Origin: Antedon mediterranea
Lineage: Eukaryota; Echinodermata; Crinoidea; Comatulida; Antedonidae
Reading direction: 5' to 3'
Assembly: GCF_964355755.1 (NCBI RefSeq)
Contig: NC_092679.1
Location: 1,800,001 to 1,864,000, forward strand
DNA: 64,000 nt
Part shown: positions 1-64,000 of the stretch, in pieces
Numbering within the stretch: position 1 is the stretch's first letter
Layout of the letters: each line of letters starts with the position of its first letter
Program-made: the position numbers and the translations under genes
Notes under the pieces: model-generated
What the model was told of the DNA's origin: nothing
Seen by the model: the letters and a program-made list of their open reading frames with translations, nothing else
The model's database searches: none

Positions 1-972
1 TATGCTTTCTGTTCTACCCATTAATATCCCAAGTTGTGTCTTGAGGGAAACAAAATTCTCATTAAACCAGTAGGATATGTTGCTGTAAACCGATCCAGCA
101 TTAGTTGTCCTATTAACGTAGAATCTCACTTGCTGGCAGCCATGTTTCCTCGTTGTCTTGGCAACGGATCAGCAGTTACAAAAGTTGCAGGTATAGCAGA
201 TAGTAATAATTTGCTCTGTGAATCACTTTATACAGTGTTCGTCGTCAGCCAGGCAGATTCTGCAGCGTGTCGTTTAAATTTCTTTTAAAGATGTACTACT
301 ACTTGCAAAATAAATTGTCGTTGGGTAAGCATGACTTTGATTAGATTTGTCTTATAAGTTAGTCCCTAAAGATCATATTGATAGATAGAAACAATTTTGA
401 ATAATTGCCAATGCATCTGTGACATGTGACAGCTGTGTTGATAGGATTCCGCCAATCAAATTAATTGTTACTCGGGAGCTGGTTGAGCGGTGATGAAACA
501 TTTTTAGAGGAGTTTATAACACCGTAATGAGGTTTGGAATCGTCTACAGTTCAGGTCGACAGTTTTATAGTTACCCATGGTCTTTAAGAACCAGATTATT
601 TTTAATGGTTAATATGTAATATAATGGACAATCATCATATTGTAATTGTGAGTATATGGATACTGTGAATGCTAATTTTAAAATTGAATATTATATGCAA
701 TATGCTACCATATTTAGATGAATGTAGTTTTATTCTAGACATGCCTGAATAATATACCACCATATAATATTAAATATTTTGTGTGCAGTTATAAAAATGA
801 GAGGGCTATTAATATTGATTGAATAAGATAGCCAATCTGGTAATGTATTTAAGTGTTTTGCATATGGCTATACTGTAAACACAAGTACTATTACTGATTA
901 AGCAATATGATAACCAATCTGGTATTCTATTTAAGCGTTTAAAATGTTTGTAGCTCTTAATGTTCAGTCTAA

Positions 973-1103
973 AGCTCTGTTTACAATGTGCCCAAATATG
1001 GTCGTGATATTCCCAAATATGGTAGTGATATGACATCATCATGTCCATATATGGGTACGTCACATTTTTTTGTCGCATAAAGTTTGATAGTGTAGACAGA
1101 GCT
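973..1103. mobile_element. TAA-flanked MITE (family A), copy 1
   Basis: This is a member of a family seen about 16 times in the window. Consensus ends are AGCTCTGTCTACACTATC and its complement, and intact copies are flanked by TAA on both sides, which is the target-site pattern of PIF/Harbinger transposons. The interior contains a 21-bp unit whose translation is the heptapeptide PKYGSDM, next to a segment reading CATGTCCATATATGGGC. In this copy the left end is shortened, the unit occurs about twice, and both TAA flanks are present. No transposase is encoded, so it must have moved using proteins made elsewhere. Confidence 0.75.
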
Positions 1104-2977
1104 TAAGTTAGTATCATACTTGTTCCGCTTTCTAGTCAATTTGAAATTTAAGCAATTAAAGAAAAATCTATGCAATGTAAAAGCCACATTAAGTCAATAT
1201 TTTAATGTGAAAAATTCAAGTAACTATCATCAGTATCTTTACACTCATTGTACAGACTGTGTTTGCACAGGGTACGGTTTCCTTTAACGAACAACGCATC
1301 ATCTCCACTAAGCGTGCTTTGTCGCTTCTGCTCAGATAAAGAACTTACAGTTAATATTCTACAGGGACTTGATCATCGATTAAAATACGAGTTATTCAAG
1401 TTGATCATATGTAATTTCCCCTTCACTCCCTAGATGTTACTCATCCAATAATACGCTGGCGATTTAGTAGATTTAAATTAAGTAGTACAATAGGTAGTGG
1501 CTAATGAGACCATTTAATCCTATATACTCTGCATATTTTATTTATCAATGTCTAATGAGTTGAATTGTTACAATGATTGGAGAAAATTGTTGTGTAGACT
1601 TAAATAAACAGAAAGTCTTTGTGTATAGTTTAACTTGTAGTAGCCTTTATAGAAACGATCAATACTAAATTGTATGTGCTATTATTAATCACATGTATTA
1701 CATTTTCTTAAATGAATGGATCAATTTTACAATAAAACCATAATTTATATCATTAATATTTGTAGTTTAAACTGAAAATTATATATTTGATATTTAGTCA
1801 TCAATAGAAAATTTGTATATAATTTATTATTTAAATAAGGTAAATTTATAAGATAAGTAAAGAAATGTATTAAGTAATTTCTTTATATAACTTGTGCTTT
1901 TATAATTATTAAAAATAAACCAAAAGTAGGTCAGCAAATTGACCTCAAACTTTTTAATGTTACTAATAACAACATACAGAACATTACAACATTACGTAAT
2001 ATTTCCGCAAATATATGTTTTTGAAAAAAAAAGTTTCTCCATTTAATAAGTTCAATAATCTTAATATCTCGTAGCTGGACAGAGATGGCAGTGTCATATT
2101 TCATTAACAGTGACCAGTGATTAATTTTGACGTGGAGAGGCAGCAGCTCTGTAAACACGTATTCCGCAAAGATCGTTCTGATCACGTTTTCAACTGTAAA
2201 GCGTCTATACAGCAAATAACATTGTATGTACTTTAAGTATTACAAGAACTAAGTACAGCATTGTAAACATAATCTTATTGGCCAATAATTGATTTATTGG
2301 GTCTCATAACTTTGCTGCCTTCTCTAGATCCTTGAAGATTGTGTTTACGAATTTTAGCATTCAGAACATGCTGCTGGCACCAGATAGCCAGAATAAATTT
2401 CTGCAGTTAGTCAGACATTCAAGAAAAGAGAATGCCACCAGATAACGATTTAAAATTGTGTGCGAAGTTAGCATTATTTCCGTGTAGCTCTCACAGTCTA
2501 TTATTATTACCGAAGGATTGGGGTGTACCTTGCAAATTTGCCTGGTGTACTCTGACCTCCGACACCCTACTAAACAGTCATTACACTTACACTAAAAAAT
2601 AAACATTTCATAATTTCAATCCAAATGGGATCTTCATATGTTTCATCAAAGACACTATTACATAAGTAGAGAATATTGAATAAATTGAATGAATTTTCCA
2701 AAGAATAAATTATGGTGAGGTACAGTTTTACAACGATTTACCACATTATTTCCTTAAAATTAAGTAGGTTATGTTGAGAATATTTCTTAATCAAACACCT
2801 GGACTTTAATTAAAGGTGCAAATGTTTGTTCTTCAGATTATAGTTAATGAGTTTGCACATGCTGCCGCATGTTTCTTGCTTCACAATTTTCACAAACAAT
2901 GCCTTAAAAGTTATTTTATAACATGTTTCTCTTTCATCATACTACAATTTCTAATGTTTAAGTCTATTTTGTGTCCA

Positions 2978-3180
2978 GCTTACCTGGATAAACCGACATA
3001 GGCCATTTCCCTTTCAAGGAGAGAAAATAACTGGTGTGAAATGAAATGGTAAAGTATATATGGGCATTGTCGTCCACTGACAATACCATCGGTTTGGAGG
3101 GGAATCCTTAATATGTTACTTTTGGAGTTGTGTTCTCCTCTTGAAGGAGAAAGGCCTATGTCGGTTTATCCAGGTAAGCT
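2978..3180. mobile_element. Inverted-repeat element (MITE-like)
   Basis: The two ends are inverted copies of about 46 bp. The outer 28 bases are identical (starting AGCTTACCTGGATAAACC) and the inner part has diverged through small indels. The middle is about 110 bp with no coding potential. No convincing target-site duplication was seen, so the superfamily is not assigned. Confidence 0.6.
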
Positions 3181-5316
3181 AGCACTTATAGACTACGAAC
3201 ACCATGATTGGTTTGTGTATTTATCCTATCCTTTCTTAATCATTTGCTTGATGATCTATCATTCAATATTTCTTTATAAATCAAAACTTCCCCAATCTTT
3301 ATTGCTATGACTTTCGTGTTAATTTATTGAAATATTGCATTTAACAGGTGCTTTAAATTTGTAGTATGTTCATTTCCGTTATATACATTGTTATGATTTT
3401 AATATTATATCATAATTTGGTAGACCAGGTGTTTGATAAGAAAATAATCTCGAGATAACAGTAATATATTAATTGATAAAATGTAGCAAAACTATAAGAT
3501 ATTAAACTATAATGAATATTGTTTTTTTAACCCATGTATTAATTAATCCCTTTTGTGTTAATTAAATTGATTAATCTTTTTCGTACACTGGATCCATGAG
3601 TTTAAAAAGATGTAATAAACTTAACCTAATGTCTATCTACATTTACAACACTTGAATCGTATTATGAAATTTATTGGAACGATTTTGGATTGTTTAAAAC
3701 AAATACCAGATATTAGAAATGTGTTTTTTCAGATACCTTTTTATTTCATATTTTTGTCTATTTACATTGATACACTTCCTAGCAATATTTAAATAATTTA
3801 TGATAAACATGTTGTAATTGCACAGATATCAATATGTAAAAAAAATGTTTTAATACATGATTAGGCTTCGTTTAAAATGTATATTAGTATTACTCGCTTT
3901 TATAGCTGACAAATCAGAAATCGTTAAAATGTCATTGAAATTTTAGATTTACTTTTAACTGTGCTTGTCAATTTACATTTCTTGTTGGTTAAATTACAGG
4001 TTTTGTTTATATTGGTGTGAAATATTTTTATGGAATGCTTTACCTACATTGACCTTCATTTCAACTGTACCTTTACTTATTATTTAGGCTATACCTTGTT
4101 TTTTCGATCCTGGTTTCTTTTTAAATCCCTAACCATAATGATTTATGTAATTGACAAACCAAGCTAGATTTCAACAATGAATTTTAAATCCCAAAATAAT
4201 AGGCCGACCGGAACCAATGACTAATATTTACCTGTGCAGTTACCACTGATGAGTGGGAGTGGTAATTGTAAATGGGTGTGTGCATTCTATAGAAATGAGA
4301 GACAAGTTCAAAAGCAGCATAAATACAGCATTAAAAATTGTTTACTAAACTGTTAAAAAACAACCCTTATTTTTGTGCCGCTATTGTTCGTATTTAGCGG
4401 GTGTGTTTCCTAAGAATGTTTTGCTTACTAATTGAAGACAATTGGCTTTAATTCATAATACAATTAGCAACAATACATTTATTAGTTACTGAATATGCAA
4501 ATGAGATTAGGATGTGTTAAAAGCTTCGCTATCAAACTCTGTTTGCAGTTAAATATCTGCAAGCTTCGGCATAAGGTGATTCTGTAGTCAAATGCTGTAT
4601 TTTATTTTGTATATTACATGTTAAAACCGGTAAGTTATGACGCAATATTACAAACTAATTTAATGTTTTTTTAGTTTATTATCTCATTTGGTGACGTTTC
4701 TTCAGTCTTAGATTCTCTAACTTGTACCATTTCAACATAGCACACAAGTTTAAAAAAATAGTATTTAAATGTCTAAAGATGAAATCATACATAATATTTT
4801 GCTGTATTTTTATATTTTTCGCTAAGTACTTAAAAACATAATTATCTGGGCGTCTTCTTAATAGACAACTGTTTACGCCATTGGTCAAGCATGAGCGGAG
4901 CACAAGGCGTTCATGCGTTGTAGCACGTCTACAAATGGGCTTGGCAAAATATGTTATTTGCTCCCGATATTGTGAATCATATAATAATTATAAACATATA
5001 TGGTCCTCGGGGAATATTGCAGCCATCAGATCCCTATCTACGTGCTATTTATAACTTGCGTTTCTACAACTAAAATCATTCTGCTTTTTTCAAATCGCCA
5101 TATGGTAGATACTATGTTACCATGGTGATTTTTACTGTAATTATTCAGTGTCAAATTTCCATGGAAATGTTGAATTTATTGCAAGAAATAATTAATAATA
5201 GCATAAACAATGACTTAATAATTCAGAAGAGATGAAAATATTACTGAATATCATAAGATATAAATTTAGGTACAAATATTGTAAAGCTCTGAAAATAAAA
5301 AAGGGGAAATGTATAA

Positions 5317-5458
5317 AGCACTGTCTACACTATAAAAAATTTGTTTGACAAAAAAAGTTTGATGTTTGGTAGTGATAATTACAGTATAACATCATCATGT
5401 CCATATATGGGCACATCACATTTTTTGTCAAAGAAATTTTGATAGTGTAGACAAAGCT
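5317..5458. mobile_element. TAA-flanked MITE (family A), copy 2
   Basis: Both ends of family A are recognisable (AGCACTGTCTACACTAT on the left, TAGTGTAGACAAAGCT on the right). The interior is diverged, with one damaged 21-bp unit and the conserved CATGTCCATATATGGGC segment. Confidence 0.7.
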
Positions 5459-6265
5459 ATAGAGATAGAAATCAAGATGAGTGGCCAACCCTTAGAATTT
5501 TATCAGAATGTTATAAAGTTTCATCCCTTTCAAAACCTATTTGAATAATTTTAAAATAAAAATGTGATAGAAATTGAATTTCACTACAAAATTGAAAATT
5601 CTAATAATAAGTATATTATTAATGTAACGTTGGGGGTTAAACATTTGTTTTTCTTAGTTTAGCATCAATTCAATTTATTTTCTTTTCAACTTGTAAATCC
5701 ATATCTATTCTTGCTTTCAAGAGAGTAAAGCATTATTGAACGGCTCTATGATATGAATATTCATAGCACTAGATATTAAATACTGTCCGGGATTGAGATT
5801 TATTGTAATTGTCTGCATATATGTAATATTGATCGTCGATAAAGCGGAATCGCTCTCAAATCTGCTGAATTAATTTGAATTTTTTTTCTAATAATATGAT
5901 ATTCTTGTATTGATAATAATATTATTATTTATATTATATAATAACTTGTATGGATTTCCGTTTTCAAATGTGTTTAATAAGATCAAGCTTTTTCTGAATT
6001 AAACTTGCTAATTAAAAATTAAGATATATATTAGGTTAAATATGAAATGACATCATGAAATGTTATTATTTTATAATTTTACCAAATTTATATCTAGACG
6101 TTGCTTTATTCCATAATTGGATTAATTTCAAGTAATTAAATGTTTGTCAAAATTAATTTATACATTTATGATTAAAAGATTAAGATTATTAATGCAAAAT
6201 CTTAATACTCTAATTTTCAGAAGACCCATTAGTGGTCAGTAACTTTTCTGAAATATATAGAGTCT

Positions 6266-6311
6266 GTTGCTATAGTAACCAAGCTGGTTTAGTCATTGTT
6301 GCTATGGTAAC
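6266..6311. promoter_or_regulatory. Pair of X-box-like (RFX) motifs
   Basis: GTTGCTATAGTAAC at 6266-6279 and GTTGCTATGGTAAC at 6298-6311 lie 32 bp apart in the same orientation. Both fit the imperfect palindrome bound by RFX factors (GTNRCC, 0-3 bases, RGYAAC). The region is upstream of the first FoxN2/3 coding exon. Function is inferred from motif shape only. Confidence 0.4.
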
Positions 6312-7715
6312 CCTTGAGTCACAGAGCGTAGCATATTGGTTGATTTTTGCATGGCTGTACAGAACTTTAATTGGATTGGCTATAAGCCTGACAAGCGAGA
6401 GAAACTTGAAATCTGGTCAATACTTGATTGAACCAATAAGGCTAGTAAATGACATTAGGCAAAGTACGGACTTACGTTTTGGTGCAGGTTTACAGGAATT
6501 GAACAATTTACTCGTATATGACCTCAATACGCATTGTTGTAAAATGTTCCAATTTCATTATCTTATTAATTTAAACTGGCTGAAACGCCTGCCTTATTCT
6601 CGGCCTGAATAATTCAAATGGTAAATGTTATCAATTATACTGTAGGCATTTAAATTTATACCTACAGTATTTACGTGTAAAACTTAAATTTTGTTTGCCC
6701 TTCTAATAAATTAAAAATTATTTCAATCATTAAGTCATGAACTAAGATAATTAATAATATAAAAATTATTTAACTAAAAAAAAAATTTTTATTTAACAAA
6801 AAAAAAAGATTAATTTGGAAAAATAGCAATGATGGGGAACAAACTGTTTAAATTTTCAATGGGTTTAGGAGCCATGAACTAAAATTAACTGGGGTTGGAA
6901 GACCCTTAAAAATTGAAGTAAAACCCTTGTCGCCCAATCCATCCTTATCGAGGAAAATTGAGTTTATCTCTGAAATCTGATATCTGATCAAACTGTAATT
7001 TCTCTCAACTAATAGCCGGATATTCATACATTTATTATTGTTTAATTAAGAAATGTTTAATTTGTACTGGATGAGATTTAGGGATGTTTGTTTGACTATT
7101 GAACACAAAATTTCACAGGTGAACAGCCAAAGAGAAACTGTGAAGAATTCACATTGAAATATTAGTGCCGCTTCAATCGACAACAAAAGCGCCATCGTGG
7201 CAAATCCTATCGTTATTTTCCAAACACAAATCTACCACTTTTGGTTCAATGAAGACTTTCAATGCCGTCATGCATTAATTTTAAATTTCTGTACTTGACA
7301 CACTCTCTCTGTATATTTAAATGAGCTTTAGAGGTGCCTGTGTACAGTCATTTCAAGTGTTTTTGTAGCATGGTATGTATGTTGTCTATTCGTTGAAGAT
7401 TTCATGAACCATATTTTTTGTTGTTGAAGTAGTCTTCTTCTAGCATTTTGTTCTTAATCTTTCTTTTATTTCTCTTGGATAAAGCAATTGTTATTTTGAT
7501 TGAATTTTTCAACGCAAGGATCAGGAATTTCAATGGAATGCATTAACTTGCAAATTACAAGTTTTGTTGTAAAGCAATTAATGTTACTACTGTATTTTCA
7601 CTGTAATATATTTCCTACAGTAGTACTAACTGGTGAGTTGAACCAGTGCCTTACGATTGATAAAGCAATTATTTTAACCACCATTTTGTTGATTTTTACT
7701 TGCAGACAGTCACCA

Positions 7716-8294
7716 ATGAAGATGCCACCGAGTCGTAAGCAAGACTTCAACTGGAAACGAAGATTATCGTACGATTTAAGCAACAGCTTTCCGAGCGCAA
7801 CACTTACGCAAGCATTTGAGGACGTTAAAATGGAAGATATTGATTTGTCGAGTAGTTGTTTCGGTGCAATTCGAATAGAAAAAGGACCGTTGGATGACGA
7901 CGAACTAAAACCTCTGACATGGTTGCACAGTACCGACCTCCTCAAAGATATTAACTTAGATGATGATGCTGATTACGAAGATGAAGATATCATATCCAAA
8001 GAGAATTGTGATAATGGGCTGATCAATTTTAATAATCAAACAAACAATAATTCAATTGACTCAAACGATCCGATCAAACAAGTGAACAGTAAACCGCCTT
8101 TTTCTTTTAGTTGTTTAATTTTTATGGCAATAGAAGATTCACCGACTAAACGTCTTCCCGTTAAAGATATTTACCAGTGGATTCTAGATCATTTTCCATA
8201 TTTCCATTCTGCGCCAACGGGGTGGAAGAATTCTGTGAGGCATAATCTCTCCCTGAATAAATGCTTTAAGAAAGTTAAAAAAGTAAAAGGCCAG
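7716..8294 (+). CDS. foxn2/3: FoxN2/3 coding exon 1
   Basis: It encodes residues 1-193 and ends in phase 0 at CAG|GTAAGT. The acceptor is TTGCAG at 7700-7705, ten bases before the ATG, so the exon also carries a short 5' UTR. It contains most of the forkhead domain, from [11 protein letters not shown] to [13 protein letters not shown]. Read-through of the donor would add 30 residues and then stop at 8384, losing the wing. Confidence 0.93.
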
Positions 8295-11200
8295 GTAAGT
8301 TATATTAAATTTGTTTGTAGAAGTGACATCAGTTTTTACTGTAAAATCTTTGAGAAGTTATCTCTCTGTTTTAGCACTTTTTGATCATTAGCATAAAGAC
8401 CATATAGTAATAATTAATTAAATATCAAAAAAATTTAAAAGTAAAAAATTAATAATATTGTTTCCAACTGGTTCTCCAAAAGCAGTTTCAGTAGTGATAG
8501 TTGTGGACTTTTTGTGACCTTGATAGAATAATGATTTTAGCAGTTTTCAGGCTTTGTTGGTTTTTGTAACATTTTTCAGTTGTTTTCAATGTATTTGGAT
8601 TTTTGAAGATTAGACTATAACAATGTAAAACAATAAATAAAATACTTTTGCAAAGTTGGAATTTCTTAAGCTCTGTCTACACTATCAAACTTCATATGAC
8701 AAAAACATGATGATGTCATATCACTACCATATTTGGGCACATCACTCTTTTGTCAAAAGCTATCATATTATCAATTGACATGCTCGTTTTTGCATTTGCC
8801 TCTACATGTTATGTTTACCGAGATGTTTAAATGCAGAGTAGCCGTGTTAAACACTCTCAAAACTGTTAACTTCATCTTTCACTGACGCAGATAGCAAATG
8901 AGTCTGTTTCCATGGTTATGCAACAGTTGCCATGGTAATTGATCTTGATATACTTGGTTAGTGATTGGTTGTTAGGTTCAGTGTCATTTTTTGCATCTGT
9001 AAATACATTCTACAGTGTTTTTACATTTAGTTGGGTAGATTAATTGTCTACTTTGGAGTTTACATTTAAATACACAATCTTAATTAACTTTTACTTGTAA
9101 ATTTTAAACAAATTTTTTTATTAGGTACAATTACATAAATGAACTGTACAGCTAAATTATTTTGAACTTTACGCTACATCTTTACAATGTTAAATAAAGA
9201 TAAAAGCCAAAGCAATTGTCAGGTGACTCAGGAGTTTGGGCGTGCTTCAACACAGGATGAATAGATACCATAGAATTATCACATGGGTGGGGTTATTCTG
9301 TTAGGAGAAATTATGCATTAATTTTACTGTACTATTGGGAGTAAGTTACAAAATATAACTCTTTTTTATTGGTTTTTTTGGCATTCTTTTCCGTATTTAT
9401 TTAGCCCTGAACTTATAAGCTTATTGCCGCATGCCCTTCAGCTCTTTACTTGGTAACAAACTTTCAACAATAGTTGCCATGGTAATTTTATCTTTATTAC
9501 GACTTTGATTTGGTGTGATTTCAAAATCAAATATCAAACTTTGTAAAACTTGTTTGCATTTCTTTGTATTTCTAACATAAAAGGGAACTGATTTTACTGA
9601 AGTAAATAGAATTGAAAATTTAAAAAAAAACATAAAAACAAACTAAGGAATGATTACTCACCATTAGATCACTAGATATTATATATATATACAGTCAACT
9701 CTCCCAATACCGGACACCCTTGGGCGGGCATATATTTTCCGGTTTTTCGAAAGTCCGGTTTCCTGAAAACATATTTTTAAAGTCATCACGTTGTCACTGA
9801 AAATGCTTTGAATCACCGGTCGGAATGCTGCTCGGTGCGGTCTAGCGTAGGGAAGGCCTAGGCTATGATTGTGTCAAGCTAGTTTTAATTAAATAAATAC
9901 TGATAGGCCTAGGCCTACTTTATTAATATTAAGCTGATTCAATTTACCTTTTTTAAAAGTTACATTATTTACTGTACCAATAAAACATGTTACAATAGTA
10001 AATTATTGTTTCTCAATGTGTTTTTAACGGCAAAAAGGCCTACGTACGTACGGTGAACATAATTTCGGTCTGTTTATTGTTTTTTTTTCGTGAGCTAGCT
10101 AGCAGCAGCAGCATGGGTGATAAAAATAGCAAAGCGGGGCTTTGATTGATGCGCATGTGCAGAGGTGTCATAATCAAATAAAAACGCCCACACCTGGACC
10201 ACATGTTTTTTAAGCTCCTTTATTTTGACGTAATTTGATAGCAATGATGAAAATTGATTAGGTAAACGAGCCAAGCAATAATGACACAATAATTAATTGG
10301 TAACATTTCAAAGTTTATTAACACTAGTTAAGTCAAGTTCATTCCGTTTACGTTTTGCCATAATGATTTCCAAATTTATAATGATGCACATTTTTAGTGA
10401 AACATTCCTTTTTAAAGTCCTATTGCAATTGTGAATTTAACAATAATTTAAACAAAACAAAGACACAAAGTGGAATGTAAATTGAACTTGAACAATTCAT
10501 ACGCTAAAAAACAGGGAGTTGTTAACAACTCCCTGCTAAAAACAATAGACATTAAGACATAGCGCTTCGATGTGAAAAAGCCCTAGCCCACCGCAGTTCG
10601 ATACGCAACAAAGCAATTGCCGCCTCGTGGGTTAACAATGAACTGACCTGTCAATCACAGTGTAGCGCTCCATGGCAACATTATTTGATCGTACCGCGAA
10701 ACGTCGCGCACTTCATGGTCAGGGTATGGTTAAAAGCTTTTGTATATTGTGAATGTATTGAATCCGAGTCAGCGACGACGATGTTACGTTGTTTTCGTAA
10801 ATATTTGGAGTTTTTTAACTGTCCGTCCGGTTTTCAGACGCTAATTTTCGTGTTTTGTACTTCATAATTTGTCCGGATTCCGGAATTGGGTATTCCGGTT
10901 TTCAAAATAAATTACAGTACATTTAGAATAGGAACAAATTGGGCCCTCCAAAAAAGTCCGGTTTTTCGTGAATTCCGGTTTTGGGAGAGTCCGGTATTGG
11001 GAGAGTTGACTGTATATCGTTTCAAAAATTAATTAAATAATTTTCAGTGTATCACCGGGCGGTTTGGAATTTATTTCTATGCCTGTTGTGTTTATATATA
11101 TATAAAAGTATCTCTCGAGATCCCGCTTAGTGAATAAATATACTGAATTATAGATGAGGGCGTATCAATTTGATCTCTGGTGCGCGTGCGTACAACTGAG

Positions 11201-14200
11201 GACTAGTTGTGTTCCAACCGTACCACGCCGAGAATGTTAAAGGGTCGTTATCCGATCGAGTTAAAGAACAATACCATGAAAGCCCCAGTGGTCTAATGGT
11301 TAGGGCAACTGCATATCAAGCAGGCGGTCCGAGTTCGAGTCTCGGTTGGGGCGACTTTTTCTCATTCTCACAGATTTCCTCATCTTTATCGTTTCAAATT
11401 AATTAATTAAATTTCAGTATATCACCGGGCGGTTTAGAATTATTGTTCATTGCCTGATGTGTTTATATAAACAAAAGTATCTCTTCGGAGATCCCGCCTC
11501 GTGAATAAAAATACTGAAAGATGAGGGCGTATCAATTTGATCTCTGGTGCGCGTGCGTACAACTGAGGACTAGTTGTGTTCCAACCGTACCACGCCGAGA
11601 ATGTTAAAGGGTCGCTATCCAATCGAGTTAAAGAACAATACCATGAAAACCCCAGTGGTCTAATGGTTAGGACATCTGCATATCAAGCAGGCGGTCCGAG
11701 TTCGAGTCTCGGTTGGGGCGACTTTTTCTCATTCTCACAGATTTCCTCATCTTTATCGTTTCAAATTAATTAATTAAATTTCAGTATATCACCGGGCGGT
11801 TTAGAATTAATGTTCATTGCCTGATGTGTTTATATATATATATATATATTTTTTTTTTTTTCTTCAGTCTTTCAAATAAATTCATTCTTGTAGCATTTTG
11901 GTTCAGAACTTTAACTAACATATTGACCTTAGACATGCTTTTCATAATCCACAGTCTTAATCACCTTTTGATCTAATTAATCCCACTGTTGTTAGGATCA
12001 ATTTATCATTAATACCTTTTGTTAAAGTTTTTGTCAAATCCTGTTCTGATTTTGACACTGAAGGTCTTTATCTACTTCATGATTGTTTCTGTCTCCTCTT
12101 ATGCTTTATTGCCATGGAAACCATATGCTGAATACCATGGCAACGTAGTTAACCAGCTTAATACTATATCTGTCTTGAATTGAAGAAACAATTGCAGCAA
12201 AAAATGTACAAATTTGTATTCAGGATGGGATCTTACAGACATTGAATTATTGGTAAACAAGTCTGTAATCATCTAGTCATTCATTGTTAATTATTGGACA
12301 CTATTGTTAGTTCTAGTAAATGTTTATATAATGAGACAAGGGTGTTAATATATACTGTTTGTAAGGAGTTTCTTTCCTTTGGATTTGGCATAAACATCTT
12401 TAGTAACATTTTCAGACGTGTAATTCATGACAAATCTCTGCAAATCTACAAAAAAATAAACAACCCGTAGCAAACCTTATGGAAACAACATAAAAGTGAT
12501 ATGTAATGCGAGATAAATTCGGGGGAAGGGGTTTATGAATTTTTTTTTTTAAACTTTACAATTCTTTAGCAGATAAAATTGTTTTTGTTTTACATACTCT
12601 TACTGTAGGAGTGTTTTTTTAGTATACTGTAGGTTTAACTTATTTATAAACTTGGATGAAACAAACATACAACCTGAATGGGTACTGTACCCACATATAT
12701 TGACATAGGTGCCTTTTTAAATAAAATCAAAGAACTTATAACACAAGAATCTCCTGTTCGTCCAAAGCGCGTAACAATTTCGAAAGGCATTGTGGGATAG
12801 AATAGAGCTATGGGTGGCGCCATTGTGAGCCATGGAGTAGGGCGCCCGCATCAAATTAGAACGTCAAAATCATAGAGGGGATCTGCTAATACTCTAGGGG
12901 GTAGAGTAATTGACTTCCTAGTTTGGAGGGGGCGCTGCTCCATGCTGTGAAATGGCGTCGCCCAGTTTGACCTTTTAACCCTGTACTTCCGATACTGTGT
13001 TTTGAATGCAAATTGAAGAACAGGAGATTCTTGTGTTATAAGTTCTTTGATAAAATATAACAGACTGTACATGTGTAACTAAGGGCCTGTTCGCAGGGGT
13101 TGAAAATACCAGCTTATTCCCGATTTCCGTTCGCGTGATCCAATTAACTTTTGCCTCAGGCTACAAAAAATTCGAGGTAAAATGTTCACCAAATTTGCAG
13201 GTTATTTCAGCGATAATCCAATTATACTCGGCCTTCGAGGATAATAAATCTCCGATAGAGGCAATGTGTCAAATTTTGACAAACGTTCGCTGCCTAGGCC
13301 CGTCATTTCTCCTACGAAGCTCTTCCATACACGCTTCGAGAGCGATCGTCAGCTGGTGCTGTCCTTGTTGGTGTAGACCGCTTTAGTAGGCCTAGCTGGT
13401 CGGGGAGCCGCTGGTCGGTGGTGTTTCCGTCGTGTAACATTGGGCTCAAATTCTTCGTCAATGAGTAAAATAATGGTCGTCAGGAGAAGGCATATTTCGG
13501 CAGGATTATCGGCGTTAAGAGGCATAAGGTTTGTCGCAAGGATAAGCAGTGTAAAAGGTAGCAAGTAATTGTTATTGTAAAGAAAGATCGCGAGTAAAAA
13601 ATATACAACAAGAAACTAGCGTGCGAAAATGGGGTCGTAGGTTGTAAAGACAACTGACGTAATTTCCGGTTTGTGATTCGTCGATTAAGCATTTAAGCGG
13701 TTAAATATTTCAAGTACGAACAACGCTCAATTTATAACCCGAGGCATGGGTGAAATTAAGCGCTTATTTTAACCACCGTACGAACACGACCTTACATTCC
13801 CTCATTCTATTGCTTTGTGCTGCATGGTATGTGGTCTTAAGAACTCCCATCATGAGGATGTTAATTATATTAGTGTACATATGATCATCACTGTAAAACA
13901 AATTTGACCAATTTAACCACACTTCTCAAAATGTACAGTGATTATTTACATTATAGGTACAGTACAAGAGATTAATAATTAAATAGAATTCTACTTTTAC
14001 TAGTGACAATGTGTTCAATGGTTTTGAACCGTTTTTTTTTCAATACCAGTAAATAAATCAAATTTCTTCTGTTCATTAATTCACTTTCATATACAACCAC
14101 GCAAAATCTAACATTCAGCTTACAGTACCTGAAATACCTAAACAAATTTTAATTTAAAAATACAGTAATTGTACAAAATCAGAATACCAAACCACAAGCA

Positions 14201-17200
14201 GTGTCACATAAATTTAGTTTTAGCAAACATCAATATTTTATGATTATTTTACTTGGTATTTTTATGTTTTTAGAATAATTTGAAGTGAGTAAGTTCTATA
14301 TCATGTTATATATCACATTTTATTAGATGAAACCTAATATGCACATAACGTCTATTTCATCAATTTTTCTGCATAAACAGATTTCATATTTTCAAAATGA
14401 ATTATAAATTGAAATTGTACAAGCATATGAATTATTGATGCCAGTTAGCACCAGAGCAGTTTCAGTATTGAATGTGGTATAGTCATATTATACACTTACT
14501 ACAGACTGTGTTCTCGTACATGATTTATAGTGGAACATGTTTAGCCATTTCAATTTGCATATTATACTGATACAGAACTGAAGCTATCGGTAAAATACAA
14601 AGAATATTTCAATTAATTTGCATTTTCATAATGATATAGTATTTCATTTTCCAAAATTAGTAAAAAATAATGAATTATTTATTATTTATTTACTACTGTA
14701 GAACCGTTATTTAAGAGGTCACCTTAGAACTCAAACAAAGGGTGTGTCCCCTTTAATAATACTTCAAGTTGAGGGTTTCTCTTTCACGAAAAAATTACAA
14801 TTTTTTTTTTACGAGAAAGTGACAATCGTATTGTCACCTCTTTAAATATGTATTTGTTTATTTACTTACAAAATGACAAGTATCCTGATTTGAATGTACA
14901 ATATTCTCAAATTGAAATTTGGCAAACATTTTTAATGTAATCTGTATAAGCAGAGTAAGCAGTAATGAGTATGGAAGGATTCTTAAATATTCTTTAATAT
15001 TATTTTAGCAAGATTAACAAACTATAGCTTTACACCAAGTACTGTACATTAACTGTATTAACACAATAACCATTAAAAAGTGGACCTACCTACTTGTTTT
15101 GTGTATATAGTAGTAATAGTATGCTATATCATTTTTTTTAAACAACGAATCAATATATCCGTGTATGTGGTTTTATTTGTTATATTTTAAAGAGCGCTTA
15201 AAATATCAGAAAATCTAATAAAAAATGAGGTTATTTGCTTTGTATAATATAGGCCAAAAACCCAATAAAATATTCTACATAGGCAATAATTAAAGATAAT
15301 ATTGTTATTGAATTTATATCATATGATATCTGATATGATATTATTTATTGTCGTTTTAACAAACAAGGAACAAATGAAATTTGATTGGTTGGTTTACTAT
15401 TTCATTTACATTGGCAACTGTTAAACATAGATTGTATTTTACTGTAAACTAAAGATGATAAATATTTATATTTACTGTTATACTATATCCACAAACACAA
15501 AAGTACTATTTCAAATGACATTTACAGTAAGACAATATCCTGCACACTCTGATATTCTAAAATATTCAGTATCACATTTATTCATTGAATGAATCAAAAT
15601 CAGATGGCATATAATAAATCTGGAACTAATTATCAAGTTCCTATAACAGCAAATTTGATAGGAAACGTGTTTTTGACATTAAACTAGGCATATGCTATGT
15701 GTGAATTAATACGCTATTTGAAAAACCATTTAAAAATTATCCATCATTTGAACATATGCAAATTTTGTCACTCAACAGAGTTGATGAAAGATAATGAGGT
15801 CCGATTCAAATGACAACATGCTTCGCATTTTAAAACTTGGTATTTTTTCATCCCTTCATCATGTGACGATGGTATTCATCTTGCGAGGAATTCTAGGTCA
15901 TGTGATTGCCTGCATGCCAACACTGTTGATTGTTGCCATAGCGATGTATATTAAAGATTGTTGTCACGGTGATTGCATAGCATCTTCTGATGTCTTTATA
16001 TGTGCATTATCTTTTGGTTTCTTTGGTTGACTCTTCTAAGATTACCACAAATACAAATAAACCAACTCATCTTATATTGTAAAGCATCTCGGATTACGTT
16101 AGTTGGAATTAAAACGAAGAAGGCATTTCTCTTTTCATATCATCCCTGTAATTTGCCTTTCTATCTTTACATACCTTAATCTAGTTTTGTTTCTATTTTA
16201 GAAATAATTTGTTTTATGTTATTTTGGAATCAAATGTTATAACCATAAATAACATTTGAACTTAAGATATCATCAAGAAGAATATTTATTTATGGTTATC
16301 AATATTAGTACATAATATACTTAATATTATGTAATTTAAGATATCAAATGCCAATTTTACTGAATGTTTTTGTGCGTCTCTATTTTATCATCTAGATCTT
16401 GATTTAATACACAATTAACAATTTATTTTAATCGTCACATTTTATTGTAAGCAAAATTTTAATCTTGATATTTTTCATTTTAAAATTTTTTATTGTTAAC
16501 TAGTAATTGATGTGTGCGTCATTTGAACATGTTATGTTATTGACCTTCGCAATATAAATCAATAAAATATAATTATTTTAGAAATTGGTAAACAAATTGT
16601 CAATCATAATTTTTTTTAATAATTTCAGACATTAGGAAAAGGGTCGTTGTGGTGCGTTGACCCAGAGTATCGTCCCAACTTGATGCAAGCATTGCGAAAG
16701 ACACCGTACCATCCGTATCACTACGCTGTCCCGTATAGCCCGTACACACATCATGCTCCACTTACAGCTATTTCTAGGTAAGTCTACTTGGTACTTTTGT
16801 CCAGTATCATGGGAAAATTTTACAATATAGCATCCCATGTTATCACATGTGATACCTATCATTGAAGGTAAGGTAATAGGTTAGGTTAAGGTTGATTATA
16901 CTATATGAAACACATGAGATACTGTATCACTGAATTTGCCTATGCACAGTTATCTATGTCAATTCTCCACACCAACTGAAGTCATATTTCTTCTTCCATA
17001 TTACACTAATTATTACACAAATGAGCTATTTTCAAGTTTATTTTAATATTTAGGAAAATGGACAAAAAAACCATTTAAAAAGTTGAAATGTTTTGAAGTG
17101 ACAAATTATGTCGTTAGTTTGTGCTAATAGCTTTCATAACAAAGGCCTAATTTATTGTCTTTGGCAACAGATGATTAAACTGTCCATCAGTTTCATTCAC

Positions 17201-20200
17201 TGAGAAATTATATATTTATTCAGTAAATATTGTTTGATCCATTTTTGATTGATAAACCATCTGTTTCCATGGCGAATGTTAAACAAAATTCCAATTGAAT
17301 CTTCAACTCTTCAAACAAATACATGCTGGTTGCCATGGTAAATAGGTAGAAGATGCTATCACTTCAGAGACTATCATATTGCTGGTTGCCATGGTTATAT
17401 CATATTGCTATCTAAAGTATTATTTACATGGCAACAAATGGAGGGATTTAAAAGAAAATGGCTGACAACGGTGCAAATGTCTCGTATAATAGTGTAGTTT
17501 TAAATATAGAACTAATGCAATTATATATTATTACCAATTGTAGGCATTTTGATGTTTTAACTTTTAAACATCTTTCATCCAAAACTGATAGTGGAAAGAA
17601 TTGTATCCCAACCAGATTTATTCGTTTGTGGAATACACTACTGGTCAATATTAAAGATGCCTTTGTTTGCGGAAGTTGGGTACAATTTAAAAACATGTTA
17701 ATGTTCCACTTTAAAAATACTATGCCTCTTTAATGTATATAATTATGGTATTAATATTACATATTTACATTGTTTTATGTTTTAATGTATGCTTTGAGTG
17801 CTGGTGTATGGCGACAATGGTCCTTCTTGCCACTCCTTGGCACACTTAAACTTTATGTGTTGTTTTAATGTTGCTAAAATTAATAAAATAAATAATTATT
17901 ATTTGGCACATATTGAAATTGTTTTAGTAAAACAAATTATTATTATCGGTATCATCGGTCTATTCTACAGTAGCCAACCATCTTAAAATCAAATAATTAA
18001 AGTTGATTATTACATTTTCACAATATAATTTAACTATAATCTAGTATACAGTTATATAATGAGCGTTAATGGTAACCTTAATTACCGTTAATTGGACTTT
18101 ATTCATTTTTTAGAAATATTTTTTAAACAAATGTTATCTGACTGTAAATATGATGTATTACTGTAACTTAATTAGTAACTTATTTTAAGCCTGTATATAC
18201 TGTTTTCTTATATTTTATAAAACCCATAATTAAATATTTGTTTACATGTACATCAATAAACACAACAAATATGGCTTTCTCTGAATTTAGGAATTTACAT
18301 GATAACATAATATAAAGCAGAATAATAGTTGAAGTTATTAACTTTAGTTGAATTAGACGATACCCCTGAGTGATGGTTTATATTATTCATTAATTCTAAT
18401 GCCTGCTATGCTTTCTAACATAAATATTTGTTAGCTTCATTATCATGTACAAGAGTTGTCCAACACTAATTCGTTCAGAAACAGATCATGTTTATCCTTT
18501 TTTAATGATATGATGTAATCAAGTTTCTAGATGTTAAATGCTAATGTTAAAACAACGATCTATTATTCTTGTTACATAAATTTTACATAAATTTTACAAT
18601 TTTTATATCCAAAATAAAATCCATCAGTAGTACAATGGTTTTCGAGATTGTATAATTGTGTCTTGTTTTATCCCTGTAAACTGTACTAAAAGAGGTGGAT
18701 TTGTATCTGCTTGTTTTATTTAATTAATTGTTTTGTTCTTCTTGTAGCATGCCAAACCGATTCCACATTATCCCTGCATTTCATGGCCAAGCTTTTCCAA
18801 GTAAGTATAATTATATTAAATAATTTTCAACTATCATGATTTTGGTAGAAATTTTCTTGTTAATGCATTTTATTCGCGCGGATCACCTATTCCATCGAGG
18901 TGACGAGATAACCTACAGTACTTGGGGTTTTGGTTTGTGTTGATAATACAGTAAAGGCTGAACAAAATTTTCCAGTTTTTTTCAGATTAATAGGTTTTTA
19001 TAAAGTTGATATGGCCTTGGTTTAGAATGAATATAGTGATTGACTTATAACACTGAGCCAGGATTTGATGGGTATTTGTCTCTTGTATAAGATTTTCCTG
19101 AGGGTATAAGTTGTTCATGTAGAATAATTGCCTAAGTAATTGGATTGTCAGATTAGGTCAAACTGCAAGTCAGCAGTGGTTAAGCTTTGACTTACAGTTA
19201 TATAATGTAGCTACATAAAACCAGCTATGAGAGGCCGCGGGTAACTGAAAGTCAGCAGTGGTTAAGCTTTGACTTACAGTTATATACTGTAGCTACATAA
19301 AACCAGCTATGAGAGGCCACGGGTAACTGAAAGTCAGCAGTGGTTAAGCTTTGACTTACAGTTATATAATGTAGCTGCAGAAAACCAGCTATGAGGGGCC
19401 ACGGGTAACTGGAAGTTAGCAGTGGTTAAGCTTTGACTTACAGTTATATAATGTAGCTGCAGAAAACCAGCTGTGAGGGGCCACGGGTCCAGGATTTTTT
19501 AAGCAGAAAATAGTTAACATATATTGTTAATAGCCTGTCAAAAATTAATATCCAAAAGTATTTAATGATTTCATGTTACTATTTAAAGGGAGAGCGTGTA
19601 CATCCTAACAATAAAAACATAGTTCTGTCAAGGATAGGGACGAGGCCAGTCATAATGGTAGTGTAGGCACATGTAAAATGAAATTGAAACAGTTCCAAAT
19701 ATAATCAAATTTGATAAACAAAATGTCTGCGAAATACCTGTACATCGCTTTTACTTTAGAATGTTGAAACTGTACATGTTTTCTTGGAAATACGAGGAAT
19801 TCATTCCACTTAGATACCCTCCATTGGCCTCAAGTTTGCGTGCTTACAAGCATACAAAATCAAATAGAATCAATCCCTTTTTATCTACGTCCTTTGTTTT
19901 CAATACTATTGTATGGTTTTTATGGATAATGACCTTTTGTAGGTAGTAGAGTGAATTGCAGTATGTTTCATATTAATGATACTATATATAGCTGTCTTGG
20001 GAACCAACAGATTCGGTGTGGCATCATTCAAATCATTACATTCATTAATGACATACTATGCTTCTTTATAATGTCAACCAATGAATCTTGAATTATTTCC
20101 ATCTTCACTTTAAAAAAAAAGCAATACCAAATTTAATACATAAAGGATTAAAAAAGGGAAAGTAAATGCCTAGTATTACATTGCAGCATGTTTTACAACT

Positions 20201-23200
20201 ATACTGAATTCAAGTAACATTTAACAAAAATGAATATGTAACCCGTGATTTTAATTACATCTGTTTATGCTTGCACACACAGCTAAATGACATATCAAAA
20301 GAATAAAATTAACTCTCAGAATGCATGCAATTATAACAAAATTGCTGTATGTTAATAGAATGCTGCTCTTCCGCAATTAATTTCAACATTCGTAGTGTAA
20401 ACGATAAAATTGTCCACCCAAGACGATTGCGAGTTTGAAAAACAATTGTGCGTGGATATTAACCGTGTTTACGTTAATCAACTGATGTTGCTTAAGCAGC
20501 TCTTTTAGTTAGATTAGGTAACACAATCTAAAACAACCATTAATGGCGTTCTTCGACATTTTAAATTATACAGCATGCCTGTAACCAGGATGTTTGGAAG
20601 GGGGATCCCTTTTTCCCAAAGCAGGGGAAAATGTAAGTGAAAGCAAGCACTATAGATTAAAGATGTATTGTCCCTTTAAACACAAAAAAATGAAGGTCAA
20701 AATATTCTAAATTTAAAGTGGCCATATCAAAGTAATATTAAAGTTATCCACTTTAAGTCGAAAATTTGAGCCAAAAACAACAAGTTTACGTAATTAAAAG
20801 GTAAATTAGTTTGATTACATTTCATCTGGAAAATCGTCACGAGCGAAAGTAAACAAAGATTTCAAACCATGAGTACGCATTATGCATATGCTAAATTAGG
20901 ATTGTTTACAACTCGTCACGGCTAAAAAGGTATTTTCACACAGATTATGAGGAAGTTTTATGATTATGCATACAGAGTAGCCAAACAAGCGCGTTTCATT
21001 ATGGGATATGTTTTGATTGAAAACTTTGACTGGAAGTCAAAGTTATTTTTTTAACAAAAAAACGTCTGTATTTCAGTTAAATTTTTTTTTTTTCGAAAAA
21101 TTTTTGGTGATAGTTAATAACTATTATGATACTTCAAAACGACCCACCTTTTTTCGAAATCTTTTATTTTTTATTTTTTTGGAATTAGTCAAAGGGACAA
21201 TACATCTTTAAAGCACGTTTTCAGGCTTTCAGTAGCATAGTTGACTTTTCTTGCTGGTTATACTGGTTTGAAAAGGTGTGAGTTTGTTCGAAGTTGCGCA
21301 GTACTGTCATTCTGATACTAGTCGTACTTGTACAAGTCACATGACCCACTAATCACATTTATTTATATCTCATTTTCATCAAAGTGACGAATTAAATTCT
21401 AGTTATATATTATATTTGTGTTTCCGTTATTGTGTTAACTTTGTACGCGACAAGCACCATTATTTCCACTTGTGTTGTGGACGAATAAAGTTATCTTATC
21501 TTATAAACAAGAACAACAAACAGTACATACAACAAGTTTTCTTTCATTTCATCAACATCATACATCGTTCTAAAGCTCTGTCTACACTATCAAACATTAT
21601 GTGACAAAAAAAATGTGGTGTTTGGATATATGGACATGATGGACATATCGGTACCATATTTACGCATATCACTACCAAATTTGGACACATAACACTTTTT
21701 TGTCAAACTAGTTTAATAGTTCAGACAGAGCTTAATAAGTACCAGCATGTTTGTAGACCACCAGTCTCTCAAATAAATAATATGTAAACATGTGATATTT
21801 TATCTGCCTTTTTTTGAACATCTTGTAGTAAGTGTCCTTCAGTACCCTTCTGAATTCCGATTGTTTTGTCTTTTCTTGCTTGTCATAGTTCTAAATACAA
21901 AAGAAGATTATAGTCAATGGTTTTACGAAAACTGTCACACATAGTATTATATTGTCATTTATTAATGAATATTTGGCAAAAAAAAACTATGTTACTAAAT
22001 TTGAAGAATATTGCTAATTGGTGAATGTAGGTTAAATCCTTTGTTAATTACAAAATGTACTGTACATTATGAATACTAAATACACCAACAATAGCAATCA
22101 ATCACATGTTTCTAGAATTTAATATTCACGGTTTTATTAATATAAAAAGTAAACACAAATTTATTTCTATTGCATCGTGATAGACAATAAAGAATGCTGT
22201 TTACTGAGATACTTAGTCTACTGTAAGACTGTGTTAATATAACCATTAATATATGATCATACGTACAGAACAAATATAATGTGAATCGTAAAGACGTCTC
22301 CGTGAAGATTGGTTTCCACGGTAGCAACCACAAACATTGTACATGATGAAATAAAAGCAATCAAATAGTCGGCTATGCCAAAGATAAGACATTATGATTG
22401 GCAACAGTTACGCTCTTTGTTGAAGTTTAATGCGTGCAACATTTCATCGTGTTGTATAAACAATTGATGATAATCTATTCTACACAAATTACTCTTTATT
22501 CAATGCGCGAACAAAGAAAATATTCATTTTATTGTTCGTATATGTTCCAAATAAAATAATTATTACTCAATATTAATTTGTAACCATGAACTGGTGAGTG
22601 TTACTGTCCTTGTTGTTGAGAGGGTGCCACTAATCTAGTTAACCTTTATAAAAGATTGGCTGAGTATTGTTAAAGAGACTATTATCCTGATGTTGACAAT
22701 GAATGGCCATTCTCTTTCAAGTAGCCAAGTATGTCAACATTCATTTTATTATACTGTTACAATTATCTCCCTAAGCTAATGTTTACTTGGGTTGTATATC
22801 GGTCTTTACTTTTCGCTTTTGATAGTAGCACGTGGTGTTGAATAGAGGGTAATTTATATATACAGTACTATTAAGGATAAAGATATATTATGTCTAGTAT
22901 ACAGTGGTATCACTAATTTACCAGAAAAATAGTATTGAACAATTTGTAGCTTCCGGCTAGGTTTTTTTTAAAAAGCCGGTATTTGATCAAATGTTTTTGT
23001 TATGGCTATGGTAATTATGTGTTCATGATCAACGGCTTAATGTCCCATCTGATGGATGTAGCTGAGTGTTTGTACAACATTTTGTCTAAATGACCATCTA
23101 ACCATAAACACTAAATAAATGCTAACTAAATAAAATGAATCTTTTTCTTTCTATAGGTCACTTGGCATTGGTTGAACGCATACTGAGTGGACGAATGGAC

Positions 23201-26200
23201 AGAAACCTGCATGACCATGGTATTGACCCAGGTACAGTATTTATTCTTCTGTACATGCTCACACGTTCCGCAGAATGACTTTTGACTTGACAGCTGAGTA
23301 CACGAGTGGCGCTTCACGTAAACGAAATGTGTCATTATATCTAGAAAGTCCAAACGTCTTTGTTCTTAGTCAAATCTAGATAAATTACTGACGAAAAGTT
23401 TGATTTTATTTTTGTGTTTCCTTTTCCAGTTATCAACATTCTACAAATGATTTCACAACTTTAGAAAATCCCAAAATATTCAGAATCTTAAAATCTAAAA
23501 ATAGAAATTATAAAATTAATAATATTTATTGATCTCGTTTTCTGTAGATGTTTCAATATTTGTTAGTTTACTCGTATTGTTAATAAATATTAAATAATAT
23601 ATAATATAAATAAAAGAATATTTTATTTGATGTCTAAAATATAAATCTATATTGGAACATCATAACAACAAAGATAAATCATTTTTAAATTAATGCGAAT
23701 ATTATTATAAATAGTAAAAAAAAATATTTGTATTGATTTCCTATTCCCAATTATTCAGAAGTTGCTAAAAGACGGTTATTGAATTATTCTGGCATTCCTA
23801 TGAAATGCTCGAAGGCGAGAAACCGTTCTCGTGCACTTAAAAACGTTGCGATAGGTGCATGATTGTAGACAGGAATATAATCTGTTAAAAGCTTTGGATT
23901 TGAACGCCTGTCTACCTTAGAAATGATAGTTTATTTGCTTTAAAATATAATTGTCATATGAAGGTTGTATTTAACAAAAATGAAGCTTAAATACTTTTCA
24001 ACACACAAATTTTATTTTGTAAATACAGTTAGTAACCCATATTAAGCAGACACCACTGGGGAAAAACAAAGAGTATACTGTACCTAGGTTTGTCTCTGAA
24101 TAAGTAGGAGTTAGTGTAGTGCTGTTAAAACATATATTGCTTCTTGTGTTGGTTTCATAGGAAGTGTCTCCTTAATAAGGGTGTCCCCAGGTTGAGGTTT
24201 TAGTATATATTCAAGAGAATCCAATCTTGAGTTGCCATATGTTTAGAGATGTTGACCAATCATAGAGTTTTTACTCTTCAATTTATAGAAAAACATTCCG
24301 AATTATAGAGTTCACAAATTTGCTGCATAAATTTTACTTTCAATATAAATAGTTATTATTCATGATAAATTAAGATCCATCGATGACGTACAAACCATGA
24401 AACATCTCAGAAAATTCATAAAATGTTTCATAATGTGAAAGGATGTCAGAGAGCAGGTGGCAGTAATTTTTTATTATAACTTGTTCAAACATTTGTACGA
24501 TAATGATATCGCTATCGCTCGAATATTTCTCTCAAACTTGTCTGTTTCTACTGATAATATACATCACATTAATGATTAGTCCAATTAAAGTAACCAGCCA
24601 TTTGTCTTATCATTTTTGCTATACAAACAAAAGACTATTCGCAGTTGTCGATTTATAAACCAAAGTGTGTATTCATTTCAAATTAGATGAGTAAAAATAA
24701 TACGGAATATTAATTCGTGCATATTTGATAATACTAATGAAAACACTGGCAATCGTAACAACCGGCCAGCCGCTCGAAAAGCATTGATTTTTGTATTGCA
24801 TTACCATGGCAACATATCCCAAGGTAATCCAGGTGTGAACCGACCCGTTGCCATGTCGATCGATGCGTTATTTAATTACCATACGTGTACGAGGATTACC
24901 GATACGGTAAAAGCAGTAACTGAAAGATTGAGTGACTGGGCCATCTGGTGTTATGTCAGAGCTGAACCAGAGCTTCTGAATCGCTCAACCGTTAAGAATG
25001 GGTATTGATTGACTGACGAGGAAGAGAATAGAAACACTAAATGGTTTATACGTAGTCTTTTCTAAGGCGATTGATTTTAAGTGTGTTTCTGTCACATATC
25101 TAAGTACACTGAAGTGTGAAATGACTGTGATTGGCTGAAAGCATCTACATAAAACATAAAAATCAAATAGTAAATGTGAAAATTATAATGAATTTTAGGC
25201 GGCTAGACAGGGTCCAGATTAAAGATCCAAAACATCATTTTCAAGCTGCTATGCCCAGATATTTGAATGCCCAGATATTTTTTTCCCTTTCATGTTTGCG
25301 AGCTGCATCAATAATGAAAAAAATACAGTAATGGATTTTAGGTGGCCAGAAGTGGTCCAGATTAAAAGTCCAAAACATCATTTTCAAGCTGCTATGCCCA
25401 GATATTTGAATGCCCAGATATTTTTTTCCCTTTCATGTTTGCGAGCTGCATCAATAATGAAAAAAATACAGTAATGGATTTTAGGTGGCCAGAAGTGGTC
25501 CAGATTAAAAGTCCAAAACATAATATTATTTAAGCTGCTATGCCAAGATATTTCCCCTCCCCCCTGCCTTTTTCATTTTTGCGAGCTGCATCATTAATGA
25601 AGGGAATGAACATGCTGTCCTATTGGCAGAATAGATTAGGTATTTGATACTCTGTTAAATAGATAGCATATTTGATACACTTTGTCTATATCAATCCATT
25701 AAGTACATGAAACATGTAATATGTATAGCTACTCCTATTAAGACCATTATCTCAATGATAATATTATGAGCTACTTTCAAGTGTCTATACACTGTATGTA
25801 AAAAAAAAGCATTTGAATATATTATTATATTTAGGTTTTCTTTTAAATTTTTTATCTATAAAAAATATATTATTTCAATGAACTTTAACACTACTGTACA
25901 CTAACCTCTTCTGTTTTTATTAAACTTAATTTAAATATCATTTTTTAAATAATACAAAAAATATATATTGAATAAATTGAAATATATCAATTATATAATA
26001 ATGTATGAATAAATATTATTACAAGAGCTAATGTTTATCACATTATGCGATGTAGATTACTATGTATTGTCAAAGTGCGCGCATAAGCGTTGAAATAATC
26101 TTTAAGAAAAATCCTTAAATAAATGTTTAAATTTGAGTAAAGTCTGATAAAACGTTTATAAACGGCTTGCGTAGAGTATACCTAGCATTCAGACAGTTTC

Positions 26201-29200
26201 GGTTGGATTTACCATAAGCGCATTTATTACTTTTATCCATACTCTGTTGTCATGGTTACTATAAAACACGATATAAACATCACTTAAAGATGTTTGTTAC
26301 AGATTGTGGCGATGGGATCGCCGTTAAGAGCCTTCGCATGAATGATATCTATCCGTAGAATATTTTATCTGATTGAATTGCGGTCTGTGACTTTTTATTT
26401 TCGGTTTATAATGAAAATAATGTTGACATCAATATTCTGTTGACATTTAAAATAAAAAGTTAATTTTGTGATAAAAATATTTGTAAATAAAATGTAAAGT
26501 TAACAATATTTTTTTATGTGCTTATTGTAAATGCCATCTTTATGAAAATTTCAAAAAATCTTTAGTTGAATTTGTATTTTGTTTGAAAGGTTTAAACAAT
26601 AATTCATTGATTATTAATTTACAAAAAAAACAACTTACAAAATTGAATATATGTCTTACAAAGCAACAACGGCACTCATTAAAGTCTAAAAATATTTTCA
26701 ATTGTTTCTGCGAATGGTTTTTCTGGCCATTTTGATTACAAAACTGCCTTTTTATAGGCCATTACGCATCCAAGTTTATACACAGAGATAAATGATTAAT
26801 TGGCAGTATACAAGGGTACTACTGTTTGGCTGCAAAGACAGCTATGGCCTGGATTTTAAACTGTGACCCTTAAAAGCTTGGTAGTTCTGAGAATATTGGC
26901 CATTATAGACTTAATGTTATTATATCGTATATTTGTCAGCATTTTAGTTCAAGGGTGAAAAATTTGTACTATATTTTAATTTTAAAGGGATGAGTGTTTA
27001 TTTACGAAATTCTTAAAGCTGTCCCTGTTTAACTCAATCATTCTGTAACAAGTTTTTTAGGGTAGAAGTTGCGCTTTTGGGTCTGTGTAGGGGAATTTTT
27101 TGAAAAACATGATACTTTCACGAACATTGTTATCAGACGGTGTCCAGTTTCGTTGGCTATCTAAATTCGTAAACATGGCCTATGTGAATAATTTGACTTA
27201 ATCATGTTTTGCGTTATTTTTTCAGAGGTTGAAGTTGATGCTGCCGCTACCATGATGATGTTTAAGACACGGCCAGAAGACAGATTAGAACAACGTTAGT
27301 ATACCCTAACAAATTAATAGTTATTTCAAATTATGTCAACTCTTTAATTATTTAAGCGTGTGTAGGTAGCTTAATGTGGGTTGTACTTTGTTTAGATCAT
27401 CTTCAGTAAATCTCCTTAAATATTTATTGTAACTTAATTATGTATGTAGGTTAAATAGTGATTTTATTTTAAGCATCCATGATTCGTAAGATCTGTCTAC
27501 ACTTTATGTGACAACAAAAATGTGATGTGCCCAAATATAGATATGATGATGTCGTATCACTACCATATTTAAACATATCACTACCATTATTTGGTCACAT
27601 CAAACTTCTGTTGTAAAAATAGTTTGATAGTGTAGACAGAGAATATATTCTTATAATTTATAAGCGTTTGCTTAGTTTATGTCAGTCTTTTATTAAAATA
27701 ATCTGTTGTAATTTACAATAAGCTTAAAGCTATTTAATCAGAACAATAGACGTCCATGTAAATGACTTATAGACAGGAAGAAAGTGATTTTCATTAGATG
27801 AATAAAGTACAGCCCACTAACAATAACATCATTCATATCTTCGTTTATATAATCTAATTGAATGATTTATGTTTCTGTAGCCAGTTTTTTACAGAAATAA
27901 GATCACTAAAAAAAAACCACAAAACTATAAATATAAAAAAAAAAGTGTGATGTGCCCAAATATTGTAGTGATGTGCACAAATATGGTAGTGATATGACAT
28001 CATCATGTCAATATTTGGGCACATCACATTTTTTTTTTCACATAAAGTTTGATAGTGTGGACAGAGATTTAGATATAATACTGGATGTATTGTTGTATAG
28101 TTTTTTTTAATATTATAAATACATCTATTTGGTTACATAAGGGAAAAGAGTGATGCTTACATCATAAATTTATAATCTTTTTCCAAATGTTTTTTTTCTG
28201 CTGTGAAAATTTGATAAACCTCACAAATTTTGCAATTGCAAATGGTTGTCTACAGTTGTACTGTGATACACATCATTAGTATGGATTGAGTGGCCTTTTT
28301 ACATTTATTTGTTAAAGTGTCGTAATAACTGCGCAAACTTTATATCCTTTTCACAGCATGTACTATAGCGAATACTAATGTAAAATAAATGTGCTAAATT
28401 GTCATTACTTTGTGCACTTAACAGATGATAGGCTGACGTCACCGCATCGGGCACTGTCCATGAAAACACCTCTATCCAACTCAATAGTCCTACCAAATGG
28501 TCTTGTGTTAATGAATGCTAAGCTCGGGGCTATCGAACGCAAGCCTACGCTATCGGATTTAGCAGATATGGCACTTACGGAGTCGTATCGAAGGAGGTAG
28601 GTATTATTAAATGAGTGAACTCTAGAGGGCACTATAGGTCAAAGTCTTTAAGAATGACCTATTTGATGATGTCAAATATATGTCAATTAGTTTGTTTGAT
28701 AATTTAAATTGATTTATCTTGATTTTAGCCATCTGTTTTGCAACAATAAACATCATCGTCCTCTTCTGTTGTCATTTGGTTTTCTTGTATATATACAGAT
28801 GTCAATGGACTGACCTAGATACTAAGTTATATTATTTTTACTTAATTGTCTCGTTTCTTTTTTAGGAGTGGCAATCCTGACAACTGCATCCCATCACCTG
28901 CACCAGCAGAGGATCATACCTATAGTATTGGCTCAGCTGTACGCAGGGCAATCCCATCTGCAGCTCTACCTACCGAGAAGGGTTACACTGCTTCCGAGGA
29001 AGACCCAATGGAGAGTGACATAAGTGATTTCGAGAGTGTCGGTACCGAATCCGAAATGGAGGATGAGGACGAATCCTGCGGACTGGGTGATAGCGGATAT
29101 GGTTGTGGGTTCCGTGGCGAACTGAAGGTTCGTCTACCGATCAAGAAAAGAACAGTGTCTGGTTCTCCGGTGGCCATGCAGACAGCGGATTCAGCAGCTG

Positions 29201-29280
29201 TAGAAGGTGCCGATCTGCTGCTCAACTTAGCAGGAGTGACCCGTACGATCACTCCACCAAATCAAATCACAGCGAGATGA
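7716..29280 (+). CDS. foxn2/3: Forkhead transcription factor FoxN2/3 (checkpoint suppressor family), 7 coding exons
   Basis: Joined coding exons are 7716-8294, 16629-16777, 18748-18800, 23157-23231, 27226-27294, 28425-28596 and 28866-29280. They give 503 aa with every junction GT-AG and in frame. The protein is a nuclear DNA-binding regulator. The forkhead domain starts at residue 126 (KPPFSF), contains the recognition-helix segment [15 protein letters not shown] in exon 1, and continues in exon 2 with [13 protein letters not shown]. The N-terminus starts MKMPPSRK and has an acidic stretch near residues 80-95, as in vertebrate FOXN3. The C-terminal exon has an acidic Ser-rich region, the conserved LGDSGYG motif (439-445), a KKR basic patch (459-461) and a closing LLLNLAGV motif (483-490), all seen in FOXN2/FOXN3. 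The sequence is intermediate between the two vertebrate paralogues, as expected for a single pre-duplication gene. The start is the first ATG after the acceptor at 7705 and aligns with the family start. The vertebrate family members are transcriptional repressors; repression here is inferred. Confidence 0.93.
8669..8768. mobile_element. TAA-flanked MITE (family A), truncated copy 3
   Basis: The left end is intact (AGCTCTGTCTACACTATC). One interior unit reads in the CTACCATATTTGGGC orientation. The right end decays after GTCAAAAG, so the copy is truncated or diverged. Confidence 0.7.
8906..8939. promoter_or_regulatory. Pair of X-box-like (RFX) motifs
   Basis: GTTTCCATGGTTAT (8906-8919) and GTTGCCATGGTAAT (8926-8939) lie 20 bp apart in intron 1. 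A single further copy, GTTGCCATGGTAAT, lies at 9473-9486. Both resemble RFX sites; function is inferred. Confidence 0.4.
9692..11012. mobile_element. Non-autonomous pogo-like (Tc1/mariner superfamily) element, 1.3 kb
   Basis: The ends are perfect inverted repeats of at least 22 bp beginning CAGTCAACTCTCCCAATACC. They are flanked by TA at 9690-9691 and 11013-11014, the target duplication of Tc1/mariner-type elements; a CAGT start is typical of the pogo/Tigger branch. Inside both ends the motif GTCCGGTTT recurs, so the terminal region is longer and repetitive. No transposase frame remains. It inserted into a TA run at the edge of the tRNA-like duplication that follows. Confidence 0.8.
11282..11353 (+). 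tRNA. tRNA-like gene, anticodon AUC (Asp codon), copy 1
   Basis: A full cloverleaf can be drawn by hand: a 7-bp acceptor stem (GCCCCAG with TTGGGGC), a D arm GTCT/GGGC around AATGGTTA, an anticodon arm CTGC/GCAG with loop ATATCAA, and a T arm CCGAG/CTCGG around TTCGAGT. The A box (TGGTCTAATGG) and B box (AGTTCGAGTC) match RNA polymerase III promoters, and TTTTT follows at 11356-11360. With U33 in place the anticodon reads AUC. Eukaryotic Asp tRNAs use GUC, so this may be a tRNA pseudogene or a SINE-related sequence and not a working tRNA. Confidence 0.6.
11649..11720 (+). tRNA. tRNA-like gene, anticodon AUC, copy 2 (A1-C72 mismatch)
   Basis: This is the counterpart of the upstream copy, 367 bp away. 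The D stem is GTCT/GGAC and the anticodon loop is again ATATCAA. The first base is A instead of G, which breaks the outermost acceptor pair. A TTTTT terminator follows. It is probably less functional than copy 1. Confidence 0.5.
12108..12144. promoter_or_regulatory. Pair of X-box-like (RFX) motifs
   Basis: ATTGCCATGGAAAC (12108-12121) and AATACCATGGCAAC (12131-12144) lie 23 bp apart in FoxN2/3 intron 1. The function is inferred from similarity to RFX sites. Confidence 0.38.
12727..13050. mobile_element. Inverted-repeat MITE, 324 bp
   Basis: The ends are perfect 33-bp inverted repeats starting TCAAAGAACTTATAACAC, flanked on both sides by TAAAA, a possible 5-bp target duplication. The interior is relatively GC-rich and non-coding. 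The superfamily is not assigned. Confidence 0.75.
13081..13794. mobile_element. Harbinger-like degraded DNA transposon, about 0.7 kb
   Basis: The left end starts AAGGGCCTGTTCGC. The right end is a diverged inverse, ending CGAACACGACCTT. The similarity extends inward over about 35 bases. A GGGCCTGTTCG start resembles PIF/Harbinger or ISL2EU ends. Internal open frames on both strands (for example 13349-13564, minus) have no recognisable domain. The target duplication is not clean. Confidence 0.5.
14700..14850. repeat. Diverged dispersed repeat with a terminal-repeat-like motif
   Basis: The string around TTTAAGAGGTCACCTTAG and GTGTCCCCTTTAATAA recurs in diverged form at about 24035-24215, 52185-52260 and 55195-55300 (for example CCTTTAATAGAGGTGTCCCC). 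This looks like old ends of one transposon family. Boundaries cannot be set. Confidence 0.4.
15932..15973. promoter_or_regulatory. Pair of X-box-like (RFX) motifs
   Basis: GTTGCCATAGCGAT (15932-15945) and GTTGTCACGGTGAT (15960-15973) lie 28 bp apart near the 3' end of FoxN2/3 intron 1. They overlap a 78-codon open frame (15794-16030) that I do not consider a gene. Confidence 0.35.
16629..16777 (+). CDS. foxn2/3: FoxN2/3 coding exon 2 (forkhead wing)
   Basis: It follows acceptor TTTCAG and ends at TCTAG|GTAAGT in phase 2. It encodes [20 protein letters not shown], the conserved wing of the FoxN2/3 forkhead, then a Tyr/His/Pro-rich stretch ([18 protein letters not shown]). Confidence 0.93.
17329..17398. 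promoter_or_regulatory. Pair of X-box-like (RFX) motifs
   Basis: GTTGCCATGGTAAA (17329-17342) and GTTGCCATGGTTAT (17385-17398) lie 56 bp apart. GTTTCCATGGCGAA lies upstream at 17263-17276. Similar to RFX sites; function inferred. Confidence 0.38.
17455..17905 (+). mobile_element. LINE retrotransposon 3' fragment
   Basis: An open frame (17458-17733) ends with a pattern typical of the C-terminus of LINE reverse-transcriptase proteins: [19 protein letters not shown] followed by [12 protein letters not shown] short 3' UTR and an A/T-rich tail (AATAAAATAAATAATTATT) follow the stop. The 5' part is missing. It is a dead 5'-truncated copy. Confidence 0.6.
18748..18800 (+). CDS. foxn2/3: FoxN2/3 coding exon 3
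   Basis: This small 53-nt exon follows acceptor CTTGTAG and precedes donor GTAAGT. It runs from phase 2 to phase 1 and encodes [18 protein letters not shown]. It has little conservation; it is supported by splice sites and frame continuity. Confidence 0.8.
19161..19491. repeat. 82-bp tandem repeat, 4 copies
   Basis: Four copies with an exact 82-bp period start at about 19171, 19253, 19335 and 19417. Each contains CAGCAGTGGTTAAGCTTTG and ends near AGAGGCC(A/G)CGGG. Divergence is a few bases per copy, so the array is fairly young. Confidence 0.9.
20661..21207. mobile_element. TTAA-flanked MITE (family B)
   Basis: The ends are inverted repeats AGATGTATTGTCCCTTT, each flanked by TTAA (20657-20660 and 21208-21211). 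A TTAA duplication is the mark of piggyBac-type insertion. The 547-bp interior has A and T runs and no transposase. Confidence 0.72.
21405..21510 (+). mobile_element. LINE 3' tail
   Basis: The sequence ends in AATAAAGTTATCTTATCTTAT, a short TTATC repeat typical of the 3' end of CR1/L2-like LINEs. Only about 100 bp of 3' sequence is recognisable. Confidence 0.45.
21574..21732. mobile_element. TAA-flanked MITE (family A), copy 4
   Basis: Both ends are well preserved and flanked by TAA. The interior has about two 21-bp units in the CACTACCAAATTTGG orientation and a WTATGGACATGATG segment. Confidence 0.8.
23157..23231 (+). CDS. foxn2/3: FoxN2/3 coding exon 4
   Basis: This 75-nt exon keeps phase 1 at both ends. 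It follows CTATAG and precedes GTACAG. It encodes [20 protein letters not shown] then HGIDP, leading into the conserved EVEVDAA motif of the next exon. Confidence 0.85.
23232..27225 (+). other. foxn2/3: FoxN2/3 intron 4 (4.0 kb)
   Basis: It contains a 143-bp tandem repeat (25188-25612), a single X-box-like motif ATTACCATGGCAAC at 24800-24813, and a diverged repeat near 24035-24215. The block at 26140-26400 has higher sequence complexity than its surroundings. No coding exon was recognised. Confidence 0.75.
25188..25612. repeat. 143-bp tandem repeat, 3 copies
   Basis: Each unit contains CCAAAACATCATTTTCAAGC, then GCCCAGATATTT, then GCGAGCTGCATCAATAATGA. The first two copies are almost identical with a 143-bp period. 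The third is diverged and has a short C-rich expansion near 25556. Confidence 0.85.
27226..27294 (+). CDS. foxn2/3: FoxN2/3 coding exon 5
   Basis: It follows TTTCAG, ends at CAAC|GTTAGT and keeps phase 1. It encodes [20 protein letters not shown], which aligns with the DPDIDAASAMMLLNTPPE motif of vertebrate FOXN3. Confidence 0.92.
27489..27643. mobile_element. TAA-flanked MITE (family A), copy 5
   Basis: The left end carries a small deletion (AGATCTGTCTACAC then directly TTATGTGAC). The interior has about two units in the CACTACCATATTTAAAC orientation. The right end reads GATAGTGTAGACAGAG. Confidence 0.75.
27943..28068. mobile_element. TAA-flanked MITE (family A), copy 6
   Basis: The left terminal repeat is replaced by an A-rich stretch. 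Two interior units in the ATATGGTAGTGATATG orientation are kept, and the right end reads TTTGATAGTGTGGACAGAG. Confidence 0.7.
28425..28596 (+). CDS. foxn2/3: FoxN2/3 coding exon 6
   Basis: It runs from phase 1 to phase 2, follows TTAACAG and ends at AGGAG|GTAGGT. It encodes a Ser/Pro-containing linker from [19 protein letters not shown] to [12 protein letters not shown]. Confidence 0.88.
28866..29280 (+). CDS. foxn2/3: FoxN2/3 coding exon 7 (C-terminal)
   Basis: It follows TTTTTTAG and ends with TGA at 29278-29280. It encodes residues 366-503, with AEDHTYS, an acidic Ser/Glu stretch, LGDSGYG, a PIKKR basic patch and the closing LLLNLAGV. The same order is seen in vertebrate FOXN3. Confidence 0.94.
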
Positions 29281-30300
29281 TTTGAGAAAATCTAACAAAC
29301 ATGTAGATAAAAAGTCAGGGTGATCCTTTTCCAAAACTGGTGCCACTAAGAAGAAAGATGTTTGATTCAGCTGATCAGAAAGGGATGAGTTTATCCTCGC
29401 ATCAGAAATGTGCTATACTACATTAAGAAAACTGTTTGAAGAAGTTTATTGCCTAATAAGTGAAAGGTTACTGGTATTATGTAACCGATTAACATTTTCC
29501 ATTTTTAGTGTCTGATGGATGGAAACTATTGATGTACATGAGATTGTGTATATTGGAATGAAAAATGCATCAACTATTTAATTATCTTCCAACGGCCTAC
29601 TTGGCTGTGATGATTGTTTTTTGCTAAAACACTCATCAACGCATTGTTTTGGACATGTTTGTCGTGTTAGAACAAAGCTAATTTCGTCAAGTTTACAAAG
29701 CACTCGTTGCGTTATTTGAATTAAACTAGAAAATACTAATGTGTTCGGAGTTCAGTGCCAAACCCTTTAGTATCGAATTAAGAATGTCCGTAAGATTCAC
29801 ACGGATTTAATAAGTCCGCTAGTATTGTATCGAGTGTTTCGTACAATTAACACAGCTGTGATAACTTAACTAGTATTGTAGAATGTCTGTAAGATTCACA
29901 TGGCTATGATGGGTCCGCTAGAGTGTCGTAAAATGACATGGCTGCGACTCCTAGTATCGTAGAATGTCGTAAGACTCGCAAAGCTGTGATGTTCCCTGGA
30001 ATATTTCCAACGCAACTCCCATAAACTGTGCTTCCAAATAATGTATGATTTTTTTATACATTTATATATTTAATGGCGCACGAGGCAAACTTGCATGAGT
30101 TTGCGATTATTGTGTTGTCATGTATATAAATATATATTTTTATGTTAATATATAGTTTAGTTTTTATGTTCGTTGGGTAAAAGATTAGTAGGAAAATAGT
30201 ACCTCTCCATAATATATATTTTAATATTTGTACGGAACTTCCGTTTTTCCAGTTTACACATCATGTCTAACCTAATAAACCATGAACAAACAATTTTACT
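29281..30300 (+). other. foxn2/3: FoxN2/3 3' UTR (probable extent)
   Basis: The region after the stop is less AT-rich than the DNA beyond about 30.4 kb. It contains a degenerate tandem repeat (29769-29990), a Pumilio-type motif TGTATATA at 30121-30128 and a candidate polyadenylation signal AATAAA at 30274-30279. The true end cannot be fixed from sequence. Confidence 0.5.
29769..29990 (+). repeat. Degenerate tandem repeat in the FoxN2/3 3' UTR
   Basis: About four diverged copies of a unit containing GTATCGTAGAATGTC, GTAAGATTCACA and GGCTATGATGGGTCCGCTAG lie within the presumed 3' UTR. Copies differ by indels and substitutions. Confidence 0.65.
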
Positions 30301-32757
30301 AAGTCTCTTTTTTAATGAATGTGTATGATGTATACAATGTGTATACAACTCCAGGGTGTTTCACAATTTTAATTCGATTCAATTCGTAAGTAGTTTAATT
30401 TTTGCTGGGTTTTTCTCAATTATTTGGTGCTTAATGGGGAATGCTGCTTGGGGAATGCTGCTAAAGATATATGGGATGTTATGCAACTACGTCACAGAGT
30501 AGAACAAAACAAAAAGAATATTTTGTTTGGAATTTCTAATTATATGATTCCTTCTTCACTCGGTATGTTTAATATTTTGAATTCTAATTTTAGATTGATA
30601 GTAAAATTGTGCAAAATGTACTGCATCAAACAACTCAAGATTCATTTACATATTTTAATTTATTACTGAAATGTATTATTCATTATTTTTACTGAATTCT
30701 AAAAAATTAAAGTGCTGGTTTTTTCCTCTATTTTTTAAATATTTTTAATATCCGGCATAAATATTCTGCCAGTAAATATTCTGCCAGTAAATATTATTCT
30801 CGAAACAATTTAATATTACGAATTATTTTAATGCTTATGTATTTTTTAAAAAATTATAAATTATTTCGTATTTTAAATATATTTTACAACTTCTTCCATT
30901 GTATATAAATTTAGCAACAAGAAACGATGATTTCTTTCATTGTGTATAGGATTAAGAAAAAATGGGTTTTTTTTGGAATTTTAATATGTATCATCCAATT
31001 ATGGGAAAATTATATTTACTGTATTATTAAGAAAGCAAAAAAGTCTTTACAATAAGTGAAGATTTATAATTTAAAAACTAATAATTGCGTAATAAAGTCT
31101 CCGAGGTGCTTGAAAGGAAGAACGTTAGCCAGCATCGTCCAAAGAAAAAAGGTGAAAATTCTTGGTATTTAGTTACCATAATAATATGTAATGGGTATAA
31201 CATATTTAAAGGTATGCCTCTAAAATAGACGTATATTATTCAATTTGTGAATTAATATTTTTTTCTGCCATATAATCCTTTATTATAAGGTAGTTTTTAT
31301 TGCAATAAAAGTTAATGATGATATGGTCACCAAAAAATGAACAGAGATATAAATGATTACAGAGCTCTTGGGTAGAATACCATTCTAACTCTTTGTAATT
31401 AATTCTGTAACTTTCGTTAAGTATATAGTTTTTCCCATTTAATTCTACATTTAGTTTAGAATAATCATAACATTAATTATAGTTAATATACAGAAGTCTA
31501 ATGTTTAGTTATAAGACATATGGCAGTACTTTACTATCTGCCCAAGTATTAAGTATTTAATTACTATATTATTAATAATTATTTTAAATATGATATGGCG
31601 TTAATATATACTAGCCATATCATGAACAAAAACAGTAATACGTTTAATTAATTTTAACAAAAATCCAATGTTATTTAACTCAATATTTTAAGGTTTTACA
31701 ATTTTAGTAAAATGCAATGTGTGGAAGGACGTTTAACCTATTGGGGTAATTACAAACAAAAGTAATTATTATAGTTTAATTCTTGCAATAAAATTTATAT
31801 TTTCTCATTTTTTAAATTGTTATTAATCAAGAGAATGTTTTGAACAAATGTTTTGTGCTGGTGTTTTACTAATTTTTAACTCTGATCAAATTTCATTGAA
31901 ATGTGTTTTCAAACAAAAACACTTTTTATTCAGTCACCGTATTAAAATATTAAGTTTTTGAAAATTAAATCAATAACAAATTAATAATCATTTAATTATG
32001 TCGACGATACAGTTTTATTAATTACTAATGCACAGAATGTTTTGGTTTTTAGAAATTGGCGTTCTGAAAATACTCTGATTTCTTGTTTAAACTTCTTGAT
32101 TTACAAATGTTCTAGTGAATGTTTCAAGAGGAATGATTACTTTTTATATACAAAGGGAAAATAATTGTATGTTATGTAACATAGCTCATTAATAAGACAA
32201 ACGTAGTCAAGATTGTAAACAAAAGGGGAATAGATACAGTAAGTAGAATAGGGCAAAAAGAACAACACCAAACGCTGTAATATGCATACAAAAATGGAAC
32301 AAATAAACTCAAAATTTCATTTTTGTGTTTAGTGAATGGTTTTGTGTTTATTGCAAATATTTGTCAATCGATTACATTAAACAATTTTAGATACGGTATT
32401 TGCTCTTTCAGGGATCAAAAGCGTTAAATTATCATCGAGCTATTTATGTGGAAAATAATTTAAATACTGATTAAGGTGTGTAGGCCATAATACCATATAT
32501 GCCAACAATCTATCGAGTATCGTCAACTAAATTTGGACACAAAACTTTGGTTTAAAATCTCACCCCACAATGTTTGTATCCTCTGAGATTACATTTGAAT
32601 AATATCCAGTATATCTTCATAAGTTCACCCCAAATATAACATAATGTTTGAGGGTTCATACCCAATATGACAATGAAAGCATGATTTTAATAATTGTTTT
32701 ATAGATTTTTATTTTAAAAATTGTCTGTATACACATCACACTGTTACACACAGCTTT
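30301..32757. other. Intergenic region between the convergent FoxN2/3 and TMEM223 genes
   Basis: This stretch is strongly AT-rich. I see no exon, RNA gene or bounded transposon. A short frame at 30424-30669 has no family resemblance. The TMEM223 polyadenylation signal lies at its right edge. Confidence 0.6.
32708..32713 (-). terminator. TMEM223: TMEM223 polyadenylation signal
   Basis: TTTATT on the plus strand (AATAAA on the minus strand) lies about 45 bp downstream of the TMEM223 stop codon. The position suits a compact 3' UTR. Confidence 0.5.
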
Positions 32758-33053
32758 CTAGAAATACCTTGTTACTGTTACAACATTATCAAATAATCTA
32801 CCATAATAGAAATTTCCATCGGTCGCATCCAGTGAATAAAACAGCTTGTGATTTTTTACTTTAATTGGCAGCGTTGATTTTCCAGCATGCCGCGTATAAT
32901 TGCAGGACACTTCCGTAATTGGCACGGTGAAGGTGTAACCCTGTGCGAAAATACCGTACGTTTCAAAGGTAAGATGCTGTCCACCTTGGCGTAAGACAAG
33001 AGCACTGATGTTCTTCCGGGAATACAGAAAAGAAAGTACGAAAATTGTTCCAC
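32758..33053 (-). CDS. TMEM223: TMEM223 coding exon 2
   Basis: It follows TTTTCAG and encodes GTIFVLSFLYSRKNISALVL through NVVTVTRYF and a TAG stop. Frame and family alignment fix the phase. Confidence 0.9.
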
Positions 33054-33907
33054 CTGAAAATAAGCAAAGACAGTAGTATGTGAAAGCATTGTTGTTACAG
33101 TACTACCAAATATGGTAGTGATATGACATCATGTCCATATATGGGCACATAACATTTTTGTGTTTGTTTGATCATTGTAGAATAGGCTTTATAATACTGT
33201 ATATAGTTGACTATATTATAGTCAACTCTGCCAATTGGGCTGACCAAATATAATATAATGGTAAAAATAAATTTGAAAAAAGAAAAAGTCTGGTATTTAG
33301 AGAGTTTCTGGTTTTTAGAGTCTAGTATTGGTTGAGTTGACTGTAACACCATTGTTCTGGAATCAAAACTTGATATAAATGAATGACTTCTTTATAACAA
33401 TTTTATGTACGAACCTGCTGCCATTGACAAGGCAGTGATCCCATATCTCCATCTCGAAGCAGACATGTTCAGCTTGATCCCTTCCCACGTCGTCCATTTT
33501 CGTAACTCTTTTGGAGTGCCATCTGGACCGTACTTTATTTGCTGTTTTATGTACGAGTCTTTCATAGAAGTGAAAGCCACATGTGTCAAGTAACCCCAGA
33601 ACACCAATTGACTAACAGCAAATAAACTAACAAACTGGAACAGTCTTTTTTGATTACCACGGTAAAGTAAAACAGGCTTTGTAATTTCAGCTCCTAAGAC
33701 TGTACTACTACTAGTACTACAGTTTCTAAATAAAAGTACTCTATTCATTATTGGCACAGCAGATCTAGTCTTACAGGCTTGATAGTATGCAAATGTCCAT
33801 CTCGAATATTGTGGTGTCACTTTTGTAATCAGTTTGCAACTGTGCAGTTGAAACGTGGGGAGGGTCTGCAATAATTTCTGGGTGCATATTTTTTGGAAAA
33901 GCTGCAT
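32758..33907 (-). CDS. TMEM223: Transmembrane protein 223 (mitochondrial), 2 coding exons
   Basis: The joined exons (33907-33415 and 33053-32758, minus strand) give 262 aa. TMEM223 is an inner mitochondrial membrane protein linked in human cells to cytochrome c oxidase subunit 1 biogenesis. The sequence shows a basic, acid-poor N-terminus of about 75 residues that fits a targeting presequence, then VLLYRGNQKRLFQFVSLF with a first membrane segment (about 90-112, containing SQLVFWGYL). The motif SRWRYGI leads into a second membrane segment (about 154-176). The C-terminal matrix-type domain includes LRQGGQHLTFETYG, VPITEVSC, LPIKVK and RLFDNVV, matching human TMEM223. It is longer than the human protein (about 200 aa), mostly at the N-terminus. 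The first ATG after an upstream non-ATG stretch is chosen. It faces away from PPP1R21 and converges with FoxN2/3. Confidence 0.9.
33101..33158. mobile_element. Family A MITE fragment, copy 7
   Basis: Only the interior of family A is left: one ATATGGTAGTGATATG unit and CATGTCCATATATGGGC. Both ends are lost. It lies in the single TMEM223 intron. Confidence 0.6.
33219..33342. mobile_element. Short pogo-like element related to the 9.7-kb element
   Basis: The ends AGTCAACTCTGCCAAT and ATTGGTTGAGTTGACTG are diverged forms of the inverted repeat at 9692-11012, and TA follows on the right. The left end forms a local palindrome with GTTGACTATA at 33206-33215, as if two element ends once abutted. It lies in the TMEM223 intron. 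Confidence 0.55.
33415..33907 (-). CDS. TMEM223: TMEM223 coding exon 1
   Basis: It starts with ATG at 33907-33905 (MQLFQKICTQ) and ends at GCAGCAG|GTTCGT in phase 1, within the second membrane segment. It holds the presequence and the first membrane segment. Confidence 0.88.
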
Positions 33908-34673
33908 GATGATGGGTAACAATTTTCGTTTTGTTCATTTATTATTATTTGCAGATGAGTGAGAGATCTGCTACAATTGGTCTTCACATAGGTAACATAC
34001 AAATACAATAGAGTACATCTTTGTAACCTGAAAAATAGAATTAATAAATAATATGAATATTAATGATTGTAATTGTAGGTATGTATGGAAAAATAAAGTA
34101 AAAAATTTGTTTACAACTATGCACACCTATCCTACTACTGTTTCAGAAAACCATATAATAGATTGTCTATGTAGCCTGGTTTAAAATATGCATTACTTAG
34201 AGCAACCGTGTAGAATATAGGTAGGCCTAGGTTGTGAGGCCTAGACCATGTATAGTGTATATTGTGTGGGGGCGATGATGGGAAGAAAAGGGACTGACTG
34301 ACTGACTGTTTAATACTCTAGCCTAGTCTAGGCCTAGCCACTTTTAAATATTGATAACATTAAAAAAAACAGACTGTGTCTTGTGAAAATTATATAAAAA
34401 TTGATATTTCATTATTTAATACAAGTTAACAAACCACAAATTATTAATTTAGGCCTAAATATATCTGCTTTTTAAAAACAAAAATACTCGCGATCGTCGT
34501 TTGGCGGGCGCGGCCATGTGTGTCTGACCTATTTTGTAACGGGTCAGTGAACATAACCTTTGTTCCTCTCTCCCCTTTTTTTGAGCTGGCGAGACATGTT
34601 ATGATTTCATATTAGCGGCGGAAGAAACGCCCTAATTTCACGTGAAAAGGACACTTTTTTAAATTGTAACATC
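33908..34673. promoter_or_regulatory. Divergent promoter region of TMEM223 and PPP1R21
   Basis: The two start codons are 766 bp apart on opposite strands. The segment 34485-34650 is the most GC-rich part, with TGGCGGGCGCGGCCATGTG (YY1-like) and GCGGCGGAAG (ETS/GABP-like), as in housekeeping bidirectional promoters. No TATA box is placed convincingly. AGGCCTA motifs are dense here and in PPP1R21 intron 1. Use as a shared promoter is inferred from the layout. Confidence 0.55.
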
Positions 34674-34724
34674 ATGTCTGATATACAAACAAAATATCAA
34701 AAATTAGCTCAAGAGTTTGCAAAG
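34674..34724 (+). CDS. PPP1R21: PPP1R21 exon 1
   Basis: It encodes MSDIQTKYQKLAQEFAK and ends at AAAG|GTAAAT in phase 0. The start aligns with the human start (KYQKLAQE). Confidence 0.92.
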
Positions 34725-37700
34725 GTAAATTTTGATAAATAATGTCTATTAAATGACATATTCCTCTAACTAGTGACAGCAGAGAGGCCTCTCTAGGCCT
34801 ACATCCGATCGTGTGGCCTCGCATGGCTTAGCCGGCCGGATGGGTTGTTGCTGGCCTAGCCTAGGCCTAGCAGATTGAACCAGATGTGCACATGAATGGG
34901 TTATACAATACACAAAGTGGATGCCTAACTTTTCTATATATTAACTAGGCCTACCCTAGTAGTAGTACTAGTAATTGAAGGCCTATTACTATTTTAGGCT
35001 ATTTAGCTCGGCCCGGGATATAGATTAAAATTGTCCAATTTAATTTTTTAAGATGTTATTTTCTTTTTTTAGCTGCGTGCTCAAAATCAGGTTTTAAAGA
35101 AAGCAGTGATTGAGGAGCAAGGCAAACAGACACAGTTTAAGGTGAAACATTGGACATATGATTAGGCACTTGTCAATTGTATGACCCACTATACGACCCC
35201 CGGGAGAGGTGCGTCATGGATGCGTCATTTACAAATAATTACTGACGCAGGGGTGCGTCAAAAAACCTAGATGGTACGTCACATCAATGAACAAGGTGTG
35301 TCAATGTCCGTCACTTTACCACCCACCATATCATAAACAACATGGTCACAGTGCGTCAAAATGGGTGCGTCATGGTCACCTAAAGGTAAGTCACCTTTTG
35401 CGTCATGGTATTCAAAAGTATGACGCACATCGGACAAATGACGCACCTCTCCTGGGGGTTGTATAGTGGGTCATACAATTGACAAGTGCATTATTATTAT
35501 ATAGAACAAACTTCGACCGTTTTGTCTTTTTTGTCATTTTTGTCATCGCCTGGAAAATGTATACCGTCCGTATTAATTCCAGTTTCCAGGCTTGGCCTAC
35601 AGTACCATTTAATAACCTGACAAAAAAAATATTTTAAATTAAATGCATTGTGCAAGGATAGAATCTTTGCACATCCTTACAATGCAAATGCATTGATTTC
35701 TATATTGAAGTTTCTCTGTTTTGTTTCATTTCATTTATTTGTTTTTCTTTACAGGATGCCATTAAAGAACGTGATCAAAAGGTTCGTAAATTTGAGCAAG
35801 AGATTGACAGCCTCACTTTCCGAAACCAACAACTGACAAAGCGTGTCAACATTTTGCAAGATGATCTGGAAGTAGCAGAGTCTAGAGCAAAGAAGGGCAA
35901 GGTATGCAAATTAAAACAATCTAACATCAGGATGATGAGCTTCAGAGATTAAAGGGTTTATCTGTGGCTGCAAGACTGTCAGTTCCATGACTGTATGCTG
36001 CAGAAAATATGTACATTGTACATTACTATTGGTATATCTGTCGCAGCCAGATAAAGGACTGTTACGATTTTCTATCTTGGCAATGCGAGCTTAGTGTCCA
36101 GTTGTTAGATTGTCTACCAGCAGGTAGGCTTCCAAAGCTGAAAAATTATCCTGAAGTTGCTGAGATTACCTCTGGTAGTATCGGCTCCCTCTGTAAACAG
36201 TTTTACCTACGCTTGAGTTTCTGATATTGCTGCGAGTCTGTTAAGAATCTGTGAGTTTGTCCTGGAATTCTTCTGCTTTTTTACTAGCGAGGCCAATGAA
36301 AAGCGATTGAATTCGCTGTTGGAGTTCTTCGAGCCTAGCATAGCATGTGTTATGTATGTTTGTTGTTTGTATTTGTAAAATCTGGAATAAATTGATTTGA
36401 ATTATGATTTAATAATTCTCTTCTATTTTCAGCATGATTTTGTAAGTACTAAATCTCTAAAAGATAAATAAAAATAATTTTTATTTGTTCTCTAGAACAA
36501 AGTAACTACTGAGCCTGTTGCCCGTCCAAAATTAGAACAAAATGTAATTGGAGAAGAGCTACGCAATAAAATACAGGAAAACGAAAGGCTGCATATACAG
36601 GTACGCTGACATGTTTTTTTATTCTATTCAATTTAAAATTTGATGTCAGATTTTTTTAAGAAATAGCTGTTTTGAAGAGAGACAAGGATAGGATAATTTA
36701 AAAATAACACTAGCAATTCTTGATGACCTCTGTGTAACATGTGATGTACCCATATATGGACATGGTGATGTCATATCACTACCATATTTAGGCATATCAC
36801 TACCATATTTAAGCACATCACACTTTTTTTTGTCAAACTTGTTTGATAGTGTAGACAGAGCTTCAGGAGGAGTAAAGAAATATGGGTTTGTGCATAATTT
36901 TCATTTCAAAACATTTATATTATATATTATATTTATAGCTTAATGTGATTATAAAATTTGTTTTAATAGTTTAATCAGTCATCGGCTGAACACCAGCAGA
37001 CTATGTTATCACTCCAAGATCGGTTGTACGCCTTAGAAAATGAAAATAGTCAACATCAGAGGATCCTAGAAACAACTCAAAAACAAAATAAAGACATGAT
37101 CGAGAGACTTCAACAAGATAAAGCTAGGCTGGAAGTGAAGATACGTAACATGGAAAAAGAGGTAAAATATTTACAATAATTATTTTATATTTAATGATGT
37201 AATAGCTCTGTAATTTGGTAGGTTGCCTTGTGATCCTATTCTTCATTAAATTCAGTTTTTGCATAGTAATTTCCATATGCCAAATACATTGCTGTCATAC
37301 AGAGAGACCCGGGTTCAGTTTCCGGCACCTCCCAGTCTACTCAGCTGTAAATGAGTACCTGTTAAAAATGCTATGGAGAATAAGGCGGCGTGGAAAAGAA
37401 CTGGCCACCCTATTAATACTGCCGAGGCTAGTAAAATGAGCTCCTAACAGCTCGTTACCCTACGTTCAGAAATAAATCAAAATCATACTTTAAAACTCTG
37501 AAATTCCTTCTCTTTAACTGAACAGTTTGGGAAGGCTTGAGTTTTTGCAGAGTTGACTGTTTGACTTAACAGCCACCGTTTGTACTCGTAGATGATTTTA
37601 GAAAATGCAATTTCTCATTTTGTAATACAGTAATACAAATACTACTCTGGTTTTTTTTTTGTATTAGTCGGGAGATGCAGTAATGAAAGCTGAAAAAAGT

Positions 37701-40700
37701 GAACAAGAATTAAGAATACTAGAAGAAGATCTAGGCAGTAAACTAGAGGTTGCTAGGAAACTAATCACAGATAAACTACCATTTAATGATACAGGTAACT
37801 ACACAATTATTGATTATTAAGGATAAAATGTGGGATTATGGATAGGATAAAGAGTTTGTTTACAGGAGGGCTTAAAAGATAGCCGATAAGATAACGATGT
37901 AATTTATAATTTTATATTGATTTAATGATTGATTGATTGGTCACTTTATTTCTAAATAAAAATTCCATATATACAACAAACAATACAAAACAGAAAATCT
38001 CACTAAAATAGGATTTTCTGCTACTTAGTGAAAGGATTTGAAGATCATAACAGATAGTTCGTAGTGCACCTAACAAGATCATTTTCACTATTCAAAACTC
38101 CTATTCTAAAACCATAGACTATACTAAGACTATAATAGACTATTTTTTGTAAATGGTTATTATTCATAATGAGACATTTACAAGTGTTGACCCGCAGGTC
38201 ACACACCAGGGTACTAATTCTGTAGGCTTGTGTAAATGATATATTCAGATATGGTTAAAGGTCAAACACAAATACAAAAAGATATCTAGCATTAAACCCT
38301 AAATATTATGTATTTATGATTTCCGGTTGTAAAGATAATAATAAAAGCGTGATTTTCGAAGATCTCATGTAAATCGCACAACTATTTTTTGCATAATTTA
38401 ATGGAAGTCTTTAGTAGTGAATATTTGGTAAAAATCTGTTAAACAGTGTTTTTTACCCGAAACTCAAAATTGTTATAAAAGAAATATAGAATTGACATGA
38501 CCCGATTTTCTCATTTTACTGTAAAGGTTAAATTTGTAAATATTTTTTTGTAGAACTTCGCAAATTCAATGCCTTGAATGTCCCTACTCACGATCGAAAA
38601 CAACAGGTATGTTTGGATTTTTTACATTATTAAATTACATATGGTAGTGATAACATCATCATGTCCATATATGGTCACATCACATTTTTTTTGTCACATA
38701 AAGTTTGATATTGTAGACAGAGCTTTAGATACCAAATGATACTCACACAATTTGATACAATTTTGAAATGAAAGAAGAGGGCATATTCCCATACTTTGAT
38801 TTCATAAACTTTTAATTTTAGAAATTGAAAAACATTAACCATTATATCAGTAGTAATGTTTCAACTTCAAACTATGATAAAACAACATTGATTTTTTCAT
38901 TTTCAGCAAAGAACTAAAGAGTTGGTTGGAAAGGCTAAAGTGCTAATGAGTGAGATGTGCTCAGCGTTGTCTAACTTTCACACTTACACAGAGCAGAGAA
39001 CCAAGATATTTCCAGTTGATGCATCTGCTGGTAGCCTAAGTGTCGTGAACGCCAAAGTAAGTTTGTTGTAAACCGTGTGTCTATATTAAGTGCTGAAGCC
39101 AAAGCCAAATTCACAATAATGTTAACAATATACATAATTGTTATCATTGCAAAGGTGTTTTTTCCAACTCTGATGTAAATTTGATCGAAATTTTTTCCCT
39201 AGTATTCACAATGTGCTTTATTCATTAAAAATATAAATAATATTAAAGCTCTGTCTACACTATCAAAATGTATGTGATAAAAAAAAAATGTAATGTGCCC
39301 ATATATGGGCATGATGATGTCATACCACTATCATATGTGGGCATATCACTACCATATTTGGGCATATCACTACCATATGTGGGCATATCACTACCATATT
39401 TGTGCATATCACTACCATATTTGGGCATATCACTACCATATTTGGGCACATCACACTTTTGTGGAACTAGACAGAGCATAAGATTTTAGTTTGCATTCAT
39501 TCACATAATTTTCTTGTTCAATTTCATTTGCATAGTTTTGTACTTATCTTAGTTTTGTACTTATCTTAGTTTTGTAATTATCTTAGTTTTGTACTTATCT
39601 TAGTTTTGTACTTATCTTAGTTTTGTACTTATCTGCATGAGAACGCTGCATATCTGAGGTCAATTGAAAAAAGCTTCAACAACTTTTATGATGATATTAC
39701 TGAAGATGCTCTTACAACTCTAGTAAGTCTTGTTTTTATTTGATTTATACCTTTCTGTATTGTATATTGATATTTTTGTTAATGCACCTTGAGCACTCTT
39801 GAGTGCTATGTGGGCTATATAAATCTATATTATTATTATTAAATTATTATGTTTTTCACATTTTGCAACACATTTTTGATTAAAAATGTTTATTTATTTT
39901 GTAGGAAACAGCTACAGGTCTACAAGACTTTTCTAGTAAATTTAGCAAATATGTGTCGTACTTAAATAAGCTACTTCCATATCAGTTGTTAAGGTTAGTG
40001 TATTATAAATACTTCATGTGTGATGTGGCTGAATATGGTAGTGATATGCCCAAATGTGGTAGTGATATGCCCAAATATGGTAGCGATACAACATTATCAT
40101 GTCCATATATGGGCACATCACATTTTTTTGTCACGTAAAGTTTGATAATGTAGACGTAGCTTTAAATTAGAAATATTCAAAACTTTATTGATTGTTTTCA
40201 GTTTGGAAGAAGAGTGTGCATTATCATCGTGTTCACAAACGCTAGAATCAAGAAACATGGAATTGCACAGTGCCCTCAAGAAGCTCACATCAGCATTTAC
40301 AAAGTTAGACTCTTATGTACAGTTGTTAGCAATGACCAGTAAGAAATCAGGTGATCTACCACAGGCCAATCACAGGGAGTTCTTCAATAAAATGATATCG
40401 AGTGTCACCTATCTGTCCAGTATAGTTAAAGGTAAGTTATTATTATTTTTTATTAATCTTCATTTTTCATGTTTTTGGGAGACAATATATCTTTAAAGCT
40501 TTCATATGTACATTAAAGAGTCGCATCTCTACATTTTAAACCTACCATGTCAAGCGTACTTTGGTACAGTATTTCAAAATTGGATGGAGTCTGAGAAAGT
40601 AGATAGTAGATGTCAGAAAATTACGGATGTGTTGAAAGAAATTATAACAGTATTTTATGGTATCATGGGTGGGTGATGTTTTAAAATTAGGTTGGGTAGC

Positions 40701-43700
40701 CCACCTTAAAATACATTTTAGGTTGAGTGAAATATACTGAATGTGGGCGTCTCCCTTCCTACTCACACAGTTACATCCCAAGATACATCCTATCTAAAGC
40801 TCTGTCTACACTATCAAACTTTATGTGAAAAAAAATGTGATGTGCCTATATATGGACATGATGTCATATCACTACCACATCACACTTTTTTTGTCAAACT
40901 AGTTTGATAGAGTAGACAGAGCTTAAGTATATATAATTTTCGTCACAGATGTATCAAAGAGCTACAATTTCAAAGTTTCTCTTGAGCACCAGCTACCAAC
41001 TGTTACTCAGAAGCTAAAGACTACTGATGAATGTGTTGTCTCATCTCTTATCTCATTGGTTACTTGTACAGGAAAGGTAAGATCATGTGATGTCTCATCT
41101 CTTATCTCATTGGTTACTTGTACAGGAAAGGTAAGATCATGTGATGTCTCATCTCTTATCTCATTGGTTACTTGTACAGGAAAGGTAAGATCATGTGATG
41201 TCTCATCTCTTATCTCATTGGTTACTTGTACAGGAAAGGTAAGATCATGTGATGTCTCATCTCTTATCTCATTGGTTACTTGTACAGGAAAGGTAAGATC
41301 ATATGATGTCTCATCTCTTATCTCATTGGTTACTTGTACAGGAAAGGTAAGATCATGTGATGTCTCATCTTTTATCTCATTGGTTACTTGTACAGGAAAG
41401 GTAAGATCATGTGTTGTCTCATCTCTTATCTCATTGGTTACTTGTACAGGAAAGGTAAGATCATGTGATGTCTCATCTCTTATCTCATTGGTTACTTGTA
41501 CAGGAAAGGTAAGATCATGTGATGTCTCATCTCTTATCTCATTGGTTACTTGTACAGGAAAGGTAAGATCATGTGTTGTCTCATCTCTTATCTCATTGGT
41601 TACTTGTACAGGAAAGGTAAGATCATGTGATGTCTCATCTCTTATCTCATTGGTTACTTGTACAGGAAAGGTAAGATCATGTGATGTCTCATCTCTTATC
41701 TCATTGGTTACTTGTACAGGAAAGGTAAGATCATGTGATGTCTCATCTCTTATCTCATTGGTTACTTGTACAGGAAAGGTAAGATCATGTGATGTTTTTT
41801 TGCTACATTTATATGCTACCGTTGTGTCTGCACCTTGTTGGTGGCGCTGCTCTCTGGCAACAAGTCAGCTTTTTTTAGATTGTTTTCGCATCCTTTCAAG
41901 AATTTAATAACACATATCCAACAAACATTATTGAGCCTTTAACTCCTCTATGCTGTTAGTTTCTGTGTCTACCGCATTTTTTTGCTTTATTTGTTCATTT
42001 CAATATTTTACAAGTGTCCATCCAGCCGAAGCTGATCTTTATAATACAATTTGACAAGACAATAACATACAATAATTTAAATAAATAGAATTTATAAAAA
42101 TTAACAAATTAAAATAATGAAAAAAGTTACGGCATTAAGCAGTATGGTTTGTGATTACTGTACACTTTTATTCAAGTTCATTTCAATTTTTTTGTTGCTA
42201 GTTATCAAATTTTATGAAGTCAAATGTGGACATGTTTAGCGCACCAACTAGTTACCGAACCAGAGGACACAGTTTTATACAAGATGATGATCAACAGGGG
42301 AGAATGACATCACCGACGGTATCGACGTTAAGAGAGAAATCAGTCAATTATATGGCTATGCTTAATAAGGTAACACTTTGCAACATTTTCGTAGTGTTAC
42401 AAATTGCATAGATTATAATATTTGAATTGCTCACATACCTGGTTAAAACAATGTATTAAGGAAATTATGACAACAAAAATATTAAGTAAAAAAATATCTT
42501 AATATTAAATTCTGAAAGGTTTCATATTATATTTATTGTATATACCTTAATAAAACCTTGAAAAGAAGCCCATGAGCTGCTTCTTTTTTTAGGACTCTTG
42601 GGTGGCCTTCTTTTTGGATTACCTTTTCAAACCACAGGGAGGGACTTTTTTTTAGATGGGCTTCTTTTTAGATTACTTTTCCAAACCACAGAGGGTGGGT
42701 GTTCTTTACAAGATGGATTTCTTTTTCTTCTTTTCAAGATTTTACAGTATATTTTATAATAATTTTCAGCCCTCTCCGGACTCTGTTCCGTACACACAAG
42801 CATTGAACAACCGTAGGGTGCTGGTCAGCTCAACAGAGAGCAAGGAAGGCCTAGCTCAACAACTAGCTTCCAACTCTGATAAAATCAGCAGATTGGAACA
42901 AGATAGAGAACATTGGTTACTAGAAGCACAGTTACTACAAATCAAGTATGATAAAGAAGCAATGGTAAGGTCAAAGTTGAAACATTATAATAGAGACATG
43001 TACCCATTTCACATTGCCTAATGATTGGTTTCCAGTAGCGATGCAATGCAGGGCTTTAATGCAATGTAAATGATTTAACCAATCACAAGCAATGAATTAT
43101 TCGAACAGTGGCTTGTCATTGGTCAACTTGCTTGCATTGTGTGTACGTCCTTGTTTTTAAACCATGATAACGCAAGAAGCTTATTATTTTATATTAATGT
43201 AATATTTTATTTAATTATTATTATTATTGATATTCTCATATATATTAAACCATTTTCCTGTAACTGCAATGGGAAATTGCAATACATATATTGTCGTATT
43301 GGTGGTCATCTGGATGTTGAATAGAGTGAGAAAGTACACTCCAATGGCCCACATGTACAATGAAATTAACCTAGGTTGTTGAAAATCAAAAGCTCCCTAT
43401 CATGATATCATCATCTTTTTTAGAAAGTGAATCGGCTACAATCACAGTTACAAAGTCACATATCTGGTGTACATGGACCTGACTTGATGAGACAGGTGTC
43501 CAATGACTCCCAAGAAGGTAGCAAAGCTGACCACAAGCCAACTGATCCTTCTGTAAGTAATACAGGATATTTCTTTTTTCCACACCGAAACAGAAAATAC
43601 ATGATTCCCCAATTACGGGAGGCGCAGTAAGTGGTGCTGTATTGGCTGTCAAACTGAGACAGGATTTGAACCTTTAAGGGTCTTTTACACCTGTTGGCAT

Positions 43701-45546
43701 GGTTCCGAACATAGATGTTTCGTTTTCACATGGTAACATGCATATCGATTGATGCATAGCCGCATGGAGCATCGTAAAAACGAAACATTGGCATTCGATT
43801 TGATTTACCAGCGCCGGACCGGAACTGTGCTAGAACAGGTGTGATAGACCCTTAATGCTTTCATTTGTGCATCGGTATTATCTTGTGTTGAGTAAGCTAA
43901 AGTAACCTCATGTTTTCTTTAAGGTCTTCTCATTAAATGTTGGCTCGGCTACATTGGTTTCCCTGTCTAATTATGAATTAATTTAAAAGATTTTAACTTT
44001 AAAAGTCCTCTACTTAAAAAAATGTCTAAACTTATAACATTTCGAGGAAGACCGAGAACCACCCTACCAATAACTCTCAGCAACGACCTACTCACCCTTT
44101 ATAAGCATAACACAAACATCAAGTATCCCGGACAATTGAAAACCAAGAAAGACATCAAACAACTTAACACTTTGACTGCCAAACACGAAGATCTTCGTTT
44201 TTGGAAACACAACGCTTGACTGCCAAACACGAAGATCTTCGTTTTTCGCGTTTTTTTACGAAATCCGGTAGATAGGTTAATTATTGGTATATACTATAAA
44301 TATGGACACTAAATTCGGTCTGGACCGTGAATTTTTTACCTTTTGAAAGTAACTAATCTGGTTACGAACGATTGTCAAAATGGTACCTGTCGAAATAACA
44401 TACACCGCGCATCACAGTAGCGCGTACAGCGATGGTTTGGCGCATTGTGTTTCGGTCGCGCGCTAGCTATGCCGCCGAAGCATTACAAAGGTTTATGTGG
44501 ATTGGCATGTTTGTTTGTTATCTGAATAAAAAATAAAGGATGAATTTTCAATAAGAAGTCTTTAATTTTATTATTGTATGTATACCCTAATTGTTTTGGT
44601 GTTTCACTGTAAGTGACCGAGTTTCACGCAACAAACTTGTTTAGAAATGGTATGAATATTATCATCAGTTTACTAGCTAGGCTAGTAGTACTAGGCTATA
44701 GCCTAGGCCTAGTTGTAAAACGGTTCCGGACCAACTTTAGGCCTAGTTAACTAGGCCTGGTGTCTTTACTATATGGATTTTGGCGAAACATTGATGTAAG
44801 ATTTATGATTTATAAAATGTAATACATTTTTCGATAGTGATAACTTGTTTTTTAGGCCTACCGGTGCCGTGTAAGTAACTTTTCCGTTGTTTGTTGATCT
44901 CACCGGGCGATATTTTCATATTGTGATGTCTTGCACAAAATCGCGAATATCTCGACTTTCTTGCGCGAAACTACGAAAAACTCAAAAAGTGGGTTACTTT
45001 CATTTTACTATTACGATTTACATATTGCGATTTGAAAATCGTTCTTGGTACCATTGTAAAGCTAAAATCTATATGATTATTTCAGTCTAAATTACATGTA
45101 AATCAGATCACATACATAGTTTCAATCAGCTTTAATAAAAACATCAAATTGGGCTATAAACGCTGGCGGTGGCAGTTTCAAACTGGAAAAACCTCTGGCA
45201 GTCAAAGTGTTAAAGAACTAGCCAATGAAAGATCAGACTGGAAAAAACTGGTAAAAGAGATTTACGTAGCAGCTCAAGCGGAAATGTCGGCAGACTTTTC
45301 AGCGGAAAGGCAGTAATCATCATCATCAAGTCCTCTACTTCAGTTTGTTTTCGTTAGAAGGCAATGATAAATTATGTTTTCTTCTTAACTCAGCTTGGCT
45401 CGTTGTCGAAACAACCAATGGACTTTGGGGAGAGCGAAGAGACATCTCGCGAAAACCTCATCAAAAAACACTACACAAGTAAAGTGTCCATTATGACTAA
45501 CCACAGGCAGATGGTAGATAGCAAGTCAGTTAGCTTCCACTCTGAG
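34674..45546 (+). CDS. PPP1R21: Protein phosphatase 1 regulatory subunit 21 (KLRAQ/TTKRSYEDQ family), partial at the C-terminus, 17 exons
   Basis: Exons are 34674-34724, 35073-35141, 35755-35901, 36433-36441, 36496-36600, 36970-37161, 37668-37794, 38554-38606, 38907-39056, 39621-39722, 39905-39993, 40202-40431, 40949-41076, 42202-42369, 42770-42964, 43424-43552 and 45394-45546. They total 699 codons, with no in-frame stop and all phases matching. Human PPP1R21 (780 aa) is an endosomal coiled-coil protein. Conserved landmarks in order: KYQKLAQE, DSLTFRN, ENERLHIQ, KLPFNDT, NFHTYTEQR, YLHENAAYLR, LPYQL then SLEEEC, STESKEGLAQQ, EHWLLEAQL, ENLIKKHYTSKV and DSKSVSFHSE. Predicted to be mostly coiled coil. 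The last 80 or so residues, including the TTKRSYEDQ motif of the family, are not found before 64000. Two splice sites lie in tandem repeats (see findings). Six family A MITEs sit in its introns. Confidence 0.94.
35073..35141 (+). CDS. PPP1R21: PPP1R21 exon 2
   Basis: It follows TTTTTTTAG and precedes GTGAAA, phase 0. It encodes LRAQNQVLKKAVIEEQGKQ and TQFK, matching LRAQNQVLKK of human. Confidence 0.92.
35165..35490. mobile_element. Harbinger-like hairpin MITE rich in TGCGTCA
   Basis: The ends are long inverted repeats of about 50 bp starting GGCACTTGTCAATTGTATG, with TTA on both sides (35162-35164, 35491-35493). The interior repeats TGCGTCA/TGACGCA and near forms many times. It is in PPP1R21 intron 2 and encodes nothing. 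Confidence 0.75.
35755..35901 (+). CDS. PPP1R21: PPP1R21 exon 3
   Basis: It follows TTTACAG and precedes GTATGC, phase 0. It encodes a coiled-coil stretch with IDSLTFRNQQLTKRVNILQ and ends ESRAKKGK. Confidence 0.93.
36009..36400 (+). mobile_element. Retroelement-like 3' segment in PPP1R21 intron 3
   Basis: The end of this block (GTAAAATCTGGAATAAATTG, then ATTTGAATT) is closely similar to 49655-49700 (TGTAAATCTGGAATAATATG), which suggests two copies of one retroelement tail. An open frame at 36009-36224 has no recognisable domain. Confidence 0.4.
36433..36441 (+). CDS. PPP1R21: PPP1R21 exon 4, possible 9-nt micro-exon
   Basis: CATGATTTT sits between TTTTCAG and GTAAGT, and would add His-Asp-Phe in frame. 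Both splice sites are strong, and inclusion or skipping keeps the frame. The position falls in the variable segment between two coiled-coil blocks. Predicted from sequence only. Confidence 0.5.
36496..36600 (+). CDS. PPP1R21: PPP1R21 exon 5
   Basis: It follows TTCTCTAG and precedes GTACGC, phase 0. It ends with EELRNKIQENERLHIQ, matching the conserved KKIEENERLHIQ of human. Confidence 0.93.
36727..36862. mobile_element. TAA-flanked MITE (family A), copy 8
   Basis: The left end is eroded (CTCTGTGTAACATG). Two units in the CACTACCATATTTAGG orientation and the right end TTTGATAGTGTAGACAGAGC are clear. It lies in PPP1R21 intron 5. Confidence 0.7.
36970..37161 (+). CDS. PPP1R21: PPP1R21 exon 6
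   Basis: It follows TTTAATAG and precedes GTAAAA, phase 0. It is a 64-residue coiled coil with RLQQDKARLEVKIRNMEKE, matching KLQNDKAKLEVKSQTLEKE of human. Confidence 0.92.
37285..37490 (+). mobile_element. tRNA-derived SINE
   Basis: A B-box-like GGGTTCAGTTTCC (near 37311) is followed by a body with TCAGCTGTAAATGAGTACC, GGCGGCGTGGAAAAGAACTG and CTGCCGAGG, then an A-rich end with AAATAAATCAAAATCAT. The left head is diverged, so the start is approximate. It lies in PPP1R21 intron 6. Confidence 0.6.
37668..37794 (+). CDS. PPP1R21: PPP1R21 exon 7
   Basis: It follows GTATTAG and ends at ACAG|GTAACT in phase 1. It ends ITDKLPFNDT, matching INEKVPFNDT of human. Confidence 0.93.
37795..38553 (+). 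other. PPP1R21: PPP1R21 intron 7
   Basis: The interval 37921-38240 starts with GATTGATTGATTGG and an AT-rich stretch that could be the reverse of a retroelement tail, but I cannot confirm it. Nothing else is recognised. Confidence 0.5.
38554..38606 (+). CDS. PPP1R21: PPP1R21 exon 8
   Basis: It follows TTTTGTAG, precedes GTATGT, and runs from phase 1 to phase 0. It encodes ELRKFNALNVPTHDRKQQ, matching YNALNVPLHNRRHQ of human. Confidence 0.92.
38637..38724. mobile_element. Family A MITE, copy 9 (left end missing)
   Basis: One ATGGTAGTGATAA unit, CATGTCCATATATGG and the right end TTTGATATTGTAGACAGAGC are kept. It lies in PPP1R21 intron 8. Confidence 0.7.
38907..39056 (+). CDS. PPP1R21: PPP1R21 exon 9
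   Basis: It follows TTTTCAG and precedes GTAAGT, phase 0. It encodes ALSNFHTYTEQRTKIFPVDA, matching ALLNFHTYTEQRIQIFPVDS of human. Confidence 0.95.
39247..39478. mobile_element. TAA-flanked MITE (family A), copy 10, expanded interior
   Basis: TAA flanks and both ends are present. The interior has six to seven 21-bp units in the CATATCACTACCATATTTGG orientation, one of the longest arrays in the window. The unit leaves frames open on both strands (for example the heptad GISLPYL), which are not genes. It lies in PPP1R21 intron 9, just before the acceptor array. Confidence 0.88.
39536..39634 (+). repeat. PPP1R21: 17-bp tandem repeat spanning the exon 10 acceptor
   Basis: Five copies of TTTTGTACTTATCTTAG (the third with GTAATT) are followed by a sixth that continues into exon 10 as TTTTGTACTTATCTGCATG. 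AGs lie at 39535, 39552, 39569, 39586, 39603 and 39620. Only the last AG gives the conserved reading frame. Using the one three units upstream keeps the frame but meets a TAG at 39618-39620; the rest shift frame. Confidence 0.92.
39621..39722 (+). CDS. PPP1R21: PPP1R21 exon 10
   Basis: It starts after the last of six tandem AGs and ends at CTA|GTAAGT, phase 0. It encodes FCTYLHENAAYLRSIEKSFN then DDITEDALTTL, matching FSQYLHENASYVRPLE and SITEDTVTVLE of human, which fixes the acceptor. Confidence 0.93.
39777..39848 (+). mobile_element. SINE 3' end fragment
   Basis: GCACCTTGAGCACTCTTGAG then GGGCTATATAAATC and an ATT repeat match the 3' end type of tRNA-derived SINEs. A related end (GCGCTATATAAGAATGAATG) closes the SINE at 60.27 kb. 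Confidence 0.5.
39905..39993 (+). CDS. PPP1R21: PPP1R21 exon 11
   Basis: It follows TTTGTAG and ends at TTAAG|GTTAGT in phase 2. It encodes ETATGLQDFSSKFSKYVSYL and NKLLPYQL, matching LTSYICFLRKILPYQLKSLE of human. Confidence 0.93.
40013..40161. mobile_element. Family A MITE, copy 11
   Basis: The left terminal repeat is lost. Three 21-bp units in the ATATGGTAGTGATATG orientation, CATGTCCATATATGGGC and the right end TTTGATAATGTAGACGTAGC are seen. It fills most of PPP1R21 intron 11. Confidence 0.75.
40202..40431 (+). CDS. PPP1R21: PPP1R21 exon 12
   Basis: It follows GTTTTCAG, ends at AAAG|GTAAGT, and runs from phase 2 to phase 1. It encodes SLEEECALSSCSQTLESRNM to VTYLSSIVK, matching SLEEECESSLCTSALRARNL of human. 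Confidence 0.94.
40798..40923. mobile_element. TAA-flanked MITE (family A), copy 12
   Basis: Both terminal repeats and both TAA flanks are present. The interior is reduced to about one unit (CATATCACTACCACATCAC). It lies in PPP1R21 intron 12, just before exon 13. Confidence 0.85.
40949..41076 (+). CDS. PPP1R21: PPP1R21 exon 13 (first of 14 possible donors)
   Basis: It follows CGTCACAG. It encodes DVSKSYNFKVSLEHQLPTVT to SSLISLVTCTGK and ends at GGAAAG|GTAAGA in phase 0. The end matches TNGAGK of human, so the first donor is the ancestral one. The last 46 bases of the exon are the first unit of the following 54-bp array. Confidence 0.92.
41031..41794 (+). repeat. PPP1R21: 54-bp minisatellite spanning a 5' splice site, 14 copies
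   Basis: The exon 13 end and donor are repeated with an exact 54-bp period; donors GGAAAG|GTAAGATC recur from 41076 to 41778. Units differ by very few bases (for example GATGTC or GTTGTC). Since 54 is a multiple of three and no stop occurs, the frame stays open through all copies and adds VRSCDVSSLISLVTCTGK per unit. After the last copy the frame runs on to a stop at 41905-41907. Each unit also has an acceptor-like TTGTACAG just before GAAAG. Confidence 0.95.
41795..42201 (+). other. PPP1R21: Remainder of PPP1R21 intron 13
   Basis: AT-rich sequence with an ordinary TTGCTAG acceptor at the end. No repeat or transposon is recognised. Confidence 0.6.
42202..42369 (+). CDS. PPP1R21: PPP1R21 exon 14
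   Basis: It follows TTGCTAG and precedes GTAACA, phase 0. It encodes LSNFMKSNVDMFSAPTSYRT to SVNYMAMLNK, matching IASFFSNNLDYF and AAAYMKSL of human. Confidence 0.9.
42541..42715 (+). repeat. Short direct repeat in PPP1R21 intron 14
   Basis: Two diverged copies of CTTCTTTTTGGATTACC followed by AAACCACAG(G)GAGGG occur within about 60 bp, in an otherwise T-rich intron. Confidence 0.5.
42770..42964 (+). CDS. PPP1R21: PPP1R21 exon 15
   Basis: It follows ATTTTCAG and precedes GTAAGG, phase 0. It encodes SVPYTQALNNRRVLVSSTES, KEGLAQQLASNSDKISRLEQ and EHWLLEAQL, nearly the same as human. Confidence 0.95.
43424..43552 (+). CDS. PPP1R21: PPP1R21 exon 16
   Basis: It follows TTTTTTAG and precedes GTAAGT, phase 0. 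It encodes KVNRLQSQLQSHISGVHGPD to KPTDPS, a less conserved linker. It is supported by frame and splice sites. Confidence 0.85.
43678..43851. mobile_element. Small TTAA-flanked MITE
   Basis: The ends GGGTCTTTTACACCTGTT and AACAGGTGTGATAGACCC are inverted copies with TTAA on each side (43674-43677, 43852-43855). It is 174 bp and lies in PPP1R21 intron 16. Confidence 0.65.
44016..45327 (+). mobile_element. 5'-truncated LINE remnant with target duplication, split by a DNA element
   Basis: The target duplication AAGTCCTCTACTT occurs at 44003-44015 and 45328-45340. Between them is the C-terminal part of a LINE protein (GRPRTTLPITLSNDL, then ERSDWKKLVKEIYVAAQAE), a stop codon and an ATC-repeat tail. 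The coding part is interrupted by a TTAA-flanked element, and the frame resumes exactly after it. It lies in PPP1R21 intron 16. Confidence 0.8.
44168..45209. mobile_element. Non-autonomous piggyBac-like element, 1.04 kb
   Basis: The ends CACTTTGACTGCCA and TGGCAGTCAAAGTG are inverted repeats flanked by TTAA (44164-44167, 45210-45213). A second copy of the left end, with CGAAGATCTTCG, follows about 46 bp inside. No transposase frame is present. It sits inside the LINE remnant, so it is the younger insertion. Confidence 0.85.
45394..45546 (+). CDS. PPP1R21: PPP1R21 exon 17 (last exon found)
   Basis: It follows TTAACTCAG and precedes GTAAGT, phase 0. It encodes ENLIKKHYTSKVSIMTNHRQ to DSKSVSFHSE, matching EDLIKNHYMARI and ADSKSVHFYAE of human. 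A further exon of about 85 codons is expected. Confidence 0.93.
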
Positions 45547-45569
45547 GTAAGTGAAACATTGTTTTGTAA

Positions 45570-45705
45570 AGCTCTGTCTACACTATCAAACTAGTGTGAT
45601 GTGCCCAAATATAGTAATGATATGCCAAAATATTGTAGTGACCATGTCCATATATGGGCGCATCAAATTTTCTAGTCACATAAAGTTTGATAAAGTGGAT
45701 AAAGA
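45570..45705. mobile_element. TAA-flanked MITE (family A), copy 13
   Basis: The left end is intact after TAA (AGCTCTGTCTACACTATC). Two diverged units follow and the right end is eroded (TTTGATAAAGTGGATAAAG). It begins 24 bp after the exon 17 donor. Confidence 0.75.
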
Positions 45706-47719
45706 AGATGAGAGAAAGTATTGTCTGATAATAAACTTTCAGTAAAGACTGCCCTCTATTTTTTATACTTACTCAAAATGTGCTTGAATGGCATTTTATT
45801 TGACCTTTCTATTTTACCTTAGGGAAGTTTTACATGTGTAGGTTATAAAACAACTTGTAATGAATAGTTAATGTAACATTGAAACCCCTAGGCTATAATA
45901 GATTGTTCCAAATTAACTTTTAATTGCTATCCATTGTAGGAACAACTGTTGATACAGTTTACACAGATTTCTAACAAAAACATTTTGACTGTATACCTTT
46001 ATGATTCAAAACTGACTAAAATTAGAGACCACATTTTAGGTGTCCCTATTTGCAAATCCATGGAGAAGAGTTTGGGAGGTGTACATTCGGTTCTAGTCCT
46101 CTTCCTTCCCATCAATATTATTTTATGTTAAAGTACCACTTTTTAGAGGTAATTCAATCTATTATTGAATAACCAGTGAAACTTTCGCAACCATAGTTAC
46201 ACTACTACTAACTGGTTATCTGGTAAAGTAGACTTTTAATACCTCTTAATAACGACTTAAAATTCCTTTAAAAACCCCTCTAACTTGAAACTCCAAATGC
46301 AAAATGGATCTAGCAAAAATAAAAGAAATTTCACTGAATAGAAACAAGGCAGCCAGACGCGGAGAAGTACATGGGCCTCTTGGCGATTGGCCCGAAAATA
46401 TAAATATATATTATATATGATTCAATATTGACAAACAAACCTAGTTCTAAACAGTATTGTTATATCATAGACATAGTCAAAAGCATTGAGGCATATTGTA
46501 AGAGTATGTTTCATAGCTTGAATTGCTATTGTATTGTAAGACTAATTTATTATAACTCTGGGTATATATTTTCTAAATATATCTTGGAATGAATTGCGAG
46601 TGATAGGTTGCATGAAGTTCAAAACCCTTTGGCCATAATAGATTATTCCAAATTAGCAGTTAATACTAACTGACTTATGGTGTGTTATGGGATTACTTGG
46701 AATCTTTCATTTCATAAACAACTTTTTACTTTATTTATTTAATTAAATATTATTTCTCTCTTTTCCCCTCTAGTTTTAATTTATCATTCACAGAATTTCT
46801 TACAATGTTATTTAGTTGAGTCATTTTAATATGCAGTATATTATTTTTGCAGTTAGATTACCCATTGATTAATGGAATATTCTTGCGCTATGTAATTGTA
46901 TTTAATCAAAACTGTTGATCATGAGAAAGTTAAAAGTCTGAATTTCAAAAAGTAAACTTGCTAAACATTTTTGTACAACCACCTATATCCAATTATTACT
47001 TATATTTTTTATGTAAAATTTATTTATTTTTTAAATAAAGATTTACAAAATGAGTAAAGGAAGTCAAAAAATGTTTGCATATTTTGATAAATTTGTAAAG
47101 CCTCTATGCATTCTACATTATTTAAATGACTATTTTCTAAGAATAAGATATTTATATATTTTTCTTGGATATGCATTATTATAAATAATATGTTGAGATA
47201 TAGTTCGGGTAGATACACTTTCATATTTTTTTTTTCATTAGAAAATTTAATGCATGCAGACACAAATACATGAATCGATAAATATAGTGCCTCTTATGTT
47301 AATATCTACCCATTTAAAAAAACAGATTAAGAACTCTGCACTTTTAATTAATTAATTTCGAAAAATAGTATAGATGAGACGAGACGCTGTGGGTATTAAA
47401 TTAGGTCGATCGATAATGTATTGTTTCCTTGTGGTTATAAAACTTTACAAAGAGTTTTATGTTATCATTGATTCTACCATTCCATCTGTGAGGTATCTTT
47501 AATAGAATTACCTCTATAAATATCAGTGACCTAATTATTATTCTACCTAGTGAGATAATGGAATTATCCTTCTTTTTAGGCTTTTCTATTGGCTGTCTAA
47601 TCTTAGTCTTTGCTTATTTAGAACTTTATCAAGATCATTACTAGACAGAAAGTGACAGATCCAGAAATATAACTGATGCATGCAGACTGTAGACAAGACT
47701 GGCACTGCCACAACCCTAA

Positions 47720-47850
47720 AGCTCTGTCGACATTACCAAATTAGTTTGACAAAAAAGTGTGATGTGCCTAAATATGGTAGTGATATGCCCAAATATGGTA
47801 GTGATACGATATCATCTTGTCAATATATGGGCACATCACTTTATATATGA
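47720..47850. mobile_element. TAA-flanked MITE (family A), copy 14
   Basis: The left end (AGCTCTGTCGACATTACC) follows TAA. Two units in the ATATGGTAGTGATATG orientation are kept. The right end is missing after GGGCACATCAC. Confidence 0.75.
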
Positions 47851-48930
47851 ATTGTTGCTATCTATGTTTATACAACACTTTTATAATTAAAGTGAAATTA
47901 GAATTGATTTAGTGAATAAAATATAAATAAAATTTTTCAAAATTATTAATTGTTTTAAAGCTGTAAAAGTAAATATTCAACTAAATCCTAAACTAAATTT
48001 TTAAATGATAGAACAAAGGCTAACTTTATAACTGTATTATTACTGTATGATTGTAGAGTTTTCTCAATTATACACATCTGTGAATTTTCAACCGAATTAT
48101 AATCGTAATTCTGCATCAGCGACAAACAGAAGCGCAAATCCAACAAACACTTTCCCCTTAAGAAAGCAATTAGCGACGGATTACTCGTGGACGAAACAAA
48201 AAGAACACAGTCCTGTTTTCCTTTTACACTTTTGATTGGATTTCCTTATTGCTTCTAAATCGGTGAAAACATTTTGCGGTGTTATCGTTTTAGATACTCA
48301 TCCACAAAGTAGGTCAAAGGATGACCCTTTGATTGTCTTTGCATTTCATAAGCTACTTATCTTGAGTGGTACATTTAATTTTGCAGAGTCCTTTCTAGTT
48401 AAAAAAAAATTAAAGTAGCTTGAAAACACTCGATAAATCAGTCACAAAAACAAGAACATTACTTGCGCCATGAAATGTAATAAAGAAGACACTTTTGAAA
48501 ATTAATAATCAACTTCTTAAACAAATTGATAGATTAATTCTGTTTAATTACGAGACAGTTTGTAATAGCAATTAATTAATTGATTGATAGAATATGCTTC
48601 AGTTTCAATTGTAAATTTATGGTAATTTATCAGTATGTAGATAACTTGAAATTAAAATTATATAAGAGCTTGATCAATGATATGAAAGTCCTTGCAGATT
48701 TTTTCAGTTCTTTCACCCGAGTAGTCTTGTCCTTGCTTGACCATGGCCACTCTAAATCATGGCCACTCCCTGCTTTATACACAGATTTGGAATAAAACTA
48801 TATTAAAAGTGTAATGACTTTGTGTAGGTGTGTAAGTCCTTGAGTTAAGGCGTATCTATTGAGGCGTGTCATCAGCTGCCAATTAAATTGAGGCTATCTA
48901 GCTGACTTGATGTGTGAAGGAAAAGCATCA

Positions 48931-49293
48931 TACTCAAATACCACACCTGACTACCATACCTAACCACACCCGAGTACCATTACCCGAGTACCATTACCAG
49001 AGTATCATTACCTGAGTACAATACCTAACCATACCTGAGTAGAGTACCATTATCCGAGTACAATTACCAGACTACCATTACCAAAATAACATTACCCAAC
49101 TACCACATTACCTGAGCACCACATTACCTGAGTACCACACCACCTGAGTACTACACCTGAGTACTGCACCTGACTACCACATTACCGGAGTACTACACCC
49201 AAGTACTGCACCCAAGTACCACATTACCTGAGTACCACATTACAGGAGTACTACACCCGAGTACTGCACCTGAGTACCACATTACCTGAGTAA
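48931..49293 (+). repeat. Minisatellite of about 14-16 bp units
   Basis: Units of the form CTGAGTACCACATTAC, with variants such as GAGTACCATTACC and GAGTACTGCACC, are repeated about 20 times. Unit length varies, which points to slippage and unequal exchange. Confidence 0.9.
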
Positions 49294-49554
49294 TAGCTTC
49301 ATTGATTTGTGGCTTAGATAGTTTTTATTTATTCATTTATTTAATAATCTAAAATTCAAAATCAAAATCTTAACATTGTCGAACAAACTATCGTGTTTCT
49401 AGAACTAATAATTCTTTTCTACAAAGTACAAATAAATATTAAATAAATTAGGTCTTTAAATTGGTAATTGTCAACTGTCTGACATTAAGTCTAATAATGA
49501 GAAACATGAATTAAATCAGCACAACAAATCATTTCGCTTGTCGATTTATGGAAG

Positions 49555-49705
49555 TAGAACAAATTTGATTACTACACCAGCATACTATTAGGAGTTCTCC
49601 TAATTGGAGCATTCTTGAAATCTATTTCATATTATAACATGTTAACTTGTTTGTTTTTTGTAAATCTGGAATAATATGTTTGATTGCATGAATACATTTA
49701 ATGGT
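49555..49705 (+). mobile_element. Retroelement-like 3' tail
   Basis: TTGTAAATCTGGAATAATATG with upstream TTGGAGCATTCTTGAAA matches the end of the block at 36009-36400. Only the 3' end is recognisable. Confidence 0.4.
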
Positions 49706-49901
49706 TATTGTGTTTTTTTAATTTGATCGGTATGTCCAGGGAAATACCACTTAATCATTAACATTGATTATATTTGTCTCCCATATTTTGCACTCTGTTG
49801 GAAACACATGATTATTATTTTCTTTAAACTTTTACAGTTTATCCTGGTGAAGATATCTGGATTTTGTTTGTTCATGCCTTATTAGTACTTTTTAACCAAA
49901 T

Positions 49902-49962
49902 AGAAGGATTTTGGGAGAGTTTTTAGTTTTCAGATTTGAGTCCGATATTAGGAGAGTCATAC
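49902..49962. mobile_element. Pogo-like element end fragment
   Basis: TTTGGGAGAGTTTTTAG and GAGTCCGATATTAGGAGAGT resemble the right end of the element at 9692-11012 (GTCCGGTATTGGGAGAGT). The rest is missing. Confidence 0.45.
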
Positions 49963-50521
49963 CGCAGGATTAACTTAGAATGTTTGTATCATAGGATTGT
50001 TTATGCAACAAGAAATGATAAAAATATTTATCATAAACATTGAAGATGAACTAGTAAACTAGAATAATTAGAGCTAAACATCATCGAAACTAGTCATTAA
50101 AACATATAGAACAACCTATCATCACTCCCATATTGACAATCTTTAACGATGCCTCTCACTCGTTAATCTAACTGTTAATTTAAAGCAGATATGATGGATG
50201 TGCTGTGTAGATATCTCATTTGATATATGAACTAAACAGTACACATAATTAGTTTTGATGGAAATAGAACAATATAAATCATCTTCAATTGCTTTGGGAC
50301 CTCGTCTGCGAGGTGAAACTGTTGCGGAAACGTGAAAGCTACCACAGGGAATGTTCCTTAATTGCCCTATAGTCTCACTGAATGCTGCGCTATCAAATTA
50401 TGGAAATGCTGCTTCATCAACTAATCTAATTTGTTTTGGAGGAAATTAAATGTTACTTTATAATATAAATATTTATGATACGCTGTATAAATTTGAATAC
50501 ATTGTTTCAGCAGGCTACTCT

Positions 50522-50670
50522 GTATGATGTTATCACAATATCATCATCTTTTTATCATTATTACTGTACCTCGATATGATTATTATTATCACTATAGTAT
50601 TATTATCACTATAGTATTATTATCATTTTCCTCATCACTATCACCATTTTTATCATCGTCATTTTGTGTT
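50522..50670. repeat. Low-complexity ATT/ATC-rich tract
   Basis: Imperfect repeats of TATTATTATCACTATAG are followed by a C/T/A-rich stretch. It leaves an open frame (50524-50754) that is not a gene. Confidence 0.7.
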
Positions 50671-50845
50671 TGTGAAATAGAACTTACTTACTATAAACAA
50701 GTTTCTTATTACTTTCTTGGACTCTTCCATTTTTTCCAAGGGGCATCAATGTGATTTAACGTTAGTAGATAGAGCTCTACTCTGATCTAAAAAAATGTAC
50801 ATTTACATAATGTCAAAATGACTAGTTGATTTGTGTATGTGTTTG

Positions 50846-50857
50846 AGGTCATGACCT
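50846..50857. promoter_or_regulatory. Perfect palindrome AGGTCATGACCT
   Basis: Two nuclear-receptor half-sites AGGTCA are arranged head to head without a spacer. This is the shape of some hormone-receptor response elements. A single 12-bp match can occur by chance. Confidence 0.25.
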
Positions 50858-51602
50858 TTAATCGTAAACAAGTGTTCATTGATAATTAACCCATTGACTT
50901 TTATAAGATGTTTTATCATTTCTACTAAATAGTCATCTAATCCCGTGTTCCAAATTTCCACATCTGCCCCACTCATTCAATTTATTATGTCGTGACTTTC
51001 ATAAGCGCTGCAGATGCTTTTAATCAAATCTACATTATAAAATAAAAATATAATTTATTCGTTACTAATCTTGGGTACAAAAATCAATAATTTGTCTTAT
51101 TTAATCATTTTTTTCTGTCTGCATTAAAATCCCTATGATCTCTAGTCTGCAATGCTAATCTCTCTTATACAACCTGCAGATGTATAGGCGTCCTTTAATT
51201 AAAACAGTTCACTCCATTTGTCTAATCTCTTTTAAGTTCTTGAACCCCAATCAATAGTCAATAAAGGCACAAGACCGTTGGTGCTAGTCAATGATCTCTG
51301 TCAATAAAGGTCAGTGAGGGTCAGATAAGTACATTGGAAGTCATTGATAGGTCATTAGCCAGTGACCAATGGTAATTAATCTAGGACAGGCTTTAGAAAG
51401 GTTGACCAGTGGTCTACTTCCAGTCAACTGTACTTTCTAGTGTGTCAGTTATCAGGTTATACGATCTTTATAATGGACTAGACCGAAACTGGATACCTTG
51501 AATATCATAGAAATGGAATAGTCCAAATCTGGACACTCGGGACAAGGAACTTTGGACAATCCAAGCAATAGGTGATTGAATTTAATCATGGTTGATTCAA
51601 AA

Positions 51603-51790
51603 GACAATGCTGTGGGTATCAGTGGCTGGATCTCAATGGAGATACAAAATAAAATAAGCACTGAAAAAATGGCAATGCTGTGGGTATCAGTGGCTGGATC
51701 TCAATGGAGATACAAATATAAAAATAAACACTGAAAAAAGTACAATGCTGTGGGTATCAGTGGCAGGATCTAAATGGAGATAACTTATAT
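51603..51790. repeat. 68-70-bp tandem repeat, about 2.7 copies
   Basis: Units start CAATGCTGTGGGTATCAGTG and contain GGATCTCAATGGAGATAC. Copies begin at 51605, 51673 and 51743. A diverged single copy (AATGCTGTGAGTAAATGGC) lies at about 58528-58575. Confidence 0.85.
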
Positions 51791-52318
51791 AAGCAAAAAG
51801 CTATATCAAAACGGTAAAGCAAAAACAGTGCCAAGTTTGTGAGAAAACATTCTACCTTCATCATAATTCTTGGCAAACACAAATTATTCAAATTTAAATA
51901 AATATAATAGGATATGATCCTTTGTTGCTCGTATAATGTTTAGATGGTCATAAAATGTACATAAACATGGCGTTGGAAATGTCGTAAAAACCATAACAAT
52001 TGTAAGAGCATATTGAAGAATTATATTAGTGATGGACATATTGATCTCGGTGAAAAGTTTAACATAATAAAATCATCAGTTCAAATTAAACTACATTTTT
52101 AATAAAAGCATTTACATTAAAAAATGTGTGTATAAAAATAATGTATAAAAATAATTTATAAACATATTACATTATAAATAGAGCCTCTATTAAAGGACCA
52201 CCTTAGGGACACAACAAAGTGTTGCCTTAATAGGGGTTATTTAAAAAAAAATTCTAGAAATGCCAACTGTCTTCTTGAAAGATTGCAACCTTTATTATGT
52301 AATAAAAATAAAAATGCT

Positions 52319-52556
52319 ATTCCTTCTAAGAAAGCATGTAATAACATGAATGTAAAAGATAACATGAATTATAACATGAATATAAAAGATAACATAAATG
52401 TAAAAGATAACATGAATTATAACGTGAATATTATAAAAGATAACATGAATTATAACCTGAATATACAAGATAACATGAATTATGACATTAATATTATAAA
52501 AGATAACATGAATTATAACCTGAATATACAAGATAACATGAATATACTGTAAATGA
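52319..52556. repeat. AT-rich tandem repeat of 30-60 bp compound units
   Basis: Repeats of AACATGAATTATAAC and AATATAAAAGATAACATG alternate. The frame stays open on both strands (heptads such as KDNMNYN), which is a by-product of repeat composition. Confidence 0.85.
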
Positions 52557-54590
52557 TATGTACTTTTCTTGTGCAAGTTAATGAAGTGATTTATCGTCAA
52601 AGCCAATTTCATGTTTTATTTATAAATTAATAGAATTGTTTACAATCATACTATTGTTCATTGTACTTTAAACATACAATAACACATGTTCTTATAGAAT
52701 TAATATTATAACGGTTTAAACACTGAACTATTGTCATGATAGGAGGAGACACAAGTATGTCTAAAACCATTACAAATAAAAGCCCATGATGGTATCAGCA
52801 AAGTGCCTCTACACCAATTATGTGCGTACATCTCGTTACATTTCCAATTGTTCGTTCTCGTAAAGCTGCATGTGTCGATTTCAATCGGCTTAATATCTCC
52901 ACGGCATTACTTAATTCCGCTTGGAAATGAGGTTTATTACAATCGTTTGACCTTATTACATAAATGTGATAGCACCGTGTACTTAATGTAACCTACTGTT
53001 CTCTATAAATGCTACGTACTGTTTTTCTGTATAAATGCTCTCTACTGTTTATTCATCAAAACCATCTGTGCTAATTCACTTTGACACACCAAACATTATA
53101 AGTAAATTAAAAACATGCTTTACACGTAATGCCTATTAGCGTGATGTAACGTTTTTGTGTGAAAACTTCCCCTCCAAATTAAATGTGGTCCATTAGTTGT
53201 CCTAATTTTTTTTTATCAATATTAATGAAATTAAATTTCTATTTATTTACCGTGTCCACGTTTACTGTATGAATCTTGTTTTTTTATAGTTTAAATCACT
53301 TTAATTGTTTCCTGTAACATATGAAAAGAAAAAAAGTAATTTGAATCACAAAATTACCAAATTCAAGAATTATTTAATAACTGTATTGTTAAACTGTACT
53401 AAATATTTTGCATTATAATTAATAATTATTCATGGCAGAAACCAAATTGAGGGGACACGTTCTGGTTGAATGAACGGGATAACAATGGGCAACACCAGTA
53501 TTTTGGGAATACCATTAATAAGTCACTTTTTCTTAGAAGTAATTAATGTATAAAGATAGTTCAACGTTTAAAAAAAATCATGGTTAAACTTTGATTGATC
53601 TTATTCAGTTAATAATCACATAAGTACAATTTACGTATCGACAATAAATTTCAGCATCTTGATGTACCTCCTTTTAGACTGAAAATTTCCGAATATTTTA
53701 TTTCTGTTTCAGGACCGCGAATCTGAGGTTTTTTTAAACTTGATAAATGTTACAAATGTTAAAACCTAACCTTAACTATATAAAAGTATCAAACAAATTA
53801 ACAATAATTATATCCAAAGTCAGCTGTGATAGTCGCAACAAGCTGTTACAAAAACAGATGTATTATGAATCCTCTTGTCTTTCATTTTCACAAACCTACA
53901 TTCATGTTCCTGTCTCAAGCTCTCATTTATTTATAGACGCATGACCCGGTAACCTGATTGTTAAGATCGAAGGATGTACGGTGATTAAAAGAATTCCCTT
54001 GAATCTATGCTATGTGCGTTATTCCCCCAAACAGAGCCGAATAAAGAGCTGGGCCAAGTATTAGCTCGCACACCCGAGGGGATTCGTATTTACACACTCT
54101 GCGTATGCCCCCAGTATCGACGACCTAGAATCGTAAAGAATGTGGTATATTTAATACCGGTCATGTTGATTGGTGTTCTGAATGTTCTTTAAACCGGTGT
54201 CTTGTGAATGTTAAACATAGTGAAACATGATGTCAATAACCTATTAAAATCAAGGTGAGATTGTAACATGTCATTGCGCTTAAGTTTCATGCTTACAACG
54301 TAGAAACAATTCCGCTCAAAAAACCTGTTAATAATTAACAATTACATTATTTCGGCCTCATAACCTACTTTTTGCCCCAACTTTCCAGTTTTGTTTTCTT
54401 TTATTGTTCCTTGATATGCACCATTTACCAAAAAAGTTGTTTCATTATGGTTTTTGACCTTGTAAGAAAATATTATTTGGAACAGCAGGAAAAATTAAAT
54501 AATTTTTCTTTCATTATTTTGTTTTGATTGACCTTATTTAAAATGTTAGCGGTGTGAACGGGATGACGAGACTGAGCAGAATGCTTCGTG

Positions 54591-54674
54591 CTGATTGGAT
54601 AACTTTACACGATCCTACTCACCCCACTTGTACTGATTGGATAACTTTAGACGATCCTATTCACTCCACTTCTG
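54591..54674. repeat. 42-bp direct repeat, 2 copies
   Basis: CTGATTGGATAACTTTA is followed by CACGATCCTACTCACCCC in the first copy and GACGATCCTATTCACTCC in the second, with a 42-bp period. Confidence 0.8.
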
Positions 54675-57065
54675 TTTTTAGGAGGGTAAAAAAATGTTTA
54701 AAAATACAATATTCTGACGCGAAAATTAATTTTGCTTGAAAGTATGAGTGCATGAAAGAAAACGCTTAAACTATAAAACCAATTCTAAATTAGATCAGTT
54801 GTAAGACTATCTATTACATCACACCCATTTACCTAAAAAAACAATCTCTCCATAATTTGAATGTTATCTGTATGAGAATTTTGTACCCCAGCGGCAATCG
54901 ACAAACTAGATTGCCAAGACATTTGATTTATAGTCATGTAATTTTTATGTTTTTTTTTAATAGTTTGTTTTATGGTTGATTATTTCCTCTCATACAGGCA
55001 CATGACAACATTGATTTATTTTGGTTAGAACCATTAGAAATAAATTAAACAATAAATGATTTCAAATTATATTTTAAATTATTATGTGTTATACGTTATT
55101 TATACCGTATAATAATCAAAATTATATTTTTTTAATTTAGTAATTTAATTTGTTTAGTATCATCAACTTGATTATTCAGACCAAGCAAACGGGGAACTGA
55201 AAAAAGTGGCCCTTTAATAGAGGTGTCCCCTGAATAGAGGTCGGCTGTAGTGTTGTTATTTCCTCTTGTTTGTTTCATAGCAAAATGTTTTAAGGAGTTG
55301 TTGTTAGTTTATTTCAAAATGGTAGCATAAAAAAAATGCCCTCCTTTCCCTCAAATGTATTCATGGGTTGATGCCTAAAAAGTGTATTTTTTTTATTTGG
55401 CCTAATAATATTTTTGTTTATATATTCGGTTTTAGTATTCATTTAGTTAAAATGATTTGAGTTACGAAGCTGTTGCATGCAAAGCAACTAGAGTAAATAT
55501 TTAATATTTGCTCTCATTCTTGTCTATTAATAATTTATTTTCAAATTGCCAGATGGATAATTATGTTATTAATATTATAAGCTTAAATCTTAATAATTGG
55601 AATTATAGGCCAATTGACATTTAGACAATTTTTTTTAAATTGCATTTAGTCGACTATTAAGATTAATTATGAGATTTTATATGATCAAATCTTAAATTCA
55701 TCCCATATGGCAACGTAGATTTTTGTGCAATTAATTGACTTTTTCTAGAACAAGCTCTAGGTGTTGAGAAGAGAGTGTAAAACGGCCTAATCATGCTGTG
55801 TAAAACTAATGACTATGCCCTAGCTACCTACGTCCTTGCAGATTGAGCAGGGGGAGGGAAAGTGTTGAAAACGAACAAAGCCCAGGGCCAAACACAGAAT
55901 GTGCCTGGTGTGGCTATTGTCTTTACTAGGCTGCCTAGAGGTACGTCGTTACGCAGTTTGTAAACCTCCTGCTATTAAGCAAATCAGAGACTACGTTAAT
56001 TAGAGTAACGACCCAAATTAACGCAGAATGGTGTAAAATTGTGGATCAGGAAGTTGGAAACTAGATCAACAGAGCACTATTTAGGTCGTGTATACATTAG
56101 TTCGTTGAGGCGCGTCAAAAATAGAACAGCCCACCACATTTCAAACATCAAACACAATTACCTGGAATTATATCATACCAAGGGGCTATGTACTATGAAT
56201 GTATTAATTGTTCTTTGTTACTCGTTATTTGATTACCCATTGTGAAGTGGATCAGTCCATAATGGGGAAGTTCCTGAATGAAGTTTACAATGTTTTTACT
56301 AGAATTATGGCTCATTTCTACCTAAGATTCCTACAACTTACATATAATAGGGGTGTTCACAATCTTACTTTATTTAATTATAAATTAATTAAAAGATAAT
56401 TTTGTTTAAGTTCAGGAAGGTGAGGTTTATGATATATTAACTTGGGATGTTTTGTTTAAAAAAAATTTAAATATTACACTATAAATTCATTACATGACTA
56501 AACTTAACCTATTGAATAATGGAATGGTCTAATAGGTAATGAAGTACTATACAGTTTTTTGTTATTATTATTTTTTTAGATTTATTATTTCTTCCATTGA
56601 GATATTTAATTTCATGTTTGCTGATTTTGGATAAGCCCCAAAAAACCCAAAACTCTACTACTTTTAAATTCGTAAAACTATTTTGATTGAAACAAAACAA
56701 CCTGTAATTTTGAAATAAACGATATCTGTATATGAATGGTTTAATTTAAGATTTATTGCAAGAAAATAAATGCGTTTATTTTGAGTAAATTGTGAATGAC
56801 GGCAAGTCGTACATTCCTACTTCAGCTTGTATCTCATTATCATCCTTCCACTATCAACATTCACTTTGTTTACAGCACTAATTCAAGCGCTTGTCATTAA
56901 ATCAATTTACTTTCAGGTTTGATTATTTACATTGAAGTAAACAGTGTTCAGGAATATCGTATCTAAATAATCGTCTTGTGTATATGACCTTTTCAAGCAA
57001 TTCACTTGATCATATTTTGTAATCAACATTGTTTAGTGTTCGATATATTCCCATCTCTTTTTTAA

Positions 57066-57404
57066 AGATGTATTGTCCCTCAAAAACATTAAAAAATGGA
57101 GATTAATTAAATCAGGCCATTTTACAGTTTTAGTAATTAACTTCTGTATAAAAAAACAATAAAAATAATTATTTCATTTATAAAAAGACAAAAAAAAAAC
57201 GTTTAATTTTAACCAAAAACTATTGTCTGACACTGACAGTACAATTTAATTATTTTTTGCTTTAAATTAATTTTTTTCAGGTAAGTAATTTTTGTTTTGG
57301 TCCAGTTTTTGGTCAAAGTGAATAACTGTTATGTAAAATTAAAATGGCATATTTATTATTTAAAAAATTAGAAAAAAAAATTGTTTAGGGGGACAATATT
57401 TCTT
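57066..57404. mobile_element. Family B MITE, degraded copy
   Basis: The left end AGATGTATTGTCCCTC follows TTAA (57062-57065). The right end is diverged (GGGGGACAATATTTCTTTGA). It is the same family as 20661-21207. Confidence 0.6.
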
Positions 57405-57476
57405 TGAGCAATATTTCTTGTTTTTGTCCATTTTGGAATGCTTTCATTTACCCCAGATACAGGCCCAGAGTCATTG

Positions 57477-57503
57477 CTGTCAATCATACCAGTTGATTGA
57501 CAG
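57477..57503. promoter_or_regulatory. Inverted pair of PBX/MEIS-type sites in a candidate enhancer
   Basis: CTGTCAATCA and TGATTGACAG are exact inverse copies separated by 7 bp. TGATTGACAG is the classical composite site for PBX with MEIS/PREP homeodomain proteins. Forkhead-type motifs GTAAACA and TGTTTAT follow at 57578-57592, and the block is more complex than its surroundings. Regulatory function is inferred. Confidence 0.4.
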
Positions 57504-58746
57504 TTAAACCAATAATATTCATTTAATGTTGGTAGATTTTATCACCTTTGCCTCTCAATTACCGAGAAGTTGGTTGCGTAAACATTGTTTATATGTATCT
57601 CGTTTCTGCCTGCTTTAATTAAGTCAGCGTGAGCTAGGGCTTAACCTAGATGCCTTGTATCGTGGTTCCAAAGCGATCCTAATTATCATTGTGCCTTTAT
57701 GTGGAGCTAATTTGGTTGATTCCAACATTTCCACAGGGCCCGTCGTGCGATTTAAATATATTGATGTAGTAATGCAACTAGGGCTACGTTTTATTTGCGA
57801 CATGTAACAATAACAAGGATTAAATTTCAATTGACGTAGCAGCTTGTTAGCCCCATTCTTTTTATTGATAATGTAAGTTGATAATGTGCCTTTTTTTTAA
57901 GTAACAAACTTGTATCATTACCATATATGTAAAATATAACAAAAAATATGTCAATGCTCCAATTATGCCAGCACGTAAAGCAATTACATAATACCACAAT
58001 AGTATGTTATTAAAAGTAATTTGTTAGAATTTACCTAATACATATCTTTTATTTTTATTTATTTCAACAAGAAAAATATTTTTTTCCCCCAATATATCCA
58101 CTATTTTATACTACCACACAAAACCACCATAATATTACATCATTACTTGTAGCTGTGGGGTTTGTTTACTTGTTCCATTTCCTTTTAAATTTGGCCGATA
58201 TTTTCCAGGTGCAGTTCCGGTTCAATCTAAACTGCTGCCCTAGATTTGTTTTCAAGGAAAATCTCTAGAGAAATTAAGAGGAATGAGGACTGATTAATGT
58301 CCCATGAGAACACGCTAAGTTTTGTGAGCTTCTGCTTCTATGCATCTTGCTTTATTGAATTCAATATCCCTGGCCTTGTAAGCTTGATCATTACATCAAT
58401 ATAAACACATATGATTTAGACAACAGTCAGATAATACTAGTGCTCCCTTCATGTTATTGTTGTATTAATAAATGACTTTGTAGGTCTAACATTTAATTCA
58501 TAGGCAAATCACTGAGACAAAAAAACCAATGCTGTGAGTAAATGGCTGAATTTTAAATTGAGAAATTTACACAAAAAAAAAACAATTAAAAAACGAGCAA
58601 TTTCCCAGCAGAAATTAATGTTATTAGGGCAACATTAAAGTTACTTTCTCAAAAAGTTCCATTGAATGTGTCAACAACTTATTATCTTCAATTGTGAATA
58701 TTATAAATTTAAAGATGTTTTTTCTGCAATCATCATAGATAAATGA

Positions 58747-58910
58747 AGCTCTATCTACACTAGTATCAAACTTTATGTGACAAAAAAATGTGATATGCCC
58801 ATATATGGACATGATGATGTCATATCACTACCATATTTAAGCATGTCACTACTATATATGGGCACATCACACTTTTATTGTCAAACTAGTTTGATAGTGT
58901 AGACAGAGCT
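58747..58910. mobile_element. TAA-flanked MITE (family A), copy 15
   Basis: Both ends are well kept, with TAA on the right. The interior has about two units in the CATATCACTACCATATTTAA orientation and a CATATATGGACATGATGATG segment. Confidence 0.85.
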
Positions 58911-59160
58911 TAAAGTATGATCAAGGGTTTGCTCTGTGGAATAATTTAACCAAATATTAACCTATTAACTTAGTTTGTTCTATAATCACCACAAAAATAG
59001 GTTGTTTATAGCTATTTTCATTAACGAGCTGTGAATACAATTAAACTATATTATCCAGGGCTGTTAACACAATTACATTTGTTTTCATTTTACTTTTAAA
59101 TATGAATTTGGAGTTAACTATGAACATGTGTTGACGTAATATTCAATTCAAATACGGTTA

Positions 59161-59381
59161 AGCTTATGTCTACACTATCAAACTATTTTGACAAAAAATG
59201 TGTGATGTGCCGAAATATGGTAGTGATGTGCCCAAATATGGTAGTGATATGCCCAAATATGGTAGTGATGTGCCCAAATATGGTAGTGATGTGCCCAAAT
59301 ATGGTAGTTATATGTCATCATTTCAATATATGGGCACATCACATTTTTTGTCACGTAAGGTTTGATAGTGTAGATAGAGCT
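59161..59381. mobile_element. TAA-flanked MITE (family A), copy 16, expanded interior
   Basis: Both ends are present, with TAA on the right. The interior has about six 21-bp units in the CCCAAATATGGTAGTGATAT orientation. With copy 10 it is the longest array of the family here. Confidence 0.88.
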
Positions 59382-60267
59382 TAAGCATTTATGTGGGGTT
59401 GGGTTACGTTTTTTAGCAAACGTGGTTCTTTCTTTCCATATACAGTACAGTAGTAAGTTTTCTTTTTCATGGAGGTAAATAAATGATGAACAATGATGAC
59501 AAATACAGTCCTACTTTTTTAAAGGAATATTTTGTTTGAAGCGTGTTATACAGACATCTGTTTTTCTCAGAATCTTTGCATATCTACCATGATTTATCCT
59601 TTATTTATTGTTAAGCCAGCCTTACTTTATTGTACACCCATAATGTTACCGGTACAAGTATTGGGCTTTCCACTATTATAAACCATGGAGGTATATATAA
59701 ACATAAGAGGTATTTTATACCGCAATGGATAAACAATAATCTTGCATAGGTAAACGTGAACTGTCACTTAGGTGTTTTTTTGATTGGATATCATGTTTTA
59801 TCCATCGAGTTATTAATATTATGTATTTAGGTTTCTAGGTGTTTAATTAGTTCATGGCTTGAACAGCTTTAATTACTGCAGGCAATACTGTTAATGATTC
59901 ACACAGCTCGCTATACAAAATATTGACTTTAATGCAGTTCTCCAATTTTTTCTTTTCGTGTATATTGTACGTACGTTTAATGTAATTAATCAAGTAGTAA
60001 TATGGAAATTTATAGATTTTGTAAAGTAGAAAAGTAAAGGAGGATGACCTTTGACCGGTAATTAAATTGCACCGAGCTCTGGAATTATACAATGGTGAAT
60101 TCAGAGTTATGTGGAGTTTCCATATTTCATAAAAGATGAACAAAATTAATACAATACTGTAATATGAGCTTGGTTTCCACTTGTACACAAGGCAATGACA
60201 TAGGAACAAGTAATTCGACCAATCATGATGTCGCTTGTATTTGGTCAATTCATTGCGTTGTGCCTAT

Positions 60268-60546
60268 GAGGAGGTGTGGCGCAGTGTGTTGGACGTTGTA
60301 TTACTGATCGTGAAATCTTGGTTCGAATCCAACTCTTGTCGCATTGCTTGTACTGTATCCTTAGGCAAGACACTTTACTTACATTTGCCTCTCTCCACCC
60401 AGGTTTATATAAAATGGGTACCGGATCACAAATTTGCGCTGATTACTAGCTGCATTATGGAAGTATGTTTCGATACGTGTTTGATCCAAACATGACCAGG
60501 GTAATAATGTGCAGCTTGCTTATATGCGCTATATAAGAATGAATGA
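60268..60546 (+). mobile_element. tRNA-derived SINE
   Basis: The head resembles a tRNA, with A box TGGCGCAGTGTG and B box GGTTCGAATCC (60320-60330). The body contains GGCAAGACACTTTACTTAC, TTGCCTCTCTCCACCCAGG and AAATGGGTACCGG, a block found in many marine-animal SINEs. The 3' end GCGCTATATAAGAATGAATG resembles the tail at 39777-39848. Confidence 0.75.
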
Positions 60547-62629
60547 ACTATTATGTCATTTCATTGTGCCCAAGTGGTAACCATAAAAGCTATAACTACA
60601 TGAAATTTAGAAATTGATTAGATTTTGTCATTGCCCCGCAAATAAAATGTTGTATCGTACGAGTGAACTTAAATGATGCATCCACATTGAGGTTGCTATT
60701 GTATTGCTAATATTTTTAGATCATTGCTTTAGTGAACAATACATCATCTCGGCTTATCTAGATTAATTGCAGAGATCACCGGAAGTTTTTGTCATACACC
60801 TAATAATGCGCATCTAATAAACCCGTAGATTTCTTTACTGTCGTACTTTGAAAGGTTGAATGCATTGTTGTAGAATTTGCTTGCACACGCTCTCTGCCCT
60901 CTGGATAATTATGAAATAGTACTATGATTACTTTTTTAATGGGAATAAATTAAGATTAATGTTATTGTGAAGAACCTTTATTATTCTAAAATTACAATTT
61001 CTAAAGAATAAGCATACACTGTAGCGTAATGAAGGAGATAATTAAAATGCTGTACTGTATTATTTTAAATAAATTGAATTATGTTACTACAGATGCTTTA
61101 GCAAAATTCTCTGGTAAGACAAATTTTAAAATAAAAAATAATTCATTAGTGCCACAAAGTGATACTAACTCTGTAGTGGTTTGTATACAAAATTTTCATT
61201 TAGATTTAGATTTTTTTTTGCACACATTAAAAGATAGACAATTCAGCTATTAAAATGTGTAATTAATTGAAATCTTTTTTTACAATTAAGTTGTATGTTA
61301 AGGGTGAACATTCGTGAGAATACACAACCCATTTGACATTTATAATGTCCAGCTATGTTTGTGTCACTGACCAATTGCAACTGTCGGTCAGATATGGTCT
61401 TGCTTAGTCTTCTCCATAGCCGCCTACAGTAGGTTGCGTTATATTGTTGCAGACTTAATGATAATTATACAAATAGGTTTATTGATCAATGCTTAAATAA
61501 GTTGAACCATTAACTATGTTTCAAATTTATATTTGCTGGTATTATATGATGATATCAGGCTGTAATATCTAGAATTAGGTCAGTAATAAATGTTATTTTT
61601 GATTGATTGATTTGTGATGACTATGTCATGATGTTATAAAAGTTTATGTCTGCTTGCAACATCATTTGTCTCTTAACAGCAAAAATTCTGTCACTAAAAC
61701 TGGGAAAATAATCCAACCTAAAATTTTAACCCGTTCTTTCATTGATTTGTTAATGTATAATGTACAAGCTAGTCTCCTGAATTTAACTTGTGCGTATTGA
61801 ATATGGATATTTACTGCTATATTGTGAAATAAACCAGTTATGATATTGTAACTGAATATGAACCAATTATTTAGGTAATTATGTCACATCACTCATTATC
61901 ATTTTGATCTAATCCGTAACCCAAATGTAAACTAAATCAACTTGATCCTTTTAAATACTATCTAATGTGTTGCGACCTTTTAACTGAAAAGAGGTCAAGT
62001 GTGACAACTCTTCACCGTGGCACTTTGCACCTTTGTGTGATGTACAAATTCAAAGTAAATATCGGGATCCATCAAGTGGCTATGCTCCATTTGCGCCACC
62101 AATACATCTAGAAGGCTTCCTGCCTGAATGCGTTAAAATTCAATAGCTCTAACGGGGTAACAAGTCAATCTTTATAATATCAGATTTTTTTTAAAAACTT
62201 GATTGTATCTAGTTGATCACAACCTTGACTTTATATGTTATAGGTAGTTTTAAATTGGGTTAAACTGCTGTCATGTTTTAAAGAAACTGGTATATAATAA
62301 TGATTGACAGATTATAATGTAACATTCCTCAAATCCCACAGTCCTGGGTTTAAATTGAGAGAATGAGGTTTCATTGTGGATCAAACAAAGCTATCTTATT
62401 TTTATTAATGGTTCAACAGAATTTAAGCATCACTTATTACTTGTACCAAGATAAATCAATTTGCTCCATTTTTGACATTAAAAGTAAATCATTTTTAATT
62501 AAAGCTATGTCACATAAGACCGAAATATTGAAAAACATTTCTACACCTTAATATGTTTTTTTTTCTTCTCTCTTTCTTTTTTACTGTTTATAAGTCAGTA
62601 GAATTTGTGCTGCTTGATATTATGAAATT

Positions 62630-62790
62630 GTGAACCGTTGTTAACTTTTTGTACCTGTGTATATATATATATATTGTAATAACTTTATTACTTTATTTTG
62701 TAAACATTTTGTATGGATCGAACCTCTTGTTACGAGAGTGTTCCTCCGTTTTAAAGGAGAGTAACCAATAAATTTTATTATTATTATGAA
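62630..62790 (+). mobile_element. Retroelement-like 3' end
   Basis: GGATCGAACCTCTTGTTACG, GGAGAGTAACC and AATAAATTTTATTATTATTA form a typical LINE-type 3' end with a short TTA repeat. A TA run precedes it. No coding part is seen. Confidence 0.4.
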
Positions 62791-63439
62791 ATTGAACAAG
62801 TTTTGAAAATGTAGAAGAAATTCTATAGTAACTACCTAATCATTATTTCCATTAGTATTTATGATCTTATCGCTTTTCCAATATTGCAAACATTTATCTT
62901 TTCATTCATTCTGTATTAATTTAATTTAATCATTCATCTAAATTTGATGACTCTTTGAGATAAAACCCCAAAATTCATTGTCTTCCCACTAATATGCAAA
63001 TGTTCACAATGTATCCTTCACTTAACCTAAATAGAAATTTAGAGGTTAGCGATTTTCATATTAATATTAAAATAGATTAATTGGATGACAATTTGACCCA
63101 AGTATAAAATAGGTCATGACAAGGATTTCTTGTTTAACAATGGGAGTAATTGAATGCATAGATATACCAGAAATAATTTATAATACAACTTTTTAAATTA
63201 ATTTATACATTCAAATATTTTTTGAAGGAAACAGATCCCCATCGGGTATGTGGTTTCTGTTGGCTGTTTTCTAAACATATATAGAGGCGAGGCCCATTAC
63301 AAATATATTGCTCCAAATAGCACCTTTATTGAGTTCGCGTTATGTTCGTTTTCGATCCTATTGTTTCTCAAAATGTTTTTGAGAGGATGGCTGCCTGTCA
63401 CATGATACCTAATCAAATGGTGATGAGGATACACTTAGA

Positions 63440-64000
63440 CCCCATTTACACTTCATCGACGATTTCTTAGCCGGCCCCAAGTCGGCCCGACACCGGCTTT
63501 CTTTTTAGCCCGCAATGTGTTTACACTTACCCAAAATGCCAGCCTCGGGTTCCTACTATTCACACAATGTGTTTACACTTGCTCTCGCGGAAGAGTGCTC
63601 GATGATACGATTTCGCTACATTCACGTCATATCCGCTCATGTGCGCCCACCAACCGTCTTAAAAAGTTAAGATTATTAAACGTTGTCGATCTACACTAGG
63701 CCTAGGCCTATCGAAATTTAGCAAAAAAGAATCAAATAACGGTATTTAATATGGATCAAAACAATTGTATTATTGCTTTACTACTTATGTTTGCGTCTCG
63801 TTTTCTGAAGAATAGTAGTAGATCAATACGCCTTTTTCGCGAAACGGACGACATTTTCGATCGATGACAAACAATGCCGTGCAACAAAGCGTAACCAACA
63901 GAAATAACATAGCGTTTTCAGCCTATTTTCTGAGGACAAGTTACTCCGTTAATTCGTAACCCCTCAACAGACAGCCGTATGGACAACATTTTTACTGTAA
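63440..64000. other. GC-richer edge block, possible transposon left end
   Basis: GACCCCATTTACACTTCATC followed by a CCGGCCCC-rich stretch, and two copies of AATGTGTTTACACTT about 57 bp apart, look like the terminal part of a DNA transposon. The other end would be outside the window. AGGCCTAGGCCTA occurs at 63698. No gene is recognised. Confidence 0.3.

Follow-up and report, generated by a model that had tools for sequence, protein, structure and literature searches.

Several known gene structures place tandem repeats directly on splice junctions. In amphioxus, repeats of this kind that span exon-intron boundaries are named 'mirages' (as cited in PMC3087553). Their members are Adh3, the globins BflGb6 and BflGb9, and TnC, with imperfect instances in PGBD5; unit length is 10-72 bp for Adh3 and roughly 150-160 bp for the globins (PMC3087553, PMC3902484). 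For the Adh3 and globin mirages, RT-PCR suggests that regular splicing is not interfered with (PMC3087553), and the Adh and TnC mirages are said to make no aberrant mRNAs (PMC3902484). In human ABCA7, a VNTR in intron 18 begins at the real exon 18 donor and comprises from ~12 to ~427 units. Use of the donor in the next unit appears, on our reading of the source, to produce the less frequent of two isoforms that shift the frame, at 2 +/- 1%; exon 19 skipping increases with VNTR length, and in 90% of BA10 samples the canonical transcript is outweighed by alternative ones (PMC5954066). Human segmental duplications also contain internal tandem repeats at exon-intron boundaries, with 27 intron modifications retained after inspection (PMC2812944). 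Most precedents favour regular splicing, the amphioxus mirages among them, with ABCA7 giving a mixed picture.

Here we describe a splice-junction array in the PPP1R21 gene of Antedon mediterranea. The window is the whole 64-kb stretch of DNA that was analysed, and positions refer to it unless a contig position is given. The numbering of exons includes a putative 9-nt exon 4. The features used below are the following:

34674..45546, plus strand: exons 1-17 of PPP1R21, assigned by hand and by similarity.
39533..39634, plus strand: six copies of a 17-bp unit straddling the acceptor of exon 10 of PPP1R21 (exon start 39621 by protein similarity).
40949..41076, plus strand: PPP1R21 exon 13, with the first donor (in unit 1, at 41076/41077) at its end.
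41031..41786, plus strand: 14 tandem copies of a 54-bp unit made of 46 nt of the exon 13 end and 8 nt of intron 13 (GTAAGATC), by repeat finder and unit-by-unit reading.
41077..42201, plus strand: intron 13, 1125 nt with the first donor and 423 nt with the 14th.
41787..41795, plus strand: a 9-bp partial copy, ATGTGATGT, with 8 of 9 bases as at the beginning of unit 1, in the exon (ATGTGTTGT).
42202..42369, plus strand: exon 14 of PPP1R21, beginning LSNFMKSNVDMF.
Contig positions 1871198-1871311 and 1884375-1884509 (G000:C10), beyond the window: two more C-terminal exon matches.

The sequence-only reading that preceded this analysis had described the end of exon 13 and its donor as repeated 14 times at 54 bp, with the same donor in every copy. 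Both statements are borne out. Tandem Repeats Finder reports one array at 41031-41795, with period 54, 14.2 copies, 98% matches and 0% indels, and when the units are read one by one, the donor GGAAAG/GTAAGATC (the slash marks the splice site) is present in all 14. The donor word GGAAAGGTAAGATC occurs at 14 plus-strand sites in the window, every one of them inside the array. Any two units are on average 98.8% identical, and the differences are confined to three positions. At position 6, units 1, 8 and 11 have T and the other 11 of the 14 have A; unit 6 alone has A at position 3, and unit 7 alone has T at position 17. All three variants change an amino acid, so the repeat peptide differs between copies; unit 1, for example, has V (I in human), and units 2-7 and five others have D. 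Thus the earlier proposal that the 14 donors would add 0 to 13 copies of one peptide holds for the in-frame addition and fails for the identity of the copies. The unit spans the exon-intron boundary, its exon being backed by similarity to PF10212 and to the human chain of PDB 7nd2. In a search of the 354-Mb, 18-contig assembly that scores only the best candidates, the unit is found at no other locus: each of its 7 matches falls in the array.

The gene is PPP1R21. In the assembled protein, scanned without the putative 9-nt exon, the Pfam families PF10205 (KLRAQ), PF10212 (helical) and PF21636 (C-terminal) all score above cut-off, and the protein matches human PPP1R21 chain 7nd2_A colinearly (E 4e-174, query residues 2-696). 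A genome search with PF10212 gives 5 matches among 10 scored candidates, all within the PPP1R21 locus; the gene is therefore apparently single-copy and intact. The 9-nt exon itself is a putative microexon at 36433-36441 (CATGATTTT, in-frame HDF), lying between exons 3 and 5 with both acceptor and donor signals. Two neighbouring genes can also be recognized: a forkhead gene (PF00250) at 7500-8384, upstream of PPP1R21, and a gene of the TMEM70/TMEM186/TMEM223 family (PF06979), in two pieces at 32758-33934 on the minus strand. We take the forkhead gene to be FOXN2/3-like; FOXN2 and PPP1R21 presumably adjoin in human too, and this neighbourhood may be an old microsynteny.

The same comparison fixes the junction between exons 13 and 14. 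In the human chain of PDB 7nd2, NGAGK is joined to IASFFSNNLDYF, and here CTGK is joined to LSNFMKSNVDMF; the aligned junctions read NGAGK-IASFF in human and CTGK-LSNFM in this gene. This confirms the expected junction, in which TGK is joined on as GAGK is in the family. The human chain is continuous at this point, so the first donor yields the family protein without an insert. Whether the first donor should also be called the ancestral one, as had been claimed, depends on the level considered: it does give the uninterrupted family protein, but at the DNA level no donor is older than the others, since tandem duplication derives all 14 from one.

Judged by its sequence anatomy, the PPP1R21 array is of the mirage kind, a kind marked in addition by unstable copy number and by regular splicing that goes undisturbed. 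Its unit spans an exon-intron boundary, splice signals are present in 14 of 14 units, and the gene resembles the mirage-bearing ones in having one array at a 5' junction and one at a 3' junction. Unlike the BflGb6 mirage, for which 3 or 6 units are given (PMC3087553), the array has 14, all with strong donors and all in frame. The host genome, at 32% GC, is that of a crinoid and not of amphioxus. The likeness to the ABCA7 VNTR is that the first unit carries the exon's own donor. The ABCA7 unit, however, is 25 bp long and described as intronic, and its retention shifts the frame, whereas the PPP1R21 unit includes 46 exon nt and keeps the frame; an ABCA7-type array lies wholly within the intron, starting from the GT, and this one starts 46 nt inside the exon. 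With the repeats in human segmental duplications (PMC2812944) it shares the character of a boundary minisatellite that changes gene structure, but those repeats sit in recent paralogues and PPP1R21 is apparently single-copy here. A limited search of the PPP1R21 literature, by titles and the starts of abstracts, found no such array.

How does such an array come about, and what does it do? The sequence-only reading had offered three options (a length-variable protein, donor competition and neutral repeat growth), and of these neutral growth fits best. We consider that the array is probably a neutral minisatellite on an otherwise normal PPP1R21, with the first donor mainly used and perhaps some in-frame leakage. 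The ancestor would have carried two nearly identical 9-bp words in direct orientation, ATGTGTTGT on the exon side and ATGTGATGT on the intron side, at a spacing of 54 bp, and this near-repeat would allow the founding tandem duplication across the boundary of exon 13 and intron 13. Pairs matching at 8 of 9 bases with 54-bp spacing are found at 57 of 57,721 places outside arrays. A duplication joined to the left of the mismatch would produce units with A at position 6, as in 11 of the 14, and leave the T in unit 1. Unequal exchange or slippage would then expand the array to 14 units, and the same process would carry variants between the exonic unit 1 and the intronic units. The T at position 6 in units 8 and 11 may well reflect exchange of this kind between the exon copy and intronic copies; the recurrence of the exonic T is what exchange within the array predicts. 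The array is probably young. With the first donor used in most transcripts, it would leave as part of the intron, so the PPP1R21 protein would be unchanged. Use of later donors, if any, would be a minor leak, adding multiples of 18 residues in frame.

The second array in the gene bears on whether an array needs to be in frame to persist. At exon 10, each of the five upstream extra acceptors leads to a frameshift or a stop, and the last acceptor (39621) alone gives the family sequence KFCTYLHENAAY (human KFSQYLHENASY). Three of the five upstream acceptors score equal to the assigned one; the choice of site is thus assumed from protein similarity and is not explained by score. As the extra sites would each cause a frameshift or a stop, arrays on junctions here last with no protection from the frame, and if the exon 10 assignment is right, they would be carried even where their extra sites would do harm if used. 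Arrays are frequent enough in PPP1R21 for such overlaps to arise by chance. The gene holds seven arrays, and 3 of its 33 junctions lie in them. Random placement of the seven gives at least 3 junction hits in about 31% of trials, or in 9% when arrays reaching >50 bp into exons are excluded; by this test there is no excess of arrays on PPP1R21 junctions above chance. One of the three junctions, the exon 7 donor, lies in a weak two-copy 24-bp repeat (37767-37814, 80% match), which may be chance.

The surrounding region is rich in minisatellites. The window and the next 200 kb contain 134 arrays, which make up 8.9% of the 264 kb. With minisatellites defined by a period of 15 or more, 2.5 copies or more and 85% match or more, 46 are found in the 264 kb, and at least 10 of them belong to one 98-bp family. 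Among these 46, in a count of donor-bearing arrays, none other than the exon 13 array carries a donor scoring at least 9; with a single donor-bearer in the set, donor arrays do not emerge as a common feature of the region. Other repeats in the window include a 21-bp satellite (CATATCACTACCATATTTGGG or its complement), seen in about nine repeat-finder rows (39321-39454 and 59202-59308, for example). By eye it often lies close to inverted AAAGCTCTGTCTACACTATCAAA-like ends (40795-40925, for example), which points to a mobile element carrying a variable array of 21-bp units. At 11015-11840, a 367-bp unit repeated 2.2 times in tandem contains two tRNA-like Asp sequences with anticodon atc.

The alternative that survives best, though we think it unlikely, is a length-variable protein. 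It would require substantial use of donors 2-14, which would insert 18 to 234 residues after residue 481, inside a six-helix bundle. The frames allow this. As had been predicted, any of the 14 donors gives an in-frame mRNA: when exon 13 with 0-13 extra units is joined to exon 14 and translated, all 14 joins are in frame and free of stops, and the exon 13 frame stays open across the entire array to a stop that ends at 41907. Such openness is common by chance at the exon ends of this gene, however. If the other exon ends are repeated with 8 intron nt, 12 of 15 stay open (the 9-nt exon is left out of the count), as do 376 of 645 tested 54-bp placements, and the chance that a period divides by three is one in three. 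The in-frame array is therefore unremarkable, and its frame is no evidence for a protein role.

Donor strength also speaks for a length-variable protein, in that few of the 17 donors assigned in PPP1R21 are stronger than the repeated one. By simple scores, AAG/GTAAGA ranks 2nd of 17 with the gene's own leave-one-out matrix, 4th with a general matrix and 3rd by U1 duplex energy; outside the array, 7 plus-strand GT sites score as high with the gene matrix. A further point in favour is the predicted structure of the repeat, which AlphaFold2, working from a single sequence, folds with confidence as an all-beta repeat (mean pLDDT 90.1). The antisense frame likewise folds as all-beta, however, with pLDDT 87.4 for the best of five models and values near 58 for two of them, and we have set the fold aside as evidence for a protein role because this control gave a similar result. 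Given random perfect repeats, AlphaFold2 is reported to return beta-solenoids with confidence, as for 32 of 78 in one test (PMC11795689). A weak match of the repeat frame to the Pfam family PDXDC1-like_cen2 was also disregarded: it reaches 27.9 bits against a cut-off of 29, with no single stretch passing. The insert would moreover fall inside PF10212 (residues 255-504), and the three variant sites, although all change an amino acid, are too few to judge selection.

It is rather improbable that the array is a device for donor competition, in which the 13 extra donors would act as decoys, binding U1 and adjusting how fast or how efficiently intron 13 is spliced according to copy number. The strong donors do stand in series, and longer alleles of the ABCA7 VNTR are associated with reduced expression and increased exon 19 skipping (PMC5954066). 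The folding of the array also covers its donors more than most others, with local accessibility of 0.03-0.11 for the 14 array donors against 0.0-0.55 for the 16 other donors. The stability of the fold, by contrast, is at or mildly above that of shuffled sequence: a single unit lies at the shuffle mean (z 0.03), three units give z -2.03 (9 of 200 shuffles as good), and the whole exon with the array gives z -1.50 (1 of 20 as good). The idea that the donors are hidden by RNA structure is weak for the same reason, the single unit being no more stable than shuffles and the longer pieces mildly more stable.

The donors themselves do not indicate which would win. All 14 are alike in sequence and much alike in near context, so sequence offers the first no advantage. 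Also against use of the first donor, the 14th makes the intron shortest. In mammalian test genes, duplicated equal donors can favour the intron-proximal one. In DOK7 the stronger, intron-proximal donor is chosen (PMC5585400). In favour of the first donor, an engineered duplicate in C. elegans unc-73(az100), a donor pair 18 nt downstream and partly non-canonical, is used less than the original, upstream pair (PMC8865678).

An assembly artefact, in which the true copy number differs or the array is really single-copy, seems very doubtful. Near-perfect repeats are prone to mis-assembly, and one amphioxus draft mirage was apparently assembled aberrantly, according to its authors (PMC3087553). Against this, variant units stand at separate positions in the array, and the assembly is in 18 contigs for 354 Mb; both favour a real array, 14 being the assembled count.

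The units had also been suggested to be removable piecemeal, each having an acceptor-like TTGTACAG just before GAAAG. The string is indeed found in all 14 units, but as an acceptor it is poor. Its CAG scores -1.94, and the AG of GAAAG/GT scores -7.67; the 16 assigned PPP1R21 acceptors score from 1.3 to 16.2 (leave-one-out), so both AGs in the unit lie below all of them on a matrix that is rough, being built from 16 sites of one gene. Outside the array, 1106 of 3088 AG sites in the window score at least as well as this CAG. Splicing from donor 1 to the CAG and then on to exon 14 would leave 5 nt (GAAAG), giving a frameshift and a stop. On this score and this scar, we reject removal of units as mini-introns. 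Intron birth on the Rogers model, in which tandem AGGT units yield new GT-AG introns removed singly, shares with the described cases (potato RdRp, and fission yeast, where repeated AGGT units are spliced as introns; PMC4974935) an AGGT within the duplicated segment, here the AG/GT at the join of every unit (GAAAG/GTAAG), but it is hardly credible for an array that by score would hold no good acceptor, where use of the CAG brings the scar and the stop, and where a one-unit intron would measure merely 49 or 54 nt.

We return to a probable neutral minisatellite at the end of exon 13. With it the known splice-junction minisatellites gain a further case, in which one conserved, apparently single-copy gene carries both a donor array and an acceptor array. 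It also offers an experimental use, as 14 identical donors in near-equal context that differ mainly in position: from the first rung to the last, exon 13 lengthens from 128 to 830 nt and intron 13 shortens from 1125 to 423 nt. Since every product keeps the frame, the rules of exon definition and of intron definition could be tested against each other in RNA from this animal without decay bias. It is quite unlikely that many rungs of this ladder of in-frame donors are used, giving a conserved FERRY-complex subunit in up to 14 lengths with allele length setting the mix. If they are, nonsense-mediated decay would not hide the donor choices, every rung being in frame, and the isoform spectrum would directly show how position governs the choice of donor.
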